DNA from: Bordetella genomosp. 12
Lineage (GTDB): Bacteria > Pseudomonadota > Gammaproteobacteria > Burkholderiales > Burkholderiaceae_B
Assembly (NCBI RefSeq): GCF_002261355.1
Contig: NZ_NEVU01000003.1
Location: forward strand, 186,001-250,000
Direction of reading: 5' to 3'
DNA length: 64,000 nucleotides
How positions within the stretch are numbered: the first letter of the stretch is position 1; each line of letters opens with the position of its first letter. Positions 1 to 64,000 of the stretch are shown here, piece by piece. The notes under the pieces were generated by a model. It saw nothing but the letters and a program-made list of their open reading frames with translations, had not been told where the DNA came from and did no database searches. A program made the translations under genes and the position numbers.

Positions 1-656
1 GCGGCCAAGGTCAATAGTTGCAGCCCGCCCGCGCGCCCCGTCAAGCGGGCCCAGGCCAGTTCGGCCAGATCCGGGGCGAGCGGCGCGCGCGTATAGATAC
101 TGTTGTGCAGCAAGCCCAAACTGCCTTGATGGGTCTGACGCCGCAGCTCGCCCACATCGTCGCGCCGGGTGACACGCACGCTGTTGCCCATGCCCAGCCG
201 GCCCCGGGTATCCAGCGCAATGAGACCGGCGTCCCACTCGCCATGGGCTGCCAACACCTCATCGACGGCTTGCTGCGGCCCCATGCCTGCTTTCATGCGC
301 TGCAAGACCGCCTGGTTCAGCGCCGTGCCATCGCCGCCCGCCTGATTGGGCAGGCGATGGCCCGTGACCAGCCCCAAAGCCGACTCACCTGCCAGGAACT
401 GGGTGAGGGGTTCCGGCCGATCCGGCCCGCTGGAGATGGCGGCCGCCACCCTTGCGCACTGCCAGGACGCGGGTAGATCGAGTGCGGTGACGCCGCCGCG
501 CTGCGTGCTGCGGTAATCCACCCGGCCCTGCTCGTCCAGGATGGCCAGTACCGCGAAACCGCCGATGGCGCCCCGGCCCAGCAGCTCCGCGCCCAGCACC
601 GCGTCACGCACCGCCCACGCCGCGCGTTCACCGCTTGCCGCCACGCCTATCGTCAT
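1..656 (-). CDS. Conserved protein of unknown function, C-terminus beyond the window
   Basis: The frame is open from an ATG at 656 to the left edge (about 218 codons seen, no stop), so the protein is truncated by the window. It begins MTIGVAASGERAAWAV and has a Gly-rich stretch GRGAIGGF near residue 30. A later region reads GEWDAGLIALDTRGRLGMG, which recalls Ntn-hydrolase-like or DUF1028-like proteins without matching them clearly. No signal peptide or membrane segment is visible. The start is chosen because the first residues form a natural beta-strand beginning and a perfect palindrome sits just upstream, as expected for a promoter/operator. It may be a conserved Burkholderiales DUF family. 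I do not assign a function. Confidence 0.7.
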   Translation of the reverse strand, partial: MTIGVAASGERAAWAVRDAVLGAELLGRGAIGGFAVLAILDEQGRVDYRSTQRGGVTALDLPASWQCARVAAAISSGPDRPEPLTQFLAGESALGLVTGHRLPNQAGGDGTALNQAVLQRMKAGMGPQQAVDEVLAAHGEWDAGLIALDTRGRLGMGNSVRVTRRDDVGELRRQTHQGSLGLLHNSIYTRAPLAPDLAELAWARLTGRAGGLQLLTLA

Positions 657-666
657 ACCGCCTCCG

Positions 667-690
667 CGATGTGACCATGTGGTCACATCG
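667..690. promoter_or_regulatory. Perfect 11-bp inverted repeat, probable operator
   Basis: The arms CGATGTGACCA and TGGTCACATCG are exact reverse complements separated by TG. The repeat ends 11 bp upstream of the start codon at 656, so a bound protein would block expression of that gene. The ACCA/TGGT half-sites are compatible with a GntR/FadR-type regulator. The core TGTGA-N8-TCACA has the wrong spacing for CRP (N6). Which regulator binds is not known. Confidence 0.55.
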
Positions 691-724
691 GGATGCTAGA
701 GCGCAGGCAGCGGCCTGGAAAACT

Positions 725-764
725 AGTGAAAACCCCCGCCATCCCAGGGCCGGGATGACGGGGG
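725..764 (-). terminator. Rho-independent terminator of the autotransporter gene
   Basis: Arms at 733-745 (CCCCCGCCATCCC) and 752-764 (GGGATGACGGGGG) pair with a single mismatch-type position around a 6-nt loop. On the minus strand the stem is followed directly by TTTTCACTAGTTTT. It lies about 64 bp past the stop of the autotransporter gene at 828. Confidence 0.65.
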
Positions 765-827
765 AGGAGCGGAAGGACCGGGGGCTTGGGGCAGGGTCAT
801 TGCAACCCCGCCCCACGCCCGCCGGCT

Positions 828-3800
828 TCAGAAGCGGTAGCGCACGCCGCCGTTAAAGAGCCAGCCGTTCACGCCGGAGCCGCCCAGCGCCTGCATGCGC
901 GCCACTTCACCGTATAGCGAGAGCGTGTCGGTGACGGCGCCGGTCACGCCCGCCGAGTAGCGCATGGCGTCGCCATACTGACCCGTGCGGAAGGTCGTGT
1001 CGCCGACCTCCACATTGGTCGCGCCGTTGAAGGCGTGCAGCACATGCACGCCGACATACGGCGTGATGCGCCCCTTGGCCAGATCGATGGGACGCGTCAG
1101 GCGCGCGCCCAGACGGGCCATGCCGTGGGTCTGCGAACCGATGTCCACGTCCAGGCCATCGGCATCGGTCTTGCGGTCAAACCGCAAGTGTTGCGCGATC
1201 AACTGGACCTGCGGCTCCAGGTTCATGCCATAGCCGATGGCAAAGGGGTAACCCGCCTCGACCGAAGCCGCGTAGCCCTGGCCTTTCAGGTCCATCGCCT
1301 TGCCCCGGGCATCGGTGTGCACGTCGCCATCGAACCAGCCCACGGACAGAATCCCGTCCACATACCAGCCCTGATGGCTCTGGTAGGTGGCGTATCCCGA
1401 CAGGCGGTAGGTATCGATCTTGCTGCGGCTGCTGCCGTCGACGGCATGCGGATGGAAGTTCAGGCGGCCGATCGAACCGGCCGCGCCGAAGCGCCATACA
1501 CCGTCCTCGGAGGCTTTACGCAACAGATTTCCACCCAGTTGCATGGCGCCGTAATCGCCGCTGGCGTCGTAACCGAAGGCGCGGAAACTGCGATTGGTAC
1601 GGTAGCTGAAGTCGCCGCCATAGGCCCGGAAGAAGACTTCGCCCTGCCCCGGATCTTTACCCTGCGTCCCATCCTCGCGAATCTCGCCCAGGCGCCGGTG
1701 CAAGGAATCCAGATCGGCGTAGGTCGCATATTGCAAGGCAATCGGGGCGATCAGATACGACGGCACCTGCGGCGCGACCTCCTGCCGCACATCCGGCAGC
1801 GTCGGGTCTGGCGTGGGCGCCGGCCCCTCCGGATTGACGTAGGCGCTTTGCAGGCGGTAGTCCCAATAGCCGTCGGCATTGCCGACCAGGGACTGCGACG
1901 GGTCGGCTGCGCCCAGCTCCGCATCAGGCCCATAGGCAAACAGGCGATAGGTATAAGGCGCCTGGGTCGTCGTGACGTAGCCGCCTTGCAGCGTAAAGGC
2001 ATTGCTGCTGGAAGCGCCGCCGACCTGCACGACGGATATCCCCTCGCTACTCAGATGGCCGCCCTCAGGCGAGGTCAACCCGCCCGGACTGGCCGTGACC
2101 TCCTTGATTTGCACCGCCGTCGTGCCGCTGGCGTCACCCGCGACCAGGAGACGGTCCGTGTACTGATTGCCAAGCGCACCGCCGCTATTCAGGTAGGTGT
2201 TGAGCGCCACCACGCCATCGGCGCCGCGATAATCGCCGCGCACATCGAGTTGGCGGTAAGCGGTGGCATCGGTCGGCCGCGACGCCACGTCGCTGGCGCC
2301 TTGCAGATCGATCAGGCTGTTGTCATTGCTCAATCCATCGACCGTGGCGTCCTGCGTCACGTTCCAGCGGCTGGCCTGCGCCAGATTGACATCCACCGTG
2401 CTGTCTTCCTGCGCACCGATCAAGCCGGTGATGAGCGAGCCGCTGGCGTTGACCACGCCAGCGCCGGGACCGGCGCCGTCAGCGGCCACCCAGATGGCTG
2501 CCTCCCCGCCCGTGACCGTCGAGTCCGTCAACTGCACCACGCCATGACCGCCGTAGAGATAGATGCCTTCGGCCTGCTTGGCGTCGATGGTGCTGCGGGT
2601 CAGGTCTACGGTCTTGGGCGTGGCGGCGTCGTCGTCGCCATAGATGAACAAGGCGCGCGACCCCGCGCCCTCGCTCAGCAAGGTCGCGCCATCGGCCGAG
2701 AACGAGCCGGTTTTTGTCACGGTCACGGCCGTCGCCTTGTCGCCCGTGGTGTGCACCAGTGTGCCCTGGCCGTTGTATGTCCCCAGCGTCACGGCGCCTC
2801 CCTGCACCAGCAAGGCGCGCGAGGTGTCCGCGTTCGTCTGCAGCAGACTGCCGTCCAAGGCGGTCTGCCCGCCTGTCGTCCACACGGCAATGGAATTGGT
2901 GCCGTCCGCGGTGATGGTATTGCCCTTTAGCGCGACGTCCCCGCCCGCCACCCAGACCGTCTGCGTGCTGTCCAGCGTGGTGTGCACAGCCGAATCCGTC
3001 AGGTCCACCGAGGCGCTGTCGCCCGACACCACCAGACCCCGCGATCCATCGGCGGTGATGCTCACGTTCGAGCCATCGAATTTGCCGCCCGAAATAGCGA
3101 CCGCATAAGCGTCGCCCTTGGTGTGCACCACGACATTGTTGGCGGTCAGATGCGTGCCCGTGTAGGTCTGCACCCCATTGGACTGGTAGCCGGAGGTGAT
3201 GATGGAACCGTTGGTCAATGTGAAGCGGGTGTCCTGGGTGGGGTCGCTCCCCACCAGGTAAATCCCATAAGCCTTCTCGCCCGATGTCTCGATGGCGGTT
3301 TCGGTCATGATGAACTCCGCACCGCCCCAGCCCACGACACCGGAGGAGCGTTCGCCCGTGGTGGTCAGGGTGGCGTGATTGAGCTCGATCGTGGCCTGAT
3401 TGCCATAAGACCGCACGGCATCCGACTCGCTGCCCTTGGTGGTGATGAAGATATCGGTGGCTTGCAGTTCAGCGCGCGCGGAGTCGCCGACGGTATAGAT
3501 ACCGCGCGAATTGATGTTGTCATCGTGCTCAGGCGTATCGACGGTGATGTAGGTGCCGCCGCCCAGTACCGTGATCTTGCCGGAGCTGACGTACAGGCCG
3601 TCGGCCGCGTTGCCGTGGGTATTGATGTAGATCGCGCCATCGTTAGCCTTGAGCGTGGCCTGAGCGCCATTGAAAACCTGCACGCCGGTCCCCCCGAGAT
3701 TCGCAGGATAGGGCGGCGTGGGTGTAATGGTGGTGCCGCCTTCGATGACGACACTATTGCCCGCGCCGGTGACCGATATGGGGTCTGTGACCAGACCCGG

Positions 3801-3947
3801 ACCATATACCGTCTCGCTCTGCGCTTGCGCAGGCATATGGAAAGCCAACGCCAGGGTGACGACCAAGGGGGCAACGCGCCACTCGGCGCGAGGATTGTTT
3901 CGGCGGGGTATTCGACCAGGCCGAGGCTGGCTCATTACTTGCTTCAT
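828..3947 (-). CDS. Pertactin-like autotransporter (type Va secretion)
   Basis: This 1039-residue protein has classical autotransporter layout. Residues 1-43 are a basic, long signal region (RRNNPRAEWRVAPLVV..., cleavage near PAQAQ). Residues about 45-730 are a repetitive passenger rich in G/T/S/D, with repeated TDS-V/TTxG motifs typical of a right-handed beta-helix. A Pro-rich linker follows (PEGPAPTPDPTLPD). The last ~265 residues form a 12-strand beta-barrel ending in NGGVRYRF with the terminal Phe. An RGD tripeptide lies at residues 570-572 within the conserved L-V-x-GDY pre-barrel motif, so it may be structural rather than adhesive. ATG at 3947 is preferred because GGGAG lies at correct spacing. 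A GTG at 3953 in frame would sit on the Shine-Dalgarno. Likely surface adhesin; single-gene transcript with its own terminator. Confidence 0.93.
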   Translation of the reverse strand: MKQVMSQPRPGRIPRRNNPRAEWRVAPLVVTLALAFHMPAQAQSETVYGPGLVTDPISVTGAGNSVVIEGGTTITPTPPYPANLGGTGVQVFNGAQATLKANDGAIYINTHGNAADGLYVSSGKITVLGGGTYITVDTPEHDDNINSRGIYTVGDSARAELQATDIFITTKGSESDAVRSYGNQATIELNHATLTTTGERSSGVVGWGGAEFIMTETAIETSGEKAYGIYLVGSDPTQDTRFTLTNGSIITSGYQSNGVQTYTGTHLTANNVVVHTKGDAYAVAISGGKFDGSNVSITADGSRGLVVSGDSASVDLTDSAVHTTLDSTQTVWVAGGDVALKGNTITADGTNSIAVWTTGGQTALDGSLLQTNADTSRALLVQGGAVTLGTYNGQGTLVHTTGDKATAVTVTKTGSFSADGATLLSEGAGSRALFIYGDDDAATPKTVDLTRSTIDAKQAEGIYLYGGHGVVQLTDSTVTGGEAAIWVAADGAGPGAGVVNASGSLITGLIGAQEDSTVDVNLAQASRWNVTQDATVDGLSNDNSLIDLQGASDVASRPTDATAYRQLDVRGDYRGADGVVALNTYLNSGGALGNQYTDRLLVAGDASGTTAVQIKEVTASPGGLTSPEGGHLSSEGISVVQVGGASSSNAFTLQGGYVTTTQAPYTYRLFAYGPDAELGAADPSQSLVGNADGYWDYRLQSAYVNPEGPAPTPDPTLPDVRQEVAPQVPSYLIAPIALQYATYADLDSLHRRLGEIREDGTQGKDPGQGEVFFRAYGGDFSYRTNRSFRAFGYDASGDYGAMQLGGNLLRKASEDGVWRFGAAGSIGRLNFHPHAVDGSSRSKIDTYRLSGYATYQSHQGWYVDGILSVGWFDGDVHTDARGKAMDLKGQGYAASVEAGYPFAIGYGMNLEPQVQLIAQHLRFDRKTDADGLDVDIGSQTHGMARLGARLTRPIDLAKGRITPYVGVHVLHAFNGATNVEVGDTTFRTGQYGDAMRYSAGVTGAVTDTLSLYGEVARMQALGGSGVNGWLFNGGVRYRF

Positions 3948-4550
3948 GACCACTCCCGTTACGTTGAAACCACGCTGACGGAGGGCATAGAGGGCTTGCT
4001 TGAAACTCGTTGCGTCCAGAATGTCGCGCCAACAGGCACATACTGATCGCCTTTCAACCTAGTGAAAACCCTAGTGATCCGACCCTTAGCAATGCTTGAC
4101 GATTGAAGGGCGGGATGTTGCGCAAGGCGTACACGGCAAGCGCTTCAGAGCGTGAGGGCACGCCCTGGCCCCACAGGGGCTGCGCTGGCGCGATGGCTCC
4201 GACGCGCCCCACCCAGGCGGCGTAAGTTTTCGCAGACCGGCAAAAAAAGTGGACTCAATGCCTGATTCACCGCTGCGGCCTGATCCCGCGATCGCCTGGC
4301 CGGGTTACAGTGTGGCGCATGAAATCGCACGCCACGCTCACTGCGCAGACCTTGCCGCCCTTGCGCCCGCCGTGCGAGCCATGTGCTTCCGAGCCACGAT
4401 GCCCGGCCGCGCGCTTTGCCGCCGTGGCTTGCCGACGCCCGAGCCGGGCGGCTCGCCCAGGCTTGGGTCTGCCGCTGTCCGCAGCGCACCCGCCAGCCAA
4501 CCGCCGCGCCGCCGCTTTCCCGCCCGCCTGTCCCCTGGAATCCCTTTTTC
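3948..4550. other. Divergent intergenic region between autotransporter and marC-like gene
   Basis: These 603 bp hold no convincing gene. The open frames present have the strong GC-phase bias of chance frames and no ribosome-binding site. The autotransporter side carries CCTAGTGAAAACCCTAGTG (4058-4076), a double CTAGTG element. Its 13-bp part CTAGTGAAAACCC (4059-4071) recurs exactly at 723-735 on the far side of the autotransporter gene. The marC side (about 4140-4550) is GC-rich, and I recognise no promoter or RNA there. Confidence 0.5.
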
Positions 4551-5258
4551 ATGTTCAACGACGTATTTGATCTGATCAAACTGACCGGCCTTGGCCTGAC
4601 GCTGATGCTGCCGTTGGCCAACCCCCTGACTTCGATGAGCCTGTTGCTGTCGTTGGGCGAACAGATCCCCTACCGGGAGCGCCAACGCCAGATCACACAG
4701 TCGGCCTTCTATGTCGTGGGGATCATGCTGGTGACTTACTACGCGGGCGCCTGGATCATGAGCACGTTCGGGATTTCCATCCCCGGCTTGCGCATCGCCG
4801 GCGGCCTGATCGTCGCGGCCATCGGGTTCAGCCTGCTGTTTCCCAAGAGCACGGTCGATGACATTCCCGAAGCCGAACAGTCCGCTGACACCGCGCCGCA
4901 GCGGGCATCGCCCAATATCGCCTTCGTGCCGCTGGCCATGCCGGGCACGGCCGGCCCCGGCACGATCGCGATGATCATCAGCGCGACCTCGACCATTCAC
5001 CTGACGCATGAGTACGCGCCCTGGGTCGTGCGCGCCACGCCCATCATCGTGTTCCTGCTGCTCGGACTGCTCTTTTGGATCTGTCTGCGTTCGGCGGGCC
5101 GCATCGTCAAACTGATCGGCCATGACGGCGTTCAGGCCATCTCGCGCGTCATGGGCTTTCTGCTGGTGTGCATGGGCGTGCAGTTCATCATCAACGGGGT
5201 GCTGGAAATCGTCACCACCTATCTGAGCACTGCCGCCCACGCCACCGCGTTACGCTAA
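4551..5258 (+). CDS. MarC-family integral membrane protein
   Basis: 235 residues with about six hydrophobic segments, matching the MarC/UPF0056 (YchE/YhgN) family in length and in the N-terminal LMLPLANPLTSMSLLLSL region, where the family has an N-P-x-G/T-like motif. A charged cytoplasmic stretch (residues about 103-125, DDIPEAEQSADTAPQ) separates the first three segments from the last three. The second half begins with FVPLAMPGTAGPGTIAMII, the family's second conserved motif. The ATG at 4551 fits the family N-terminus. The frame is open further upstream, but that part is Arg/Pro-rich and has no family character. Function of MarC proteins is unsettled; a role in multiple antibiotic resistance was withdrawn for the E. 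coli member. The 3' end overlaps the convergent peroxidase gene by 9 bp. Confidence 0.88.
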   Translation: MFNDVFDLIKLTGLGLTLMLPLANPLTSMSLLLSLGEQIPYRERQRQITQSAFYVVGIMLVTYYAGAWIMSTFGISIPGLRIAGGLIVAAIGFSLLFPKSTVDDIPEAEQSADTAPQRASPNIAFVPLAMPGTAGPGTIAMIISATSTIHLTHEYAPWVVRATPIIVFLLLGLLFWICLRSAGRIVKLIGHDGVQAISRVMGFLLVCMGVQFIINGVLEIVTTYLSTAAHATALR

Positions 5259-6245
5259 GGCCACCGCCGGTTCGACATGCTCGACCGGCGCTGCCTCGGC
5301 CGGCTGCGGCGTACGCTCGGCCAAGGCGTCCATCAAGGTGGCTGAGGGCACGAAAAACAGGCCGCCGGTCACCGCGCGCGAGAAGTCCAGCAAGCGGTCG
5401 TAATTACCCGCCGGCTTGCCAACGAACATGTTCTCCAGCATCTGCTCTATCGGTTGCGGAGACCGCGCGTAGCCAATGAAGTACGTCCCGAACTCTGCCT
5501 GACCGGGCCGCCCGAAGGGCATGTTGTCGCGCAGGATTTTGACTTCGTTGCCGGCCTCATCCTCGAGCGTGGTCAGCGCGCTATGCGACCAATCGGGCTT
5601 GCTGGCATCGTCGAGTTCAATGTCGTTGAGCTTTCGCCGGCCAATGATGCGCTCCTGCTGTTCGACGCTCAGGGCATTCCAGCCTTTCATGTCGTGCAGG
5701 TATTTTTGCACCAGTACGTAGCTGCCCGCGCGGAAATCCGGGTCTTCGTCTCCCACCAGCGTAAACGGTGCGACCGCTTCGCCTTCCGGGTTCTCCGTGC
5801 CGTCGACAAAGCCGATGATGGCGCGCATATCGAAATTGCGGAAACCCTGAACCTCGTCGACCACCTCGATTGCGCCGTCCAGGCGCAGCATCAGTTGCGT
5901 GAGCAACTCAAAGCCCAGGTCGTGACGGTCGGCGCGGATATGCAGCAGCAGATCACCCGGCGTGGCGACAGCGCGGCGCTCGGCGGGCCCGAACTCGCGG
6001 AATCCATGCAGGCTGGCCGGCACCGGGCCGCCAAACAGGCGCGGCCAGGCCTGCGCGCCAAAGCCCACGACACAGGAGAGCTGGCCGTCGGGCACACGCT
6101 TGCCGACGGAACGCACCAATGCCGCGACATCGGCGCACAACGCTCGAACCGTCGCCGCGCTTTGGGCATCGGGCTTGATGGTCGCGACCAGGAAAAAGGC
6201 GCTGCGCGTAATCGGGGAGCAGACCGCCTGGGACAGGGTGGACAT
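5250..6245 (-). CDS. Dyp-type haem peroxidase (YfeX-like)
   Basis: 331 residues, the usual size for a cytosolic class P Dyp peroxidase, with no Tat or Sec signal. The defining GxxDG motif is present as GFVDG (residues 145-149, catalytic Asp148) followed by TENP. The probable proximal haem ligand is His221 in DWSHSAL, and the distal-side Arg is in LRDNMPFGRPG (about Arg239). Members oxidise dyes, porphyrinogens and other substrates with H2O2; the physiological substrate is unknown. The gene lies 38 bp downstream of the GntR regulator on the same strand. The mRNA leader is pyrimidine-rich and shows no clear Shine-Dalgarno, so translation may be inefficient or coupled. Confidence 0.93.
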   Translation of the reverse strand: MSTLSQAVCSPITRSAFFLVATIKPDAQSAATVRALCADVAALVRSVGKRVPDGQLSCVVGFGAQAWPRLFGGPVPASLHGFREFGPAERRAVATPGDLLLHIRADRHDLGFELLTQLMLRLDGAIEVVDEVQGFRNFDMRAIIGFVDGTENPEGEAVAPFTLVGDEDPDFRAGSYVLVQKYLHDMKGWNALSVEQQERIIGRRKLNDIELDDASKPDWSHSALTTLEDEAGNEVKILRDNMPFGRPGQAEFGTYFIGYARSPQPIEQMLENMFVGKPAGNYDRLLDFSRAVTGGLFFVPSATLMDALAERTPQPAEAAPVEHVEPAVALA

Positions 6246-6283
6246 AGTGAGGGCTCAAACAGGAGGAGGAAGAAGCGAAGGAT

Positions 6284-7021
6284 CTAGAGCGCAGTCGCCT
6301 TGGCGCGATGCATCCAGAAGGTAAAACGGAATTTATCGGCAGGATAAGTGCTGACCGTGATGAGGAATTTCTGCTTGGCCTGATCCAGATACTGCCGGGT
6401 GATCTCCAACGCCGGCATGTGCGGCGTGGCACGCAGGTAGGGGGCGACCTCTTCGGAAAGCGACGTGGCGGCGATGTCCTGCTTGACGTCCAATACCGCT
6501 CGGCCGGAGTTCTTCTCGATCAAGGTGCACAGCAGCCCGCTGCCGTCCTGAATCTGATCCAGAATGGGCAGCCCCTCTTTGGGGTCGAGATAGGCATCGG
6601 TCCAGCACACGGGGATCCGTTCAGGCGTTTTCTCGCTGCGCAGCATCCGGATTCTGAGCCACTTCTGTCCGGGGCGGCATTCCAGCACCGCAGCCAGCGC
6701 ATCGTCGGCCACCGCATCCGAAATATCGATGATCGTGCGCTCGGTGTAGCTGGCGTAATTGACCAGATCCTCGATGTTGTGCAGCGACTTCGTGTAGCTG
6801 TTGCGCGTTTCCTTGGCGACCACCACCGTGCCCGCCCGGCGTTTGCGGCTGATCAGCCCCAGGCCTTCGACGATGTTCAAGGCGGACCTGATGGTCGTGC
6901 GGCTGACCCCATGCTCTTCGGCCAGAACGACTTCGCTGGGCAGTTGGTCGCCGATCTGCAAGGGGCCTTCGGTTATCTGCTTGACCAGCACGCTCGCGAG
7001 TTCTGTGTAACGGACGTCCAT
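6284..7021 (-). CDS. GntR/HutC-family transcriptional regulator with UTRA domain
   Basis: 245 residues from the ATG at 7021. The N-terminal winged helix-turn-helix reads LQIGDQLPSEVVLAEEHGVS then RTTIRSALNIVEGLGLI, the standard GntR signature. The C-terminal ~150 residues form a UTRA ligand-binding domain (HutC subfamily), ending in KFLITVSTYPADKFRF. The frame extends upstream to an ATG at 7138, but that codon lies inside a palindromic operator and precedes a sequence with no domain character, so I reject it. The gene is divergent from a Bug receptor/class I hydratase operon and probably represses it, and itself, through the two operators between them. The ligand is likely the dicarboxylate or hydroxyacid handled by that operon (inference). 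Confidence 0.9.
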   Translation of the reverse strand: MDVRYTELASVLVKQITEGPLQIGDQLPSEVVLAEEHGVSRTTIRSALNIVEGLGLISRKRRAGTVVVAKETRNSYTKSLHNIEDLVNYASYTERTIIDISDAVADDALAAVLECRPGQKWLRIRMLRSEKTPERIPVCWTDAYLDPKEGLPILDQIQDGSGLLCTLIEKNSGRAVLDVKQDIAATSLSEEVAPYLRATPHMPALEITRQYLDQAKQKFLITVSTYPADKFRFTFWMHRAKATAL

Positions 7022-7096
7022 GAGGGGCTTTGGGTTGATGGCGCGGCCGCCGTATTGTACCGAGCCTGTCCCCGGAAAATATCGCGTGCCAGCCGA

Positions 7097-7126
7097 TTGA
7101 CGAAACGGCACCACACTCCCTAGAAT
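7097..7126 (+). promoter_or_regulatory. Sigma-70 promoter of the Bug/hydratase operon
   Basis: TTGACG at 7097-7102 and TAGAAT at 7121-7126 are separated by 18 bp, a good sigma-70 match. The predicted transcription start near 7133 falls inside the first palindromic operator, which explains repression by the divergent GntR protein. Confidence 0.6.
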
Positions 7127-7157
7127 GGTACGTACCATTTAAATGGTAGCTACCAAT
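7124..7157. promoter_or_regulatory. Tandem palindromic GntR-type operators
   Basis: AATGGTACGTACCATT (7124-7139) is a perfect 16-bp palindrome. TGGTAGCTACCA (7144-7155) is a perfect 12-bp palindrome. Both share the half-site TGGTA and their centres are 18 bp apart, so two dimers would bind nearly on the same helix face. The first overlaps the -10 element and start point of the rightward promoter. This is the classic position for the adjacent GntR/HutC repressor. Confidence 0.8.
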
Positions 7158-7198
7158 AAGCGGGCAAGCATGCCGCAACCTCAAGGGAGGAGACCCCC

Positions 7199-8161
7199 AT
7201 GTTTCACACCATCAAGCACCTGGCGCTGGCCTGTGCGCTGCTTACCCATGCCGCCGCGTGGGCGGCCTACCCCGACAAGCCGGTGACCATCATCGTGCCC
7301 TTCCCTGGCGGCCAGACCGGAGACATCATTGCCCGTACCGTCGGAGAGCAACTGACCAGAAAGTTTGGCCAGCCCTTCATCATCGAAAACAAGGCCGGCG
7401 CCGGCGGCACCCTGGGCACGGCGTACGCCGCGCGCGCCCAGCACGACGGCTACACCCTGCTGCTGACCAGCACGGGCCCGTTCGCGATCGCGCCCTCGCT
7501 GTATTCCCGCCTGGCCTACAAACCGCTGGAAGACTTTGTGGCCGTCGCCGACATCGCCGCCACGCCGCAGATCCTGGCCGTGGGCGCGAACTCGGGGATA
7601 CAGTCCGTCGCCCAGCTGATCGACGCCGCGCGCAAGGGCGATCTGTCATATGCCTCGGCAGGCAACGGGTCGACCCAGCACCTGACGATGGAGGTCTTCA
7701 AGGATGAGACCGGAATCAAGATGGTGCATATCCCTTTCAAAGGCAGCGCCGAGGCCCAGACCCAGGTCATCGGTGGGCTGATTCCCGCCACCTCCGACTC
7801 CCTGCCCGCCATCCTGCCGCAGATCAAAGCGAAGAAACTGCGTGCGCTGGCCGTGCTCGACCAGGAGCGCAGCCCGTTTCTGCCCGATCTGCCGACGCTG
7901 CACGAGCAGGGCTATCCGGCCTTCAGCACCGTGGCCTTCTTCGGCCTGCTCGCGCCCAAAGGCACCGATCCCCGCATCATCGACGCCCTGAACACCGAAC
8001 TCAACGACATCCTGCGCAACCCCGAGGTGGCCCAACGCTTCCAGACCCTGGCCCTCACTCCCGCCAAGCCCAAGACCGCCCGACAGTTCCAGGACTACCT
8101 CGGCGAGGAAGTCAGCAAATGGCAGCGCATCGTCGGTGACGCCGGCGTCAAGCTGGACTGA
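7199..8161 (+). CDS. Bug/TctC-family tricarboxylate-type solute-binding protein
   Basis: 320 residues. A signal peptide (MFHTIKHLALACALLTHAAA, cleavage near AWA) is followed by YPDKPVTIIVPFPGGQTGD, the Bug family opening. AGAGGTLGTAYAARA, PFKGSAEAQTQVIGG and a C-terminal WQRIVGDAGVKLD are also family motifs. It is a periplasmic receptor for carboxylated compounds. No TctA/TctB membrane subunits are nearby, so it would work with a transporter elsewhere or as a sensor. A strong ribosome-binding site (AAGGGAGGAG) precedes the ATG. The gene opens an operon with the two hydratase subunits (35 bp to the next gene), suggesting the ligand is a hydroxy-dicarboxylate such as tartrate, malate or a fumarate analogue (inference). 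Confidence 0.93.
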   Translation: MFHTIKHLALACALLTHAAAWAAYPDKPVTIIVPFPGGQTGDIIARTVGEQLTRKFGQPFIIENKAGAGGTLGTAYAARAQHDGYTLLLTSTGPFAIAPSLYSRLAYKPLEDFVAVADIAATPQILAVGANSGIQSVAQLIDAARKGDLSYASAGNGSTQHLTMEVFKDETGIKMVHIPFKGSAEAQTQVIGGLIPATSDSLPAILPQIKAKKLRALAVLDQERSPFLPDLPTLHEQGYPAFSTVAFFGLLAPKGTDPRIIDALNTELNDILRNPEVAQRFQTLALTPAKPKTARQFQDYLGEEVSKWQRIVGDAGVKLD

Positions 8162-8196
8162 CCCCGCTGCCCTCTCCTTCTGCCCCCCCTTACGTT

Positions 8197-9039
8197 ATGC
8201 GCCAAGTACACACCGACCAGATCACCGACTGCATTGCCACGCTTTGCATCGATGCCTGCCGCAAGCTGCCCGATGATGTCATCGCGGCTTTCGAGCAGGC
8301 CCGCCAGACGGAGATCTCTCCGCTGGGCAAATCCGTCCTGCTCAAACTCATCGACAACGACCGCATCGCGCGCGAAAACGAGGTGTCGTACTGCCATGAC
8401 ACCGGCCTGGCCATCGTGTATGTCGATGTGGGGCAGGACGTCCGCATCACAGGCGGCGACTACCAGGCCGCCGTGCATGCCGGCGTGCGCAAGGGCTATG
8501 CCGAGGGCTACCTGCGCAAATCCGTCGTGGGCGATCCGCTGCTGCGCGTCAACACCAACGACAATACGCCAGCCGTCATCCATACCGATATCGTGCCCGG
8601 CGACCAGATTCGCATCACCGTGCTGCCCAAGGGCGGCGGCAGCGAGAACTGGAGCACGATGAAGTTCCTGCTGCCCGGCGAAGGGGTCGAAGGCGTCAAG
8701 CGCTTCGTGCTCGGCGCGATCGAGGCCGCCGGCGGCGCGGCCTGTCCGCCGCTGACCGTAGGCGTGGGCCTGGGCGGCAGTTTCGACAAAGTCACCGACA
8801 TTGCCAAGAAGGCGATCCTGCGCGATATCGGCCAGCATCACGAGGCCGAGCACATCGCGGCGCTGGAGCGCGACCTGCTGCAAGCGATCAACCGCAGCGG
8901 CATCGGGCCGCAGGGCTACGGGGGCTCGAGCACCGCCCTGTGGGTGGCCGTCGAGACCTACGCCTGCCATATCACGGCCCTGCCGGTCGCCGTGAACATC
9001 CAGTGCCACGCCTCGCGCCGCAAGACCGCCATACTTTGA
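8197..9039 (+). CDS. Class I fumarate hydratase / L(+)-tartrate dehydratase alpha subunit
   Basis: 280 residues covering the N-terminal catalytic domain of iron-sulfur class I hydro-lyases (TtdA/FumA-type). Visible motifs are SYCHDTGLAIVYVDVGQDV, with a likely 4Fe-4S cysteine, NDNTPAVIHTDIVPGDQI, PKGGGSENWSTMKFLLPGEG, GAACPPLTVGVGLGGSFDK and GPQGYGGSSTALWVAVETY. The enzyme would dehydrate a hydroxy-dicarboxylate to an unsaturated or keto acid using a labile cluster in the cytoplasm. The beta subunit follows after 10 bp. Fumarase and tartrate dehydratase cannot be told apart from sequence alone. The receptor and GntR regulator next to it favour a dedicated catabolic role over the TCA cycle. 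Confidence 0.9.
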   Translation: MRQVHTDQITDCIATLCIDACRKLPDDVIAAFEQARQTEISPLGKSVLLKLIDNDRIARENEVSYCHDTGLAIVYVDVGQDVRITGGDYQAAVHAGVRKGYAEGYLRKSVVGDPLLRVNTNDNTPAVIHTDIVPGDQIRITVLPKGGGSENWSTMKFLLPGEGVEGVKRFVLGAIEAAGGAACPPLTVGVGLGGSFDKVTDIAKKAILRDIGQHHEAEHIAALERDLLQAINRSGIGPQGYGGSSTALWVAVETYACHITALPVAVNIQCHASRRKTAIL

Positions 9040-9049
9040 GGACATTCGC

Positions 9050-9613
9050 ATGGCCACCCACTGCCTCACGACGCCGCTGGACGACAGCGTTATCCGGACC
9101 CTGCATGCGGGCGACGAAGTCCTGCTGACCGGCACCATCTACATGGCGCGCGACGCCGCGCACAAACGCCTGGTCGAACTGCTCGAACGCGGCCAGCCAT
9201 TGCCGGTGGATCTGCGTGGCCAGACCGTGTTTTATGGCGGCCCCGGCCCCACCATGCCGGGCCATGCCATCGGCGTGGTGGCCCCCACGTCTGCCTATCG
9301 TATGGACCCTTACGCCACCGTACTGTTCGACCATGGCGTCAAGGCCGCCATCGGCAAAGGCAACCGCGGCGCGGCCCTGCGCGAGAACTGCCAACGCAAC
9401 ATCGCGGTCTGCTTCTCGGCCATCGGCGGCATTTCGGCCACGCTCTTTGCCTGCATCAAGCGCGCCACGGTCGTGGCCTATGAAGACCTGAAAACCGAAG
9501 CCATTCAACGCCTGGAAATCGAGAACTTCCCGCTGCTGGTCACCAACGATGCGCATGGCCGCGATTTGTACGCGGAAGAAGTGGCGAAGTATCGGGCCCA
9601 GTTGGCAGGCTGA
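9050..9613 (+). CDS. Class I fumarate hydratase / tartrate dehydratase beta subunit
   Basis: 187 residues matching the C-terminal domain of class I hydro-lyases (TtdB-like). Conserved elements are GDEVLLTGTIYMARDAAHKR, LRGQTVFYGGPGPTMPGHAI, APTSAYRMDPYA, GNRGAALRENC and ATLFACIKRATVVAYEDLKTEA. A GAGGA ribosome-binding site lies 7 bp before the ATG. It forms a heterodimer or heterotetramer with the preceding alpha subunit and completes the active site. It is the last gene of this rightward operon and is followed by a long inverted repeat. Confidence 0.9.
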   Translation: MATHCLTTPLDDSVIRTLHAGDEVLLTGTIYMARDAAHKRLVELLERGQPLPVDLRGQTVFYGGPGPTMPGHAIGVVAPTSAYRMDPYATVLFDHGVKAAIGKGNRGAALRENCQRNIAVCFSAIGGISATLFACIKRATVVAYEDLKTEAIQRLEIENFPLLVTNDAHGRDLYAEEVAKYRAQLAG

Positions 9614-9652
9614 CACGGCGCCCGGGTTCACAAAGCGACGCCAAACACAGGC

Positions 9653-9740
9653 TCGGGTGAGCGGGCCGGGGGTGGAGCTAGGGAGGTGGCCGCTTTTTTC
9701 GCGTCTATGGCCGGGTAAGACGCCCGGCCCGCTCACCCGA
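9653..9740. repeat. 18-bp perfect inverted repeat with 52-bp centre, possible bidirectional terminator
   Basis: Left arm 9653-9670 and right arm 9723-9740 are exact reverse complements (left arm TCGGGTGAGCGGGCCGGG). The centre contains GGCCGC followed by six T residues and then GGCCGGG, so smaller hairpins are possible. It lies between the convergent hydratase and porin genes, where a bidirectional terminator would be expected. The long loop is atypical for a simple terminator and resembles a dispersed palindromic (REP/MITE-like) unit. Confidence 0.6.
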
Positions 9741-9789
9741 ACCTGTTCGGGGTCGACCTGGCCGCGGCGCGGCCAGGTGGCGGCAATGC

Positions 9790-10902
9790 TTAGAAGCGGT
9801 GACGAATACCCACGCCCACAACCGTGCTCTTCAGATCTTCCTGGAAGGCAAAGTTGCTGGCATAGGAAACCATGCCGTACAGATTGGTGCGCTTGGACAG
9901 ATCATAGGTGTAGCCCAGGCTGTAGACATCCATCGTGGCATCGTCCTTGGTCAACAAATCGTTCTTGGGGTCGGCGCGTTGCCACGAGAACAACACGTTG
10001 CCCGCCTTGCCTACCGGCGCGCTCAAGCCCACGAGATAGGAGTTGGCCTTGAAATCGGCTTTGGCCGTGTTGCTGGGGAAGCTGGTGGCCGAGGGGCTGC
10101 CGCTGCCAAAAGCGTTGATCCCCGTACCCGTGAACCAGCCGCCGCGCGTCTGACCGAAGGCCAGCGCCAGCTTGACGATCTCGAAGTCGTACGAGCCCCC
10201 CAGGATCCAGGCCTTGGGCGACGTATCGGTGTTGAGCTGCTCAGCCATGTTGAGCTGGTCGTACGTGAGCGCGACGTTCAGCGGCCCGCTGGCATAACGC
10301 AGACCGGCCGTGATGGCGCGCGTATTGTCAGCCGTTTTGAAACCGGTTTGTGCAGATGTCGTGTCCGCGATGTTGAATGCGTAACCGACGCCGGCCTGGA
10401 AGCCGCTGAACGACGGGCTCTGATACATGACCATGTTGTCATAACGAACGGTGTTGGCGGCGGTGAACGCCGTGCCGACCGTGGCCTGCCCATAGCTGGC
10501 GCCGAAGGGATCGATCGCCGCGAAATACTTCGAGGCGATGTTGGTCTGGCGCCCGAAGTCGAGTTGGCCCCAGGCATTGCTCTTCAGGCCCACGGTGGCC
10601 TGACGCCCGAACAAACGGGTGCTCTGGCCCGATTGACCATTGGCCGAATTAAAGCCGCTCTCCAGCGTGAAAACGGCGCTCAGGCCACCACCCAGATCCT
10701 CCGCGCCACGCAAGCCCCAGCGCGAGCCGCTGGATACGCCGTTGGTCATGCCCACTTTGGACTCACGATAATCGTTCGGCCCGGACAGACGCTGATAGGC
10801 GACACCGGTGTCGATCAAACCATACAGCGTCACGGTGGTGTCGGCATGGGCCGCGCCCGCCACGGTGGCGAGCAGCGCGGTTGCGAGCAAAGTCTTTTTC
10901 AT
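9790..10902 (-). CDS. Trimeric general porin (Neisseria/Bordetella type)
   Basis: 370 residues from ATG 10902: a Sec signal peptide MKKTLLATALLATVAGAAHA, then DTTVTLYGLIDTGVAY, the standard start of 16-stranded betaproteobacterial porins. SRWGLRGAEDLGGGLSAVF and QATVGLKSNAWGQLDFGR are family motifs, and the protein ends VVGVGIRHRF with the C-terminal Phe needed for Bam insertion. It forms a diffusion pore in the outer membrane. AAGGAA precedes the ATG. An in-frame extension upstream to 10986 is rejected because it would bury the signal peptide. The gene stands alone; the 251 bp upstream hold no gene and presumably its promoter. Confidence 0.94.
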   Translation of the reverse strand: MKKTLLATALLATVAGAAHADTTVTLYGLIDTGVAYQRLSGPNDYRESKVGMTNGVSSGSRWGLRGAEDLGGGLSAVFTLESGFNSANGQSGQSTRLFGRQATVGLKSNAWGQLDFGRQTNIASKYFAAIDPFGASYGQATVGTAFTAANTVRYDNMVMYQSPSFSGFQAGVGYAFNIADTTSAQTGFKTADNTRAITAGLRYASGPLNVALTYDQLNMAEQLNTDTSPKAWILGGSYDFEIVKLALAFGQTRGGWFTGTGINAFGSGSPSATSFPSNTAKADFKANSYLVGLSAPVGKAGNVLFSWQRADPKNDLLTKDDATMDVYSLGYTYDLSKRTNLYGMVSYASNFAFQEDLKSTVVGVGIRHRF

Positions 10903-11153
10903 GAGGTGTTCCTTGAATGGATGAGGCATGCGCCGGCAAGTAGGCAACGACATCGGCGCCGCGGATTCAAATACTAAGAGCGGCATTTGGATCTACGGTT
11001 ACAGCAGCGACATCCGCAAAAAACACACGACGATTGTGGTTGGTGAAGCACGTAATGTAAAAAGCCCGGGGCCGAAAAAGCGCTGACACCCAGGCATGTT
11101 ATTAATGCGTGACAATACGGAATGCCGCCATGCCACACCGGAATGCGCGGCGA

Positions 11154-12077
11154 TCAGCCGCCCCGCCCTGCCGGCCCCCGCAGCGCCAAGAGCTCGCGTG
11201 CTTCGTCCGCAGACGCCACTTCCAGATGCAGGGATTCCAGCACGTTGCGGATCTGGCGCACCTGTTGCGCGCTGCTTTCGGCCAGCCGGCCAGGGCCGTT
11301 CCACAAGGAATCCTCCAGGCCTACTCGCACATGCGATCCCATCGACGCGCCCATGGTGGCCAAGGGAATCTGCGCGCGGCCCGACCCCAGAATCGACCAT
11401 TGATACTGATCGCCAAAAAGGCGGTCAGCGGTACGTCGCATGTGCATGAGATCCTCGGGATGCGTGCCGATTCCTCCCAGCACACCGAAGACCGACTGAA
11501 TGAACAGCGGTCCGCGTACCAGGCCGCGGTCCACGAAATGACGCAGGTTGTACAAGTGGCTGATGTCGTAGCACTCGAACTCAAAACGCGTGCCCTGCTC
11601 CGCGCCGATCTGCAAAATGCGTTCAATGTCCGCGAACGTGTTCTTGAACACCAGATTGCGGCTGTTCTCCAGGTGATCCCGTTCCCATTGATGCTTGAGC
11701 GCGGGAAAGCGCCCAAGCATCGGAAAGAGCCCGAAGTTCATCGATCCCATGTTCAGGGAGGCGAGTTCCGGTTTGAAGGCCACCACCGGCTGTAGCCGCT
11801 CATCGACCGTCATATGGGGACTGCCGCCCGTCGTGATGTTGATGACCGCGTTGCAGTGGGCCCGTATCGTTTGCAGAAACGGCTCGAAGCGCGCCGGGTC
11901 CTGCGACGGCCTGCCGTCGGCAGGATCACGGGCATGCAAATGCAGTATCGCCGCGCCGGCGTCGGCGGCCGCCAACGCCGCCTGCGCGATTTCGTCGGCC
12001 GTCACCGGCAGATAGGGCGACATGCTGGGGGTGTGGATCGCGCCCGTGGGCGCGCAAGTAATGATGACTTTCTTCAT
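11154..12077 (-). CDS. Beta-keto acid cleavage enzyme (BKACE/DUF849)
   Basis: 307 residues, TIM-barrel BKACE family. The zinc-binding HxH is seen as His46-His48 in ILHLHARDPADG. The opening TCAPTGAIHTP and the C-terminal GASMGSHVRVGLEDSLW are hallmark sequences. Family members condense a beta-keto acid with acetyl-CoA to give acetoacetate and a new CoA ester, as 3-keto-5-aminohexanoate cleavage enzyme does. The substrate is not predictable by eye. It is the last gene of a five-gene leftward operon with two SDR enzymes, a CMD-like protein and a Bug receptor. That suggests uptake, oxidation of a hydroxyacid to a beta-keto acid by an SDR, and then cleavage. Confidence 0.9.
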   Translation of the reverse strand: MKKVIITCAPTGAIHTPSMSPYLPVTADEIAQAALAAADAGAAILHLHARDPADGRPSQDPARFEPFLQTIRAHCNAVINITTGGSPHMTVDERLQPVVAFKPELASLNMGSMNFGLFPMLGRFPALKHQWERDHLENSRNLVFKNTFADIERILQIGAEQGTRFEFECYDISHLYNLRHFVDRGLVRGPLFIQSVFGVLGGIGTHPEDLMHMRRTADRLFGDQYQWSILGSGRAQIPLATMGASMGSHVRVGLEDSLWNGPGRLAESSAQQVRQIRNVLESLHLEVASADEARELLALRGPAGRGG

Positions 12078-12102
12078 GCGCGGTCTCCGCCCTGACGAGG
12101 AT

Positions 12103-13068
12103 TCACTCGCGGATCAAGCCGATCGCGCGCGAGAACAAAGCTTGCTGGTCTTTCAGATACGCGCCGTACTCGGCCGGCCCCAACACGCTGATCTCCGCGC
12201 CCATGGTGCCCAGCGTTTTGCTGACGTCGTCGCCATGCTCGGCCACGACCTTGCGGGCAGCCTGATAAAGCGTCTGGATGACCTGATCCGGCGTCCCCTT
12301 CGGGGCGACCAGACCGTAGATGGTCGGGCTGCCGACGTCATAACCCAGCTCGCGCAGCGTGGGCACATCCGGATAGGCCGCAAGACGCTTGCTGCTGAAT
12401 ACCGCCAAAGGCTTGAGCCCGCCCGATTGGATATGCGCCTGAGCCGGCCCGACCGCCGACACGGCTATGTCCGTATGCCCGCCCAACAGGGCGGTCACCG
12501 CTGGTGTGCTGCCTTGAAACGGAATATGCCGCAGCTTGATCTTCGCCTCGGAGGCGAAAGTCTCTCCGAGCAGATGACTGATGCCCATCGCGCCCGAGGT
12601 GCCATAAGAAATGCCATCGGGCCGGGCACGCGCGTCCGCGACCACGTCGGCCAGCGTCTGGTACTTGGATTTACCCGGCGCGACGATCATCATGCCGCCC
12701 AACGAGATCGCAGCGACCGGTGCAAATGACTCGGTGGTGTACTTGATCTCTTTGTTGGCCAAGGGCACGACGACCAACGCTCCCGGGGAGCTACCCACGA
12801 TGGTGTACCCATCGGCGGCCGAGGTGGCGGTGTAGGCCGCTCCGATCCCGCCGCCGGCACCGGGCTTGTAGTTCATGACGATGGGCTGCCCAAGATAGCG
12901 TCCCATTTTCTCCGTAATGGGGCGCAGCATCTGGTCGGTATCGCCCGGCGAGAAGGGAATGACCAACTGCACGGGACGTTCGGGATAGGCGGCCAAGGCG
13001 GACCCTGATATGGCCATGCCGATGACGATCGGGGCCAACGCACTTTTGAGTTTGTCTACGCATTGCAT
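12103..13068 (-). CDS. Bug/TctC-family solute-binding protein
   Basis: 321 residues from ATG 13068, preceded by CAGGAGAC. The signal peptide KSALAPIVIGMAISGSALA is followed by AYPERPVQLVIPFSPGDTDQ, then MNYKPGAGGGIGAAYTATSA, IPFQGSTPAVTALLGGHTDI and GYDVGSPTIYGLVAPKGTP, all typical of Bug proteins. A frame extension to 13203 is rejected because it precedes the signal peptide and lacks a ribosome-binding site. It is a periplasmic receptor for the substrate of this operon. Again no TctA/TctB subunits are adjacent. It is clearly diverged from the Bug protein at 7199, so the two probably bind different ligands. Confidence 0.92.
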   Translation of the reverse strand: MQCVDKLKSALAPIVIGMAISGSALAAYPERPVQLVIPFSPGDTDQMLRPITEKMGRYLGQPIVMNYKPGAGGGIGAAYTATSAADGYTIVGSSPGALVVVPLANKEIKYTTESFAPVAAISLGGMMIVAPGKSKYQTLADVVADARARPDGISYGTSGAMGISHLLGETFASEAKIKLRHIPFQGSTPAVTALLGGHTDIAVSAVGPAQAHIQSGGLKPLAVFSSKRLAAYPDVPTLRELGYDVGSPTIYGLVAPKGTPDQVIQTLYQAARKVVAEHGDDVSKTLGTMGAEISVLGPAEYGAYLKDQQALFSRAIGLIRE

Positions 13069-13111
13069 GCTTGTCTCCTGATGGGTGGCTTGCCGGCTTT
13101 CTTCTGCGCCG

Positions 13112-13627
13112 TTATTCGTGATCGACCTGTATGGCCTCCAGAAAACGCGACACCATGTTGTAGGCCGCGATGGTGGCGGTGACCTCGACGATCTCCTGGT
13201 CACTGAAGACGGCCCGAAGGGCCGCGAATGTGTCGTCGCGCACGCGGATCTCGCGCGTCATCTCATCGCAGTACCGCATCGCCGCGCCGTCGGCGTCGCT
13301 CAAGGCGGCGAAGTCGCCCTGCCTGATGCTCTCCACTTGCGCCTGCGTGCAGCCCTCTTTCAGGGCTATCGGCAAATGCTGCTCAAACTCGTAGTCGGCT
13401 TGGTTCAACACCGCGACACGCAGAATCAGCATCTCGCGCAAGCTCGGCGGCAGGCTGCTTTGCTGGCGAATGGCCGTGAGATAGGTCAACCAGCCCTGAG
13501 CCACGGCCGGGCTGTTGAGCAACATGCGGTACAGATTGGGAAGGCTGGACCGCTCCCGCTGTATACGCTCCACCAAGGGGCGGATTTTCGGGTCATGGAT
13601 ATCTGCGTACTCGACTCGCGCCATCAT
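13112..13627 (-). CDS. Carboxymuconolactone decarboxylase/AhpD-fold protein without CxxC
   Basis: 171 residues, all-helical CMD/AhpD fold: SLPNLYRMLLNSPAVAQGW, LPPSLREMLILRVAVLN, DYEFEQHLPIALKEG. The usual AhpD redox motif CxxC...H is replaced by NQADYEFEQH, so a disulfide reductase role is unlikely. This subgroup may act as an isomerase, lyase or hydratase-like enzyme; its activity is unknown. The start could be either of two adjacent ATGs (13627 or 13624). It is 12 bp downstream of an SDR gene in the catabolic operon. Confidence 0.82.
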   Translation of the reverse strand: MMARVEYADIHDPKIRPLVERIQRERSSLPNLYRMLLNSPAVAQGWLTYLTAIRQQSSLPPSLREMLILRVAVLNQADYEFEQHLPIALKEGCTQAQVESIRQGDFAALSDADGAAMRYCDEMTREIRVRDDTFAALRAVFSDQEIVEVTATIAAYNMVSRFLEAIQVDHE

Positions 13628-13639
13628 TTGCTCCCAAGA

Positions 13640-14461
13640 TCAATCACAACGGGCACTCATGCCCCCATCCACAATCAATTCCGTGCCGGTCACGAAGCGC
13701 GCCTCATCCGAGGCCAGAAAGAGCACCGCGTTCGCGGTGTCGCGGCCATCGCCCTCCACCGGCAGGGGGATGCGCCGCCGGCGGCGCTCCAGCAAGGCCT
13801 GGACATCGCCGGCCGTCTGTTGGCGCGCCAGAAATACATCCACCAGCGGCGTGTGCAACTGCCCTGGCAGCACGGTATTGACGCGTACGCCGTGCGGCGC
13901 CATCTCCACGGCAGCGACCCGCCCGAACTGCATGACGCCGGCCTTGGCGGCGGCGTAGCCCACCTGCGCGGCCCCGGTCCAGCGGATGGCGGAGGTAGAA
14001 GACACGTTCACGACCGCACCGCTGCGCTGCGCCTGCATCATGGGCAGCACCGCCTGGCACGTGGTGAACACCGAGGTCAAATTCAGATCCAACTGCCTAT
14101 CCCAGTCTGCGCGCGACAGCCCCGCCGCGCCGCCGGGCGCCGGTCCGCCGACGTTGTTGACCAGGATGTCGATGCGTCCATGACGATGCCGCACGGCGGA
14201 CACCACTTGGTCGACTTGGCGGGGATCCAGCACATCGCAGAGCTGGGTGTCCAGGCGTTCGCGGAATTCGCCCGCCAGCTCCAGCGTCTGCGGCAGCGAC
14301 TCGGGCTCCTTGTCCACGGCGACCACCAGGGCGCCCTCCTCGGCAAAACGCACCGCAATCGCCCGGCCGTTGCCCCAGCCGGGCCCGACACAGCCCGCGC
14401 CGAAAATCAGCGCGACTTTGCCGGCCAGCCGCCCGCCTTTCCTGGGTTCGGTACGCACCAT
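13640..14461 (-). CDS. Short-chain dehydrogenase/reductase (first of an SDR pair by position)
   Basis: 273 residues from ATG 14461, preceded by GAGGGAAGAAG. The Rossmann nucleotide-binding loop is GAGCVGPGWGNGRAIAVRFA, with an unusual PGWGNG insertion compared with the common TGxxxGIG. NNVGG, the catalytic Ser in SSTSAIRW and YAAAK supply the rest of the SDR signature. An Asp after beta2 (VVAVDKEPE) favours NAD(H). An open frame continues upstream to 14707 inside the neighbouring SDR gene, but that part is not SDR-like. It is closely related in layout to the next SDR (14473-15267) and lies 11 bp from it, suggesting duplication. Probably oxidises a hydroxyl of the pathway intermediate. Confidence 0.9.
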   Translation of the reverse strand: MVRTEPRKGGRLAGKVALIFGAGCVGPGWGNGRAIAVRFAEEGALVVAVDKEPESLPQTLELAGEFRERLDTQLCDVLDPRQVDQVVSAVRHRHGRIDILVNNVGGPAPGGAAGLSRADWDRQLDLNLTSVFTTCQAVLPMMQAQRSGAVVNVSSTSAIRWTGAAQVGYAAAKAGVMQFGRVAAVEMAPHGVRVNTVLPGQLHTPLVDVFLARQQTAGDVQALLERRRRRIPLPVEGDGRDTANAVLFLASDEARFVTGTELIVDGGMSARCD

Positions 14462-14472
14462 ATCTTCTTCCC

Positions 14473-15267
14473 TCAGGCCGTGGCCATGGTGATGCCGCCA
14501 TCGACGACGATCTGTTGCCCGGTGATATAGCGGCTTTCGTCGCTGGCCAGAAACGCCACGGCGTGCGCCACATCCCAGGCGTCGCCCATGCGGCCCATGG
14601 GCACCTGCCCGTGCCGATGCGCGACAAAACCCTCGTAATCTCCCTGCGCATACTTCTGCGCCAAGCGCGCCACCAGGGGAGTGAACATCAGACCGGGAAC
14701 GACACAATTCAACCGTACGTTATCGCGCGCATAAATGACCGCCGTGGTCGTGGTCATCTGCATGAGCGCGGCCTTGGCTGCGGCGTACCCGACTTGGGGT
14801 TTGCCCGCGTAGCGCAACCCGGCGATGGACGAAATGTTGATAATCGAACCTCCGCCGGCGTGCTTCATCAAAGGAATCACATGCTTGCAACACAGAAAAG
14901 CGGACGTGAGATTCACCTGCAATTGGTCGTCCCAGGCGTCTTGCGACAGGGTCACGGGGTCGCCCGGCTCGGAGCGGCCCACGTTATTGACGAGGATGTC
15001 GATGCGGCCGTAGACCTGGATGCAGGCCTGGATGAGCGCAGCGACTTCATCGGCGCGGGTGACGTCGCATTGCCGCACCGTCATTTTTCCGCCCTCGGCG
15101 ATGACCGTGGCCGCGGTTTGAGCGGCCGCGTCGGGATCCAGATCGCAGCCATACACCGTGGCGCCCTGGCGCGCGAGCGCTGCCGCCGCCGCCTTGCCGT
15201 TACCCCATCCTTCGCCCAAGGTGCCGCAACCGGTTACCAGGGCCACCTTGCCATCGAGTCGAAACAT
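14473..15267 (-). CDS. Short-chain dehydrogenase/reductase (second of an SDR pair by position)
   Basis: 264 residues. The cofactor loop is TGCGTLGEGWGNGKAAAAAL, sharing the GWGNG insertion with its neighbour. Other SDR elements are CDLDPDAAA (Asp after beta2, so NAD preferred), NNVG, the catalytic SSIAGLRYAGKPQVGYAAAK and the C-terminal ITGQQIVVDGGITMA. It is the first gene of the leftward catabolic operon and is divergent from the LysR gene 92 bp away. Two SDRs side by side may act on successive hydroxyl groups or on the two enantiomers of one substrate (inference). Confidence 0.92.
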   Translation of the reverse strand: MFRLDGKVALVTGCGTLGEGWGNGKAAAAALARQGATVYGCDLDPDAAAQTAATVIAEGGKMTVRQCDVTRADEVAALIQACIQVYGRIDILVNNVGRSEPGDPVTLSQDAWDDQLQVNLTSAFLCCKHVIPLMKHAGGGSIINISSIAGLRYAGKPQVGYAAAKAALMQMTTTTAVIYARDNVRLNCVVPGLMFTPLVARLAQKYAQGDYEGFVAHRHGQVPMGRMGDAWDVAHAVAFLASDESRYITGQQIVVDGGITMATA

Positions 15268-15359
15268 TCCTGCTCCAGAGAAAGTCTGTGAGGCTCAGGC
15301 TACGGCATGCGACCACGCAGGTTAAGTTCCGATTTCACCGTGATTGATAGATAAAAAGA

Positions 15360-16256
15360 ATGAATCTGACACCGAGACAATTGCGCATCTTTGTATTGCT
15401 GGCCGAGACCCTGAGCTTTCAGAAGACCGCCGAAGCACTGCATGTCACGCAACCCACGCTGAGCAAGCTGCTCAAAGAAACGGAGGAGATGCTGGGCGTG
15501 CCTTTGTTTGAACGCACCACGCGCATGGTGCGGCTTTCGCGAGAAGGCCAGAGCATCCTGGACAGTGCCCGCAAGATCACTGCCCAGCACGAGGCAGGCC
15601 TGCTCGAGTTACAGCAACGATTGCGGGAGCGGCACAACCGCATCGCCGTGGCCGCGCTGCCCACGCTGGCAGCGTCGCTGTTGCCGCTGCTGATTCAGCG
15701 GCTGGCGGAGAAACGTACGCCGATCCGTGTGGAGGTTTTCGACCCGATCGCCTGTGAGGCCCTGGACCTGCTGCGAGAGCGGCGGGCCGATATCGCCGTC
15801 ACCACCCGGCGGGAAGACGGCACGGGCGACCTGGTTTACGAAGAGCTGTTCACGGAGCCCTTTGCCCTGTTTCACAGCGCGAAGATCAGGCCCGAGGTGA
15901 ACCGCTGGTTGCCCGCGCAACTGGCGAGGCTGCCGTTGATCACGATGCCCGTGGGCACCAGCGTGCGTACGCTGACGGACAAGGCCTTTCAGGCCGCGTC
16001 CCAGCCCTTCCAGCCGGTTTATGCCTTGCGCGATCTGAATACCATTGCGCGGTTTGTCCAACACGACTGTGGGATTGCGCTGCTGCCGGCCTCATCGCTG
16101 GACAACGCGACGCAGCGTGGAGTGCGCAAGACCGCCCTCAAGGGCGCGCTGACCCGCTCCATCGGCATGTATGTGCGCAAGGAGTGCCGCAGTTCGCGCC
16201 TGGTGCGTGTGGCCATGGACGAGTTGCAGCGGCTAGGCCGCAGCCGCCCTGAATGA
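15360..16256 (+). CDS. LysR-family transcriptional regulator
   Basis: 298 residues. The N-terminal winged HTH reads LTPRQLRIFVLLAETLSFQK then TAEALHVTQPTLSKLLKETE, followed by the linker helix and a periplasmic-binding-protein-like effector domain (IAVAALPTLAASLLPLLIQR onward). The divergent position, 92 bp from the SDR-BKACE operon, makes it the likely activator of that operon with a pathway intermediate as inducer. The intergenic stretch has ATTTCACCGTGATTGATAG, which may contain a T-N11-A LysR box, but I could not define it with certainty. The 3' end is 36 bp from the convergent acetyltransferase gene. Confidence 0.93.
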   Translation: MNLTPRQLRIFVLLAETLSFQKTAEALHVTQPTLSKLLKETEEMLGVPLFERTTRMVRLSREGQSILDSARKITAQHEAGLLELQQRLRERHNRIAVAALPTLAASLLPLLIQRLAEKRTPIRVEVFDPIACEALDLLRERRADIAVTTRREDGTGDLVYEELFTEPFALFHSAKIRPEVNRWLPAQLARLPLITMPVGTSVRTLTDKAFQAASQPFQPVYALRDLNTIARFVQHDCGIALLPASSLDNATQRGVRKTALKGALTRSIGMYVRKECRSSRLVRVAMDELQRLGRSRPE

Positions 16257-16292
16257 AGCGCTTGGGCTCGCCGGATGGCGGGTTCGCCTGGC

Positions 16293-17435
16293 TTAGGGTT
16301 TGACGCGGTCTTCGTCGGTCAGCGGCGCGCCGAGATCGCGCTCGTCCATCTCCCAGATCACCATGCGCGGCGGGCTTTGCTTCCAGGCAGGACTTTTGAA
16401 GTAGGCCTGGGCCGCGCCGCCGAATTTGCCGCCGTCGCGCGCGAAATTGCCTACGGTCACACCCAGCTCCCGGGACAGTTGCGGCAGAAACTCCGAGGTG
16501 CGCGAGAAAGAGGTGCCGACCAGCGCCAGCGACGGCAACGCGCTGTCGCCGAAGAGATCGTCGGCAACCTTGGCCGCCGCAGCGGCGGCCGGCGTATAAC
16601 GATGCTGCACCACTTTCTCCGGCTGCGGCTGCCATGCCAGCGGCAGCCAATCCACCCCCGCCAGGCGCACCAGATCTCCGGGACGCTCGGCGGCGGGCAG
16701 CGCCGAGACCTCCCATTGCTGAGGTGCCTGCAAGCCCACGCCGCTGGCTCGCACCTGCCCGGCCACGGCGCGCGCCGCAGCGCCCGCCCCGCCCTCGGTC
16801 CAGTGCGAATCGTTGCGGTAATAGGCTTGCTGCTCAACCGCACTGAGGGCGGCGTTCAGGTCCACGGTCCGCACACTCTCGGCCCGCATGACATCCAGCC
16901 AACGCGCGTACCTGTCCTGAAACGACGCGGAGCGGTGCAGACCGCACAAGCGGTCGGCCTCGATCCGGCTTTTATCGGGCACCACGGCAACCAGCAGCTC
17001 GATGCCGCGCGCGGCCAGGGCGTCACGCGTGGCCACGACGATGCGGGCCCGCTCGGCCTGATTCTTGTCGGCGTCGGGATGCGGTTGCAGCTCGTCAGCC
17101 AGGAACAGCCAGCCGGCGCATCCCTGGCGCACGCGCGGCCCCAGATCGCGCAGCATCAACCACCCCAGCCCGCGCTGCAAGCGGGCCGCCTCCGAACTGA
17201 AGGTCATATCGGCCAGCCGCTCTGACAAGTCGTGCGTCACGCCGCCTTCAAGCAGGCGCGACAAGGACACATCCTCAGGCAACACATCATGCTGGGCGCT
17301 CCACCAGGCATTGCTCAGCCAGGCGCAAGCCATGAACAGCACCAGCGCGACGCCAGCAAGCCGGCTGGCGCGGCGGTTGGCCGCCGTGGCATGCGCGACG
17401 GGCGGTCCGGCGGGGGTATCGTGATGGACGCTCAT
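16293..17435 (-). CDS. wssI: AlgJ/AlgX-like cellulose O-acetyltransferase component (WssI-like)
   Basis: 380 residues from ATG 17435. One N-terminal membrane anchor (about residues 27-45, LAGVALVLFMACAWLSNAWW) is followed by a periplasmic SGNH-like domain of the AlgJ/AlgX/PatB kind. GWLFLADELQP opens the domain. The catalytic Asp-His pair is in YYRNDSHWTEGG and the nucleophilic Ser is in LVGTSFSR. The domain would pass acetyl groups delivered by the MBOAT protein to the glucan. It starts 4 bp after the stop of that MBOAT gene, so the two are translationally linked. In Pseudomonas fluorescens SBW25 the equivalents are WssH-WssI, acetylating cellulose. It is the last gene of the locus and is convergent with LysR. 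Confidence 0.85.
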   Translation of the reverse strand: MSVHHDTPAGPPVAHATAANRRASRLAGVALVLFMACAWLSNAWWSAQHDVLPEDVSLSRLLEGGVTHDLSERLADMTFSSEAARLQRGLGWLMLRDLGPRVRQGCAGWLFLADELQPHPDADKNQAERARIVVATRDALAARGIELLVAVVPDKSRIEADRLCGLHRSASFQDRYARWLDVMRAESVRTVDLNAALSAVEQQAYYRNDSHWTEGGAGAAARAVAGQVRASGVGLQAPQQWEVSALPAAERPGDLVRLAGVDWLPLAWQPQPEKVVQHRYTPAAAAAAKVADDLFGDSALPSLALVGTSFSRTSEFLPQLSRELGVTVGNFARDGGKFGGAAQAYFKSPAWKQSPPRMVIWEMDERDLGAPLTDEDRVKP

Positions 17436-17439
17436 CGGC

Positions 17440-18849
17440 TCAGAACTGGAAGTAAAGGAAAGGCACCGCACCACGCGCGGCGATCAGTGCGTAGGCCAGC
17501 AAAAAGCCGGCCACTGGCCAGGTGGCGCTGCAGGCAATGCGCAGCCACCCCGCCGGCCGGGATGTCCAGCGGGACTGAAACGCCGGCAGGATCACGCACA
17601 CCACGCCCAGCCCGGCGGCCAGCCAATGGGCGGGCCGCAAGACATAATTCAGGCTGTCGCCGAGCGCCAGTCCGTTCAGGCCGAACTGACCGCGGTACAT
17701 CGCCAGCGCGGCGTGGAAATCCGCCGCCCGAAAGATCGTCCAGGCCAACATGACAAACAGCAGCGTCAGCAGGCGCGACAACCATCCCGGCACGGCCGGC
17801 AGGCCATTGTTGCTCCAGGCGCGCGCCACCGACAGAGCAACCCCGTGACCCAACCCCCAGAGCAGGAAGTTCCAGCTTTCGCCACCGTGCCACAGACCGG
17901 CAATGCCCATGGTCAACAGCAGATTGCGATAGGTTTTCCAGACGCCCAGACGATTGCCGCCCATGGGGATGTAAAGATAATCGCGTATCCAGCTGGACAA
18001 GGACAAATGCCAGCGCCGCCAGAAATCCTGGATGCTGGAAGCCAGATAGGGATGGTTGAAGTTCTCCGGCAGGTGGAATCCCATCATCAAACCCAGCCCG
18101 ATCGCCATCGCACTGTAACCCGCGAAGTCAAAGAACAACTGCAGGGTGTAGGCGCCACAGCCTATCCACGCATCGGCCAGCGACGGCGCCGGCAGGGCGA
18201 ACGCCGCATCGACCACCGGGGCCAGCGTGTCGGCCACCAGGACTTTCATACTCATACCCACCATGAACCGGCGCGCGCCCAGGCAGAAATTCTGCCAGTC
18301 CATGGTGCGGTGGACCATTTCCTTTTCCACCCAGGCCCAGCGGATGATGGGGCCGGCGATCAACTGGCCGAACATCGCCTTGTAAGCCGCGAAGTCGATG
18401 AAGTTGCGCTCGGCGCGCACATCGCGGCGATAGACGTCGACCAGATAGGAGATGGCCTGCAGCACGAAGAAAGAAAGCCCGGCCGGCAGCGCCACCCGCT
18501 CCCAGGCCAGCGGCACCGCGCCGGCCATATGGGCGACATCGTTGACCGTGCTCACCAGGATGTTGGCATATTTGTACCAGCACAAGGCGGCCACATTGGC
18601 CACCAGAAGCAAGGTGAGCAAGACGCTGCGCCGATGGCCATCGCGGAATCGCTCCATGAGCAAACCGCCGGCCCACGCGACGACCGTCACGCCGACCAGC
18701 AGGAGCAGGTAGATGGGTTTGAGCCAGCTGTAGAAAGTCCAGCTGCCGATCAGAAGCACCAGATTGCGCGCCCGCTGCGGGGTCAACGCATAGATGACCA
18801 GAAACAGCGGCAGGAACAGCGTGAGAAATTCCAGGGATGCGAAGACCAT
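17440..18849 (-). CDS. wssH: MBOAT O-acyltransferase (AlgI/WssH-like)
   Basis: 469 residues with about ten membrane helices. It has the MBOAT signature FWRRWHLSLSSWIRDYLYIP and the catalytic His region MGIAGLWHGGESWNFLLWGL. It carries acetyl groups from the cytoplasm across the inner membrane for polysaccharide O-acetylation. The neighbours (WssI-like downstream; WssF- and WssG-like upstream beyond a reversed gene) assign it to cellulose acetylation rather than alginate. Because a rightward deacetylase gene separates it from wssG, wssH-wssI must have their own promoter in the 82-bp divergent gap. TATAAG-like sequence is present there on the minus strand, but no clear -35 is seen. Confidence 0.92.
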   Translation of the reverse strand: MVFASLEFLTLFLPLFLVIYALTPQRARNLVLLIGSWTFYSWLKPIYLLLLVGVTVVAWAGGLLMERFRDGHRRSVLLTLLLVANVAALCWYKYANILVSTVNDVAHMAGAVPLAWERVALPAGLSFFVLQAISYLVDVYRRDVRAERNFIDFAAYKAMFGQLIAGPIIRWAWVEKEMVHRTMDWQNFCLGARRFMVGMSMKVLVADTLAPVVDAAFALPAPSLADAWIGCGAYTLQLFFDFAGYSAMAIGLGLMMGFHLPENFNHPYLASSIQDFWRRWHLSLSSWIRDYLYIPMGGNRLGVWKTYRNLLLTMGIAGLWHGGESWNFLLWGLGHGVALSVARAWSNNGLPAVPGWLSRLLTLLFVMLAWTIFRAADFHAALAMYRGQFGLNGLALGDSLNYVLRPAHWLAAGLGVVCVILPAFQSRWTSRPAGWLRIACSATWPVAGFLLAYALIAARGAVPFLYFQF

Positions 18850-18931
18850 TGCGCTTGGGTTCTTATATCAATGAAGCCGTGCACGCGCGCAGGATGGCGC
18901 AAGCTCGCAGCCCAGGTTTAGAATTGCCGTC

Positions 18932-19795
18932 ATGATCCGCCGGACCCTCTCTTCCTACCCATCCTTGCTCGCATCGATCCGCCGGGTGATCGTTGTGGCC
19001 ATGCTGGGCCTGGCGGCCAGCCAGGCGGCGGCGCAGCAGGTCGCGATCACGTTCGATGACGGTTTCGACCCGCGTATCGAACCGCGCGCGGCGCGCTGGA
19101 ATGCGCACATATTGCAAACCCTGGCCCAGCACCATGTCCGCGCGATGATCTTCCCGGCCGGCGTGGCGGTGGACAGCCCCGCGGGGCTGGCCCTGGTGCG
19201 CGACTGGGGCAAGGCCGGTCACGCCATCGGCAACCACACCTATACGCACCAGGGGTACACCGACGGCACGACGGCAGAGGCGTTCATGCAAGACGTGGCG
19301 CGCGGCCAGGCCATGACGGACACCATGCCGGGCTGGTGCCCCCGGCTGCGTCTGCCTTACCTCAATGAAGGCAGCACGCCGGAGCGGCGCGAGCACTTGT
19401 ACCGTCTGCTGGCGCAGCAAGGTTATGGCATTGCGCCGGTCACGATCGGCATCGACGACTGGAACTACAGCGAACGCTTCGTTGCCGCGGCCAACAAAGA
19501 CCCCGCGCTGAATCTCGAACCCTATCGCAAGCCCTATCTGGACAGGCTGTGGCAGGAAGTCCAGACCCAGGAGGCGCACTGGCAGAAAACGCTCGGACGC
19601 AGCCCGGTTCACGTGCTGCTGCTGCATGCCAATGGGCTCAATGCCGTCATGCTGCCGGACATCCTGGCCCTGTTCGAAGCCCGGGGCTGGACGTTCGCCG
19701 ACCCCATCACGGCATTCTCCGACCCGATCTACCAGCGGCCCTACACCGGCACCGACGGCGCTCAGCACGCGCTGCCCATACCGGCCTGCCGCTAA
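18932..19795 (+). CDS. NodB-type polysaccharide deacetylase (CE4)
   Basis: 287 residues. A signal peptide (hydrophobic residues about 17-33, ending SQAAAQ) precedes a NodB domain with motif 1 TFDDGFDPR (catalytic base and metal Asp), motif 2 GNHTYTHQG (His-x3-His metal ligands) and a motif-3-like PRLRLPYLNEG. CE4 enzymes remove N- or O-acetyl groups using a divalent metal, here in the periplasm. It is the only rightward gene in the cellulose locus, set between wssG and wssH. An opposing role to the acetylation machinery (editing or removing acetyl groups) is an attractive inference, but many CE4 enzymes act on other glycans. No good ribosome-binding site is seen. Confidence 0.9.
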   Translation: MIRRTLSSYPSLLASIRRVIVVAMLGLAASQAAAQQVAITFDDGFDPRIEPRAARWNAHILQTLAQHHVRAMIFPAGVAVDSPAGLALVRDWGKAGHAIGNHTYTHQGYTDGTTAEAFMQDVARGQAMTDTMPGWCPRLRLPYLNEGSTPERREHLYRLLAQQGYGIAPVTIGIDDWNYSERFVAAANKDPALNLEPYRKPYLDRLWQEVQTQEAHWQKTLGRSPVHVLLLHANGLNAVMLPDILALFEARGWTFADPITAFSDPIYQRPYTGTDGAQHALPIPACR

Positions 19796-19832
19796 AGCGC
19801 GAGGGATCGCGGCAACGCGCCTGGCAAGCATG

Positions 19833-20504
19833 TCAACGCGCCACCGAGTCCGTCGCCTGGAAGATTCTCGACTGCTTGCCTTGCGGCACCAGAAACACGG
19901 TATAGCGCTGCCCGGCTTCCAGCGTGCCCATATCCAGCGCTTGCCCCACCGGCTGGCCAGCGCAGGATAGCTGCAGGCTCAGCGCGACAGGGTTGATCTG
20001 GCGGCGCCGCGATTCGCCCTGCGGCACCTGATCCAGCACCACGATGTTGCGGCCGGCGGCCAACAACGCGGCCGAAGCGCACTGCGCATCCAGGTTGTAA
20101 AACGCCACGGAGGCCTTCAGCGCGTTGAAGTCATCCGGCTGCTCGCGCACGATCACCGACTGCAACTTGCCCGCGCCATCCGGCAGGCCAACCACGCTGG
20201 CGAATTCCCCCGGCTGGACCGTGAGCGAGACGTTCTGTTTGGCGCCGCCCCGCTCCAGCACGCCCTCGATGGCCTTGCCCGCCCGGATCGGCAGGAAATC
20301 CGTGGCCGGTTTAGCCGCATCCAACGTCAGACGCGACTTCGAGCCCGTCGCTACCACGGCCAGCGGCTGCTCGCCGCCGTTGACGAAGCGCACAAAAGAA
20401 GAATCCTCGGCCGGGCCGGTTTCATACAGCGGCACTTCGGCCGCGCCGGCCGAGGCAGCCCAGAGCCCCGCGGTCAGCGCCAGCAGCATCAAGGTCTGTT
20501 TCAT
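19833..20504 (-). CDS. wssG: AlgF/WssG-like periplasmic acetylation protein
   Basis: 223 residues. Signal peptide MKQTLMLLALTAGLWAASAGA, then AEVPLYETGPAEDSSFVRFV, the beginning expected of AlgF-family proteins. Two beta-rich modules follow (LPIRAGKAIEGVLERGG; SVAFYNLDAQCASAALLAAG). AlgF-like proteins help O-acetylation in the periplasm as part of the AlgIJFX-type machine. The start ATG overlaps the stop of the upstream wssF-like gene as ATGA, indicating translational coupling. The family is recognised by overall pattern and context, so the exact name is moderately sure. Confidence 0.78.
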   Translation of the reverse strand: MKQTLMLLALTAGLWAASAGAAEVPLYETGPAEDSSFVRFVNGGEQPLAVVATGSKSRLTLDAAKPATDFLPIRAGKAIEGVLERGGAKQNVSLTVQPGEFASVVGLPDGAGKLQSVIVREQPDDFNALKASVAFYNLDAQCASAALLAAGRNIVVLDQVPQGESRRRQINPVALSLQLSCAGQPVGQALDMGTLEAGQRYTVFLVPQGKQSRIFQATDSVAR

Positions 20505-21163
20505 GGTTTTTTCAGCTCTTTGAGGGCGGGAGAGGCATTCAGGGCATCCGCGATCGCCTTGGCCCATGACGCGTAGCCTGCTTGCGTGAAATGTTGCCCA
20601 TCCAGCGTTGGCCATTGGCCCTGCTTGGAAAACTGCAAGGAGTCGATGTAGGCGCAGGGCGCGACGTTCGAGGCCAGAAAGCGCGACAACTCCACCGTGC
20701 GCGCGGCGTTCTTGCCATAAGGGCCGCCGTCCGTACCCCAGGCCGGCCCGACCCAGACGCAGGCCGTCTTCGTGGCCGCGATGGCTTTGGCCAGCCCCGT
20801 GGTTTCCTGCCACGCCCAAGTCTTGGGAAACACCGGCTTGGTGTACGAACCCATGGTGTCGCCGATGATCACGACCACCACATCAGGCTTGTCTTTCTGG
20901 ATCAGTTCTGCGATCGGCGTGGTGCGGGCCTCTTTGCCCATCAGCACCACCGGTTTGTTGTCGACCTGATCGGCCCCGCAGTCCACAGGCGTGGCCTTGA
21001 GCCACCGCGCCGGACTCGCTCCGCAGGCACCCACGGTGTGCACGTGCGCAGCCCCTTGTGCCAGCAAGGCTTGCTGCAAGGGTTCGCGCAAATGGTTGTT
21101 CAACGTCAGGTGGCTTTCACCGATGACCAGCAGGGACAGCCCCGCCAGGGTGGAAGTCAGCAT
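20501..21163 (-). CDS. wssF: WssF-like SGNH protein, second copy
   Basis: 220 residues from ATG 21163 with AAGGAG upstream. A short hydrophobic N-terminus (MLTSTLAGLSLLVIGESHL) contains the block I Ser as GESH. Block II-like VIIGDTMGSY and the catalytic Asp-His in LDGQHF complete an SGNH hydrolase triad. A Cys pair (CGASPARW, PVDCGADQ) suggests a disulfide in the periplasm. It is collinear over its whole length with the gene at 21213-21872, sharing FPKTWAWQ(E/Q)TT and KAIAATKTACVWVGP, so it is a tandem duplicate. Predicted role: acetyl transfer or esterase in cellulose acetylation, as for WssF of P. fluorescens. Confidence 0.8.
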   Translation of the reverse strand: MLTSTLAGLSLLVIGESHLTLNNHLREPLQQALLAQGAAHVHTVGACGASPARWLKATPVDCGADQVDNKPVVLMGKEARTTPIAELIQKDKPDVVVVIIGDTMGSYTKPVFPKTWAWQETTGLAKAIAATKTACVWVGPAWGTDGGPYGKNAARTVELSRFLASNVAPCAYIDSLQFSKQGQWPTLDGQHFTQAGYASWAKAIADALNASPALKELKKP

Positions 21164-21212
21164 GCTACAGCTCCTTGTCACTGCGCCCGGCTGGCGGCAG
21201 GGCGCCGAATTC

Positions 21213-21872
21213 TCATGGCTTCAGCGTTTTGACGCCTGGCAGTTGCACCAGTGCATCAGCGATCGCCTTGCCCCAATTGCGATAAGCGGTCGTCGTCAGA
21301 TGCTGACCATCCGTGCTGCCCCACTCGCCCGGCTTGGACATCTTGGTCGTGTCGATATACTCGCAAGGCGCGACATTGGTGGCCAGAAATCCGGAGACTT
21401 GCTGCACGCGCGCATACGTTTTGCCGTATTTGCCCCCTTCGCTGCCCCAGGGCGGACCCACCCATACGCAGGCGGTCTTGGTGGCGGCAATCGCCTTGGT
21501 CAAGGCCGTCGTCTGCTGCCAGGCCCAGGTCTTGGGAAAGACATCCTTGCCATAGCCGCCCATGGTGTCGCCCAGCACCACAATCACCAGATTCGGTTTG
21601 TCACTGGCCAGCAACTGCGCGATGGGCTTGGTGCTCGCGGTCTGTTTGCGCACCATGGGCGACTTGCCCATGCGCTCGGCGCCTCCGCAGTTGCCCGGCG
21701 TGGCAGTCACCCACTCCGCTGGCGTGGACCCGCACACACTGACCGTGTGCACTTGTGCGGCACCATTGGCCAGCAAATTGTCCTGCAGGGTATCGATCAG
21801 ATACCCGGGATAACCAAGATGGCTGTCGCCGACAACCAGGATGCTGAGGCCTGCTAGTACTGAAGCAATCAT
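21213..21872 (-). CDS. wssF: WssF-like SGNH protein, first copy
   Basis: 219 residues. MIASVLAGLSILVVGDSHLG carries the block I Ser as GDSH, VVLGDTMGGYG is block II/III-like, and STDGQHLT holds the catalytic Asp and His. The N-terminal hydrophobic stretch may be an anchor or an uncleaved signal. It is 29 bp downstream of bcsC and followed after 49 bp by its tandem paralogue. All three catalytic positions are intact in both copies, so neither looks like a decaying duplicate. Heteromeric function or different regiospecificity (for example O2, O3 or O6 of glucose) is possible but unproven. Confidence 0.8.
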   Translation of the reverse strand: MIASVLAGLSILVVGDSHLGYPGYLIDTLQDNLLANGAAQVHTVSVCGSTPAEWVTATPGNCGGAERMGKSPMVRKQTASTKPIAQLLASDKPNLVIVVLGDTMGGYGKDVFPKTWAWQQTTALTKAIAATKTACVWVGPPWGSEGGKYGKTYARVQQVSGFLATNVAPCEYIDTTKMSKPGEWGSTDGQHLTTTAYRNWGKAIADALVQLPGVKTLKP

Positions 21873-21901
21873 GTCTGCTTGACTCCTGAAAAGTGCCGCG
21901 C

Positions 21902-24900
21902 CTATCGGCTATAAGGCGAGCGGTACGGCACCACCGGCAGGTCCATGGAACGGGTCTGCGGATAAAACGAATAACGCAGATAAAGCCCGCCGGCCCACTG
22001 GCGGTAATCACTGGCGTTATCGGCCCCCACGCTCGCGCCGACGAACCAGTTATTCGCGAGCTGATACTCCGCCGCGGCCGACAGGCTGTAGCCGACGCCG
22101 GTCTTGGATTGACCGCCGTAGGTAGCACCCGTGCCCAGGCCCAGCGACGCGGCAGCCGCCTCGGCGGCCTGCTGGCGCGCGCTGCTGGTCGGGAAGTAGT
22201 CGGCGCCGCTCTCGCGGAAATGCTGCACACCGATCGAGCCTTGCAACTTGTAGCTGAAGCGATTGAAACGCTCCGCCCACGTGATCGGCACGCTCAATGC
22301 ATAGAACTCCTGCGGACTGAAATAACCGCCGTGGCCGTAGGTGAAGAAGCGCTCGTTGCGGTTGTAGAACGTGCCTCCCAGGTTCAGGCCGGCGGTCAGC
22401 AACCTGTCGGTATCACGGATGAGGTAGCGATAGACCCCGGCCCCCACCTCGGTGCGATTGTTCGACTGCACATGGCTGCCGTCCAGGTATTGCCACGACC
22501 CGTAGCCATAGACGCCGTAGGTCGGCTTGTCCACGCCGATCTGCCCCGACAGCCCGGTCGCCGTCACGCCGCCCCAGGTATCGCCCGTGCGGGAATCGCG
22601 GGTCCCGGCGAAAGACAGCAGGCTGTCTGTCACCGCGCGGCGCGACACACCGGCCGAATACCAGCTGCCCGCCTGCGGATCGATGGAGTCCTTCCAGTCG
22701 ACGCCGCCCACGACATTGTTGCGGGTGAAGCCCAAAGGCGTGGTCCCGATGTCGGCCGTCAAGTTCTTGGTTTCGTAGCCGACGGCCAGGCCTACGCCGC
22801 TGTCGCGCTGCGAACCGGGGCCGCCCACGGAGCCAGACTGCTGGGCCAAGGTCGCTTGCGGCCCACCGCCAAACTCGCTGCTGTGGTAGACGTCGCTGCC
22901 GACCGAACCGGCCTTGACCTGCACCGGCGTGACCCGCAGCACGAGCTTGCCCTCGCCCACCGGCATGCGGGCCTCGACGGGCTCCTGGATCAGGGTCAGG
23001 CGGCTGGTGCCATCCGTACCATTGTTCGACTGCACAAACGCGCCTACGCGAATCTCCGGTGAGCGCTCCTCGTGGATCTCGCGCAATTCGTTCTGCATCG
23101 CGCCCAGATCGGAAGCGGACCCTGCGGCGGGCTCGCCGCGCGGCGCGGCCGCGGCAACCGCAACCGGCACGGCCACCGACTGGGGCGCGGTGTTCGAACT
23201 CGGCACCGCGATGGCCTGAGCCGGCGCCGCGGCAGGCACCGGCTGCGGCGTGGCCGCAAAAGGCGTCTGCGCCGGGGCGGCCGCCGTCGGCGCCGCGGCA
23301 GGCGCGACGGGCTGCGGCATGGGCAAGGGATCGGGCCGCGCCAAGGCAACCGCTTGCGGCGCCGCGGGGGCGGGTGGAGTCGCTTGCGGGGCCGCCACCA
23401 CCATGGGTGGCGATACCGTCAGACCCGGCGTGCCCAACTCGGCCGTGGGCCGGCCGACCGGGGCGACGGCGAGCAAGGTCTCCGCCTGCTGGGCGCTGCC
23501 CGGCACGCTTTGCAGCGGCTGCTCCGGGCTTTCCGGCAACTCCTGCACGGTCGCGGCCAGCGCTTGCGAGGGCACGCCCGTGCGCGCCCGGAAGGGATTG
23601 TCCGTTGCGCCGGCATCCGGTTTGGCTGCAGCCAGCGCCACCTGCGTTTGCGGGGCTTGTTGCTTGGCGGCAATCGCGGCCGTCAACAGTTCCGCGGCTC
23701 GTCCGCTCTTGCCATTGGCGCGGTACACCCGCGCGGCGCCGGCCAGAATATCCGGGTCACTCGGCGCGGCGGCCACGGCGCGCTCCAGCGCGTCGTTGGA
23801 ATAGCGTGTCTTGCCCGCTTGCGAGGCCACTTGCGCCGCGCCCAGCAGCAAGGCGGGGTTCGCCGGATCATTGGCCAGCACTTTGTCGTACAAGGCGAGC
23901 GCCTTGCCGGCGTCGCCGGCTTCGGCATACATGCGCGCCAGCGCCGCCACGGCCAAGGGATCGTTGGGCCGCTTGTTCAAGGCCGGCGCCAGGGTGTCGT
24001 AGGCTTCGGCGAGCTCTCCGCGCTGACGCAGCAAGTCCGCCTGACGCACGGTGTACAGGAAGACCAGGTCTTCCTGCTGCCGGGCCTGGGCGGGCGTGAG
24101 CGGCATGGCCTGAAGCTGGCGCAGCACGCTGGCCGCCTCCGCATCCTGCTGCGTTTTGACCAGGAACGCGGCATACGGCAACAAGACGTCTGCGCGCTGG
24201 CCACCGGGCCCGGCCAACTGCTGGCGCATCAGGGCCGCGCCGCGTGCGGTGTCGCCCGCGTCGGCATAGGCCTGCGCCACCGCGCCGGCCAGGGCCGGAT
24301 TCTGCCGGGCTTGCGGCTCGAGACGCGCCAGCAAGGCTTGCGCCTGCTGCGTCTGGCCGCTTTTCCCCAGCTCGGAGGCTTGCCGCAGTTGCAGTTGAAA
24401 ATTGAGTTGCTGTTCCGTGCTGGCCATGGAGGAGGTCCGCGCCGAGGCCGGAATCCGCGCCAGGGTCTGCTGCGCCTGACCCCAATCGCCCATTTGCATG
24501 GACAACAAGGTGCTGGCATAGAGCGCGTCGGGCTGGTCGGGATTGGCCGCGAGCAGTTCGTCGACCACGCGCCGCGCTTCGGTCCGCTTGCCGTTATCCA
24601 GATAATGCCGGGCCAGCTCCAACCGCAGCCAAGGATTCGCGCCATCGTCGCGCACCGCGTCTTCCAGCACGCGCCGCGCGCCTTCGGTGTCGCCCCGCGC
24701 CGTGGCGGCCTTGGCCTTGCCGGCGGCGACCTCGGCCCGAACCTGCGGCAAATCGCCCAGCGCAGCACGCTGCGACGGGCTCAAACTCTCGACCAGCTTG
24801 ACGGCCTGATCGGCGCGGCCCGTCTGGGACAGGACACCCGCCAGACCGCGGATGGCATCGCGGTTGCTCTTATCGGTGGCCAGGACGGACCGATAGGTTT

Positions 24901-26140
24901 TCTCGGCGCCGCTCAGGTCGCCTTGCGCAACCTGCAAGCGCGCCACGGCGTTGCGACCGGTCGCTTCCTTCGCGTCCAGACGCTGGGCCTGGTCCAGCAG
25001 CTTGCGCGTGGCGACCAGATCTCCGGCATCCTGTGCCGCGCCCGCTTCGGCCAGCAGATTCCAATAGCGCGCCGAATTCAGTGATTTCGTCCAGCTCGCC
25101 CCGCCCGGCCGCGCAGCGGCGCTGGCCAGCAGGCGCTCCGCTTCGGGCAGGCGGTTCTGCTGCATGCGGACCACGCCCAGGCCGCCCAGGGCATCGGCGT
25201 TGTTGGGCGTTTCGCGCAATTTGGCGGCGAACTCGGCCTCCGCGGTCGCGGTATCGCCCCGCTTGAGCGCTGCGTAGCCACGGGCCAGGCGCGGATCCTG
25301 CACCGGTGCGGTGCTGCGGGTGGCGGGCGCGGCCGCGCGGACCTGCTTCATCTGGCTGGCGATCTCGCTGTCATCCGGATGCTTGGCCAGATAGGCCTCG
25401 AAAAGCGGCTTTTCTTCCGCGCGCGGGGCTCCCAGCCAGGTCAGCGCGGTGCGCCAGAACTCGGTGGCCGCGCCGCCGATGTCAGGCCGGTCAGCCAATT
25501 GCTGCAGCCGCCGGATGCCGTCGGCGCGCGTGCGCTCATTGCGGGCCATGTGCTGCGCCAGCGGCAGCATGACGGCCGGATCACCCGGCCGCTCGCGATC
25601 CAGCCGCTGCAAGCCCTGAATGGCCTTCTCCAGGCCGCCATCCGTATAGCCCAAATAGGTGTAGTACTCGCGGGCCACGTCACCCTGTGGCGTCTTGCCG
25701 CCGAGCGCCTTGTCATACTGCGCGACGGCCGCATGCATGGCCTGGGCATTGTTGCTGTTGGCCGCATCCTGCGCCATGAGGCGCGCCTTGTCGATATCCG
25801 CCTTGCCGGGATTGGCCGACAGGCGCAAGTCCTGCTCCAACTGCGGGACATAACGGCTATCGGGAGCGGCCGACTTCAGGCGCGCCAGGTACTCACGGGC
25901 CTGGGCGTACTGGCGTTTTTCGACCGCGATGGCGGCCATCCCATACAGCGCATCAGGCTGCCCGGGATCGTTGAGCAGCAGCTTTTCCCAAGCCTGGGCC
26001 GCCTGCTCGGGCTTGCCTTGCGCGACCCAATAGCGCCCCTGCTCGACCAGGGTGCGGGAAGCATCGTCTTGCGCCCACACCACCGGATGGCTTATGACGG
26101 CCAGTAATCCGATGGCTACCGTGTGATGGCGTACGGACAT
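21902..26140 (-). CDS. bcsC: Cellulose export outer-membrane porin with TPR scaffold, BcsC
   Basis: 1412 residues from ATG 26140 (GGAG six bases upstream; a GTG at 26152 is less likely). Signal peptide to about residue 23 (HPVVWAQ). Residues about 25-880 are tandem TPR repeats (A-L-x-G-A/L helices such as YWVAQGKPEQAAQAWEKLLL). Residues about 890-1015 are a Pro/Ala/Gln-rich low-complexity linker, longer than usual. From about 1025 (RSPEIRVGAFVQSNNG) to the end is the BcsC C-terminal 16-strand barrel, ending GGLYLRYSFYPQTRSMDLPV. It guides cellulose through the periplasm and outer membrane. Its start overlaps the bcsZ stop by 25 bp. Confidence 0.94.
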   Translation of the reverse strand: MSVRHHTVAIGLLAVISHPVVWAQDDASRTLVEQGRYWVAQGKPEQAAQAWEKLLLNDPGQPDALYGMAAIAVEKRQYAQAREYLARLKSAAPDSRYVPQLEQDLRLSANPGKADIDKARLMAQDAANSNNAQAMHAAVAQYDKALGGKTPQGDVAREYYTYLGYTDGGLEKAIQGLQRLDRERPGDPAVMLPLAQHMARNERTRADGIRRLQQLADRPDIGGAATEFWRTALTWLGAPRAEEKPLFEAYLAKHPDDSEIASQMKQVRAAAPATRSTAPVQDPRLARGYAALKRGDTATAEAEFAAKLRETPNNADALGGLGVVRMQQNRLPEAERLLASAAARPGGASWTKSLNSARYWNLLAEAGAAQDAGDLVATRKLLDQAQRLDAKEATGRNAVARLQVAQGDLSGAEKTYRSVLATDKSNRDAIRGLAGVLSQTGRADQAVKLVESLSPSQRAALGDLPQVRAEVAAGKAKAATARGDTEGARRVLEDAVRDDGANPWLRLELARHYLDNGKRTEARRVVDELLAANPDQPDALYASTLLSMQMGDWGQAQQTLARIPASARTSSMASTEQQLNFQLQLRQASELGKSGQTQQAQALLARLEPQARQNPALAGAVAQAYADAGDTARGAALMRQQLAGPGGQRADVLLPYAAFLVKTQQDAEAASVLRQLQAMPLTPAQARQQEDLVFLYTVRQADLLRQRGELAEAYDTLAPALNKRPNDPLAVAALARMYAEAGDAGKALALYDKVLANDPANPALLLGAAQVASQAGKTRYSNDALERAVAAAPSDPDILAGAARVYRANGKSGRAAELLTAAIAAKQQAPQTQVALAAAKPDAGATDNPFRARTGVPSQALAATVQELPESPEQPLQSVPGSAQQAETLLAVAPVGRPTAELGTPGLTVSPPMVVAAPQATPPAPAAPQAVALARPDPLPMPQPVAPAAAPTAAAPAQTPFAATPQPVPAAAPAQAIAVPSSNTAPQSVAVPVAVAAAAPRGEPAAGSASDLGAMQNELREIHEERSPEIRVGAFVQSNNGTDGTSRLTLIQEPVEARMPVGEGKLVLRVTPVQVKAGSVGSDVYHSSEFGGGPQATLAQQSGSVGGPGSQRDSGVGLAVGYETKNLTADIGTTPLGFTRNNVVGGVDWKDSIDPQAGSWYSAGVSRRAVTDSLLSFAGTRDSRTGDTWGGVTATGLSGQIGVDKPTYGVYGYGSWQYLDGSHVQSNNRTEVGAGVYRYLIRDTDRLLTAGLNLGGTFYNRNERFFTYGHGGYFSPQEFYALSVPITWAERFNRFSYKLQGSIGVQHFRESGADYFPTSSARQQAAEAAAASLGLGTGATYGGQSKTGVGYSLSAAAEYQLANNWFVGASVGADNASDYRQWAGGLYLRYSFYPQTRSMDLPVVPYRSPYSR

Positions 26141-27345
26141 GATTTCTCCCACTCTAATTGAATTTGGCCCGTGCGCCGGAACCGATAACGGCTATCCAGC
26201 CAAGCAGTGCTGAACATGCTGAGCACGTAATCATAATAAGGCGGCTGCTGCCTTGCCAGCTGCGCGGGCGCCAGGCTCGCCGCCCAGGCGAAACGAACCC
26301 GCCCCAGCTGGCTTTCCAGCAACGCCGCCTGCCCCGAAGCGCGCAGATACGGCAGCAAGGCGGCAGAAAAACCAAAAGGTCCGGTACCGGAAAGCGCGCC
26401 CGTATCGACGTTGACCTTCTCGGGCGGCACACCGTTTTGCGCCGTGGCCTTGGCCAGCCCGCCGATCGCTTGCATCAAGGGAGCCGCCAGGGGATCGGCC
26501 GGATCCGTCATGCCGGCCCACATATAGGTGCGCACGGCGTCATAACTGCCCACGGCGCCCTTGACCGGATCGGGGCCGAACTTGCCCTCACCGTTCTGCC
26601 CGCTCTCATACGCCACCCAGTCGGCCACATAGCCCAAGGGGCTGCTTTGCCGGATCAACTGCAAGGTGTTGACGGCAATGCTGTCCCACGGCCCCTTGGG
26701 CGATGCCTGCGCCAGCCTTCTGAGCACCGGAATCGGCATATAGCTCGGATTGAAGCGCCATACCCCGGGCTGCGCAAAGCCCTCGGGAGCGGGCAGCAAC
26801 ATATTGCCCAGCCCGGGAGGCGCGACGAGCTCGCGCGCCTCGATCTGAGCCAGCAACGCCAAGCCGTCGCGCGTGTAGGCGGGCTCGCCCCAGACGCGCC
26901 CGGCCTCAAGCAAGGCATAGGTAAACCAGAGATCCGCGTCCGACGCGGCGTTGGCGTCAAGCACGCCCCAACTGCCATCCTCACGCTTGCCCCACGACCA
27001 CGCCGGCAAATGCTGCTGCACGTCGCCGGCGGCCAGATTCGCGACGCTCCAGCGCCAGAGGCGGTCGAAAACGGCGCGGTCATTGGCCAACAGCGCGAAG
27101 AACATCCCGTAGGATTGTCCCTCCGAGGAACTCATCTTGCGGGGTGTACTGTCATCGAGCACCCTGCCGTCGGGCTGCACGAAAACCTTGACGAACGCCG
27201 ACCACTGCGGCCAATCGGCCGCCGCGCATGCCGGCGCCGCAACCGCCCCCGCCATTCCCGGACTCAAACCCAGCAGCAGGGCAGCCAACATGGCGCGCAG
27301 GCGCCATGCGGCAAAGCCAAGGGGCCAAAGCCATGACAGACGCAT
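26116..27345 (-). CDS. bcsZ: Periplasmic endo-beta-1,4-glucanase BcsZ (GH8)
   Basis: 409 residues from ATG 27345, which overlaps the stop of the upstream bcsB as TGATG. A long N-terminal signal region (LRAMLAALLLGLSPGMAGAV) is followed by the GH8 domain: SSSEGQSYGMFFALL with the catalytic acid Glu, DADLWFTYALLEAGR, and GAVGSYDAVRTYMWAGM with a conserved Asp. BcsZ trims misfolded or amorphous cellulose in the periplasm and is needed for efficient secretion. It overlaps bcsC downstream. The two overlaps place it firmly in the bcs operon. Confidence 0.93.
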   Translation of the reverse strand: MRLSWLWPLGFAAWRLRAMLAALLLGLSPGMAGAVAAPACAAADWPQWSAFVKVFVQPDGRVLDDSTPRKMSSSEGQSYGMFFALLANDRAVFDRLWRWSVANLAAGDVQQHLPAWSWGKREDGSWGVLDANAASDADLWFTYALLEAGRVWGEPAYTRDGLALLAQIEARELVAPPGLGNMLLPAPEGFAQPGVWRFNPSYMPIPVLRRLAQASPKGPWDSIAVNTLQLIRQSSPLGYVADWVAYESGQNGEGKFGPDPVKGAVGSYDAVRTYMWAGMTDPADPLAAPLMQAIGGLAKATAQNGVPPEKVNVDTGALSGTGPFGFSAALLPYLRASGQAALLESQLGRVRFAWAASLAPAQLARQQPPYYDYVLSMFSTAWLDSRYRFRRTGQIQLEWEKSCPYAITR

Positions 27346-29699
27346 CAGTCTTCCTTCTTGCGCGCGCGGCGAACCAGACCGCCCAGCGCCGCCACGACGA
27401 GGCCGATCACAACCAGCCAGATCAGCGCCATGACAGCCAGCCGCAACAGGGTATAGCCCGGCAGCACCGAAGAAATCGCCCAATCGATGCGCTTGAAGAA
27501 CGGCAGGCTGCCCATCGTGTAGGTCTGATCAGCGACCAGGGCATCGACCTGCTTGCCACGGATCACCGCCAGGCTGCCCTGCACGGCTTTGTCGTAGCCA
27601 TCTCCGCCGCGCAAGGCCGCCACCGCTTCGCCCAGGCCTTCAGGCTGACTACTGGCCAGCAAGACCACGCTGCGCCGCGCGGTCAACGGCGACTCGAAGC
27701 CGGCCACAATGGCGCTGACGCCATCGCTGGTGTAGCTGAGCGCGGCGCGCGGCGGCATGCGGTTCAGGCGCGGATCGGGATTGAGCCAGTCCGTCACGCG
27801 ATAGATCAGATCCGACAGCGAGAAGTTCGCCGCCGATTCATAACTTCCAGGGATGCTGGCGGCCCAGGTCTTGAGCAAGGGATGCCCGGACCCGGACGCG
27901 ATGACGAGCAAATCCTTGTCGGCCTGCGTATTGACCTGCTGCGGCCGGGTGACCGTCACGCCCGTGGCGGGGTAGCCCGTGGAATCGCCCATGCGGCCCA
28001 TCACGTTCAGATAGGCCGAGTAGATCTGCGCACCGGCCCGTTCATCCAGCACCACCGCCGTCTCCGACAGATCCGCCATCCGGGTGAATGGGAAACCCGC
28101 TTCGGTGAAGGCGCGCAGATTCGGCATCAGGATGAAATGCGGATAGCCGCTCAGGTCGATGGTCGACTCGGGTTCGATGACGCCGCGCACGTTATCGACG
28201 ATGATGTCCCGGCACTCACCCTGCTTGATGTAGTCGTACATATAGCGGAACTGCAGCTGGCCGCTGGTCTTCAACAGATCCAGTGGCACATCCAGCTGGG
28301 CCCGCATCGGCAGGCTCTCATCGGGCAGCACTTCGGCGCGCAGCTTGTCTCCACCCTCGATGCGTTCCAACGCGAACAAAGGCATGGACTTGATGAATTC
28401 ATTGCCGACGCTGAACAACAGGGAGGAACTCATCGACGTCGGCTGCGGCGTGTAGCGGTAGCGCAGGTCGATGGGCACTTTCTTTTCCTGCCAGCCGAAA
28501 AGATCAGGCGGCACGCGTACGTCGATACGGATGGTGTCCGGGCTGAAGCCCGAAACATTGAGCCGCTTGGGTTCGATCAGCTCGCCGAAACTCACCGGCC
28601 GGTCCGTGCGCAGCCACCGGGGGGCATCGTAGGGCTGGCGCGGTTTCAGATCGGCCAGCTTGGTGATGGCCGCGGAAGGCCCGGACAGCGTCTGGCTGCC
28701 CAGCGCCAGGGCGGCGGCCGCCTGTTTGAGGTCCTTGCCATCGCGGCCCATGACCAGCAGCAGTTTGCCATCGGGGTCGTTGGGATTGCCGACCACGGCC
28801 ACCGACGGGCCGGTGACCGGGCTTTGCCCCAGATCGGCCACCGCTCCGCCCGTGGCAAAGACGACCGCGTTGCCGTGCTCGGGCAGTTGGGTGACGCTGG
28901 CCGGGAAGTCCGAGCCGCGATAGCCCGCCAGGGCACCAAACCAGGATGACATCGTTCCGGCGGCTTCCAGCATGGCCGCATCCGGCTCCGTCTGGAAAAC
29001 AAAGGGCAGAACGACCCGGCGCATATCGCGCCGGTCAAAAAAAGGCAGCGGCAGATTGGCCAGGTCGTTGGGCAGGGGCAGAGAAGCCGTCGCCAGGTCC
29101 AGCGTGCTGAGATTGCTGATATTGGCCCAGAGGCTCGAATGCAGCGGATCCTCGCAGTTGAGCGTGTAGTGCCCGATGAGCTGCAGCCGCAGGTCGTTGT
29201 AGGCGGTGATCAGATAGGGCGGGATGTCGACGACACGATCCAGATTGCGGCCCGCCGTATCGCGCGGCAGCGGGATCGAGGCGGCCACCTCATCATTGAC
29301 CAGCACGTTGATGTGCGACAGATCGGCCAGTAGCGACGGTGAGTAGGCATAGCGCAGATCCAGACGTGCGGCCGTCACCACCCGATCATTGCGGACGCTG
29401 AAATTGAGCGTATTGCTGCCATCCACCCCGCGCAAATTGAGCGGATACTGGGCGCCAAGCTGCTTGAAGGTATAGACCTGATCGGCCTCGAACGGCGTGA
29501 GCACGGGAGCCGGCACGGCTGCGGGCGGCGGCACGGCTGCGGGCGGCGGCACCTGGGCAGCCGGCGGCGTGGGCGCGGCGTGCGCCAGCAAAGCGCTGCT
29601 GGTCAGCAGCACCAGCGACAACCGCGACAGCGCCAGTGCGCGCTGGCGGCGCGTGATGCGGGCCAGCCGCGTTTGGGTCGAACGGATATTCTTGGACAT
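27345..29699 (-). CDS. bcsB: Cellulose synthase periplasmic subunit BcsB, second paralogue
   Basis: 784 residues from ATG 29699, two bases after the preceding bcsB stop. Signal region ALSRLSLVLLTSSALLAHAA, then a Pro/Ala linker (PPAAVPPPAAVPAPVL). The alternating carbohydrate-binding and flavodoxin-like domains of BcsB follow (YPLNLRGVDGSNTLNFSVRN, QLIGHYTLNCEDPLHSSLWA, YDYIKQGECRDIIVDNVRGV). The end is a C-terminal transmembrane anchor and basic tail (LAVMALIWLVVIGLVVAALG, RRARKKED). It is collinear with the gene upstream throughout and keeps the paired Cys (NCEDP, GECRD). An in-frame extension to 29822 is rejected as it lies within the upstream gene. Two adjacent full-length bcsB genes are unusual. 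Confidence 0.93.
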   Translation of the reverse strand: MSKNIRSTQTRLARITRRQRALALSRLSLVLLTSSALLAHAAPTPPAAQVPPPAAVPPPAAVPAPVLTPFEADQVYTFKQLGAQYPLNLRGVDGSNTLNFSVRNDRVVTAARLDLRYAYSPSLLADLSHINVLVNDEVAASIPLPRDTAGRNLDRVVDIPPYLITAYNDLRLQLIGHYTLNCEDPLHSSLWANISNLSTLDLATASLPLPNDLANLPLPFFDRRDMRRVVLPFVFQTEPDAAMLEAAGTMSSWFGALAGYRGSDFPASVTQLPEHGNAVVFATGGAVADLGQSPVTGPSVAVVGNPNDPDGKLLLVMGRDGKDLKQAAAALALGSQTLSGPSAAITKLADLKPRQPYDAPRWLRTDRPVSFGELIEPKRLNVSGFSPDTIRIDVRVPPDLFGWQEKKVPIDLRYRYTPQPTSMSSSLLFSVGNEFIKSMPLFALERIEGGDKLRAEVLPDESLPMRAQLDVPLDLLKTSGQLQFRYMYDYIKQGECRDIIVDNVRGVIEPESTIDLSGYPHFILMPNLRAFTEAGFPFTRMADLSETAVVLDERAGAQIYSAYLNVMGRMGDSTGYPATGVTVTRPQQVNTQADKDLLVIASGSGHPLLKTWAASIPGSYESAANFSLSDLIYRVTDWLNPDPRLNRMPPRAALSYTSDGVSAIVAGFESPLTARRSVVLLASSQPEGLGEAVAALRGGDGYDKAVQGSLAVIRGKQVDALVADQTYTMGSLPFFKRIDWAISSVLPGYTLLRLAVMALIWLVVIGLVVAALGGLVRRARKKED

Positions 29700-29701
29700 G
29701 A

Positions 29702-32026
29702 TCACGATCCCAGGCGGCGTTGCGCTCGTGCGCGCAGCGACAGATAGAGCAATACGGCAATGACCAGCGCGCTCAGCAGCAAAGCGGCCACCAGTGTCAA
29801 GGGATGCCGCGCGAAGAACCATTGCAGCCCGAGCCAGGCCGGCAAGGTGCCCACGTAGTAGTCCTGCTCGTCAAGCAAGGTGTAGGCCTGCTTCTCGCTG
29901 ATCACCGTCAGGTTGCCGCCGATACGATCGCTGGGGTCCCGGGATGCCCCATCCTGGGTGCCTCTGGCCTGCAGCGCCCGCAACGCCGCCGTCAAGCCGG
30001 CGGCGTCGGTGCCCGACACCACCACCACGCTGCGGCCGGAACGCAGCGGCGATTCAATGCCCGTCAGCGTCGCCAGTACCCCGCTGCCGTTGTAGTCCAC
30101 GCGCAAATCGGCGCGGCGTTGGCGTTGGCGCGGATCCGGCCCGAACCAGGCGGCCAGGTCGTCCACCCACTCCGACAAACTGAACCGCCGCGTAGGGGTC
30201 GTCAGGGCGCTGGGCAACGAGGCGCCCCATTGTTTGAGCAAGGGTTGGTTGTCGCCCGATGCCAGCACCAGAAGATCCTTGTCGCGCAAGGCATCCACCT
30301 GCGCAGCCTGGGCCACGGCCACGCCGGTGGCCGGATAGCCCGAAGCCCGCCCCATGCCGCCCAGCAGGTCCAGATAGGCCGAGTATTCCGCTGCGCCAGG
30401 GTTGTCGGGCAGCACGACCGCCGTCTGCGACAGATCCGCCAGGCGCGTGAAGGGAAATCCCGCCTCGGCAAAGAGCGACAGGTCCGGCATGGCCGCATAC
30501 TTGGGCAGACCGGAGATATCGATCGTCGATCCCGGATCGATGGCGCTGCGCACATTGTCCAGGATGCTGTTCTGGCACTCGCCCAGCTTGGCGTATTCAT
30601 ACACGTAGCGGAACTGCAGGGCGGTCAGTGGCGGCAGCAAATAGGTCGGCACCATCACCGTGGCCTGGCCCTCCGACGCCGGCATGCCCGTCACGCGATT
30701 GAATATCCCCGTGCCTTCATGCAGCGCAAAGCTGCGCACCAGTTGCTCGCCGGCCATCATCTCCAGTACCGATTGCCGGGCGCCAGGATGGGGGGTGTAG
30801 CGGTAAATGAGGTCGACCGGCACGCCGTCGCTGTGCCAGCCGAACAGGCCGGGCGGCATGCGCAGATTCACCTGCACCGCAGGCGGGCGATAGCCCGACA
30901 CGTTCAGGTCGCGGATGGACGCCAATTCGCCGAACGCCACGGGCCGATCGCTGCGCAACCAGTTCGGCGCATCGAAAGGCTGGCGCGGTGCCGGCGGATC
31001 CAGGCGCGTGAACCGAGCCTGTGGCCCGGAGAGCGTTTCGCTGCCCAAGGCCAGCGCCGTGGCGGCCTGCTTGAGCTCTTTGGCATCGCGTCCCATGACC
31101 AGCAGCAATTTGCCGTAGGGATCCTGCGGATGCGTGACCACGGCCACGGAAGGCCCCTGAATGGCGGGCGTCTCCAGGCCGGCTATTTGGTCGCCCTGCT
31201 GCAGCAACACCACGGCGTTACCCGACTGCGGCAAGGCATCGATACTGGCGTCAAAGCGCGCGCCCCGATAACCGGCCAGGGCGCCAAACCAGGACGTCAG
31301 GATGCCGGCGCTTTCCAGACGGGCGGCATCGGGCTTGCGGCCCAGCACCACGGGCAAGACCAGCGGGCGAATATCCCGGTTGTCGAAAAACGGCACGGGC
31401 AGCATGGCCAGATCATTCGGCAACTCGACCGGCTCGACGGCCAGATCCAGGGTGCTTCGGCCCGCGACATCGGCCCACAGGCTGGAATGCAAAGGATCTT
31501 CGCAGCCCAGCGTGTAGTGGCCGATCAACTGCACGTCCAGGCGGTTGAAGTCCGTCAGCGCAGGCACGGGCAAGGCCACGCTGTGGCTGGTCGGTGCCGC
31601 CGCGGCTTCCTTGGGCAAAGCGACGCTGCCTGCCACCTCGCCATTGAGCATGACCTTCAGGTGCGACAACTCCGGCAGCAGCGCGGGCGAATAGCTGTAG
31701 TCGAGGTTGACGCGCGCGCCGACGATACGCTGATCGCGGCGCGCGGAGAATCCCAGCCCATTGGTGCCTTCGACACCGCGCAAGGGCAAGGCGTTCTGGC
31801 CGCTCAGGCGCGACAGCGGCACGGAATAGACCTGGGCGCCGGCCGGCAAGGCCGGCACGGGCGCCGGGGCGGCCGCCGGGTTCGGCTCGGCAGGCGCTTC
31901 GGCGCTCGGTTGCGCGGCAGCCGGCAATGAGAGCAACAGCAAGGCAGACAACGCTGCCATGCGCATGGCGGGTCGCGCGGGGAACGGGCAAGGCCTTGGC
32001 GGCCAAGCATTCAGCCTGGTGGTCAT
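29702..32026 (-). CDS. bcsB: Cellulose synthase periplasmic subunit BcsB, first paralogue
   Basis: 774 residues. Signal peptide around MRMAALSALLLLSLPAAAQP, then a Pro/Ala linker and BcsB domains: LPLRGVEGTNGLGFSARRDQ, LIGHYTLGCEDPLHSSLWAD, YEYAKLGECQNSILDNVRSA. A C-terminal membrane helix (LTLVAALLLSALVIAVLLYL) ends the protein. BcsB binds the emerging glucan and anchors the periplasmic face of BcsA. Its ATG overlaps the bcsA stop as ATGA. Being directly coupled to bcsA, this copy is the likelier direct BcsA partner, with the second copy as an extra or mixed subunit (inference). Confidence 0.93.
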   Translation of the reverse strand: MTTRLNAWPPRPCPFPARPAMRMAALSALLLLSLPAAAQPSAEAPAEPNPAAAPAPVPALPAGAQVYSVPLSRLSGQNALPLRGVEGTNGLGFSARRDQRIVGARVNLDYSYSPALLPELSHLKVMLNGEVAGSVALPKEAAAAPTSHSVALPVPALTDFNRLDVQLIGHYTLGCEDPLHSSLWADVAGRSTLDLAVEPVELPNDLAMLPVPFFDNRDIRPLVLPVVLGRKPDAARLESAGILTSWFGALAGYRGARFDASIDALPQSGNAVVLLQQGDQIAGLETPAIQGPSVAVVTHPQDPYGKLLLVMGRDAKELKQAATALALGSETLSGPQARFTRLDPPAPRQPFDAPNWLRSDRPVAFGELASIRDLNVSGYRPPAVQVNLRMPPGLFGWHSDGVPVDLIYRYTPHPGARQSVLEMMAGEQLVRSFALHEGTGIFNRVTGMPASEGQATVMVPTYLLPPLTALQFRYVYEYAKLGECQNSILDNVRSAIDPGSTIDISGLPKYAAMPDLSLFAEAGFPFTRLADLSQTAVVLPDNPGAAEYSAYLDLLGGMGRASGYPATGVAVAQAAQVDALRDKDLLVLASGDNQPLLKQWGASLPSALTTPTRRFSLSEWVDDLAAWFGPDPRQRQRRADLRVDYNGSGVLATLTGIESPLRSGRSVVVVSGTDAAGLTAALRALQARGTQDGASRDPSDRIGGNLTVISEKQAYTLLDEQDYYVGTLPAWLGLQWFFARHPLTLVAALLLSALVIAVLLYLSLRARAQRRLGS

Positions 32027-34233
32027 CGCTCTATCGCCCTCTCGTTCTTGGCAGAAATGGGACGGCGCAAGGCCGCGAGGCTGCGGTCACGCAGGTGACG
32101 TAACAACAATGTGAAACCCCGTGCGCCGATGGTGGAGATCTGTCCCAAGGCATTGAGGGGCGAATCGGGCGCGCTATTGCCCCAATTGACGGCCCAGGTG
32201 TCGGCGCGGCCGAAGGTCACATCGGCCAATTCGCGTTCCTGCTCCAGGGTCAGGGCCTGAAAGCTCACGCCCAGGCGGTCCGCCCGGCTGAAGGTCACCA
32301 ACGCCGGGAACATGGCCTCTTCCTCGTTGCGAAACAGGCACACGCTCAGCGCCATGCCGTTGGGAATCACCACCCCGGCCGGCAGCACCAAGCCCAAGCC
32401 ACCCTGCGAGTAATCGCTGGTGCGGCAGGCCACCGTGCGGCCATCGGGCAGCAGCAACATGGCGGGCAAACTGATGGACACGCGCGGGGTGTTGCGCAGC
32501 TGGCGCACTTCGCCGGCCACGGCGACGCTGGCGCTGGTCATGATGATGTTGTAGAAAGTCCAGACCAGGTTCAGGACGATGGTCAGGCGCGCGCCTTCGC
32601 CCCCATAGCCGCCAATCAGGCTCACGATGCCGATGATGAAACCGATCAGGTTCAATGACAGCAGGATCACATAAGGCCGCGCCAGCACCCAGTCGAAATA
32701 GGCCTCACGGATGATGCCGCCCTTGGCCGTCACGTTGAACAAGGCCGTCTTGGGGCTGACCAGGGTCACCAGCGCCGGGCGCATGATGTACCAGGCCAGC
32801 ACCGATTCGTAGACTTCGTTCCAGAAGGAATGCCGGAACCTGCCCTGGATGCGCGAGCCCGCCAAGCTGGCCAGCACGATGTGCGGCAAGGCGTACGCGG
32901 CCACCATGATGGCCGAGGCCTGAAAGACATAGGCGTGGAAAAACAGATACGCCAGCGGCGCCGTCAGGAACACCACCCGAGGCAAACCAAAGAAAAAGTG
33001 CAGCATGGCGCTGAGGTAGCACAGTCGCTGCCCGAGTTTCAGGCCTTTGCCGATCAAGGGATTATTGACGCGGATGATCTGCGCCATGCCTCGCGCCCAG
33101 CGCGTACGCTGGCCGATGTGCCGCGACAGGTTCTCCGTGGCCAGGCCGGCGGCCTGGGGTACCGCCAGATAGGCCGTGTTAAAGCCCAGGCGATTCATCT
33201 TCAGTGCGGTCAGGGCGTCTTCGGTGACGCTCTCGGTGGCGACGCCGCCGACGGCATCCAGCGCGCTGCGCCGCATGACCGCGCAAGAGCCGCAGAAAAA
33301 GGTGGCGTTCCAGAGATCGTTGCCATCCTGCACCACACCGTAGAACAGTTCACCTTCATTCGGCACGTTGTGGAATGTCCCCAGATTGCGTTCGAACGGA
33401 TCGGGGGAGAAAAAAACGTGCGGCGTCTGCAGCAGGGCAAGGCGTTTGTCCTTGATGAACCAACCCATGCATATCTGCAGGAAAGAGCGCACCGTGACGT
33501 GGTCGCAATCGAAGACGGCGATGAATTCGCCATCGGTTCGGGCCAGCGCCGCGTTGATGTTGCCCGCCTTGGCGTGCTTGTTGTCCGGACGCGTCAAATA
33601 ACCGACCCCCGCCTGCGCGCAGAAGTCACGAAACTCGTCCCGCCGGCCGTCGTCCAGCACATACACCCGCAATTTGCCGGCCGGCCAATCCAAAGACTGC
33701 GCCGCCAGCACCGATTGCCGCACCACATCCAGCGGTTCGTTATAGGTGGGCACATACACGTCGACGGTCGGCCAGCTCTCCCGGTCGGCCGGCAAGGGCA
33801 CCGGCTTGCGGTGCAGCGGCCAGGCTGACTGGAAATAGCTCAGCAGCATGACGGTCAATGCATAGATTTCGGCCAGCAGCAGCCCGTAGCCGAAGAACGC
33901 GTCCACGGCATTATCAAAGCCTATGGTCTCGGTGACCCGCCAGTACATATAGCGCAAAGAGGTGATGACCGAGAGCATCACCAGCGTCAGCGTGACCAGA
34001 CGCCCGCCGACACGGTGCAGCAACAGCGCCGCAATGACGCAGAAAGCAGCAAACACCATCTGCTGCAGCAGACCCATTTCCACCGCGATGGCCAGCACCG
34101 ACAAGGCACCGCCCAGCATGAGCGCCAGCCAGCGGGCCCAGCCCATCTTCCAGATGCGCCAGGACAATAGATCGTTACCCAACTGCGTCAGGCGCGGGCT
34201 ACGCGTCGCCGACTCGTGGCTCGCCGATTTCAT
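32023..34233 (-). CDS. bcsA: Cellulose synthase catalytic subunit BcsA (UDP-forming), c-di-GMP activated
   Basis: 736 residues from ATG 34233, which overlaps the bcsQ stop as ATGA. Membrane helices flank a GT2 domain: VDVYVPTYNE, DDG at 194-196, DCD at 242-244 (UDP/metal), TED at 337-339 (catalytic base) and QRTRW at 375-379 (glucan terminal site). The C-terminal PilZ domain is intact: the Arg pair in RNTPR (580-584) and DYSQGGLG (from 607), so allosteric activation by c-di-GMP is expected. It polymerises UDP-glucose into beta-1,4-glucan and moves it through the inner membrane. An ATG 14 codons upstream (34275) is inside bcsQ and less likely. Confidence 0.96.
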   Translation of the reverse strand: MKSASHESATRSPRLTQLGNDLLSWRIWKMGWARWLALMLGGALSVLAIAVEMGLLQQMVFAAFCVIAALLLHRVGGRLVTLTLVMLSVITSLRYMYWRVTETIGFDNAVDAFFGYGLLLAEIYALTVMLLSYFQSAWPLHRKPVPLPADRESWPTVDVYVPTYNEPLDVVRQSVLAAQSLDWPAGKLRVYVLDDGRRDEFRDFCAQAGVGYLTRPDNKHAKAGNINAALARTDGEFIAVFDCDHVTVRSFLQICMGWFIKDKRLALLQTPHVFFSPDPFERNLGTFHNVPNEGELFYGVVQDGNDLWNATFFCGSCAVMRRSALDAVGGVATESVTEDALTALKMNRLGFNTAYLAVPQAAGLATENLSRHIGQRTRWARGMAQIIRVNNPLIGKGLKLGQRLCYLSAMLHFFFGLPRVVFLTAPLAYLFFHAYVFQASAIMVAAYALPHIVLASLAGSRIQGRFRHSFWNEVYESVLAWYIMRPALVTLVSPKTALFNVTAKGGIIREAYFDWVLARPYVILLSLNLIGFIIGIVSLIGGYGGEGARLTIVLNLVWTFYNIIMTSASVAVAGEVRQLRNTPRVSISLPAMLLLPDGRTVACRTSDYSQGGLGLVLPAGVVIPNGMALSVCLFRNEEEAMFPALVTFSRADRLGVSFQALTLEQERELADVTFGRADTWAVNWGNSAPDSPLNALGQISTIGARGFTLLLRHLRDRSLAALRRPISAKNERAIER

Positions 34234-35009
34234 GGATGATCTCTTTGGGCATCGTTCAATTGCTGAAGCAGCCACTGCGCGCTGGCAAGGATGTCACTGC
34301 AGGCCTGGCTCTGAGGCGCATGGTCGATGACCGTCTTGCCAAAAGCCAGGGCCTCACTGACCGAAGTGTCGCGATGAATGACGCCGCCCAGACGGTCACC
34401 CAGGATGCTGCGCATGACGCGCAAGGTGTCCTTGGCGAGCGCGGAGCTGCTGTCGACCTGATTGACGATGAAAGCGTGGCCTAGATAGCCCTCGCGACCC
34501 TCGGAGTACTGCGCGATGAGGCTCTCCATCTGGGGCAAGGTCGCATAGGACGCCGCATCGGGCAAGGTCACCACCAGCACCAGATCGGCGCAACGCAGCG
34601 CCTGGCTCACATAGACAGACGGCCCCGGCGGCGTATCGATCAACACCAAGGTACCCGGCGCCAGGTCCAGCTCCTGCAAATGGCGCGCGAGCCAGTCCTG
34701 ATCCTGCAGCATCTGCTGCTCGAGGCTGAGCCGGTCGACTTCATTCAATTGCCCGAAGGGCACGAGATGCAGCCCCGAGTCCCCTTGCACGGCGGCGTCA
34801 CGCCAACGCATACCGCTCAGACTCGCGCGGGACAGACCGGATTCCGCGGCCTGCGTATCGGCGCCGAGATGAAAGCGCAGCGCATTCTGAGGATCCAGAT
34901 CAAGGACCAGCGCCGCATGCCCTGCGCGACTGGCCGCCAGGCCAAGCGTGGCGGCAATGGTTGTCTTTCCTACCCCGCCCTTGGCGGAAACGATGGCTAT
35001 GGTTTTCAT
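34230..35009 (-). CDS. bcsQ: ParA/MinD-like ATPase BcsQ
   Basis: 259 residues. The deviant Walker A is KGGVGKTT at residues 10-17, followed by LVLDLDPQNALRFHLG (Walker A' Asp) and VLIDTPPGPSVYVSQAL (Walker B). BcsQ helps localise and assemble the cellulose synthase complex at the inner membrane. Its ATG overlaps the bcsP stop by one base (TAATG), and its stop overlaps the bcsA start. This is the canonical bcsQ position in type I/II operons. It lacks a membrane segment. Confidence 0.94.
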   Translation of the reverse strand: MKTIAIVSAKGGVGKTTIAATLGLAASRAGHAALVLDLDPQNALRFHLGADTQAAESGLSRASLSGMRWRDAAVQGDSGLHLVPFGQLNEVDRLSLEQQMLQDQDWLARHLQELDLAPGTLVLIDTPPGPSVYVSQALRCADLVLVVTLPDAASYATLPQMESLIAQYSEGREGYLGHAFIVNQVDSSSALAKDTLRVMRSILGDRLGGVIHRDTSVSEALAFGKTVIDHAPQSQACSDILASAQWLLQQLNDAQRDHP

Positions 35010-36010
35010 TATTTCGCCGTGTTGAGAGGAGGCGGAGGCTGCCCGGCGGCAGGCGACCTGGCCAGGCGCGCGAACACGCCTTGCAGCGGCGTGACAGCCA
35101 CGTCCTTGGGCTGGGCATCCGGTTCAGGCGTAGGCACGGAGACCTCGCTGGCGGCTTGCGGTTCCGGCGACACGACGGCCACGCTCACGGTTTGTGGCTC
35201 GATCGGCACGGCGGCCACGCTCGCAACTTCCGGTTCCAGTGGCACGGCAGCCGCGCTCACGGCTTGCGGTTCGAGCGACACGACGGCCACGTTCGCCACT
35301 TCCGGTTCCGGTGGCACAGCAGCCGCGCTCGCAACTTCCGGCTCGGTCGGCACGACGGCCTGGTTCGCGACCTCCGGTTCGGGCGGCACGGCGGCCACGC
35401 TCACGGGTTGCGGTTCGAGCGGTACGGCGGCCACCGGGGCGATCTTTACCTCGTCCGCTGCCGTCGCCTTGGCCTTGGGCACGGGGAGGGACGCCGCAAA
35501 AGGCATGGGAGCGGTAGCGGAGCCGGACGACGCGGCATCGGCCAGGCCAGGCTCGACGCGTTCCGCGGCCCTGACCCACTCCGGCGGCGCTGCACGCTCG
35601 ATATCGGCCGAAACGATATTCGGTCGCAGCGGCCGGATGGGCGCGGGCTCTCTCTCCGGCGTTGGCAATACGAGCGCATCCAGGGCCGGGCGCTGCACGC
35701 GTGCGCCCCGGATCAAAGCCAATGCCTGCTCGCCATCGACCACGGCACCGGTGCGGACGGCGGCATACTCTGCCTGCGGCAAAGTCAGTGTGGCCTGAGC
35801 GGACGGCGGCCAGGGCGCCGCCTGCGCGGGCCGATCTGCCTGCCCCCCCACGGCCGACGGCACCGCCACCCCGGCGGGCCGGGCTTTACCCAGCAGCGGC
35901 CAGCGTGCGCACGCCGCCGCCGACTTCGTTTCGTTCCCTATTTCACGGTAATTACGCGGATCTCCGCCAAATTCCCGATACAGGCTGCTTATGTCGCTGC
36001 CATTGTGCAT
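35009..36010 (-). CDS. bcsP: Proline-rich cellulose biosynthesis protein BcsP
   Basis: 333 residues. The N-terminus SDISSLYREFGGDPRNYREI resembles the short conserved motif shared by BcsR and BcsP, which precedes bcsQ in many operons. The rest is low-complexity, Pro/Val/Ala/Glu-rich. Residues 194-289 are eight copies of a 12-residue repeat of the type AAVPxEPEVASx. The C-terminus GVFARLARSP is again conserved-looking. No signal peptide or membrane helix, so probably cytoplasmic. Position directly before bcsQ with a one-base overlap supports a role in complex assembly or positioning. Assignment to BcsP rather than an extended BcsR rests on length and proline content. Confidence 0.78.
   Translation of the reverse strand: MHNGSDISSLYREFGGDPRNYREIGNETKSAAACARWPLLGKARPAGVAVPSAVGGQADRPAQAAPWPPSAQATLTLPQAEYAAVRTGAVVDGEQALALIRGARVQRPALDALVLPTPEREPAPIRPLRPNIVSADIERAAPPEWVRAAERVEPGLADAASSGSATAPMPFAASLPVPKAKATAADEVKIAPVAAVPLEPQPVSVAAVPPEPEVANQAVVPTEPEVASAAAVPPEPEVANVAVVSLEPQAVSAAAVPLEPEVASVAAVPIEPQTVSVAVVSPEPQAASEVSVPTPEPDAQPKDVAVTPLQGVFARLARSPAAGQPPPPLNTAK
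35144..35431. repeat. Eight in-frame 36-bp tandem repeats inside bcsP
   Basis: The segment encodes eight consecutive 12-residue units (for example AAVPPEPEVANV, AVVPTEPEVASA, AAVPIEPQTVSV). Units are degenerate but keep the E-P core and the 36-bp period, so copy number may vary between strains without changing frame. Confidence 0.8.
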
Positions 36011-36063
36011 CCCTGACTCCCTGTGTGCCGCGGTGTTTTCCCCGGCAGTGGCACCCTCACGCC

Positions 36064-36519
36064 TCAGCGGCCAAATCGGTAGCGGATCGTTCCAAATGCA
36101 TCAGGCGTCTGAACTTGCGTGACGCGCAATTGCGCGTCCGCGCCCAGGCGACGCATCCATGATTCGTAAGCACCCTCAAGAAAACCCGTGGTCCACATCA
36201 AGTGTTCATCGCCGAAGGCCGCCCGCAGCGGCGCACAACTGTGCGACAGCGCCAGATGGTCCTCGGCCTCGGAAATCTCCACCCAACCCCAGTCAAGCGG
36301 ACGCCACACCTGATTGATGACCGATTGCATGTCCGCGACGGACACGGACTGCGGCAGCACATGCTTGTCCGCGAAGTGTTCGCCCGCCCTGCGCATCAGC
36401 GCACGCAAACGCTGCGCCGTCAGATCCTGGGCCAGTTCGTGCGCGAACGCCGCCAGCACGTCGCGCCACTGGCTCGCACAAAGTCTTTCATCAAGATGGG
36501 AGAGAATGGCGCTTTGCAC
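36064..36519 (-). CDS. bcsD: Cellulose synthase accessory subunit BcsD
   Basis: 151 residues, the normal BcsD size. HVLPQSVSVADMQSVINQVW, PLDWGWVEISEAEDHLALSH and FLEGAYESWMRRLGADAQLR fit the BcsD family, a ring-forming protein that organises glucan strands in Komagataeibacter. The start is a GTG preceded by AAGGACTAAT. It is the first gene of the leftward bcs operon. There are 53 bp to bcsP. Presence of BcsD with BcsQ and BcsP and absence of BcsE/F/G in the window point to a type I bcs operon. Confidence 0.85.
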   Translation of the reverse strand: MQSAILSHLDERLCASQWRDVLAAFAHELAQDLTAQRLRALMRRAGEHFADKHVLPQSVSVADMQSVINQVWRPLDWGWVEISEAEDHLALSHSCAPLRAAFGDEHLMWTTGFLEGAYESWMRRLGADAQLRVTQVQTPDAFGTIRYRFGR

Positions 36520-37139
36520 ATTAGTCCTTCATTGCAGGCAGGCAACGGGCTTCGAACCGACGTATGCCGCATCGAGACATGTCGCAAGAACGAAACACAC
36601 TGCAGGGGTGAAGCAAAAAAGGGCGCGCAGAACCGCGCGGCCTGCGGAAAAACCGGGCCGTTGGGGGCACAATGCGTGGCGCATCACTGCCTGAAACCCG
36701 CGAATGGTTCGCGTGGGTGGCGGTGCATGCTTTGTGGTTCCCAGGCTGGACATAGCCTGTATCCGCAAGTTGGCAAGGCGGAGCTGCGGGACTTTAGGCC
36801 GCATTCTTGGAGCATAACCTTGCGTCTTAAGCGACTGCACTCAAGGGCGATACGGCGAAACCTCGGCATTTCGGCAGCCAACCATCACAGCAGCGCCATC
36901 CAAGCCAAGCCTCGAGCGGTATTTCCAGTCGCGGAAATATGTATCGCAATATAGAGATGTGTCGCGAAGCTGTATATTAGTATAGTCCCGACGTAAATTA
37001 AAACATATAGATCTTCAGGATTTGCAAACAGGCCGCCACAGTCGGCTCTGCAACCTATATAGTTGATTCACGTGCAAGCATTTGTAGCCGCAGAATATAA
37101 GCACCGGGTAGCCCGTGCGGCCATTGCAAGGGACTGTTG
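36520..37139. promoter_or_regulatory. Divergent control region between the cellulose and EPS loci
   Basis: These 620 bp contain no convincing gene. The part nearest bcsD is ordinary GC-rich DNA with a small perfect hairpin (CGCGAA/TTCGCG, 36699-36713). From about 36920 to 37085 the sequence is strikingly AT-rich for this genome. It holds an inverted repeat ATTTCC-N6-GGAAAT (36921-36938), three TCGC-centred near-repeats starting at 36929, 36944 and 36962, and candidate -10 elements TATATT (36973), TATAGT (36981) and TATATA (37056-37061) without good -35 boxes. The EPS promoter for manC is probably here and activator-dependent. Confidence 0.5.
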
Positions 37140-38558
37140 ATGTCGAGATCCATGCCGCAGTTGCGCCCCGTCATTCTGGTGGGCGGTACGGGCACCCGCC
37201 TTTGGCCGCTGTCACGCGGCAGTTATCCGAAACAGTTTCTGCCCCTGTTAGGCGACTTATCCCCCCTGCAGGCCACCTGCGAGCGGGTCGCCGGCCTGGA
37301 TGCCGAGCCGGCGATTTTCGTCGCCAACGAGGAACACCGCTTCATCGTGGCCGAGCAATTGCGCCAGATCGGCCAGCGCCAGCCCACCATCATGCTCGAA
37401 CCTGCCGGGCGAAACACCGCACCGGCCATCGCCCTGGCCGCCCTGCTCGCGCAAGCGCAGGGCGATGACCCGGTATTGCTGGTTCTGCCCTCGGATCACG
37501 CTGTGACCGATGTGGACCGTTTCCAACACGCCGTGCAGCAGGCCATGCCGGCCGCCCAGGCGGGCCGGCTGGTTACCTTCGGCATCCAGCCCACCTATGC
37601 CGAGACCGGCTATGGCTACATCCGGGCAGGCAGCACACAAGAAGGTGTGAGCCAGGTCGAGGCGTTCGTCGAGAAGCCCGACCCCGAAACCGCAGCCCGC
37701 TACCTGGCCAGCGGCCACTATTTCTGGAATAGCGGCATGTTTCTCTTTCGGGCCTCCCGCTACCTGGAAGCCCTGCACGCCCACCGGCCTGACATTCTGG
37801 CCGCCTGCCGCCAGGCCATGGCCGCGCCCCGCCAGGACGGCGACTTTCTGCGCCTGGATGAAGCCGCCTTTGCCGCCTGCCCGGCCGACTCCATCGACTA
37901 CGCGGTCATGGAGCGCGATGCGGATGTTGCCATGGTGGCGCTGGATGCCGGCTGGAGCGACATCGGCTCGTTCGCCTCGCTGTGGCAACTGGCGCCCAAG
38001 GACGATCAGGGCAATGCGCTGCGCGGCGATGTCCTCGCCGAAGGCTGCCGCGATGTCTATGCCTATTCCAGCCACCGGCTGGTGGCGCTGCTTGGCCTGG
38101 AAGACACCGTCGTCGTCGAGACGGCCGATGCGCTGCTGGTGGCCCGGCGCGACCAATTGCAGGATGTACGGCGCATCGTGGCGCGCCTGAATACCGCCAA
38201 GCGCAGTGAAGCGTCGGCGCACCGGCTGGTCTACCGCCCTTGGGGCAGTTACGACGCCATCGACGGCGGCGAGCGTTTCCAGGTCAAGCGCATCCGCGTG
38301 GCGCCCGGCGCACGCTTGTCGTTGCAAATGCACCACCATCGCGCCGAGCACTGGATCGTGGTCACGGGCACGGCCCGGGTGACGCGCGGCGATGAAGTGT
38401 TTCTCCTCACCGAAAACCAGTCCACCTACATCCCTCTCGGTGTAAAACACCGCCTGGAGAATCCGGGTTCGATAGACCTGGAGCTGATCGAAGTTCAGTC
38501 CGGCCCATACTTGGGCGAGGACGATATCGTACGTTTTGATGATGTCTACGGCCGTTAA
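37140..38558 (+). CDS. manC: Mannose-1-phosphate guanylyltransferase / mannose-6-phosphate isomerase
   Basis: 472 residues from ATG 37140 (AAGGGA eight bases upstream; a TTG one codon earlier is unlikely). The nucleotidyltransferase signature is ILVGGTGTRLWPLSRGSYPK. Later come VLPSDHAV, VEAFVEKPDPETA and YFWNSGMFLFRAS. The C-terminal cupin (isomerase) domain has GARLSLQMHHHRAEHWIVV. The bifunctional type II enzyme makes GDP-mannose from mannose-1-phosphate and interconverts fructose-6-P and mannose-6-P. It implies a mannose- or fucose/rhamnose-derived sugar in the EPS. It is the first gene of the rightward EPS operon and overlaps the next gene. Confidence 0.95.
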   Translation: MSRSMPQLRPVILVGGTGTRLWPLSRGSYPKQFLPLLGDLSPLQATCERVAGLDAEPAIFVANEEHRFIVAEQLRQIGQRQPTIMLEPAGRNTAPAIALAALLAQAQGDDPVLLVLPSDHAVTDVDRFQHAVQQAMPAAQAGRLVTFGIQPTYAETGYGYIRAGSTQEGVSQVEAFVEKPDPETAARYLASGHYFWNSGMFLFRASRYLEALHAHRPDILAACRQAMAAPRQDGDFLRLDEAAFAACPADSIDYAVMERDADVAMVALDAGWSDIGSFASLWQLAPKDDQGNALRGDVLAEGCRDVYAYSSHRLVALLGLEDTVVVETADALLVARRDQLQDVRRIVARLNTAKRSEASAHRLVYRPWGSYDAIDGGERFQVKRIRVAPGARLSLQMHHHRAEHWIVVTGTARVTRGDEVFLLTENQSTYIPLGVKHRLENPGSIDLELIEVQSGPYLGEDDIVRFDDVYGR

Positions 38559-39996
38559 TCCCCGTCCACTCTTTCACATGCTCACCTACGCGACGCCCAG
38601 CCACCCCCAGCGCTCCTTCATGGCCCTCAGCGGCCTGGTCTGCGCGCTGATCAATGCGGGCGTCTTCTTCTTCGTGTCCCGCTCGCTGGGCCTGATTTCA
38701 CCGGTTTTCCAGGCCTGGATCCCTGCGATTCTGGCCGCCGGGGCCTTCGCCATCTACGCCCGCTTCAATCTCTTGATCAGCGCCCGCAGCATGATCTGGA
38801 TGCTCAGCCGCGGCGTGCTGCGCTGGCTGCAAGTGCTGTTTCTGGCGCTGATCACCTTGTTCTTTCTGCCCCTGGCGGCCACGGATACCGAGGCCTTGCG
38901 CATGCTGCTGCTCATCTGGACGGCGATCTGTCTGCCATTGCAGGTCATTGGCCTGTTCGGCTTGCGCCGCGTCGCCTACCGCTTGAACAACGCCCCCTCC
39001 AGCCGCCGCTCGGCCGTCTTCTTCGGCATGGGTCCGGAGGCGCGCAAGCTGGCCATGCGCCTGCAGCGCTCGCCTATCCTGGGCATACACACCGTCGGCT
39101 ACTACGCCGAAGAGGAAGTGACCGTCCGCAAGGGCGAACCCGCCCCGCCCCCTTATCTGGGCCCCTATCCCGCGGCGCAGGCGCGCATCGATGGCGGTGA
39201 GTACGGCATGGCCTTCGTCACGCTGGACGACAAGAAGAACGATCCCGTCGTGGTCGATCTGATGAACCGCCTGTACGACTCCACCGCGGCGATTTATCTG
39301 ATGCCTGAATCGCCCTTCCTGGGCGAGCTCACTGCCAGCAGCGCCGAGATTGCCGGCGTGCCCCTGCTCGCTTTGCACGAAAGCCATATGCGCGGGCTAT
39401 CGCGCAGCCTCAAGCGCGCCATGGACCTGGTGATCGGCGGATTGGCGCTGGTGCTGGCGTCACCGGTGATGCTGATCATCGCGCTGGCCATCAAGCTGGA
39501 CTCGCCCGGCCCGGTGATCTTTCGCCAGATCCGCTATGGCGAGCGCGGGCTGCCCATCACCGTCTACAAATTCCGCTCCATGCGCGCCGACGCGGGCAAG
39601 GAAGCCGACGGCACGTTGCGCCAGGCGCGTCAGGGTGACGCGCGCGTGACCCGGATTGGCCGTTTCCTGCGCAAAAGCTCGCTCGATGAGCTGCCTCAGC
39701 TTTTCAATGTGATGACCGGTTCCTTGAGCCTGGTCGGGCCGCGCCCCCATGCCGCCGAACACAATGAAATCTATCGCCGCATGATTCAGGGCTATATGCT
39801 GCGTCATAGTGTCAAGCCCGGCATTACGGGCTGGGCGCAGATTCATGGCCTGCGCGGCGAGACCGACACCACGGAAAAAATGTTGCAGCGCGTGCGTTAC
39901 GACCGCTACTACATCGCCAACTGGTCGCTGATGCTGGACCTGAAAATCCTGGCGCGCACCGTGCTGGTCGTCATCTGGGACCGCAACGCCTACTAA
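38539..39996 (+). CDS. Undecaprenyl-phosphate glucose phosphotransferase (priming enzyme, WcaJ/EpsB type)
   Basis: 485 residues. Four to five N-terminal membrane helices (residues about 28-130), a central Rossmann-like domain (AVFFGMGPEARKLAMRL), then the bacterial sugar transferase domain: SLKRAMDLVIGGLALVLASP, RQIRYGERGLPITVYKFRSM, LRKSSLDELPQLFNVMTGSL and VGPRPHAAEHNEIY. It transfers hexose-1-phosphate (usually glucose) from UDP-sugar to undecaprenyl phosphate to start each repeat unit. The start lies inside manC (20-bp overlap). ATG at 38539 or 38542 are equivalent, and an ATG at 38578 would remove the overlap. Confidence 0.94.
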   Translation: MMSTAVNPRPLFHMLTYATPSHPQRSFMALSGLVCALINAGVFFFVSRSLGLISPVFQAWIPAILAAGAFAIYARFNLLISARSMIWMLSRGVLRWLQVLFLALITLFFLPLAATDTEALRMLLLIWTAICLPLQVIGLFGLRRVAYRLNNAPSSRRSAVFFGMGPEARKLAMRLQRSPILGIHTVGYYAEEEVTVRKGEPAPPPYLGPYPAAQARIDGGEYGMAFVTLDDKKNDPVVVDLMNRLYDSTAAIYLMPESPFLGELTASSAEIAGVPLLALHESHMRGLSRSLKRAMDLVIGGLALVLASPVMLIIALAIKLDSPGPVIFRQIRYGERGLPITVYKFRSMRADAGKEADGTLRQARQGDARVTRIGRFLRKSSLDELPQLFNVMTGSLSLVGPRPHAAEHNEIYRRMIQGYMLRHSVKPGITGWAQIHGLRGETDTTEKMLQRVRYDRYYIANWSLMLDLKILARTVLVVIWDRNAY

Positions 39997-40000
39997 GACC

Positions 40001-41323
40001 TCAGGGCTCTTCGCCCATGGGGTCGCACATCGCCAGCTCGGGGCGCCGCCATTGGCAATCGGCCGGCTGCATCATGCGCCGCAGGTCTTCCTTGCCCCGG
40101 CTGCCGAAGGTGTATTCGAGCCCCACGCGCACGAAATTCTGGTTGTAGCTGTCGTTGGACGAATCGCCGGACTGCCGGTCGCGGTACACATCCACGATCC
40201 AGCGCAGATTGTCCTCTTGCTGCCACTGCACGCGGGCGCCGAAGCGGCGAATCTGCAGGGTCTGGTCGTTGCCGCCCGTAAACGCCGTATTGCGCTGGCG
40301 CGACAGCTCGGCGCCCAGCTGCAAGGCTGTCTTGACCGTGGGACGCCAGGTCACCGTCGCCAGGCCGCCCGTCTGCACGGAGTACAGCACCGTGGGATCG
40401 TCGTCATAGGCGTAAGGCCGGCGCCAAAGCTGCAGATCCAGGCGTGTTTTGGGCGAGTAATCCCAGGTTGCCCGCCCCTGAAACGTAAACAGACTGGTAT
40501 CGCGGTCGCCCAGGTGGTCATAGTCGCGCCGCAGCAGCCCGACCCGGGCCTGCAGCAGCGTCTTGGGGCTGTATTCCCAGCGCACCGCGCCAAACGCCTC
40601 GTTGTCGGTGTACCGGTTGTCGATGGTCTCGATCAGATCCGGCGTGCGGCCGTAATAGTCTGCCTCGCTGCGCCGCAGCCCGGCCTGCGCGAAAGAACGG
40701 CCGAAACCGGCATAGCGAGCCGACAACTGCCAGCCTCTTTCCTTGCGGTCGTACAGGGTCTGATTGATGTCCTGGTCATAACGCGTGCCATTGGCAAAGA
40801 CGCCAATGACCGGCAGTGTCAGGCGATCGCTGATGCGCATGCCGATTTCCGCCGACTTGTTATCCCGCACCTGCATGTCACGGTCTGGCCAGGTCCGCGA
40901 CAGATTGGGATTGAGCTGCTTCTGGTAGCCGTAATCGAGGCGGCCCGCGAACAAGGGGCCGGCGCGCCAGTACAAGGTCGACAAGGCATTGGCCGGTTGA
41001 TGATTCAGCTGCCGCCCGTTGCTGTAGCGCGCGTCGGCCAAGGTGCCGCCCGCCTCCAGCCGGGTGTCCTCGGATAACAGAGGCAGGCGCAGGCCCAGGC
41101 CAGCGGAGCTTACGCGCAGACCGGCGCCGCGAATATCGTCGGCGCGGGATTCTGGCAAGCGGGCCGGATTGCTTTGGTATTGATAGGAGCTACCGACCTG
41201 CACGGCGTAATCGGCGGGCCCGGGAGCGGCCGCAACCAGCACGGGCCAGGCCAGGCAGGCCAGCCCCAGCGGCCGGGTATACCTACCCGGCAGGAGCGCC
41301 GGGAAGGCCGCGCGTTTGATCAC
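40001..41323 (-). CDS. epsL: EpsL-like outer-membrane beta-barrel of EPS biosynthesis
   Basis: 440 residues with GTG start at 41323 forming a GTGA overlap with the stop of the wecG-like gene. An ATG at 41362 would lie inside that gene. Signal peptide (LGLACLAWPVLVAAAPG), then DYAVQVGSSYQYQSNPARLP and alternating amphipathic strands to the barrel's end (NFVRVGLEYTFGSRGKEDL). It continues with a 25-residue Cys-containing tail (PADCQWRRPELAMCDPMG), which is not usual for a barrel C-terminus. The layout matches EpsL-type proteins found in methanolan/exosortase-B EPS loci. Role in export or surface attachment of the polymer is inferred. Confidence 0.75.
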   Translation of the reverse strand: MIKRAAFPALLPGRYTRPLGLACLAWPVLVAAAPGPADYAVQVGSSYQYQSNPARLPESRADDIRGAGLRVSSAGLGLRLPLLSEDTRLEAGGTLADARYSNGRQLNHQPANALSTLYWRAGPLFAGRLDYGYQKQLNPNLSRTWPDRDMQVRDNKSAEIGMRISDRLTLPVIGVFANGTRYDQDINQTLYDRKERGWQLSARYAGFGRSFAQAGLRRSEADYYGRTPDLIETIDNRYTDNEAFGAVRWEYSPKTLLQARVGLLRRDYDHLGDRDTSLFTFQGRATWDYSPKTRLDLQLWRRPYAYDDDPTVLYSVQTGGLATVTWRPTVKTALQLGAELSRQRNTAFTGGNDQTLQIRRFGARVQWQQEDNLRWIVDVYRDRQSGDSSNDSYNQNFVRVGLEYTFGSRGKEDLRRMMQPADCQWRRPELAMCDPMGEEP

Positions 41324-42084
41324 GGCGCCGGGCCGCGCCGCTTGCGCCACTGACGCCAGCACAGCACCGCGAAACGCGGATCGTCGACCAGATAGCGGCG
41401 CCAGAGGCGGCGGGGATTGCTAGCCAGGCGCCACAGCCACTCCATACCGGCGCGCTGCATCCACAAAGGCGCGCGGCGCTGCAAGCCGATGGCAAACTCC
41501 ATGGCCGCCCCCACGCACAACACGATCCCGCCCGGCAGACGGGCGGCGTGATGCAAGGCCCAATTCTCCTGCTTGGGCATGCCCACACACAGAAACACCA
41601 CGTCGGGCTGGCGCTCGCACACGCGTTGGGCAAAAGCTTGGCCTTCCGGGCCGACCGGATCAAAGCGCATCGAAGGGCTGACCACCTCGATGTCCAGGCC
41701 GGGGAAATAAGTCGCGAACCTGGCATGCAGGTCGGGCTCCGAGCCAGGCATGCCGCCCAGCAGCATCACGCGCCAGCCTTCCTGCTGGGCGCGGCGGCAC
41801 AGCGCAACGAACAGATCCGAGCCGGTAATACGCGCTGGCAGCGGCTGCCCCAGCAGCCGGCTGGCCCACACGACCGGCATGCCATCGGCAAAGATGAAGT
41901 CGGCCTGCGCATAGCGGCTGCGGAACTCGGGCGCGGCATCGAGCCGCACGACATGATCGACATTGGGCGTGACCACGATGCGGGCCCTGCCATCGCGGCG
42001 CACCGCTGCCGCGGACAGGCCCTCGAGGGCCTGATCGAAAGACACGGCAGCGATATCCAGATCGAACAGGCGCACGCTGGGCAT
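41320..42084 (-). CDS. WecG/TagA/CpsF-family glycosyltransferase (GT26)
   Basis: 254 residues from ATG 42084; an in-frame TTG at 42156 would add 24 residues of low-complexity sequence and neither start has a good ribosome-binding site. Family motifs are TPNVDHVVRLDAAPEFRSRY, ADFIFADGMPVVWASRLLGQ, RITGSDLFVALCRRA, VMLLGGMPGSEP, VFLCVGMPKQENWALHH and GIVLCVGAAMEFAIG. GT26 enzymes add ManNAc(A) or a related sugar to a lipid-linked intermediate as an early step after priming. It is transcribed leftward with the EpsL-like gene and is divergent from the OPX gene. Confidence 0.92.
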   Translation of the reverse strand: MPSVRLFDLDIAAVSFDQALEGLSAAAVRRDGRARIVVTPNVDHVVRLDAAPEFRSRYAQADFIFADGMPVVWASRLLGQPLPARITGSDLFVALCRRAQQEGWRVMLLGGMPGSEPDLHARFATYFPGLDIEVVSPSMRFDPVGPEGQAFAQRVCERQPDVVFLCVGMPKQENWALHHAARLPGGIVLCVGAAMEFAIGLQRRAPLWMQRAGMEWLWRLASNPRRLWRRYLVDDPRFAVLCWRQWRKRRGPAP

Positions 42085-42328
42085 GGGGGGCAAGGCGCTG
42101 CCGGCAGCCGCGTGGGGCCCGGGGTCGGATACGTGCGAGGGACTGTGCAAGGGCAATCTCGATACGAAGGGCTTTAGCTGAAAATAATGATCTCACACTC
42201 GCATTTGAGAAAACCACATTCATCAAGGCGGCACGGCCGTATTGTATTTAAAATACTCGCGGATTGGCGCCGGGCCTGGGCTACTATTACACGCGCGCGC
42301 AACCTGTATCAAAGGACCGGAGAACAAC

Positions 42329-43456
42329 GTGGCGGGTCGGAAAATGACGTGGCAAAAGGCGATGCTGGCGGCGCTGGGCTTCTGCGCCCAGTTTGCAAGC
42401 GCCCAGGGTCTGCCCATCCCCGACCCGGTATCGGCCACCCCCGGCTCCCGGCCGGCAGGCGACACCGCAGAGTTTGAGCGCTATAACGCCCCCATCGCGC
42501 CAGCCGCTGCGGCGCCGGGCAGCGAGCCCACGGCCGCCACCGGCTCGGCCCCCTTCGCGCCGCCCGAGGTCTATCTCACCCCCGCCATCAAGCCGCTGTC
42601 GGGCACCAGCCCTGAACGCGGTCGCAGCGGCGCGCCGGCAGGCGCGCGCCAGCCGGACGTGCTGCCCATTCCCGCCGCCGTCACCGCTCCCGCTTCGGCC
42701 AACACCGCCGCCGAGCAAGCCATCAGCGGCGCCATTGGCGCGGTCGGCCCGGGCGACACACTGGGCATCAACATCATGGGCACCGGCGGCGCGCAAGTGC
42801 GCGTAACCGTCGATGCACAGGGCCAGGTCGTGGTGCCCATGCTGGGCAACGTGCAGGCCGCCGGGTTGACCCCTTCGGCGCTGGGCCGCCGCATCGAGCA
42901 GGGCCTGCGCAGCAAAGGCTATATGACCGACCCGCAGGTCGCCATCGAAGTGGTCACCATGCGCAGCCGCATCGTCTCCGTGCTGGGCCAGATCGTCCGC
43001 CCGGGACGTTACCCGATCGAAGGCCGGCTATCGGTGTTGGAATTGCTGGCCATGGCCGGCGGGGCCACCAGTTCGGCGGCCGATGTCGCCACCCTGGTGC
43101 GGCGCGCCGACGGCGGCAGAAACCGCATCAATCTCTACGTCGGCAACCGCCAGGGCCCTTCGATGAGCCTGCAAGACACCGAACTGGAGCCCGGCGATGT
43201 CGTCTTCGTGCCGGAAGCGCCGCGGTTCTATGTTTATGGCGAAGTCGGCAAGCCTGGCGCCTATCCGCTGGAACAGGGCCTCAATGTCATGCGCGCCCTG
43301 GCCCTGGCCGGCGGCCTGACGCCGCGCGCCTCCGACAGCCGCATCGACATCAACCGCACCGACGTGCTGACCGGAGAGGTCACCGATAAGCGCGTCAAGC
43401 TCACCGACGCCGTTCAGCCCGGCGACGTCATCCACGTCAACGAACGTTTCTTCTGA
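42329..43456 (+). CDS. epsE: Polysaccharide export protein of the OPX family (Wza/EpsE-like)
   Basis: 375 residues from GTG 42329 (GGAG at good spacing); an ATG at 42344 is also possible. A signal sequence (LAALGFCAQFASAQG) has a Cys, but no lipobox at the cleavage site is clear. Residues about 25-140 are Pro/Ala-rich. The poly-export domain begins VGPGDTLGINIMGTGGAQVR, followed by two SLBB domains (VLGQIVRPGRYPIEGRLSVL; VYGEVGKPGAYPLEQGLNVM). It forms the periplasm-spanning export channel for the EPS together with the Wzz-like protein encoded at 57031-58410. It opens a five-gene rightward operon. Confidence 0.92.
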   Translation: MAGRKMTWQKAMLAALGFCAQFASAQGLPIPDPVSATPGSRPAGDTAEFERYNAPIAPAAAAPGSEPTAATGSAPFAPPEVYLTPAIKPLSGTSPERGRSGAPAGARQPDVLPIPAAVTAPASANTAAEQAISGAIGAVGPGDTLGINIMGTGGAQVRVTVDAQGQVVVPMLGNVQAAGLTPSALGRRIEQGLRSKGYMTDPQVAIEVVTMRSRIVSVLGQIVRPGRYPIEGRLSVLELLAMAGGATSSAADVATLVRRADGGRNRINLYVGNRQGPSMSLQDTELEPGDVVFVPEAPRFYVYGEVGKPGAYPLEQGLNVMRALALAGGLTPRASDSRIDINRTDVLTGEVTDKRVKLTDAVQPGDVIHVNERFF

Positions 43457-44217
43457 TGCATCGCCGCACCCTGCTGTCGGCCATGTTGCTGGCCACGGGC
43501 TATGCCGTACTGCCCTCGGTGGCCCGTGGCCAGACGCCCTATGCCGTCGTGATCGGCGACTCGATCGCCGAGGGCGAGATCCATCGCAAAGGCCGACTGA
43601 ACGTCCAGGGTCGCTTCGTGCCCACGTACCCCTCCAACCCGGGGCAGCTCTCCTACGAATTGGCGCACTACTCGGGGATCTTCCATTTCAATCACGGCAT
43701 AGGCGGCCAGACCTCCTCCCAAGTGCGCGAACGCTGGCGCCGTGACGCCCTGGCCGAACAGTACGATCCCGGCGACGGCCGGGGTGCCAGCACCCTGCCC
43801 GCCGGCACGCTGCCCCGCCTGATCTATCTGCACGTGGGGATCAACGACATCGCCCTGGGCATGCTGCCGCTGCAGACCATGCAGGAAAATTTCACTTATT
43901 TCGCGCGTACCGCGGCCGAGAAGAACATCCCGCTCGTGGTCGATAACATCGGCGCCTATCTGGGCATGACCGACGCGATGATCCAGCAGGCCAATGCCTT
44001 CAACACCTGGCTGACGCGCACGCTTGCGCCGAAATACCCTCAGATGCGCGTGGTGGATTATCTGCGTTGGTCCAGCGGCGGCAGCAATGACTATCGCAAG
44101 CTCGCGCCCGGTATGTTTGCCGACGGAGTGCATCCGGCGCCGGTCGGCTATGCGGCGTTTGCACGCCATGTGCACGAGACGCTGAAACTGCCCGCCAGCA
44201 GCAGCGTGCAATACTGA
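43456..44217 (+). CDS. Secreted SGNH/GDSL hydrolase in the EPS locus
   Basis: 253 residues. The N-terminus MHRRTLLSAMLLATGYAVLP has an RR pair and may be a Tat or Sec signal. Block I is VVIGDSIAEGE, block III LHVGINDIALG (Gly-x-Asn-Asp), block V DGVHPAPVGY (catalytic Asp and His). It is a predicted periplasmic esterase or acetyltransferase acting on the EPS. The ATG overlaps the OPX stop as TGATG, so the two are co-expressed. It is different in size and motifs from the WssF-like SGNH proteins of the cellulose locus. Confidence 0.88.
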   Translation: MHRRTLLSAMLLATGYAVLPSVARGQTPYAVVIGDSIAEGEIHRKGRLNVQGRFVPTYPSNPGQLSYELAHYSGIFHFNHGIGGQTSSQVRERWRRDALAEQYDPGDGRGASTLPAGTLPRLIYLHVGINDIALGMLPLQTMQENFTYFARTAAEKNIPLVVDNIGAYLGMTDAMIQQANAFNTWLTRTLAPKYPQMRVVDYLRWSSGGSNDYRKLAPGMFADGVHPAPVGYAAFARHVHETLKLPASSSVQY

Positions 44218-44265
44218 TGCCTGACGCAGCGCCCCGCGCCTGCCTTAGAGACGCGCACGCCAACC

Positions 44266-45954
44266 ATGATCCTGGACGCCAGCACCATTCCTGACGGCTC
44301 GACCCTGAGCGCCGACCTGTGCATCGTCGGCGGCGGGGCCGCCGGTATCACGCTGGCCCTGGCGCTGATGGATAGCGGGCTGGACATCATTCTGCTCGAA
44401 AGCGGCGGGTCGGCCGAAGAACCGGCTACGCAGGATCTTTACGCCGGTTCCGTCGCCGATGCGCGCCTGCACCCTGAACCCAGCCGCTACCGCCAGCGTC
44501 GCATGGGCGGCTCGACGACCATCTGGGGCGGCCGCTGCATGCCGCTGGATGCCATCGACTTCGAGCCGCGCGATTACATCGCCCACAGCGGCTGGCCCAT
44601 CGGTCTGGACGCCCTGCTGCCCTACTACCCGCAGGCCAACCGGCTCTGCGAAGCCGGCGCATTCGCCTATACCGTCGAGACGGCCTTCGACCACCCCGTG
44701 CGTCCCATGATAGGCGGCTTCGAGAGTCCGGTCTTTTCGACCGATACGCTGGAGCGCTTCAGCGTGCCGACGGACTTTGGCCAACGCTACGCCCAGCGGC
44801 TGCGCGAGGGCGCCGTGCGCGTCGTGCAGCACGCCAACCTCTGCGGCCTGGACGGCAGCGCGGCAGGCCAGCCGGTGGGCCCGGCGCGGATCCGCACGCT
44901 GGCCGGCACGGCCTTTACCGTTGCAGCTCGCCGCTATGTGCTGGCCACCGGCGGCCTGGAGACGGCCCGCCTGCTGCTGGCCAGCCCAGGGGCGAGCGGC
45001 CAGGGGCTGGGCAATGCCCACGATGTGGTGGGCCGCTACTACATGAGCCATATCGCCGGCACGATAGGCCAAGCCGATCTTTCCGGCGCGGCATCGGTAT
45101 GGCACGGCTACGAAGTCAGCGACGAGGGGGTGTACTGCCGCCGCCGGCTGGCCCTGCAAGCCCCGGCCCAACGGGCCATGCGTGCCGGCAACTTCATCGC
45201 CCGCCTGCATCACCCGCGTATTCCGGATCCCGGGCATGGCAACGGCATTTTGTCAGCGCTCTACCTGGCCAAGCCCATCGTGCCTTACGAGTATGCCAAA
45301 CGGCTGTACGGCGACACGCCGGGGTCCGCGGGGCTGTGGCTGCGCCATCTGCGCAATGTCGTGGGCTCGGCCCCGGCCACGGCGGCCTTTCTCTGGCATT
45401 TACTGACCGAGCGCAAACTCGCCGCGCGCAAGTTCCCCTCCATCATTGTTCACCCGCGCAACCGGCGCTACAGCCTGGACTTCCATGCCGAGCAGGAGCC
45501 CAATCCCGAGAGCCGCGTGACGCTGGGCTGCGAGCGCGATGCGCTGGGCATGCCCCGGCTGCATATCGATTGGCGCTATACCCGCCGGGATGTCCACACC
45601 GTGCAGGCCTGCCTGGCGGCCCTGTCCGAAGCGCTGCGCGCCAGCGGTGTCGGCAGTTTTTCCTACGACCAGGATCAGGTCGAAGCCGAGATGACCCGCT
45701 ACGGGGCCTACGGCGGTCACCATATCGGCACGGCCCGGATGGGGCGCGATCCCCGCAGCAGCGTGGTCGACGCCGACTGCCGCCTGCACGAAGCGCCCAA
45801 TCTCTATATCGCCGGCTCGGCCGTTTTCCCGACCTCGAGCCAGGCCAACCCCACTCTGACCATCGTGGCGCTGGCATTGCGTCTGGCCGAGCATCTGCGC
45901 CGCCAGACCTGCCCGCTGACGCTGGCAGACGCCTCTAAGAGTCCCTGCATATGA
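44266..45954 (+). CDS. GMC-family FAD oxidoreductase within the EPS operon
   Basis: 562 residues. FAD-binding DLCIVGGGAAGITLALAL and LLESGG, RRMGGSTTIWGGRCMPLDAI (GMC substrate/FAD region), RRYVLATGGLETARLLLAS, and the C-terminal GMC domain YGGHHIGTARMGRDPRSSVV followed by NLYIAGSAVFPTSSQANPTL. GMC enzymes oxidise alcohols, including sugar hydroxyls. No signal peptide, so it acts in the cytoplasm, perhaps on a nucleotide sugar or lipid-linked saccharide. Its stop overlaps the start of an NAD-epimerase-like gene (ATGA). A GMC enzyme coupled to an SDR and a glycosyltransferase suggests production of an unusual keto, epimerised or uronic sugar (inference). Confidence 0.9.
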   Translation: MILDASTIPDGSTLSADLCIVGGGAAGITLALALMDSGLDIILLESGGSAEEPATQDLYAGSVADARLHPEPSRYRQRRMGGSTTIWGGRCMPLDAIDFEPRDYIAHSGWPIGLDALLPYYPQANRLCEAGAFAYTVETAFDHPVRPMIGGFESPVFSTDTLERFSVPTDFGQRYAQRLREGAVRVVQHANLCGLDGSAAGQPVGPARIRTLAGTAFTVAARRYVLATGGLETARLLLASPGASGQGLGNAHDVVGRYYMSHIAGTIGQADLSGAASVWHGYEVSDEGVYCRRRLALQAPAQRAMRAGNFIARLHHPRIPDPGHGNGILSALYLAKPIVPYEYAKRLYGDTPGSAGLWLRHLRNVVGSAPATAAFLWHLLTERKLAARKFPSIIVHPRNRRYSLDFHAEQEPNPESRVTLGCERDALGMPRLHIDWRYTRRDVHTVQACLAALSEALRASGVGSFSYDQDQVEAEMTRYGAYGGHHIGTARMGRDPRSSVVDADCRLHEAPNLYIAGSAVFPTSSQANPTLTIVALALRLAEHLRRQTCPLTLADASKSPCI

Positions 45955-46883
45955 AACAACGCATTCTGGTCCTGGGCGCCAATGGCTATGTCGGCCAGCG
46001 CGTGATGAAGGCCTTGGGCGCCAGCGGCTGGGCCGATCCCGTCGCCGGCGTGCGGCGCCCTGGACGCCACGCGCAGGAAATCGTGCTCGACGCCGCCGAG
46101 ACCGGCCCGGTTGCCAGCGCGCTGGCCGCGGTCGACGGTGTGGTCAACTGCGTGGCGGGTGCGCCGCAGACCATGGTCGCCAGCGCCCGTGCCCTGGCCG
46201 CAGCACTGGATGCCCGGCCGCTGCCCCTGGTGCACTTCAGCTCCATGGCCGTCTACGGACCGGCCGTGGGGGATGTCGATGAAACGACGCCCCCGGCTCA
46301 GGGCCTGACCGGCTACGCCGGCGCCAAGGTAGAGACCGAGACCTTGCTGGCAGCACGCCGGAACGTGACCACATTGCGCCCGGGCTGCATCTACGGCCCG
46401 CTCAGCCCGCAGTGGAGTCTGCGGATAGCGAGCCTGCTGCGGGCGCGCCGCATTGGCGACCTGGGTGCGGCCGGTGACGGCTGCAGCAATCTGGTTTACA
46501 TCGATGACGTGGTGAGCGCGGTGCTCGCCAGCCTGCAATCGAGCGACCAGGCGCGTGTCTACAACCTTGCGATGGCCCAGGCGCCCGACTGGAATGACTA
46601 CTTCCTGGCCTACGCCAAGGCGCTCGGCGCCGTGCCGATCCGCCGTATCGGCGAGCGCCGCCTCAAACTCGAAACCCACGTGCTGGCCCCCGCGCTCAAG
46701 ATTGGCGAACTGACGCTGGGCCGCGCGGGGCTCAACCTGCCGCCGCCCATTCCGCCCTCGCTGGCCAGGCTCTGGCGCCAACCCATACGCTTGGTCTCGC
46801 ACCGCGCCGAGCAGCAATTGGGCATGCGCTGGACTTCGCTGCAGCAGGGTCTGGCCGCCACCGTGGCCGCGGCGCGCCCGTGA
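45951..46883 (+). CDS. NAD(P)-dependent epimerase/dehydratase-like protein
   Basis: 310 residues, extended-SDR fold. ILVLGANGYVGQRVMKAL is the Gly-rich cofactor loop. VHFSSMAVYGPAVG gives the catalytic Ser, and the expected YxxxK is present as GYAGAKVETE. LRPGCIYGPLSPQW and NLVYIDDVVSAVLAS follow. It may reduce or epimerise the product of the preceding GMC oxidoreductase, with which it overlaps by 4 bp. The combination would be an oxidise-then-reduce epimerisation, like that of the DprE1/DprE2 pair in mycobacteria, but by unrelated flavoenzymes (analogy only). Confidence 0.85.
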   Translation: MKQRILVLGANGYVGQRVMKALGASGWADPVAGVRRPGRHAQEIVLDAAETGPVASALAAVDGVVNCVAGAPQTMVASARALAAALDARPLPLVHFSSMAVYGPAVGDVDETTPPAQGLTGYAGAKVETETLLAARRNVTTLRPGCIYGPLSPQWSLRIASLLRARRIGDLGAAGDGCSNLVYIDDVVSAVLASLQSSDQARVYNLAMAQAPDWNDYFLAYAKALGAVPIRRIGERRLKLETHVLAPALKIGELTLGRAGLNLPPPIPPSLARLWRQPIRLVSHRAEQQLGMRWTSLQQGLAATVAAARP

Positions 46884-46909
46884 CACGGCCACCAACCGGA
46901 GCTTCCGCC

Positions 46910-47926
46910 ATGGACTACCCCTATCGCGTGGCCGCGCAGATCAGCATGTATCCCATGGACTATCCCCATGCGGCACTCTTGCTGCCGCACCAGATCCGCG
47001 TCTGGAGCCCCATGGTGGATCGCATCCTGGTGACGATCGACACCCATCAAAGCCGCTCCGGGCGTTATCGGGGCAGCCATTTCGAAGCCTATCGCAGCAA
47101 GCTGCTGGCGCTGGCGCAAGACCTCAAACGCGACCATCCCAAACTGGACGTCATCGAGGTCGACTACGCGCCGCAAGCCCGCCGGGAGGTGGCGCAAGCC
47201 TTCTTCGGCACGGACGACATCCCCGTCAAGGCCTGGGACGGCGGCCCCTTCTATGCCTATTTCTACGGCATGCACCACAGCCAGGCGCGCCACATCGTGC
47301 ACTTTGACGGCGACATGCTGTTTGGCGGAGGCAGCACCCGCTGGGTGGAAGACGCCATCCGCTACACCGATCGCACTCCCGATGTCCTGCTGACCGGCCC
47401 CTTTCCGGGCCCGCCGCGCGCCGACGGCAGCATCGAGGGCCATGGCCTGCCGGCCCCCGAACGCACGCAGATCGGCGGCGCCCTCGCCTACCGGTTCCAG
47501 AATGCCAGCACCCGCATCTTCATGCTGGACATGCAGCGTCTGCACGCCACCCTGGGGCACTTGCCGCTGATGGCGCCAGGCCGGCTGCAGCGGCTGAAAT
47601 CCCATCTGCTGGGCAACCCGCCCGACGTGCGCGAAGCCGAGGTCATCCTCAGCGAGGTCTTGCGCGAGCGGGGTCTCTACCGCGTCGACCTGCTCGGCTC
47701 GCCGCCCGGGCTATGGTCTCTGCACCCCCCTTACCGGGGCGCGGACTTCTATCGCCGCTTGCCCGAGCTCATTGCCGCCGTCGAGTCGGGGCAGCTTCCC
47801 GATGCTCAGCGCGGCCACTACGACGTCCACGACAGCATGATTGACTGGTCCGCCCAGCGGGCTGCCACGCGGCGTCACAAACGCTGGCTGCGCATGCTCA
47901 AAGACCGGCTACGGATCGGCGGGTAG
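46910..47926 (+). CDS. Putative glycosyltransferase of an unrecognised family
   Basis: 338 residues from ATG 46910 (GGAG upstream); a GTG at 46880 would overlap the previous stop as GTGA. A DxD-like motif is visible in IVHFDGDMLFGGG (about residue 135) inside a GT-A-like arrangement: MVDRILVTIDTH, VDYAPQARREVAQAFFG, KAWDGGPFYAYFYG, then FMLDMQRLHATLG. No membrane helix. It is the last gene of the OPX-SGNH-GMC-epimerase operon, which suggests transfer of the modified sugar. I do not recognise a named GT family. The 3' end overlaps the convergent acyltransferase gene by 29 bp. Confidence 0.7.
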   Translation: MDYPYRVAAQISMYPMDYPHAALLLPHQIRVWSPMVDRILVTIDTHQSRSGRYRGSHFEAYRSKLLALAQDLKRDHPKLDVIEVDYAPQARREVAQAFFGTDDIPVKAWDGGPFYAYFYGMHHSQARHIVHFDGDMLFGGGSTRWVEDAIRYTDRTPDVLLTGPFPGPPRADGSIEGHGLPAPERTQIGGALAYRFQNASTRIFMLDMQRLHATLGHLPLMAPGRLQRLKSHLLGNPPDVREAEVILSEVLRERGLYRVDLLGSPPGLWSLHPPYRGADFYRRLPELIAAVESGQLPDAQRGHYDVHDSMIDWSAQRAATRRHKRWLRMLKDRLRIGG

Positions 47927-48962
47927 CCGCTTTGGAGGCAGCCTGCTCACGCGGTTTCTTGAACAGATTGATGAGCGGCCGCTCAAGCAGGTAGTAGACC
48001 GCCAGGCCGGCCACCGTGCAGGCCAGGATGCCGACAACGCAGAAGGCAAGCTGCCCGCCCGGCAAGCTGTCCAGATGCAGTTTGCGCCATGCCTGGCTCA
48101 GGGCCGACAGCACGAAGGCGTGAGAAAGATAAATGGAATACGAGGCGTCGCCCAGCGCGTGCAGCAACCTCAGCCGGGGCAGGGCCTGAAATCTTTCCAG
48201 CAAGATGGCGCCCATGACGATCGCCGCCGCGGGCACTCCCTGCGCCAGGGGCCGCGATGCATCCGGCGCATAGACTGACGCCAGAGCGATGGCGGCAAAG
48301 CCGCCAACGACCGACCCCCATCCCAGAGCCGCCGACCCGCCTTTGTGCGGCCGGGAGAACCACCATCCGACGCTCATGCCCAGCAGGAACTCCAGCACGA
48401 TATCGGAGGTATAGACCTTCAGGATGGGCGTGTCGTCGCCGACCCAGAACCATCCCAGAAAGCTCAGCCCGAACAGCACCAGCGCGGTCACGGCGAAGCG
48501 CCATGCCGTGGGCAGCACCAGCGTGAGCCCGAAGATGACGTAATAAAGCATCTCGTAATTGAGCGTCCATCCCACGGTCAACACCGGCTCTATCAGCCCG
48601 GCGGGGTTGGGCACCATCACGAAGAAATAGGAGGCGACCACATGCAGCAAGCCGAAGCGGGTGGTCTGCATCAGGTGCGGCGCGATCAACATCACGGCCA
48701 CGGCCACGGAGGTAAGCAGCCAGTAAAGGGGCACGATGCGCACCGCGCGCCGGCGGTAGAACTCGAGCACGCCCACTTTCTTGCCGCGCGTGGTGATCCA
48801 CATCAAAAAGCCGCTGAGGACAAAGAAGATGTCCACGCCGGCGGCCAGCCAATGCGGCCAGTATCCCTGGTAGCCCATGCGCTCGAGTTGCGGATAGAGA
48901 TGGACCACCACCACCATCATGGCCGCAATGCCACGCAGATACTGAATCGAGATGATGTCCAT
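47898..48962 (-). CDS. Acyltransferase family 3 (OafA/ExoZ-like)
   Basis: 354 residues, about ten membrane helices. Opening SIQYLRGIAAMMVVVVHLYP with the conserved R and catalytic-type His, GVDIFFVLSGFLMW, and RRRAVRIVPLYWLLT are AT3 signatures. It adds acetyl or another acyl group to a lipid-linked repeat unit at the inner membrane. It is the last gene of the long leftward EPS operon, 65 bp after the flippase gene. Together with the SGNH protein in the opposite operon it indicates that the EPS is acylated. Confidence 0.93.
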   Translation of the reverse strand: MDIISIQYLRGIAAMMVVVVHLYPQLERMGYQGYWPHWLAAGVDIFFVLSGFLMWITTRGKKVGVLEFYRRRAVRIVPLYWLLTSVAVAVMLIAPHLMQTTRFGLLHVVASYFFVMVPNPAGLIEPVLTVGWTLNYEMLYYVIFGLTLVLPTAWRFAVTALVLFGLSFLGWFWVGDDTPILKVYTSDIVLEFLLGMSVGWWFSRPHKGGSAALGWGSVVGGFAAIALASVYAPDASRPLAQGVPAAAIVMGAILLERFQALPRLRLLHALGDASYSIYLSHAFVLSALSQAWRKLHLDSLPGGQLAFCVVGILACTVAGLAVYYLLERPLINLFKKPREQAASKAATRRSVAGL

Positions 48963-49027
48963 GAACGGCTATCCGGTTCGAAAGAGGCGGCCGCGACACG
49001 GCGCGCGGAAAACAGGGCGGGCAGACA

Positions 49028-50302
49028 TCATACCGGCGGCACCTCGGCGTCGCGGCGTACTTCGCCCCAGGCCAGCACGGCCACGGCCAGCCCATAGCAG
49101 GCCTCGCCCACCACGATACCCAGGGCCGCGCCGACCGGCCCGAACCGCAACATGCAGCCATAACTGGTCGCCAGCGCGATCAGGGCGCACACCAACGTGC
49201 AAGCGCTCAGCGCGCGGAAACGCTGGCGCAGAAGCGGCACCATCATGACGGGCTCGCGTATCACCATCAATACGAACAGCCCGATCCACAGCAGCAGCAA
49301 GGTGTCGCGCTGCGGGAAATCCTTGCGCATCAGATCGAGGAAAATCCAGTCCCGCAGCAACCATACGACCGCCCCATACAGCAGCGTGAACATCGCGAGC
49401 GCCAGCGAAAACAGCAGCAGGCGGCGCAGCGTGCGGCGTGCGCCCATGCCGTGCATCCAGCCCGAGGCCAGCGGCGTGAGCTGCTTTTGCATGCCGGCCA
49501 GCAGCAGATTGATCGGCATGAGCGTCAGCCGCGATGCGGCCAGCGCGGCCACCGCGGCCAGGTCCAGCGTCGCGGCCGTCAGGAAGTTGTAGCCCTGATT
49601 GAATAACCAGTAAATCACCCCGCCCGAGGCTGCCCAGAACCCCATCCGCGCGATCTCTCGCAGGCGGCCCGGTTGGGCCTGGGCATCGAGATCGTCGCCC
49701 AGCACGCGTCGCAGCAGCGCCGCGCAGGCCAAGGCGGCCGCCATACCGGCCAGCAGCGCGCCCACCGCCGCGGCCGGGGTCAGCACCGCCAACGCGCAAC
49801 CGGCCAACAACACCAGGACATAGACGGCATCGGCGCCCAGTACCTGCTGCGGCCGGTGATACATGAGCAGGATCCCGCGCAGATATTCGCGATACAGCGC
49901 CGCCAGCACCAGGCCGGTGGCCGCGGCAGCCACGGCAGCCGAAGCCGCATCGAACACCCCCGCTGCCCACGCTGCGGCGATCAAAACCAGGGCCAGCCCT
50001 GCCCCCCACCCGCCCAGATGGCGTTGATCCCGTAGCAGGCTGCCCATCCATTGCCGCCGCTGCGCGGTGTCCAGCCCGGGAAGCCGGATCACCATCGGCG
50101 TACCAATGAAGGTGCCCTGCAAGGTGGTCAGCAGCATCATGGTATTGAAGGCCAGGATGTAATAGCCGTACTGCACCTCGGGCGCGTAGCGGATGAGGAT
50201 CAGGCCGACCCCGAAGTTGGCTGCCGACAGCATGGCCTGGTCTGCGATCGAGCTGCCGAACAGGCGCGCCAGACCCGGGGCTGAAGAACGTGGCCGACTC
50301 AC
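49028..50302 (-). CDS. Wzx-type polysaccharide flippase (MOP superfamily)
   Basis: 424 residues with about twelve membrane helices. GTG start at 50302 overlaps the stop of the upstream GT2 gene as GTGA; the frame is open further upstream but only inside that gene. LARLFGSSIADQAMLSAANF begins the first helix as in O-antigen flippases. An Arg/Asp-rich cytoplasmic segment (RRVLGDDLDAQAQPGRLREI) separates the two halves. It would turn the lipid-linked repeat unit to the periplasmic face for Wzy. Confidence 0.88.
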   Translation of the reverse strand: MSRPRSSAPGLARLFGSSIADQAMLSAANFGVGLILIRYAPEVQYGYYILAFNTMMLLTTLQGTFIGTPMVIRLPGLDTAQRRQWMGSLLRDQRHLGGWGAGLALVLIAAAWAAGVFDAASAAVAAAATGLVLAALYREYLRGILLMYHRPQQVLGADAVYVLVLLAGCALAVLTPAAAVGALLAGMAAALACAALLRRVLGDDLDAQAQPGRLREIARMGFWAASGGVIYWLFNQGYNFLTAATLDLAAVAALAASRLTLMPINLLLAGMQKQLTPLASGWMHGMGARRTLRRLLLFSLALAMFTLLYGAVVWLLRDWIFLDLMRKDFPQRDTLLLLWIGLFVLMVIREPVMMVPLLRQRFRALSACTLVCALIALATSYGCMLRFGPVGAALGIVVGEACYGLAVAVLAWGEVRRDAEVPPV

Positions 50303-51489
50303 CGGTTGCCCCGATCGGTTTTGATCCAGTTTCGATTCCGGCGGTTGCGCACCAGTACCACCAGCTTCCAGAGCACGAAGAAAGGCACGCGCAGCAAATC
50401 CAGCAAGGCTCGCGGCCCCAGCGGGCAGAGTTGCCAGCCGCGCAGCACATGCAGGGCGAGCACCGCCAGCAGGGCCAGCGCCAGCATGGGCCAAAAGAGC
50501 AAGCCGGCGCCCGGCAGCACCCATGCCGCCAGGCCTCCCAGCACGAGCAAAACACCGATCTGCAACACGATATAGCCCAGCGGCAGGGTGAGCAGATCGA
50601 TGGCGAGTTCCAGGCAGACCCAGCTAGGGCGGGTCAGGCCCTGCCGCAACAACGGCAAGACATAGGCCTTGAGCACCGCCATCCGTCCGCCCTCCCAGCG
50701 CTGGCGCTGGGTGCGCGACCCTTTTTCGGATGCCACCAGCTCGGCGTCGGCGCTGGCCTCGTCGATATAGACCACACGCCGCCCGTTCAAACCCAGCACG
50801 ATGCCGTACTCCACATCCTCGGCCATCGAATGGATATTGAAGGGAACCTCGCGCAGGAGGGCGTGCGTCATGCACATGCCGTTGCCGCGCAACCCGTTGG
50901 AGGCGCGCAAGCGCTCGCGCGCCCTGCCCCGCACCGCGTGGAAAGCGCCATAGGCAATAGTGATGATGCGCGTGCGCCAGGAGTCATCCGGATTGAGGAC
51001 ACCGTAGTGAACCTGCATCACCTCGGCTCCCTGCTCCATACGGGCAGCGTAAGCAGCCAGCAGATTGGGCGTGACCTCGGTATCGGCGTCGATGACGGCC
51101 ACGGCCTGGGCGAACCCGTCGGCCGCGCTACGGGCGATGCCGAACTCCAGCGCGTAACCCTTGCCGCGTTGCGTGTCGCTGGTGCGCTCGATCACCAGCG
51201 CGCCCGCGGCACGCGCAAGCTCGGCGGTATCGTCGGTGCAATTGTCGGCGACGACGATGATGCGATAGCACGCGCGTGGCCAGTCCAGCGCGGCCAGGCT
51301 GCGCACGGTGCGCGCGATGACGGCGGTTTCGTTGTGCGCCGGCACGAGCACATCGAAGCGCCAATCGCGCCGTTGCGGCTGGGGCCGTGGCAGGCGTGCC
51401 GACAACAACGTCAATAGACCCAGGTAGCCGCTTGCCAGCGCAACGGGCAAGGCAATGACAAACAGGATGAGATGCAGGAACAAGGCCAT
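50299..51489 (-). CDS. Membrane-associated GT2 glycosyltransferase
   Basis: 396 residues from ATG 51489. One N-terminal helix (LFLHLILFVIALPVALASGY), a GT2 catalytic domain (DVLVPAHNETAVIARTVRSL; AVIDADTEV as DxD; a Glu-Asp pair in MAEDVEYG; RQRWEGGR as Q-x-x-RW-like), and three C-terminal helices. The Q/R-R-W motif is shared with processive synthases, but the protein is in a Wzx/Wzy locus, so it most likely adds a single sugar at the membrane. A start far upstream (51732) is rejected. It is 4 bp downstream of the next GT2 gene. Confidence 0.9.
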   Translation of the reverse strand: MALFLHLILFVIALPVALASGYLGLLTLLSARLPRPQPQRRDWRFDVLVPAHNETAVIARTVRSLAALDWPRACYRIIVVADNCTDDTAELARAAGALVIERTSDTQRGKGYALEFGIARSAADGFAQAVAVIDADTEVTPNLLAAYAARMEQGAEVMQVHYGVLNPDDSWRTRIITIAYGAFHAVRGRARERLRASNGLRGNGMCMTHALLREVPFNIHSMAEDVEYGIVLGLNGRRVVYIDEASADAELVASEKGSRTQRQRWEGGRMAVLKAYVLPLLRQGLTRPSWVCLELAIDLLTLPLGYIVLQIGVLLVLGGLAAWVLPGAGLLFWPMLALALLAVLALHVLRGWQLCPLGPRALLDLLRVPFFVLWKLVVLVRNRRNRNWIKTDRGNR

Positions 51490-51493
51490 GGAA

Positions 51494-52420
51494 TCAGGCG
51501 TACTCTTGATAGCGCCCGCCCCAAAGGACGGACAGTTTCCCGTAGTTGGCGCAGGCGCGCCCCAGCCAATGCACACCATGATGGCTGCCCAAGGGCCAAC
51601 TGAACAGCGCCAGCAGGCCAGCGGCTGCCATCTGGCCTGCGGCGCGGGCGTAAAAAGCCAGCCGGCGTGCGGCACCCGGCCGCGCGCCCAGCCGGCCCGC
51701 TTCAAAATGGATGGCAAAGTCCTGCCCGCCACGCAGGGCTCGCTTGAGAACCCAGGGCACCGTCATGCGGCTGCGGGCGACCGGCTCAACCACCTGCGCC
51801 TCGTCGCACCATACGATGCGCGCGCCCTCGCTGGCCAGACGCATCAGCATGTCGCCATCTTCGCCGCCGGTCAGGCCATAGGCAGGGTTGAATGCCGGCC
51901 CGGCCCGCCGCAGCCATGCCGCCGAGACCAGAAGATTGCCCAAGCGCAGCGCGTTACGCGGGACTTCCTGCCCAGTGCGAAAGCGCGGCCAGTCGAAAAA
52001 ATGCCCGCGCCGTACCCAGGCCGGCGCGTCGGCAGGGACCTCGGGCACCACGGGCGCCTGCACGGCATCCGCGCCAAACGTATCGGCGGCTTGCATCAGC
52101 AGCGCCAACCACTGCGCAGGGGCGCGCTCGTCATCGTCGATCATGGCCAGCCATTGGCCCTGAGCCAGGTCCACCGTCATGTTGCGCGTCAGCGAGATAT
52201 TCTTCTGCGGCTGGATCGCATAGTCCAGCCGTACGCCCAAGCCCTGCAAGCGGGCCTGGTGCGGCGCGACCACGGTGCGGGCACTGCCCTCGGCGTCGTT
52301 GTCCACCACCACCACCTGCAGGGGCAGCAACGTCTGGGCGGCCAGATCGCTCAACAGCGCATCCAGCAAAGGCAGGCGCCGGTAGGTGGCAATGCAGACG
52401 CTGATGGCGGGCGCGCTCAT
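51494..52420 (-). CDS. GT2 glycosyltransferase
   Basis: 308 residues, soluble or peripherally attached. ISVCIATYRRLPLLDALLSD, VVVVDNDAEGSA, MIDDDERAPAQWL (DxD), GGEDGDMLMRLA and a C-terminal hydrophobic stretch (FYARAAGQMAAAGLLALFSW). It transfers a sugar to the growing lipid-linked repeat unit. Its ATG overlaps the stop of the glycoside hydrolase gene by 4 bp, so translation is coupled. Confidence 0.92.
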   Translation of the reverse strand: MSAPAISVCIATYRRLPLLDALLSDLAAQTLLPLQVVVVDNDAEGSARTVVAPHQARLQGLGVRLDYAIQPQKNISLTRNMTVDLAQGQWLAMIDDDERAPAQWLALLMQAADTFGADAVQAPVVPEVPADAPAWVRRGHFFDWPRFRTGQEVPRNALRLGNLLVSAAWLRRAGPAFNPAYGLTGGEDGDMLMRLASEGARIVWCDEAQVVEPVARSRMTVPWVLKRALRGGQDFAIHFEAGRLGARPGAARRLAFYARAAGQMAAAGLLALFSWPLGSHHGVHWLGRACANYGKLSVLWGGRYQEYA

Positions 52421-54675
52421 GGGGTGTCCTCGTAGACGAATTCGTACCAGGGGCTGGCGTCACCGCCGGTTTGCACCCGCACCCGCGCGGCACCCTGCTC
52501 AACGCTGACCAGCGAGGCCGATAGCGGCGCACGCCGGCGGCCTTGCCCATCCAAAGGATAGACCGTCAGGCGGCCGGCGCGGGCCGACAGGCCGAGTGTC
52601 GCCGGCATCCGCCGCAACCAGGCCGGCGGCCGCGTGGCATAGTCGCCAGACGGCCCGGCGCCCCCGGGATCCGGCTCCAGTGTCAGAAAGGCCGTTTGCC
52701 CACGATAGGGGATACGCAACTTCGGGCGTTGCGGCATTGAGCCGGGCTGGGTGCCCGTCGTGTCGTTGCCCAGACTCAGCAACAGATGACGCGCCTGCGC
52801 CAGCGGCTGGCCATCCAGCGCGGTCAATATGGCGGCTGCCGTGCCTGCCGCGTCAAACTGCATCCAGGCGGCCTCGCCGGGCAAGCGCTGCGTGCCCACC
52901 GCGCCGAACACCGCCCAGACATCCGGCGTTTGCAGCATCACCTGCCCGTCGCCCTGCGTCAGTGCCGTCGAGGCCGCCTGCCGCGGCACGGACACCTCAG
53001 CCCCGGGCCCGGCCTTCAGGTCCAGACCCAATCGGCCTTGCAATGCCCAGCCGGGCTGAACACCCAGCCCCTCGATCAGGCCATGCGTGATGGCGTCGAA
53101 GCGCCGGTCCGCCCCCCACCGCAAGCGGGCGTCAGCGCCCACGGGGATATCGACCTGCAGGGGCAAGGCAGCAATGAGCGGCTGGCGGAACAACCGCGCG
53201 CTCTGCCCTGCCAAGGCCATGCGCCCCCAATCCCCGCTCAGGGCAAAGCGCGCGGGCGCCTGCGGCAGCGATGGGGTATCGCTGTAATCGAAGTAAAACA
53301 AGCCGTCCCAGTCCTGCAAGGCCGCCATGGCGCTCATCAGAGGCAGTATCTCCGCGCCGCGAGGGTTGGGAAAAGGCAGGTTGAACTCGCTGACGACGAA
53401 AGGCCGCTGACGGTCGCGCCGCAACGCCAGCGCCAACAACCGGGAGAACTCCTTATCGCTGGCGTTCAGGTCCGGGATGCGCCAATCCTGGGCGCCGCGG
53501 ATATCCGGGTGCGCGATGTAAAAATGCTCATCGATATAGTCCATGGCGGGCTGAGCATCGGCGTTCATCAATCCACCGTAACCCATTTGTGTGCCCGTCA
53601 CGGGTACTTCAGCCCCGGCGGCATCGTGCACAACCTGCCGCAGAAGCTCGAAATAGGCTTGATCGGTGGCCGCCAGGAAACGCATGAAGTCCTGCTCACG
53701 CGCACCGACGACGCCCGGTTTGCCGGTGCCGAACCAGGTGCTCAGGCGCCTCGCAACCCCCGCGCGCAGCTGGGCCAGACCGGTTTCGTACAGCGGCTGC
53801 TGGCGGCCAGGCTCGGGAAAGTCGTCGGCGTCATCGGCCGCGCAGCCGCCCCACCGGGCACATGCCTCTTGCAGCGACCCATACTTGCGCACTAGCCATT
53901 CACGCCAACGCATGCGCAGTTGCGGCGCATACGCGGAAGGAATGGCCGCCTGCCAATCCGGGCCCAGCCATGCGGCCAGCAAGGAAGACTCGTTATTGAT
54001 CTCCACCAGGGCCAGAGCGGGATTGTCTTTCAAACCCAGCAGCGCGATCAGTTGCCGCGCGTAGGCCTGCTGCATGGCGATCAGGCGGGGATCATAGACA
54101 TGGATGGGCGCGGTCAGCGAGGGCATCTCGGCCCCGCCATCCAGTGCCGGCAGGCCATCGACGCTGGGCCGGAAGCGGTAACCCACGTGCAGGTTCAGAT
54201 TGATATAGATGCCCTCGGCGGCTAAGGCGCCGATCAGCCCGCGCAGACGCGCCACGGCGCTGCTGCTGAAAGTGGGAAACGGCCCAGGCGTCAGGATGCT
54301 GATGGGGGCATCGGGAATGTCGGACGGTAGAGAGTCGAGATGATGCAGGCGCACCGCGTTGAATCCCAGCTTGCGCAATTGCCGGGCCAGATCGGTGGCC
54401 TGGCGCGCATCGGGGAAATTTGCGCCGAAAGACAGGTTCACCCCGAACAGACGCGCCCGCCGGTCCGCCTGCCCATCGCGGCCCACAAAAAACAAGTGGC
54501 TGCCCCGCGCCACGATACGGGAGGCCGCATCCAGGGGGTGGTTCAATCCTGCCACGTCCGGCGCGCCGCTCAGGGCAGCAGGCTGCATCTCGAACACGAA
54601 CCAGTCCGCCGTTGCGGCCACGCCGGCGGCCGGGCCCGCCAGCGCCAGGCAGCAGGCTGCCACCCAGCGCTTCAT
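52417..54675 (-). CDS. Secreted glycoside hydrolase of GH5-like (clan A) type
   Basis: 752 residues with signal peptide (VAACCLALAGPAAGVAATA). Residues about 75-480 are a TIM barrel: LFGVNLSFGANFPDARQATD, FNAVRLHHLD, the acid/base Glu229 in VEINNES, and the nucleophile Glu430 in FVVSEFNLPF. The remaining ~270 residues are beta-rich accessory domains. It is a predicted periplasmic or secreted hydrolase acting on the EPS, for length control, release or turnover. The ATG overlaps the Wzy stop (ATGA), which ties it to polymerisation. Assignment to one GH family is not certain. Confidence 0.82.
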   Translation of the reverse strand: MKRWVAACCLALAGPAAGVAATADWFVFEMQPAALSGAPDVAGLNHPLDAASRIVARGSHLFFVGRDGQADRRARLFGVNLSFGANFPDARQATDLARQLRKLGFNAVRLHHLDSLPSDIPDAPISILTPGPFPTFSSSAVARLRGLIGALAAEGIYINLNLHVGYRFRPSVDGLPALDGGAEMPSLTAPIHVYDPRLIAMQQAYARQLIALLGLKDNPALALVEINNESSLLAAWLGPDWQAAIPSAYAPQLRMRWREWLVRKYGSLQEACARWGGCAADDADDFPEPGRQQPLYETGLAQLRAGVARRLSTWFGTGKPGVVGAREQDFMRFLAATDQAYFELLRQVVHDAAGAEVPVTGTQMGYGGLMNADAQPAMDYIDEHFYIAHPDIRGAQDWRIPDLNASDKEFSRLLALALRRDRQRPFVVSEFNLPFPNPRGAEILPLMSAMAALQDWDGLFYFDYSDTPSLPQAPARFALSGDWGRMALAGQSARLFRQPLIAALPLQVDIPVGADARLRWGADRRFDAITHGLIEGLGVQPGWALQGRLGLDLKAGPGAEVSVPRQAASTALTQGDGQVMLQTPDVWAVFGAVGTQRLPGEAAWMQFDAAGTAAAILTALDGQPLAQARHLLLSLGNDTTGTQPGSMPQRPKLRIPYRGQTAFLTLEPDPGGAGPSGDYATRPPAWLRRMPATLGLSARAGRLTVYPLDGQGRRRAPLSASLVSVEQGAARVRVQTGGDASPWYEFVYEDTP

Positions 54676-56054
54676 GTCCGGCGCTCCGTGCGAACCCGAG
54701 CACCGCGCGGCGCAGCCGGCCCGCCTGGGACCTCGCGCCCGACGCGCATGCGGGCATGCGCTAAGGCCAGACGGCCGCTGATGGCCAGCGACGAATAAAT
54801 GAACATGATGTTCTGGAAGTTGGTGTCGCGCAGGATCTGGCTTTCCGAGAAGTTGCTGATCATGATGGTCACGCAGATACTCAGATGGATGGCAGCATCC
54901 TCCCGGTCTATCTTGTAGAGCCGCATGATGCTGATCACATGCCAGGCCAGGCAACCCAGAAACAGGCCCATCCCCACTTGTCCCAGGTCCAGCAGAATAT
55001 CCAGATAGCCGTTGTGCGCCTGGCCCGGCAGCCAGCCCAGCTTGGTGCCGATGTACTGAGAGGGGCCGCCCTCGCCGACCCAGAAGGCGCTGTACCCTAT
55101 CCCCAGCAGCTTGTGCCGCTGGATGGAAACGTCGGCCAAGGCCCAGATCTCGCCGCGGCCGGTCAGATCACTGCTCTTGTTGAACAGCGTCGTGACGACC
55201 AGCACCACGTCATCGATCTCCGGCATGCGCCCGACGGCCACGTAGAACACCAGCAAAAAATAGAGCAAGAGCAGCAACCCGCTCAACAACAGGATCTGGC
55301 CGGTGTGCCGGCCCCCGAAGAAACGTTTGCGCGTCAGCAGATAAATGCCCACGCCCAGGCCGGTGACCAGGATCGAGGTCGCGCTCTTGGTCATCACCAG
55401 CATGAACGCGCTGAAGACCACCCCCATCAAGGCCAGCCCCCGGATCTGCGGCGTCATGAAGAACTCGCGCAACCACAGCAACACGGCAAAGCCGGCGATG
55501 GAGCCCAGCATGTTCTTCTGCCAGGTGATCCCGCGCCAGGCGTTGCCCAGCAACACATCCACCCCCACACTGGGCACCAGCAAGGCCACGAAAAACGACA
55601 GCACGAGAACGATGGAATAGGTGCCGAGGACGACGCGCAGGAATTGCCGCGGGCTGCTCAACGGCGGCGCCACGGCCAGGCCGATAAGCACCAGCCCGGC
55701 AAAAATGATGGTGCGCTTTAACGTAATGTCGGGATAGGGTGACCACGTCGCGCTGCTCAGGCAGTACAGCACCAGCAGCAGCAAAAAGAGATTGGAACCG
55801 CGCAGATTGCTCAGGACGGTGGGCAGATGCCGCCATGCCACGAAGGCGGCGCCCAGAAACAGCGACGCATATTGCACCTGCCGCAGCATCGATCCCTGCA
55901 TCACGGTGTGCGTGGCTTCCGGCCCCAGCTCACTGACCGACAAGGTGTCCGGCACGATGGCAAACAGCAGGCTCAGACCGACGAGCAGCCACACCGCCCA
56001 GCGATCCCCACGGCTTTGCCCACCGGCGATCGGAAGGACAGGAGGCGCACCCAT
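54672..56054 (-). CDS. Wzy-type EPS polymerase / O-antigen ligase-like protein
   Basis: 460 residues, ten to twelve membrane helices. The conserved periplasmic-loop region is LTGRGEIWALADVSIQRHKL followed by GIGYSAFWVGEGG and AHNGYLDILLDLGQVG, the WaaL/Wzy (PF04932) signature. Placement between the GH and EpsG genes in a Wzx locus favours polymerase over ligase. There is no ATG conflict: the start follows the EpsG stop by 11 bp. Confidence 0.92.
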   Translation of the reverse strand: MGAPPVLPIAGGQSRGDRWAVWLLVGLSLLFAIVPDTLSVSELGPEATHTVMQGSMLRQVQYASLFLGAAFVAWRHLPTVLSNLRGSNLFLLLLVLYCLSSATWSPYPDITLKRTIIFAGLVLIGLAVAPPLSSPRQFLRVVLGTYSIVLVLSFFVALLVPSVGVDVLLGNAWRGITWQKNMLGSIAGFAVLLWLREFFMTPQIRGLALMGVVFSAFMLVMTKSATSILVTGLGVGIYLLTRKRFFGGRHTGQILLLSGLLLLLYFLLVFYVAVGRMPEIDDVVLVVTTLFNKSSDLTGRGEIWALADVSIQRHKLLGIGYSAFWVGEGGPSQYIGTKLGWLPGQAHNGYLDILLDLGQVGMGLFLGCLAWHVISIMRLYKIDREDAAIHLSICVTIMISNFSESQILRDTNFQNIMFIYSSLAISGRLALAHARMRVGREVPGGPAAPRGARVRTERRT

Positions 56055-56065
56055 GGCCGCGCTCG

Positions 56066-57034
56066 TCAGCCGCGCAGGCGCGCGGGCAACAGAGACCGCA
56101 AACGGGCCAGCCAGCCTCGGCCGCCACGCGGATCGTATTCGTTATAGACCGTGCCCAGCACCCGGGCCCCGGCGTTCTCGAGCAGATCGGCGCTGCGGGT
56201 CAGCGCATTGAGGGAGGTCAGGTCCTTGCGCGCCACCAGCAGGCAGGCATCCACCTGGCGCGCGATGCTCTGCGCATCGGAGGAATCTGCGGCCGGCGGG
56301 GTATTGACGATGAACACCTCGTACTGATCGGCATAGGCCGCCAGCACGCGTCCGAGCGCCGGCTCGCGCAGCAGTTCAGCCGGATTGGGCGGCTGCGGAC
56401 CGGCATCGAGCACTCCCAGCGCGGGAAAACCCGGCACGGCACGGCTCTCGCCCGCCGGCGCGCGGCCCGCCAATATCGCGGACAGCCCCGCACCGCTGGC
56501 GCTGCCCAACAAGGTCTCCTGCCCGCTGGCGCGCAGGTTGGCGTTGACCAGCAACGTGCGCCGGCCGGTCTGGGCGAACGCAATCGCCAGGCTGGCGCTG
56601 AGGTAGGCGCGGCCTTCTTTGTCCTGCGGACTCACCACGGCCAGCGCGATACGGGGCAGCTCCTCTAGCCGGATGGAGATCTCGGCGCGAATCTGGCGGA
56701 TGGCCTCGGCTTCCCGGCCGAAAGGCATGGCCGCAATGGGCAGGGTGATGTCGGTCTGTTGCGCTGAAGCGTAATCGTAACGGTACTGCTCGGCCAGCAC
56801 GGCCTGCACCCGCTCTTCGGTGACAAACCCCAGCTTGACCGCAGCCTGGCCGAACCGCAGTTGCTCGGCCTGCTGAAGCTGCACCACCTGCGCGACCTGC
56901 GCTTCGGTCAACACCCCCAGGCGCACGAATCGCTCGCCCATTTTCTCGGCGGGTTCGAAGCTCTCCAGCGGGGCTTGCGGGCCGCCGTTATGGTTCAGGC
57001 GATCGAACAGCGGCAGCAGTTTGGGATCGCTCAT
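56066..57034 (-). CDS. epsG: EpsG-like chain-length protein tyrosine kinase homologue with degenerate ATP site
   Basis: 322 residues from ATG 57034 (ATGA overlap with the preceding gene). Residues about 25-90 resemble the MshEN/T2SSE N-terminal fold, known for c-di-GMP binding in some proteins (FVRLGVLTEAQVAQVVQLQQ and RFGQAAVKLGFVTEERVQAV). The C-terminal ParA/BY-kinase-like domain has VVSPQDKEGRAYLSASLAIA in place of a Walker A, LLVNANLRAS in place of the usual LLIDADLR, and VFIVNTPPAAD in place of Walker B. All these acidic positions are Asn and no GKT/S is present. There is no C-terminal Tyr cluster. It is therefore likely a pseudokinase scaffold or ligand sensor for the EpsF protein. Confidence 0.85.
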   Translation of the reverse strand: MSDPKLLPLFDRLNHNGGPQAPLESFEPAEKMGERFVRLGVLTEAQVAQVVQLQQAEQLRFGQAAVKLGFVTEERVQAVLAEQYRYDYASAQQTDITLPIAAMPFGREAEAIRQIRAEISIRLEELPRIALAVVSPQDKEGRAYLSASLAIAFAQTGRRTLLVNANLRASGQETLLGSASGAGLSAILAGRAPAGESRAVPGFPALGVLDAGPQPPNPAELLREPALGRVLAAYADQYEVFIVNTPPAADSSDAQSIARQVDACLLVARKDLTSLNALTRSADLLENAGARVLGTVYNEYDPRGGRGWLARLRSLLPARLRG

Positions 57035-58410
57035 GGGGCAACCGCCACAGGCTTGCGACCCACCCGGCCCAGAACAGGCAGAGTGGTACTGCGCTCCAGA
57101 TCGTCCAGGCAACGGACGCGGCGACGGCTCAGTTCCAGGATGAGCGCCAGGGCAAGCCCGGCCATCAGCCCGATCACCAGGCCAAGCAGCAAGCTGCTGC
57201 GCACACGCGGCCGCGACGGCGACGAAGGCAATTCAGCCGCCCGCAACACCGCCAGACTGGGCAGGGAAATATTGCTGGCCATCAGGATGCCATCGTATTT
57301 TTGCAGCGCGGTCTGATAGACCTGCTCCACGCCGGCGAACTGCCGCTGATAGGCGGCGATCCGGTCGAGCTTGGCCATCTGATCCAGAACCTTGGCTTTC
57401 TGCGCGTCCATATCATGCTGCAAGGCGGCGTGCTGCGCCTCCAGCCGCTGCACATCGCTGTCGAGCGCATCGACGGCCGCCTTGGCCTGACGGGCGATGT
57501 CGGCCTGGAACTGCGCGCGCTGGGCCAGCAAACCCGCCACGCTGGGATGCCGGGGGCCCAGCGCCCCGCGCAATTGCCCCAATTGCTGCTCCACCACCGT
57601 CAAACCGTTGCGCAAATCATTGATGGGGGCGATCTGCCCGACTTCCGGCAGGTCTTCCGGCCGCATGCCCGCAGCCAGCAGACTGGCCGTCGTCGCCTTG
57701 CGCGCACGGGCGGCCTCCAGCTGCGACTCCAGCCCCAGCAGGGACGTTGCCATATCATTGAGACGGCGCACATCGATATCCCCGCCTGACTGGCGGGTGT
57801 CGACGATGCCGGCTTCCTGTTGGTAGCGCGTCAGTTTGTCCTGAATCGCGTCCAATTCGCCGCGCAACTGCTCCAACTGCGCGGTGTACTGCTCGGTGCG
57901 CGCCCGCGCCGCGGCCGAGGAAATCCCCTGGCTGACCGCGATATACGAATTGACCACGGCGTTGGCAAACTCGCGCGCCTTCTGCGGGGTATTGGCCGAA
58001 AAGGAAACCGTCAGCACCCGGCTGTTCTGCTGTTTGACGACTTCCAGATGGGTTCGGATGTAATTGACCAGATCATTGCGGGCGGCCGACCCCGAGCGGG
58101 CGTCGTCCCCGGAGAGCAGCCCCAGGCTGGTGATGACATGATCGGCCACCGTCTGGCTGCGTATCATGTCGATCTGGGTCTGCATGTAGCTCTCGTCCAA
58201 GAGGGCCGAAAATGAGCGGCCGCTGATGGGATCGTTCTCGCGGTAATCGATGAAGACATCCGACGATGCCGTCCAGACGCGCGGCAAAACCAGCACGAGC
58301 AGGCAGGTCAAGGCCAGGGTGCCGACGGCGACCCACGCGACCAGCCGGGCGCGCGCGACGAGCATCGCCCAAACCTGGTTCAACGATAGCAGACTGTATT
58401 CAGGGCTCAC
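57031..58410 (-). CDS. epsF: Chain-length determinant protein (Wzz/EpsF-like PCP)
   Basis: 459 residues with a GTG start. Two membrane helices (LVAWVAVGTLALTCLLVLVL; SSLLLGLVIGLMAGLALALI) flank a large periplasmic coiled-coil domain (residues about 160-390: EQYTAQLEQLRGELDAIQDK, DSDVQRLEAQHAALQHDMDA). LPSSPSRPR before the second helix is the PCP proline motif. It controls chain length and couples polymerisation to the OPX channel. It is the first gene of the leftward EPS operon epsF-epsG-wzy-GH-GT-GT-wzx-AT3. TAGAAT at 58444-58449 on the minus strand is a possible -10, but I see no matching -35. Confidence 0.92.
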   Translation of the reverse strand: MSPEYSLLSLNQVWAMLVARARLVAWVAVGTLALTCLLVLVLPRVWTASSDVFIDYRENDPISGRSFSALLDESYMQTQIDMIRSQTVADHVITSLGLLSGDDARSGSAARNDLVNYIRTHLEVVKQQNSRVLTVSFSANTPQKAREFANAVVNSYIAVSQGISSAAARARTEQYTAQLEQLRGELDAIQDKLTRYQQEAGIVDTRQSGGDIDVRRLNDMATSLLGLESQLEAARARKATTASLLAAGMRPEDLPEVGQIAPINDLRNGLTVVEQQLGQLRGALGPRHPSVAGLLAQRAQFQADIARQAKAAVDALDSDVQRLEAQHAALQHDMDAQKAKVLDQMAKLDRIAAYQRQFAGVEQVYQTALQKYDGILMASNISLPSLAVLRAAELPSSPSRPRVRSSLLLGLVIGLMAGLALALILELSRRRVRCLDDLERSTTLPVLGRVGRKPVAVAP

Positions 58411-58492
58411 GGCGGGTATCGATTCAGCGTGGCGTAACGCCTGATTCTACCGAAGAGTCCGATGTCGGGGGCGGATGGGGGCAGGCGGAAGC

Positions 58493-58543
58493 AAAAATTC
58501 GTCCGCCGGGGTCTTTCGCCCCTGATGCCCCCACGCCCGGCGG
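58493..58543 (-). terminator. Probable terminator after the YbjN-like gene
   Basis: CCGCCGGG (58503-58510) pairs with CCCGGCGG (58536-58543). Read on the minus strand, the stem is followed by ACGAATTTTTGC, giving a T tract. It lies about 50 bp past the stop at 58593 and would separate the protease operon from the EPS operon. Confidence 0.55.
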
Positions 58544-58552
58544 CTCGTGCCA

Positions 58553-58579
58553 GGCAGGCGGCGGCACAGGCCGCCTGCC
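58553..58579. repeat. Strong GC hairpin just after the YbjN-like gene
   Basis: GGCAGGCGGC (58553-58562) and GCCGCCTGCC (58570-58579) are perfect 10-bp arms around a 7-nt loop. No T tract follows. It probably protects the mRNA 3' end or assists termination together with the neighbouring stem. Confidence 0.6.
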
Positions 58580-58592
58580 GGGGATCCCGGCC

Positions 58593-59036
58593 TTACTGCG
58601 CCTTGAATTCGCGCATGATGCGGGCAAATTCCTCGGCGCCGTTATTGAGCATGCGGATGTAGCGCACGAACAACTTGGCATCGAGTTGCGGCTGGCTGGC
58701 GGAAATCAGGAACTCCACCGCGCCCATGACGTTGGCGTTATCGCCCGAGGCGTAGATTTTCACGCCCTTGCAGCGGCCGTTGACCATGGAGATCGCCTGC
58801 AGGGCGGCGGCGAACTCCTCGTCATCGTCGAGCGGCCAGAAATTGGGAAACACCAGCCGCACGAAGTCTTCGTCGTCGGCGTCCGCAATCAGGATATAGC
58901 TGCGGCCATCCACCTTGAAAACGAGGTCAGAGGTCTGCGCCTGATCATCCCACTGGATCTGGCCGCGATTGAATCCCTCGCTATCGAGCAAGGACTGGAA
59001 GTAGCTGGTCAGTTTTTCGACTGATTCACGGCTCAT
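58593..59036 (-). CDS. YbjN-domain-like protein
   Basis: 147 residues from ATG 59036; an upstream in-frame extension to 59207 lies inside the neighbouring gene. SVEKLTSYFQSLLDSEGFNR, LVFKVDGRSYILIADADDED, FVRLVFPNFWPLDDDEEFAA and VNGRCKGVKIYASGDNANVM fit the YbjN fold, related to type III secretion chaperones. Members are thought to act as chaperone-like or adaptor proteins; the exact role is unknown. It is the last gene, 41 bp after the large membrane protein, in an operon with the FtsH-like protease, which suggests a substrate adaptor (inference). Confidence 0.75.
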   Translation of the reverse strand: MSRESVEKLTSYFQSLLDSEGFNRGQIQWDDQAQTSDLVFKVDGRSYILIADADDEDFVRLVFPNFWPLDDDEEFAAALQAISMVNGRCKGVKIYASGDNANVMGAVEFLISASQPQLDAKLFVRYIRMLNNGAEEFARIMREFKAQ

Positions 59037-59077
59037 GGTAGGGGAACTCCGATAAGTGAACAAAAAGGGATGCGCGC

Positions 59078-61039
59078 TCAGCCCGCATCCGGCCCGCCGC
59101 CGCGGCGCATCACGCGCACCACGAACATGATCAGGGCGATCAAAAATACCAGAAACAGCAATTGCGACGACGAGGCCAGGGAGCTGTCGCGCCATTGATC
59201 CAGGCATTCGGGGCTGGGCTGCTGGTGCAGCTCGACCTCATGGCGCGCACATTCAAGCATGGCCGCCGGCGCCCGGGCCGTGGGCAAGCCTTCCGGCCCG
59301 GCGGCCGCGGCCGCCCCCGGGTTACGCAGCCAGTACGCAAAAGAGAACGCATCGGTGCCGGCCTGCAAATCGCGGTGATCCTGGATCCGGCTGCCGATCT
59401 CCAGCAAAACGAAGCTGGCCGTCACGCCGAGCGCGGCGTTACGCAAACGCTGCTGACTTTCCTGGCGGATGTCCTCGGCCTTGCGGGCCTCGGCCGCCAC
59501 ATGGCGCAAGCGGGCTCGCACCGTGCTCTCGTAGCTGTTGACCAGCTCTTTGAGCGCAAAGATCTCATCGAGCTTGCGCGACGACTCTTCCGGGATCAGG
59601 CCCGGCGGCTCGCTGCGCCCCATGCGGCCGAGCTGCACATCCATATTGGCCTTCATCAAATCGGCCAAGGCACGATTGAGCACGTTCTCGATCTGATCAT
59701 TGATCGAGATGGCTACGCGTTCCTGCAGGCTCAAGCGTTGCGTGCCCAGCGCATAGCAGGCGCAGGCCAGCACGCCGAAAATGACGGCCCATATCGCGCC
59801 ATCGCCGAAGGGCGCCTGCCATGCCGACAGACGGGTCAGCACACCCGTGGCGCCCTCGAAAGGCGCCAGGACCGGATGCACAGACAGCCACAGCAGGGAC
59901 AGAAAAACCCCCAAGGCCGACGCGTGCCCCAGACCGGTGACGAGAGTCTGCACCCGCCCGTGCTTGATTTGCTCAGGCAGCCAGGCGCGCCAGGCGTACC
60001 ACGCCAAGGTTCTCAGATCCCGCCACCGCAGGCCGGAGGCGGTATTCATGGCGGACTTGAAATCCTGAGGCAATTTCTGGCAATGCTCCGGAATCACCGG
60101 CACGGCATCCGGCACCCCCTCCCGCCAGGAGTTGCCCGCGTCGTCATACTTATAGTCGAACAACTGCTCCAGCAGATCGCACAGCTCGCGCAACAGGCGC
60201 GCCCGCAACAGTGTCGAGATATCCGGCAAGGTCTGCGCCCGCTGTATCAGCTGGCGCAAATCCTCGAGCCGATTGATGCACAAGGCAAGATTGGCCTTGC
60301 TGCCGGCCACCTTGGCCAACAAGGTGGCGCGCAGAACGATGCCGTAGCGTGCCGCGTCGTTCTGCAGACTCGCATCCCACATCAGCGCCCGGCAGGCGGC
60401 GCTGGCCAACTGCACATGGTCGAACGCAGAATCCGGCGGCGGCGGCTCCAGCCTCACCCGGGCCAGCAGATCCTCGTTGAGGATGGCCGCGCCCTCGTCT
60501 CCGCTGATCGCCGAGATGCGGATACGGTCGGTGCGTTTGAAATCCTTGGCGCGGTCCAGCGACAAGGCCGGCTCGCCCGTCGCCGCGCGCGGCCGCTTCT
60601 TGCCGGACTGCCCTTGCGGCAGCGGCGTTGCCGCCTTCTCCACAAACGCGGGCTGGGCGGCGGCTTCACCCTGCTGGATACGCTCGGCCGCCCGCTCCCG
60701 GGTAAAGAGCTCGTCCTTGGCCGGAATGCGCTGATTGATCAGGCGCGCACTGTCGGAGCGCTTATTGGCGTTTTCTGTCGAGGGCGCCTGACTGCCGAGC
60801 GCGGCACCTGGCTGGGCACCGCCGGAAAACGGCATGGCGCTGAGCACCACGGCGAAGTTCGCCTGCTCCACGCCGCGCTCGTCGGCCTCGGCGAAGCAAT
60901 GCACGCGTTCGAGAAAATGGCTGTGCAGACTGAAACCATCACACCACTTGGCCAGATCGTCCAGCCACCTGGCCAGGCTATCCGGTCGTGCGTCGGTCAC
61001 GGCGCCTTGCGGCGCGTCGGGGCTGGCTGCCTCACTCAT
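59078..61039 (-). CDS. Large membrane protein of unknown function
   Basis: 653 residues that I do not recognise. Residues 1-200 are soluble, acidic-basic mixed and partly low-complexity. Residues 205-300 are helical and Leu-rich (LLRARLLRELCDLLEQLFDY). Hydrophobic helices lie at about 364-388, 414-431 and 624-642, with a shorter one at 534-549. A long charged coiled-coil-like stretch (435-535) lies between them. Residues 590-620 contain two Cys (MLECARHEVELHQQPSPECL). The ATG overlaps the stop of the FtsH-like gene as ATGA, so the pair is made together. It may be the membrane platform that the soluble protease lacks (inference). Confidence 0.8.
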   Translation of the reverse strand: MSEAASPDAPQGAVTDARPDSLARWLDDLAKWCDGFSLHSHFLERVHCFAEADERGVEQANFAVVLSAMPFSGGAQPGAALGSQAPSTENANKRSDSARLINQRIPAKDELFTRERAAERIQQGEAAAQPAFVEKAATPLPQGQSGKKRPRAATGEPALSLDRAKDFKRTDRIRISAISGDEGAAILNEDLLARVRLEPPPPDSAFDHVQLASAACRALMWDASLQNDAARYGIVLRATLLAKVAGSKANLALCINRLEDLRQLIQRAQTLPDISTLLRARLLRELCDLLEQLFDYKYDDAGNSWREGVPDAVPVIPEHCQKLPQDFKSAMNTASGLRWRDLRTLAWYAWRAWLPEQIKHGRVQTLVTGLGHASALGVFLSLLWLSVHPVLAPFEGATGVLTRLSAWQAPFGDGAIWAVIFGVLACACYALGTQRLSLQERVAISINDQIENVLNRALADLMKANMDVQLGRMGRSEPPGLIPEESSRKLDEIFALKELVNSYESTVRARLRHVAAEARKAEDIRQESQQRLRNAALGVTASFVLLEIGSRIQDHRDLQAGTDAFSFAYWLRNPGAAAAAGPEGLPTARAPAAMLECARHEVELHQQPSPECLDQWRDSSLASSSQLLFLVFLIALIMFVVRVMRRGGGPDAG

Positions 61040-63315
61040 GCCGCCGCATCCCCCACCACGGCCAGCAGGGCTTTGCGGTCCAGCACGTGCTCGGCCTGCA
61101 GCTTCTCGCTCAGGGCGTCGAGCAAACCGCGCTGCCCATCGAGCAACGCGCGGGCCCGAAGGAACTGCTCGGCGATCAACGCCTTGGTCTCGGCCTCATC
61201 GGGCGACAGAGTATGCCAATTGGGGCTGGTGACGCTAAAACCGTAGGCGCCCAGCGCCGCTTCGGCCAGCCGCCGGGCAACGGCCAGATCATTGTGGCTG
61301 CCGTATCCGCCGGCCCCCGTGCTGACCGCGCTATCGCCATAGACGATGGCCTCGGCGGCGCGGCCGGCGAGCACCATGCAGATACGGTCGAGCAACTCTG
61401 CGCGCGTCTGATTGTGTTCGGCGCTTTTGATCCCCACGAAACCCAGCGCACCCTGATCATCGGCCACGACCGAAGCCAGCTGCAAGTGCTCGCGCAAACT
61501 GGGCAGCAACAGCCCCACCAAGGCGTGCCCGGCCTCGTGGTAGGCCGTGCGGGCCAGCTGCGGCCCGTGCAAGGGATTGCGCGCGGCTTGCGGCGGAATA
61601 CGGAAGATCTCGTCCTGGATGTCTTGCGCCGTGATCGCGCGGTTACCGTCTAGCCGGGCGCGGCGGCGCGCGCCGCGTACCAGCAACTCCACGTCGGCGC
61701 CGGTCAAACCCAGAGACAGGCTGGCGCAGCGCCGCAGATCGTCCGGCGCGATCTCATAGGCGTAGGGCTTGAGCTTGGCCTGATAAATGGCCACCAGCGC
61801 CGGCACATCGGGACGATTGATCGTGATGACGCGGTCCAGGCGGCCCGCGCGCTGCAGCGCGGGGTCGACATTGTCGGCATGGTTGGTCGCGCCGATGACG
61901 ATCACCTGGCTGCGGTCATCAAAGCCATCGAGCTCGCTGAGCAGCGCATTGAGAAACGCCGTGTTCCAGGAGGCATTCTGGCCCTGGAAGGACTCGCGGT
62001 TGCCCAGCGTATCGATCTCGTCGATAAACAGGATGCTAGGCGCTTGCTGGCGCGCCGCGGCAAACGTGGCCGACATCAGTTGCACACACTCGTCCAGCCC
62101 GTTGCCGACCATCCAGTCCTTGACCGGCGCGACCGCCGTAAAGGCAATACCGCAATCACGCGCGATCGCCCGTGCCAGCGTGGTCTTGCCCGTGCCCGGC
62201 GGCCCGGCGAACAACGCCCCCCGGTCGACTTCCTTCCATTGGATTTCGCCGCGCATGGCCAGCCGCAAGTCGTTGAACAACTGCGCTGCCCAGCGCTTGG
62301 CGCTCTCGACGCCATGCAGATCCTCCAGGCGCATCGAGCTGCCCGCGGACTGCGCCTGATTGCGCTGATCGGCCAACTGGCGCAGGCCGGCCAGCCAATC
62401 GTGCTCAAACTTCAGGGTGTTGACGCACAACAACTCCTGCGGCCCGATGGCCGAAGCCCAGGCCGGCGTGATGGCCGACAGATCCGCGCCGGGAAAACGC
62501 TGGCGCGCGTAATCGGCCAGCCGCTCGGCGTTCATCAAGGGAATGCTGAGGTATCCATCGCTGCGCACCAGCGACAGGAACTCGCGCGGCAACTGATTGC
62601 GCGAGGTGCAAAACAGAATCATCCCGAAAGCGCGCTGCTCGGCCATCCGGATCACCAGATCCTGGAAGTCCGCCGTCACGCGCGTATCGAGCTGATAGGT
62701 GTTGAGCGCCGGGCAGAGATTGGCCAACGCGCTGCGCAAATGCTTGGCATAGCGCGGAAACGGATTCTCGACGATGAACACAGGCAGCAAGGCATTGGCC
62801 TGCAAGCGCAATTGGATCTGCTGTGCCACCGGCATGACGAAGAACTCCCAGACATCCTGGGTATTCGGGTCGACCGGTTCGTCCGCGTCATTCACGGAAT
62901 CCGGGTCTTCCGGCGGGCGCGACAGCCCCGGCAGCGCGTTGCGGCGCAGGCGAGCCAGCACATGCTCGGAAATCGAACGTGCCGATCCTGGTGCCGGCAC
63001 CGGCCGGACCGGCCGTGCGGCGGGCTCGACCGGCTCGACACGCTCGGCTGGCGCGGCCTGCTCGCCCCGGTCGGCCACCACGGGGGCCGCGGCGGCCGGC
63101 GCGGGCCGGGATGCCGGGGAGGCGGGCTTGCCCTTGCGGGCAGCCAATTGGCGCATCAGCTCCGCCTGCACCTTGCGGCCGCCGGCCGGCGCGGGGCGTG
63201 CCGCGGCCTCGGTGATCGCGCCGGCCGCTGCCGTCTCCTGAACCCTGGCGCTGGACGGCGCCGTCACCGCAGTCTTGCCAAAGTTGCGGATCCAGTCCGT
63301 AATCTCACCCACCAT
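61036..63315 (-). CDS. Soluble FtsH-like AAA+ ATPase with M41 metalloprotease domain
   Basis: 759 residues. Residues 1-155 are Ala/Pro-rich and disordered-looking, with no transmembrane helix where FtsH has two. Residues 155-320 form an unrecognised alpha/beta domain. The AAA+ module has Walker A GPPGTGKT (371-378), pore-loop-like MVGNG (402-406), Walker B ILFIDEID (428-435) and the second region of homology ATNHADNVDPALQRAGRLDR. The M41 zinc site is HEAGH (593-597) with the third ligand Asp676 in HNDLAVARRL, so both activities look intact. A GTG at 63312 is an alternative start because GGAGG sits only one base before the ATG. Predicted cytosolic ATP-dependent protease, coupled to the membrane protein downstream. 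Confidence 0.9.
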   Translation of the reverse strand: MVGEITDWIRNFGKTAVTAPSSARVQETAAAGAITEAAARPAPAGGRKVQAELMRQLAARKGKPASPASRPAPAAAAPVVADRGEQAAPAERVEPVEPAARPVRPVPAPGSARSISEHVLARLRRNALPGLSRPPEDPDSVNDADEPVDPNTQDVWEFFVMPVAQQIQLRLQANALLPVFIVENPFPRYAKHLRSALANLCPALNTYQLDTRVTADFQDLVIRMAEQRAFGMILFCTSRNQLPREFLSLVRSDGYLSIPLMNAERLADYARQRFPGADLSAITPAWASAIGPQELLCVNTLKFEHDWLAGLRQLADQRNQAQSAGSSMRLEDLHGVESAKRWAAQLFNDLRLAMRGEIQWKEVDRGALFAGPPGTGKTTLARAIARDCGIAFTAVAPVKDWMVGNGLDECVQLMSATFAAARQQAPSILFIDEIDTLGNRESFQGQNASWNTAFLNALLSELDGFDDRSQVIVIGATNHADNVDPALQRAGRLDRVITINRPDVPALVAIYQAKLKPYAYEIAPDDLRRCASLSLGLTGADVELLVRGARRRARLDGNRAITAQDIQDEIFRIPPQAARNPLHGPQLARTAYHEAGHALVGLLLPSLREHLQLASVVADDQGALGFVGIKSAEHNQTRAELLDRICMVLAGRAAEAIVYGDSAVSTGAGGYGSHNDLAVARRLAEAALGAYGFSVTSPNWHTLSPDEAETKALIAEQFLRARALLDGQRGLLDALSEKLQAEHVLDRKALLAVVGDAAA

Positions 63316-63360
63316 GCCTCCCGGGGCCCCGGGGCCCTGATTCGGATATTAACGACCGCG

Positions 63361-63385
63361 AAACCCGGCCTCGAGCGCCGGGTTT
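63361..63385. terminator. Hairpin terminator between BCCP-like and protease genes
   Basis: AAACCCGGC (63361-63369) and GCCGGGTTT (63377-63385) are perfect arms around a 7-nt loop. On the plus strand the stem is followed by T, and on the minus strand it ends in TTT. It lies about 70 bp past the stop at 63456, separating that gene from the protease operon. Confidence 0.6.
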
Positions 63386-63455
63386 TCAGCAAGGCACGTA
63401 TTTAATCCGAAAATGCAAGCAGATGAAAGTATCGATCTTGCGGCGCGACAAAAAC

Positions 63456-63866
63456 TCAAGGCATATCAGGCGCGAGCCTAAACAGTTCCTGGGCATAAGC
63501 CACGAGGTCGCCATCCTGCACCAAGGATTCGGCCACAGTTCCGCTGAACTCGCTGCTCAGTGCCCGCAAGCGGTCTCCAACCTGCAAAAATCCCAAGCTA
63601 TCGCCCACGGCAACCACCGTACCCGGACCCGGGGCACCGGTATCCTGATCGCGAAAGGGATGATGGCTGCGATAAATGCCTATGTCATCGGCGCGTAAGG
63701 AACGACCACGCGGCGAGGGGGGAAACTCCGCAGTGGCGGCCTGGCTGTCCGCGGTTCCCAACCGCAGCCGCAGTCGTTCGCCATCCGGCTGCGTGAGTTC
63801 GCAGGTGAGCACATTGTTGGCTCTTAGCGCCAGGACCAAAGCCTCGACTTCTTCGATCTTTATCAT
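63456..63866 (-). CDS. BCCP-like barrel-sandwich protein lacking the biotinyl lysine
   Basis: 136 residues. The C-terminal half matches the biotin/lipoyl carrier fold (IGIYRSHHPFRDQ; VVAVGDSLGFLQVGDRLRAL; FSGTVAESLVQDGDLVAYAQ; ELFRLAP). In biotin carboxyl carrier proteins the hairpin reads VEAMKM. Here the aligned residues are LQVGDR, with Asp98 at the lysine position, so it cannot be biotinylated there. Its ATG overlaps the stop of the biotin-carboxylase-like gene (ATGA). Similar carrier-like proteins occur in KipI/PxpB-type 5-oxoprolinase neighbourhoods, but no such gene is visible before the window edge. Confidence 0.82.
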   Translation of the reverse strand: MIKIEEVEALVLALRANNVLTCELTQPDGERLRLRLGTADSQAATAEFPPSPRGRSLRADDIGIYRSHHPFRDQDTGAPGPGTVVAVGDSLGFLQVGDRLRALSSEFSGTVAESLVQDGDLVAYAQELFRLAPDMP

Positions 63867-64000
63867 ACAGAGCCACCTTGTTTCAGAACGCCGGTTGCCA
63901 ACAGCCGCTCCAGGGCGGCGATCTCCATCCCACCAGCCTGAAAATCGCCGTTTTGCAGCAGTGCCGCAAACAAGGCCGCATTGGTGGCCAGCCCGTCAAC
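63863..64000 (-). CDS. Biotin carboxylase-like protein, C-terminal fragment
   Basis: Only 45 codons before the stop at 63863-63865 are inside the window; the frame is open to the right edge. VDGLATNAALFAALLQNGDF followed by AGGMEIAALERLL matches the C-terminal helix region of AccC-type biotin carboxylases (typically ...G..TN...H..IL.d..F..G...T.fl). The gene overlaps the BCCP-like gene by 4 bp. Identification rests on a short stretch and on the neighbour. Confidence 0.6.
   Translation of the reverse strand, partial: VDGLATNAALFAALLQNGDFQAGGMEIAALERLLATGVLKQGGSV

Follow-up and report, generated by a model that had tools for sequence, protein, structure and literature searches.

Proteases that combine an AAA+ ATPase with an M41 zinc-peptidase domain (AAA-M41 proteases) are known as membrane-anchored enzymes. 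For FtsH, an N-terminal transmembrane (TM) domain is given as a typical feature in part of a review of the family (FtsH review PMC9020784). The DNA analysed here, a stretch of 64,000 nucleotides from Bordetella genomosp. 12 (hereafter the window), encodes a protease of this type that has no membrane helix of its own and is followed by the genes for a membrane protein and a YbjN-like protein, which raises the question of where, and with which partners, such an enzyme could act. The answer to which our analyses lead, and which we hold at slightly less than even confidence, is that the protease of this operon, a zinc enzyme driven by ATP, acts at the inner membrane in spite of lacking a membrane helix. 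Read from sequence in this way, the operon suggests that bacteria have a membrane-associated machine for protein degradation that has not been described before, and there is a real chance that it represents a new type of membrane protease assembly.

The three genes follow one another in tandem on the minus strand of the window, and all three reading frames are open (viz. 61036-63315, 59078-61039, and 58593-59036). Gene 1 (61036..63315) encodes a 759 amino acid (aa) TM-less AAA+/M41 (FtsH-type) protease, as judged from its open reading frame (ORF), Pfam, alignment, hydropathy and a tree; gene 2 (59078..61039) encodes a 653 aa membrane protein without a family match (ORF, profile searches, and hydropathy); and gene 3 (58593..59036) encodes a 147 aa divergent YbjN-like protein (ORF, Pfam, and alignment). 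The predicted overlap of 4 bp between genes 1 and 2 (stop/start, 61036..61039, minus strand) is confirmed and is retained in all six known copies of the unit, whereas the gap ahead of gene 3 measures 41 bp in the window and 30–49 bp across copies. The operon had also been predicted to be closed on both sides by hairpins, and this part does not hold: GC-rich stems are found at both ends (63345-63410 and 58535-58600), but their stability does not exceed what chance would give (z-scores -1.32 and -1.47; of 200 shuffles, 18 and 17 fold equally well), and a terminator scan of the window listed 5 sites against 4.1 expected, which is no excess, and none at either end of the operon. The boundaries of the unit thus rest on gene order in its relatives and not on hairpins.

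The product of gene 1 matches the Pfam families AAA (E 4.8e-32) and Peptidase_M41 (E 8.8e-21, covering positions 10-110 of the 191 in the M41 profile), which place the AAA+ domain at residues 368-500 (61816..62214, minus strand) and the M41 protease domain at residues 589-696 (61228..61551, minus strand). Its key residues comprise the Walker A (371-378) and Walker B (430-435) motifs, the arginines at 489, 492, and 495, the zinc-binding motif HEAGH (593-597; 61525-61539, minus strand) and Asp676 (61288-61290, minus strand), and all of these are invariant in the six aligned sequences (window included) save for an Ile/Val exchange at 431. The presence and conservation of these motifs bear out the earlier statement that the AAA+ module (Walker A, Walker B, SRH) and the M41 zinc site are intact, and the absence of the FtsH N-terminal membrane domain is likewise upheld, no TM segment being flagged in gene 1 by a hydropathy scan. 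The protein begins with a conserved segment of 14 residues (63274..63315, minus strand; from alignment and hydrophobic moment), followed by a variable Ala/Pro-rich linker. This segment is amphipathic (in four of the six sequences its hydrophobic moment, taken over 11 residues, is 0.52–0.63) and is possibly a docking or membrane-contact motif. The region that follows, which we refer to as the N-domain (residues 137-325; 62341..62907, minus strand), has no convincing Pfam match and a mean column identity of 93% in the six sequences. In bins of 25 residues, identity to the window copy is 0.22–0.39 up to residue 100 and 0.78–0.98 across residues 126-325; over the last nine residues of the protein it is 0.36.

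Gene 1 shares with FtsH (TIGR01241) its domain order, viz. AAA+ and then M41 with HExxH and a downstream Asp, but it differs from FtsH in having no N-terminal TM segment over the hydropathy threshold, in carrying a pore stretch that contains a Trp and is unlike that of the resident FtsH, and in having extra residues ahead of the third zinc ligand. That FtsH is the product of another M41 gene in the same genome and is canonical, with two flagged TM segments. A tblastn search with gene 1 identified AAA-M41 or AAA genes in 2179 plasmid records, none of them spanning 80% of gene 1. From plasmids we took 21 loci, 11 from this search and 10 from a second search baited with the Rhizobium protein L054, which favours the TM-less type. 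Six of these loci encode FtsH with flagged N-terminal segments (L050, L055 with one only, L056, L070, L071, and L073); the other 15, all labelled "soluble" ahead of tree building, include 12 without any flagged TM segment and three (L053, L060, and L072) with one each. A tree of 28 rows, midpoint-rooted without an outgroup and containing one long branch (L052), splits the TM-bearing FtsH rows from these 15 loci and the window family with support of 100/100, and joins the window family to the Azospirillum locus L053 at 88/91, which is below the starred support level. The 15 plasmid rows form one side of a branch in just 3% of 200 bootstrap trees, so that the window family lies among them. By eye, 14 of these 15 relatives have a Trp in the pore stretch, and all of them have additional residues ahead of the third zinc ligand; in view of these common characters and of the tree grouping, the TM-less state appears to be a trait of a wider group, which includes proteins of alphaproteobacterial plasmids annotated as "AAA family ATPase". 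We found no family name for these plasmid proteins, and no description of them among the matches listed in searches of open-licence PMC full text.

The plasmid proteins differ from gene 1 in their company: at none of the 15 loci is a relative of gene 2 or gene 3 found within the 3.5–5 kb on each side of the match (best E-values 0.61 and 0.35), and a protease of this type therefore does not need genes 2 and 3. Since gene 1 groups with TM-less proteins that have neither gene nearby, the TM-less state probably preceded the pairing with gene 2, as far as a tree without an outgroup root can indicate. The earlier proposal of gene 2 as a replacement for the missing anchor loses strength accordingly. 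In profile comparisons by hhalign, the N-domain of gene 1 aligned with 14 N-domains of other TM-less AAA-M41 proteins over 93 columns (P 0.0024, probability 12.4), while P was 0.12 and 0.18 for subsets of these, 0.013 for four N-domains, 0.68 for a single sequence, and 0.26 for the reversed control, so that a possible weak relation among these N-domains is only suggestive. Two plasmid matches (H1 and H3) appeared at first to extend into the N-domain, but both turned out to be FtsH copies with TM segments and were kept as TM-bearing rows of the tree; a degenerate AAA domain was also considered for the N-domain and rejected, the comparison giving no useful AAA-domain match (hhalign P 0.22; reversed 0.42).

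The membrane protein encoded by gene 2 could not be placed in the original prediction, which had named membership of a known unrelated family as refuting, and our profile searches likewise connect it with no known family: there is no match at E<=1 in Pfam, NCBIfam or PADLOC, and its profile gives 0 matches at E<=10 to PDB sequences. One PHROG match was obtained at E 0.26, and a match to Peripla_BP_3 in two of the six aligned sequences (best E 0.034) was taken as chance. Averaged hydropathy predicts three clear TM segments, viz. TM1 (residues 373-391; 59867..59923), TM2 (414-432; 59744..59800), and TM4 (626-644; 59108..59164), and one possible segment, TM3 (535-553; 59381..59437), which is weakly hydrophobic (1.17) and highly conserved (all on the minus strand). 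A stricter scan of single sequences (threshold 1.6) flags three segments in the window copy and two or three in its relatives. A loop of the protein contains two invariant cysteines (597 and 612); because TM3 is weak and the strict scan gives fewer segments, the topology of gene 2 and the side on which this loop lies are uncertain. Conservation is uneven along the protein: identity to the window per bin is 0.12–0.37 up to residue 225 and 0.60–0.71 at residues 226-275, and the most conserved bins are those at 426-575 (0.62–0.87) and 601-650 (0.68–0.77).

The description of gene 3 as YbjN-like is upheld in a qualified form, as that of a divergent protein of this type. In comparison with the Pfam family YbjN (PF10722), the window copy scores 15.3 bits against a cut-off of 22 bits; of four relatives two pass (22.3 and 22.7 bits), a third reaches 15.0, and the fourth gives no match, and a match at E<=1 is seen in five of six gene 3 relatives (best 8.9e-5). 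These profile matches point to a divergent member of the YbjN/AmyR/DR1245 family (PF10722), from which the window copy differs in falling below the cut-off. The genome also holds another YbjN match, which passes the cut-off at 39.6 bits. The invariant Ser83 and Asn86 of gene 3 fit Ser78 and Asn81, residues noted as conserved in AmyR in part of one study (PMC5398634; matched by eye and by hand), and the gene 3 sequence profile has no match at E<=10 to a YbjN structure.

A scan baited with gene 2, covering 84,980 species by one genome each and reaching close relatives only, identified 5 relatives among 35 candidate stretches. With the window this makes six copies of the unit, the others being from three Achromobacter, Bordetella sp. 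02P26C-1, and an Alcaligenaceae metagenome bin, and all six keep the gene order 1-2-3. A profile search of the window's family detects gene 2 in 6 of 268 genomes (4 of 43 genera), and a separate profile search for the N-domain of gene 1 detects it in the same six, which are the five scan loci and the window's own genome; the two are never seen apart. The gene 3 profile matches 28 of the 268 genomes, and its seven strong matches (E < 1e-70) comprise the same six and G003, a genome of the same genus. Genes 1 and 2 are thus linked without exception in the genomes searched, and gene 3 is linked to them near-strictly. The co-occurrence that the original prediction had proposed to check across Burkholderiales is seen in the sense that all six copies keep the three genes, but the unit is not general in that order, being found in four genera of a single family. 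Gene 2 is absent from the 14 other genomes of the window's genus that were searched and has no match in 72,556 plasmid and 50,697 phage records; it was found in 2 of 399 genomes of an order sample (both of them family members already counted, with none beyond the family) and in 1 of 190 of a phylum sample (its own), and the N-domain was found in 1 of 249 genomes of a phylum sample (its own). Viral contigs likewise yielded no relative of either gene 2 or the N-domain. The gene 1 profile, at a threshold of 1e-60, identified only its own genome among 274 of a class sample; as few candidates were scored per genome in these searches (at most three in the class search with gene 1, and at most three, four, and six in the order, family, and phylum searches with gene 2) and the class search used this threshold, a distant relative could be missed. 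The ratios of dN/dS are below 0.5 in all three genes for pairs with a computable dS (0.07–0.16 for gene 1, 0.05–0.19 for gene 3, and 0.12–0.45 for gene 2, the fastest-evolving of the three), and they are rough, since 9 of 15 comparisons with the metagenome bin gave no dS and dS was near or above 1 in many other pairs.

The reading that we favour, a protease at work at the membrane, draws on the intact motifs, the gene order and overlap seen in all six copies, the unbroken linkage of N-domain and gene 2, the dN/dS values, the lack of flanking genes common to different genera among those compared, and the conservation of the N-domain and of residues 426-575 of gene 2. It is weakened by the 15 TM-less loci without genes 2 and 3, by the lone gene 3 homologue of G003, and by the weakness of TM3. 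Recruitment of the protease to the membrane is the likeliest mechanism that we infer: gene 1 would form a hexamer and use its N-domain (137-325) to attach to gene 2, at conserved stretches that are predicted to be cytoplasmic and lie between TM2 and TM3 (roughly residues 433-534), perhaps with the first 14 residues on their flexible linker docking there as well, and gene 2 would thereby put the protease at the membrane. Gene 2 may also sense something through the loop with Cys 597 and 612, which a genuine TM3 would place on the outer side of the membrane. Gene 3, as a putative class I secretion-chaperone-like protein of the YbjN type, would be a non-enzymatic binding partner, either a chaperone of gene 2 or an adaptor that brings substrates; YbjN proteins are described as acting through protein-protein interactions without enzymatic action (PMC5398634). 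Parts of two other studies suggest a chaperone activity for DR1245 (PMC3575483) and present YbjN as a homologue of T3SS chaperones whose function has diverged (a 2026 study; PMC13092808). In its most specific form, namely that a separate polytopic membrane protein both recruits and gates a soluble FtsH-type ring, that a YbjN-type protein is the dedicated substrate adaptor, and that the functions of FtsH are thereby split over three genes, the proposal is less likely than not. The nearest working analogy is provided by the FtsH-HflKC and QmcA complexes, in which a membrane protein likewise associates with an AAA-M41 protease; the protease there has its own anchor, and gene 2 differs in having no match to a Pfam family at cut-off. 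Literature searches returned no system of this three-part composition among the matches listed. The claim that no such system has been described thus survives for gene 2 and for the set of three, which have no match in the libraries searched, but has to be narrowed for the protease, as FtsH-like proteases that lack a TM segment are found elsewhere too: the novelty lies in the combination of such a protease with this particular membrane protein and a YbjN-like partner, the protease type itself having relatives. If the reading is true, a conserved TM-less protease tied to a separate membrane protein would show an outsourcing of both anchoring and substrate choice, and the poorly understood YbjN fold would gain a testable partner.

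An alternative, which we regard as unlikely, is that gene 2 acts as the principal substrate or effector instead of as the anchor, the protease degrading a membrane-active gene 2 product for which the YbjN-like protein is the chaperone, until stress or infection releases it. The invariable association of N-domain and gene 2 in the 268 genomes suits this arrangement too, as do the evolution of gene 2, the fastest among the three genes, the patchy distribution of the unit (6 of 268 genomes), and an integrase gene adjoining two Achromobacter copies; the strongly conserved C-terminal half of gene 2, however, fits a working partner at least equally well, and neither gene 2 nor gene 3 has a PADLOC match. 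Very slightly less likely is a machine of two parts, protease and membrane protein, with the YbjN-like gene co-transcribed and serving another process. That a gap precedes gene 3, while genes 1 and 2 overlap by 4 bp, would accord with this, as would the YbjN-like gene of G003 (L034 7485-7922), which is 68% identical to gene 3 and stands without genes 1 and 2 (no match in 16 kb around it, and none in the family-wide searches for gene 2 and the N-domain). On the other hand, gene 3 follows in all six copies with a conservation similar to that of the protease, and the G003 gene may be a remnant of a lost operon.

It is improbable that the operon is an accessory anti-phage or stress-defence unit, a role that TM-less AAA-M41 genes on alphaproteobacterial plasmids may have. 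The patchy distribution would be expected of such a unit, and among the 15 plasmid loci one has a CBASS cyclase gene (L067) and one a KwaB-like gene (L060) nearby; the plasmid location itself is no evidence for defence, as these relatives were sought in a plasmid collection only. In PADLOC, matches are confined to the AAA part of gene 1 (IetA, TRIP13, and others), genes 2 and 3 having none, and a defence neighbourhood in Alcaligenaceae was not supported, the ten flanking proteins giving only weak matches (at best LmuB 0.0012 and PDC-S15 0.0064). The IetAS defence system pairs an IetA-type AAA protein with a subtilisin-like partner. Gene 1 differs from it in that the IetA models match its AAA part only (78.6 bits at best), with genes 2 and 3 outside any such match. 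That gene 1 is an ordinary second copy of FtsH, which has lost its anchor and serves general cytosolic quality control, is highly improbable, for although its best NCBIfam match is FtsH_fam (223.6 bits), this score is far below the curated FtsH cut-off of 600 bits, the tree sets gene 1 apart from the TM-bearing FtsH rows at 100/100, its pore segment differs, and it is linked to gene 2.

The plasmid loci also draw attention to TM-less AAA-M41 proteins in their own right. In five of the 15, an annotated metallophosphoesterase lies downstream of the TM-less AAA-M41 gene (L051 4629-7765, L054 4413-7234, L060 3660-6246, L065 3228-7042, and L067 3099-5782); at L068 a metallophosphoesterase gene lies upstream and is encoded on the opposite strand. 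By eye, L063 has a similar ORF, and several of these plasmid loci have a hypothetical gene of about 200 aa upstream. This arrangement of a TM-less AAA-M41 gene with a metallophosphoesterase is possibly an undescribed defence-type system.

In its genomic surroundings the unit looks self-contained and patchily kept. Flanking ORFs are common only to the Achromobacter loci and none is shared between genera among those compared, a comparison in which ORFs were picked by length and the window offers just 0.7 kb upstream of gene 1 and L010 0.6 kb. The G+C content of the operon ranges from 51.5 to 68.3% and is in each case within 3.6 points of that of its own locus. Achromobacter sp. RTa and A. agilis have about 7.6 kb of upstream DNA in common, which includes, immediately ahead of the operon, the gene for a tyrosine integrase that has an Arm DNA-binding domain (L006 5785-7209 and L007 5766-7190; family search on the L006 copy). 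A common integration site was considered and rejected, the flanks being common to Achromobacter copies only and no tRNA gene being found in the six sources scanned. Upstream of the window copy lies a gene for a biotin-carrier-like protein (63456-63866; weak matches), and by eye five genes upstream resemble a biotin-dependent carboxylase/5-oxoprolinase-type cluster (G000:C1:249456-253483), at whose end the gene for the biotin-carrier-like protein stands. Downstream, the region 45951-58410 is, by eye, an apparent surface-polysaccharide cluster, which includes a Wzz-like protein at 57031-58410.
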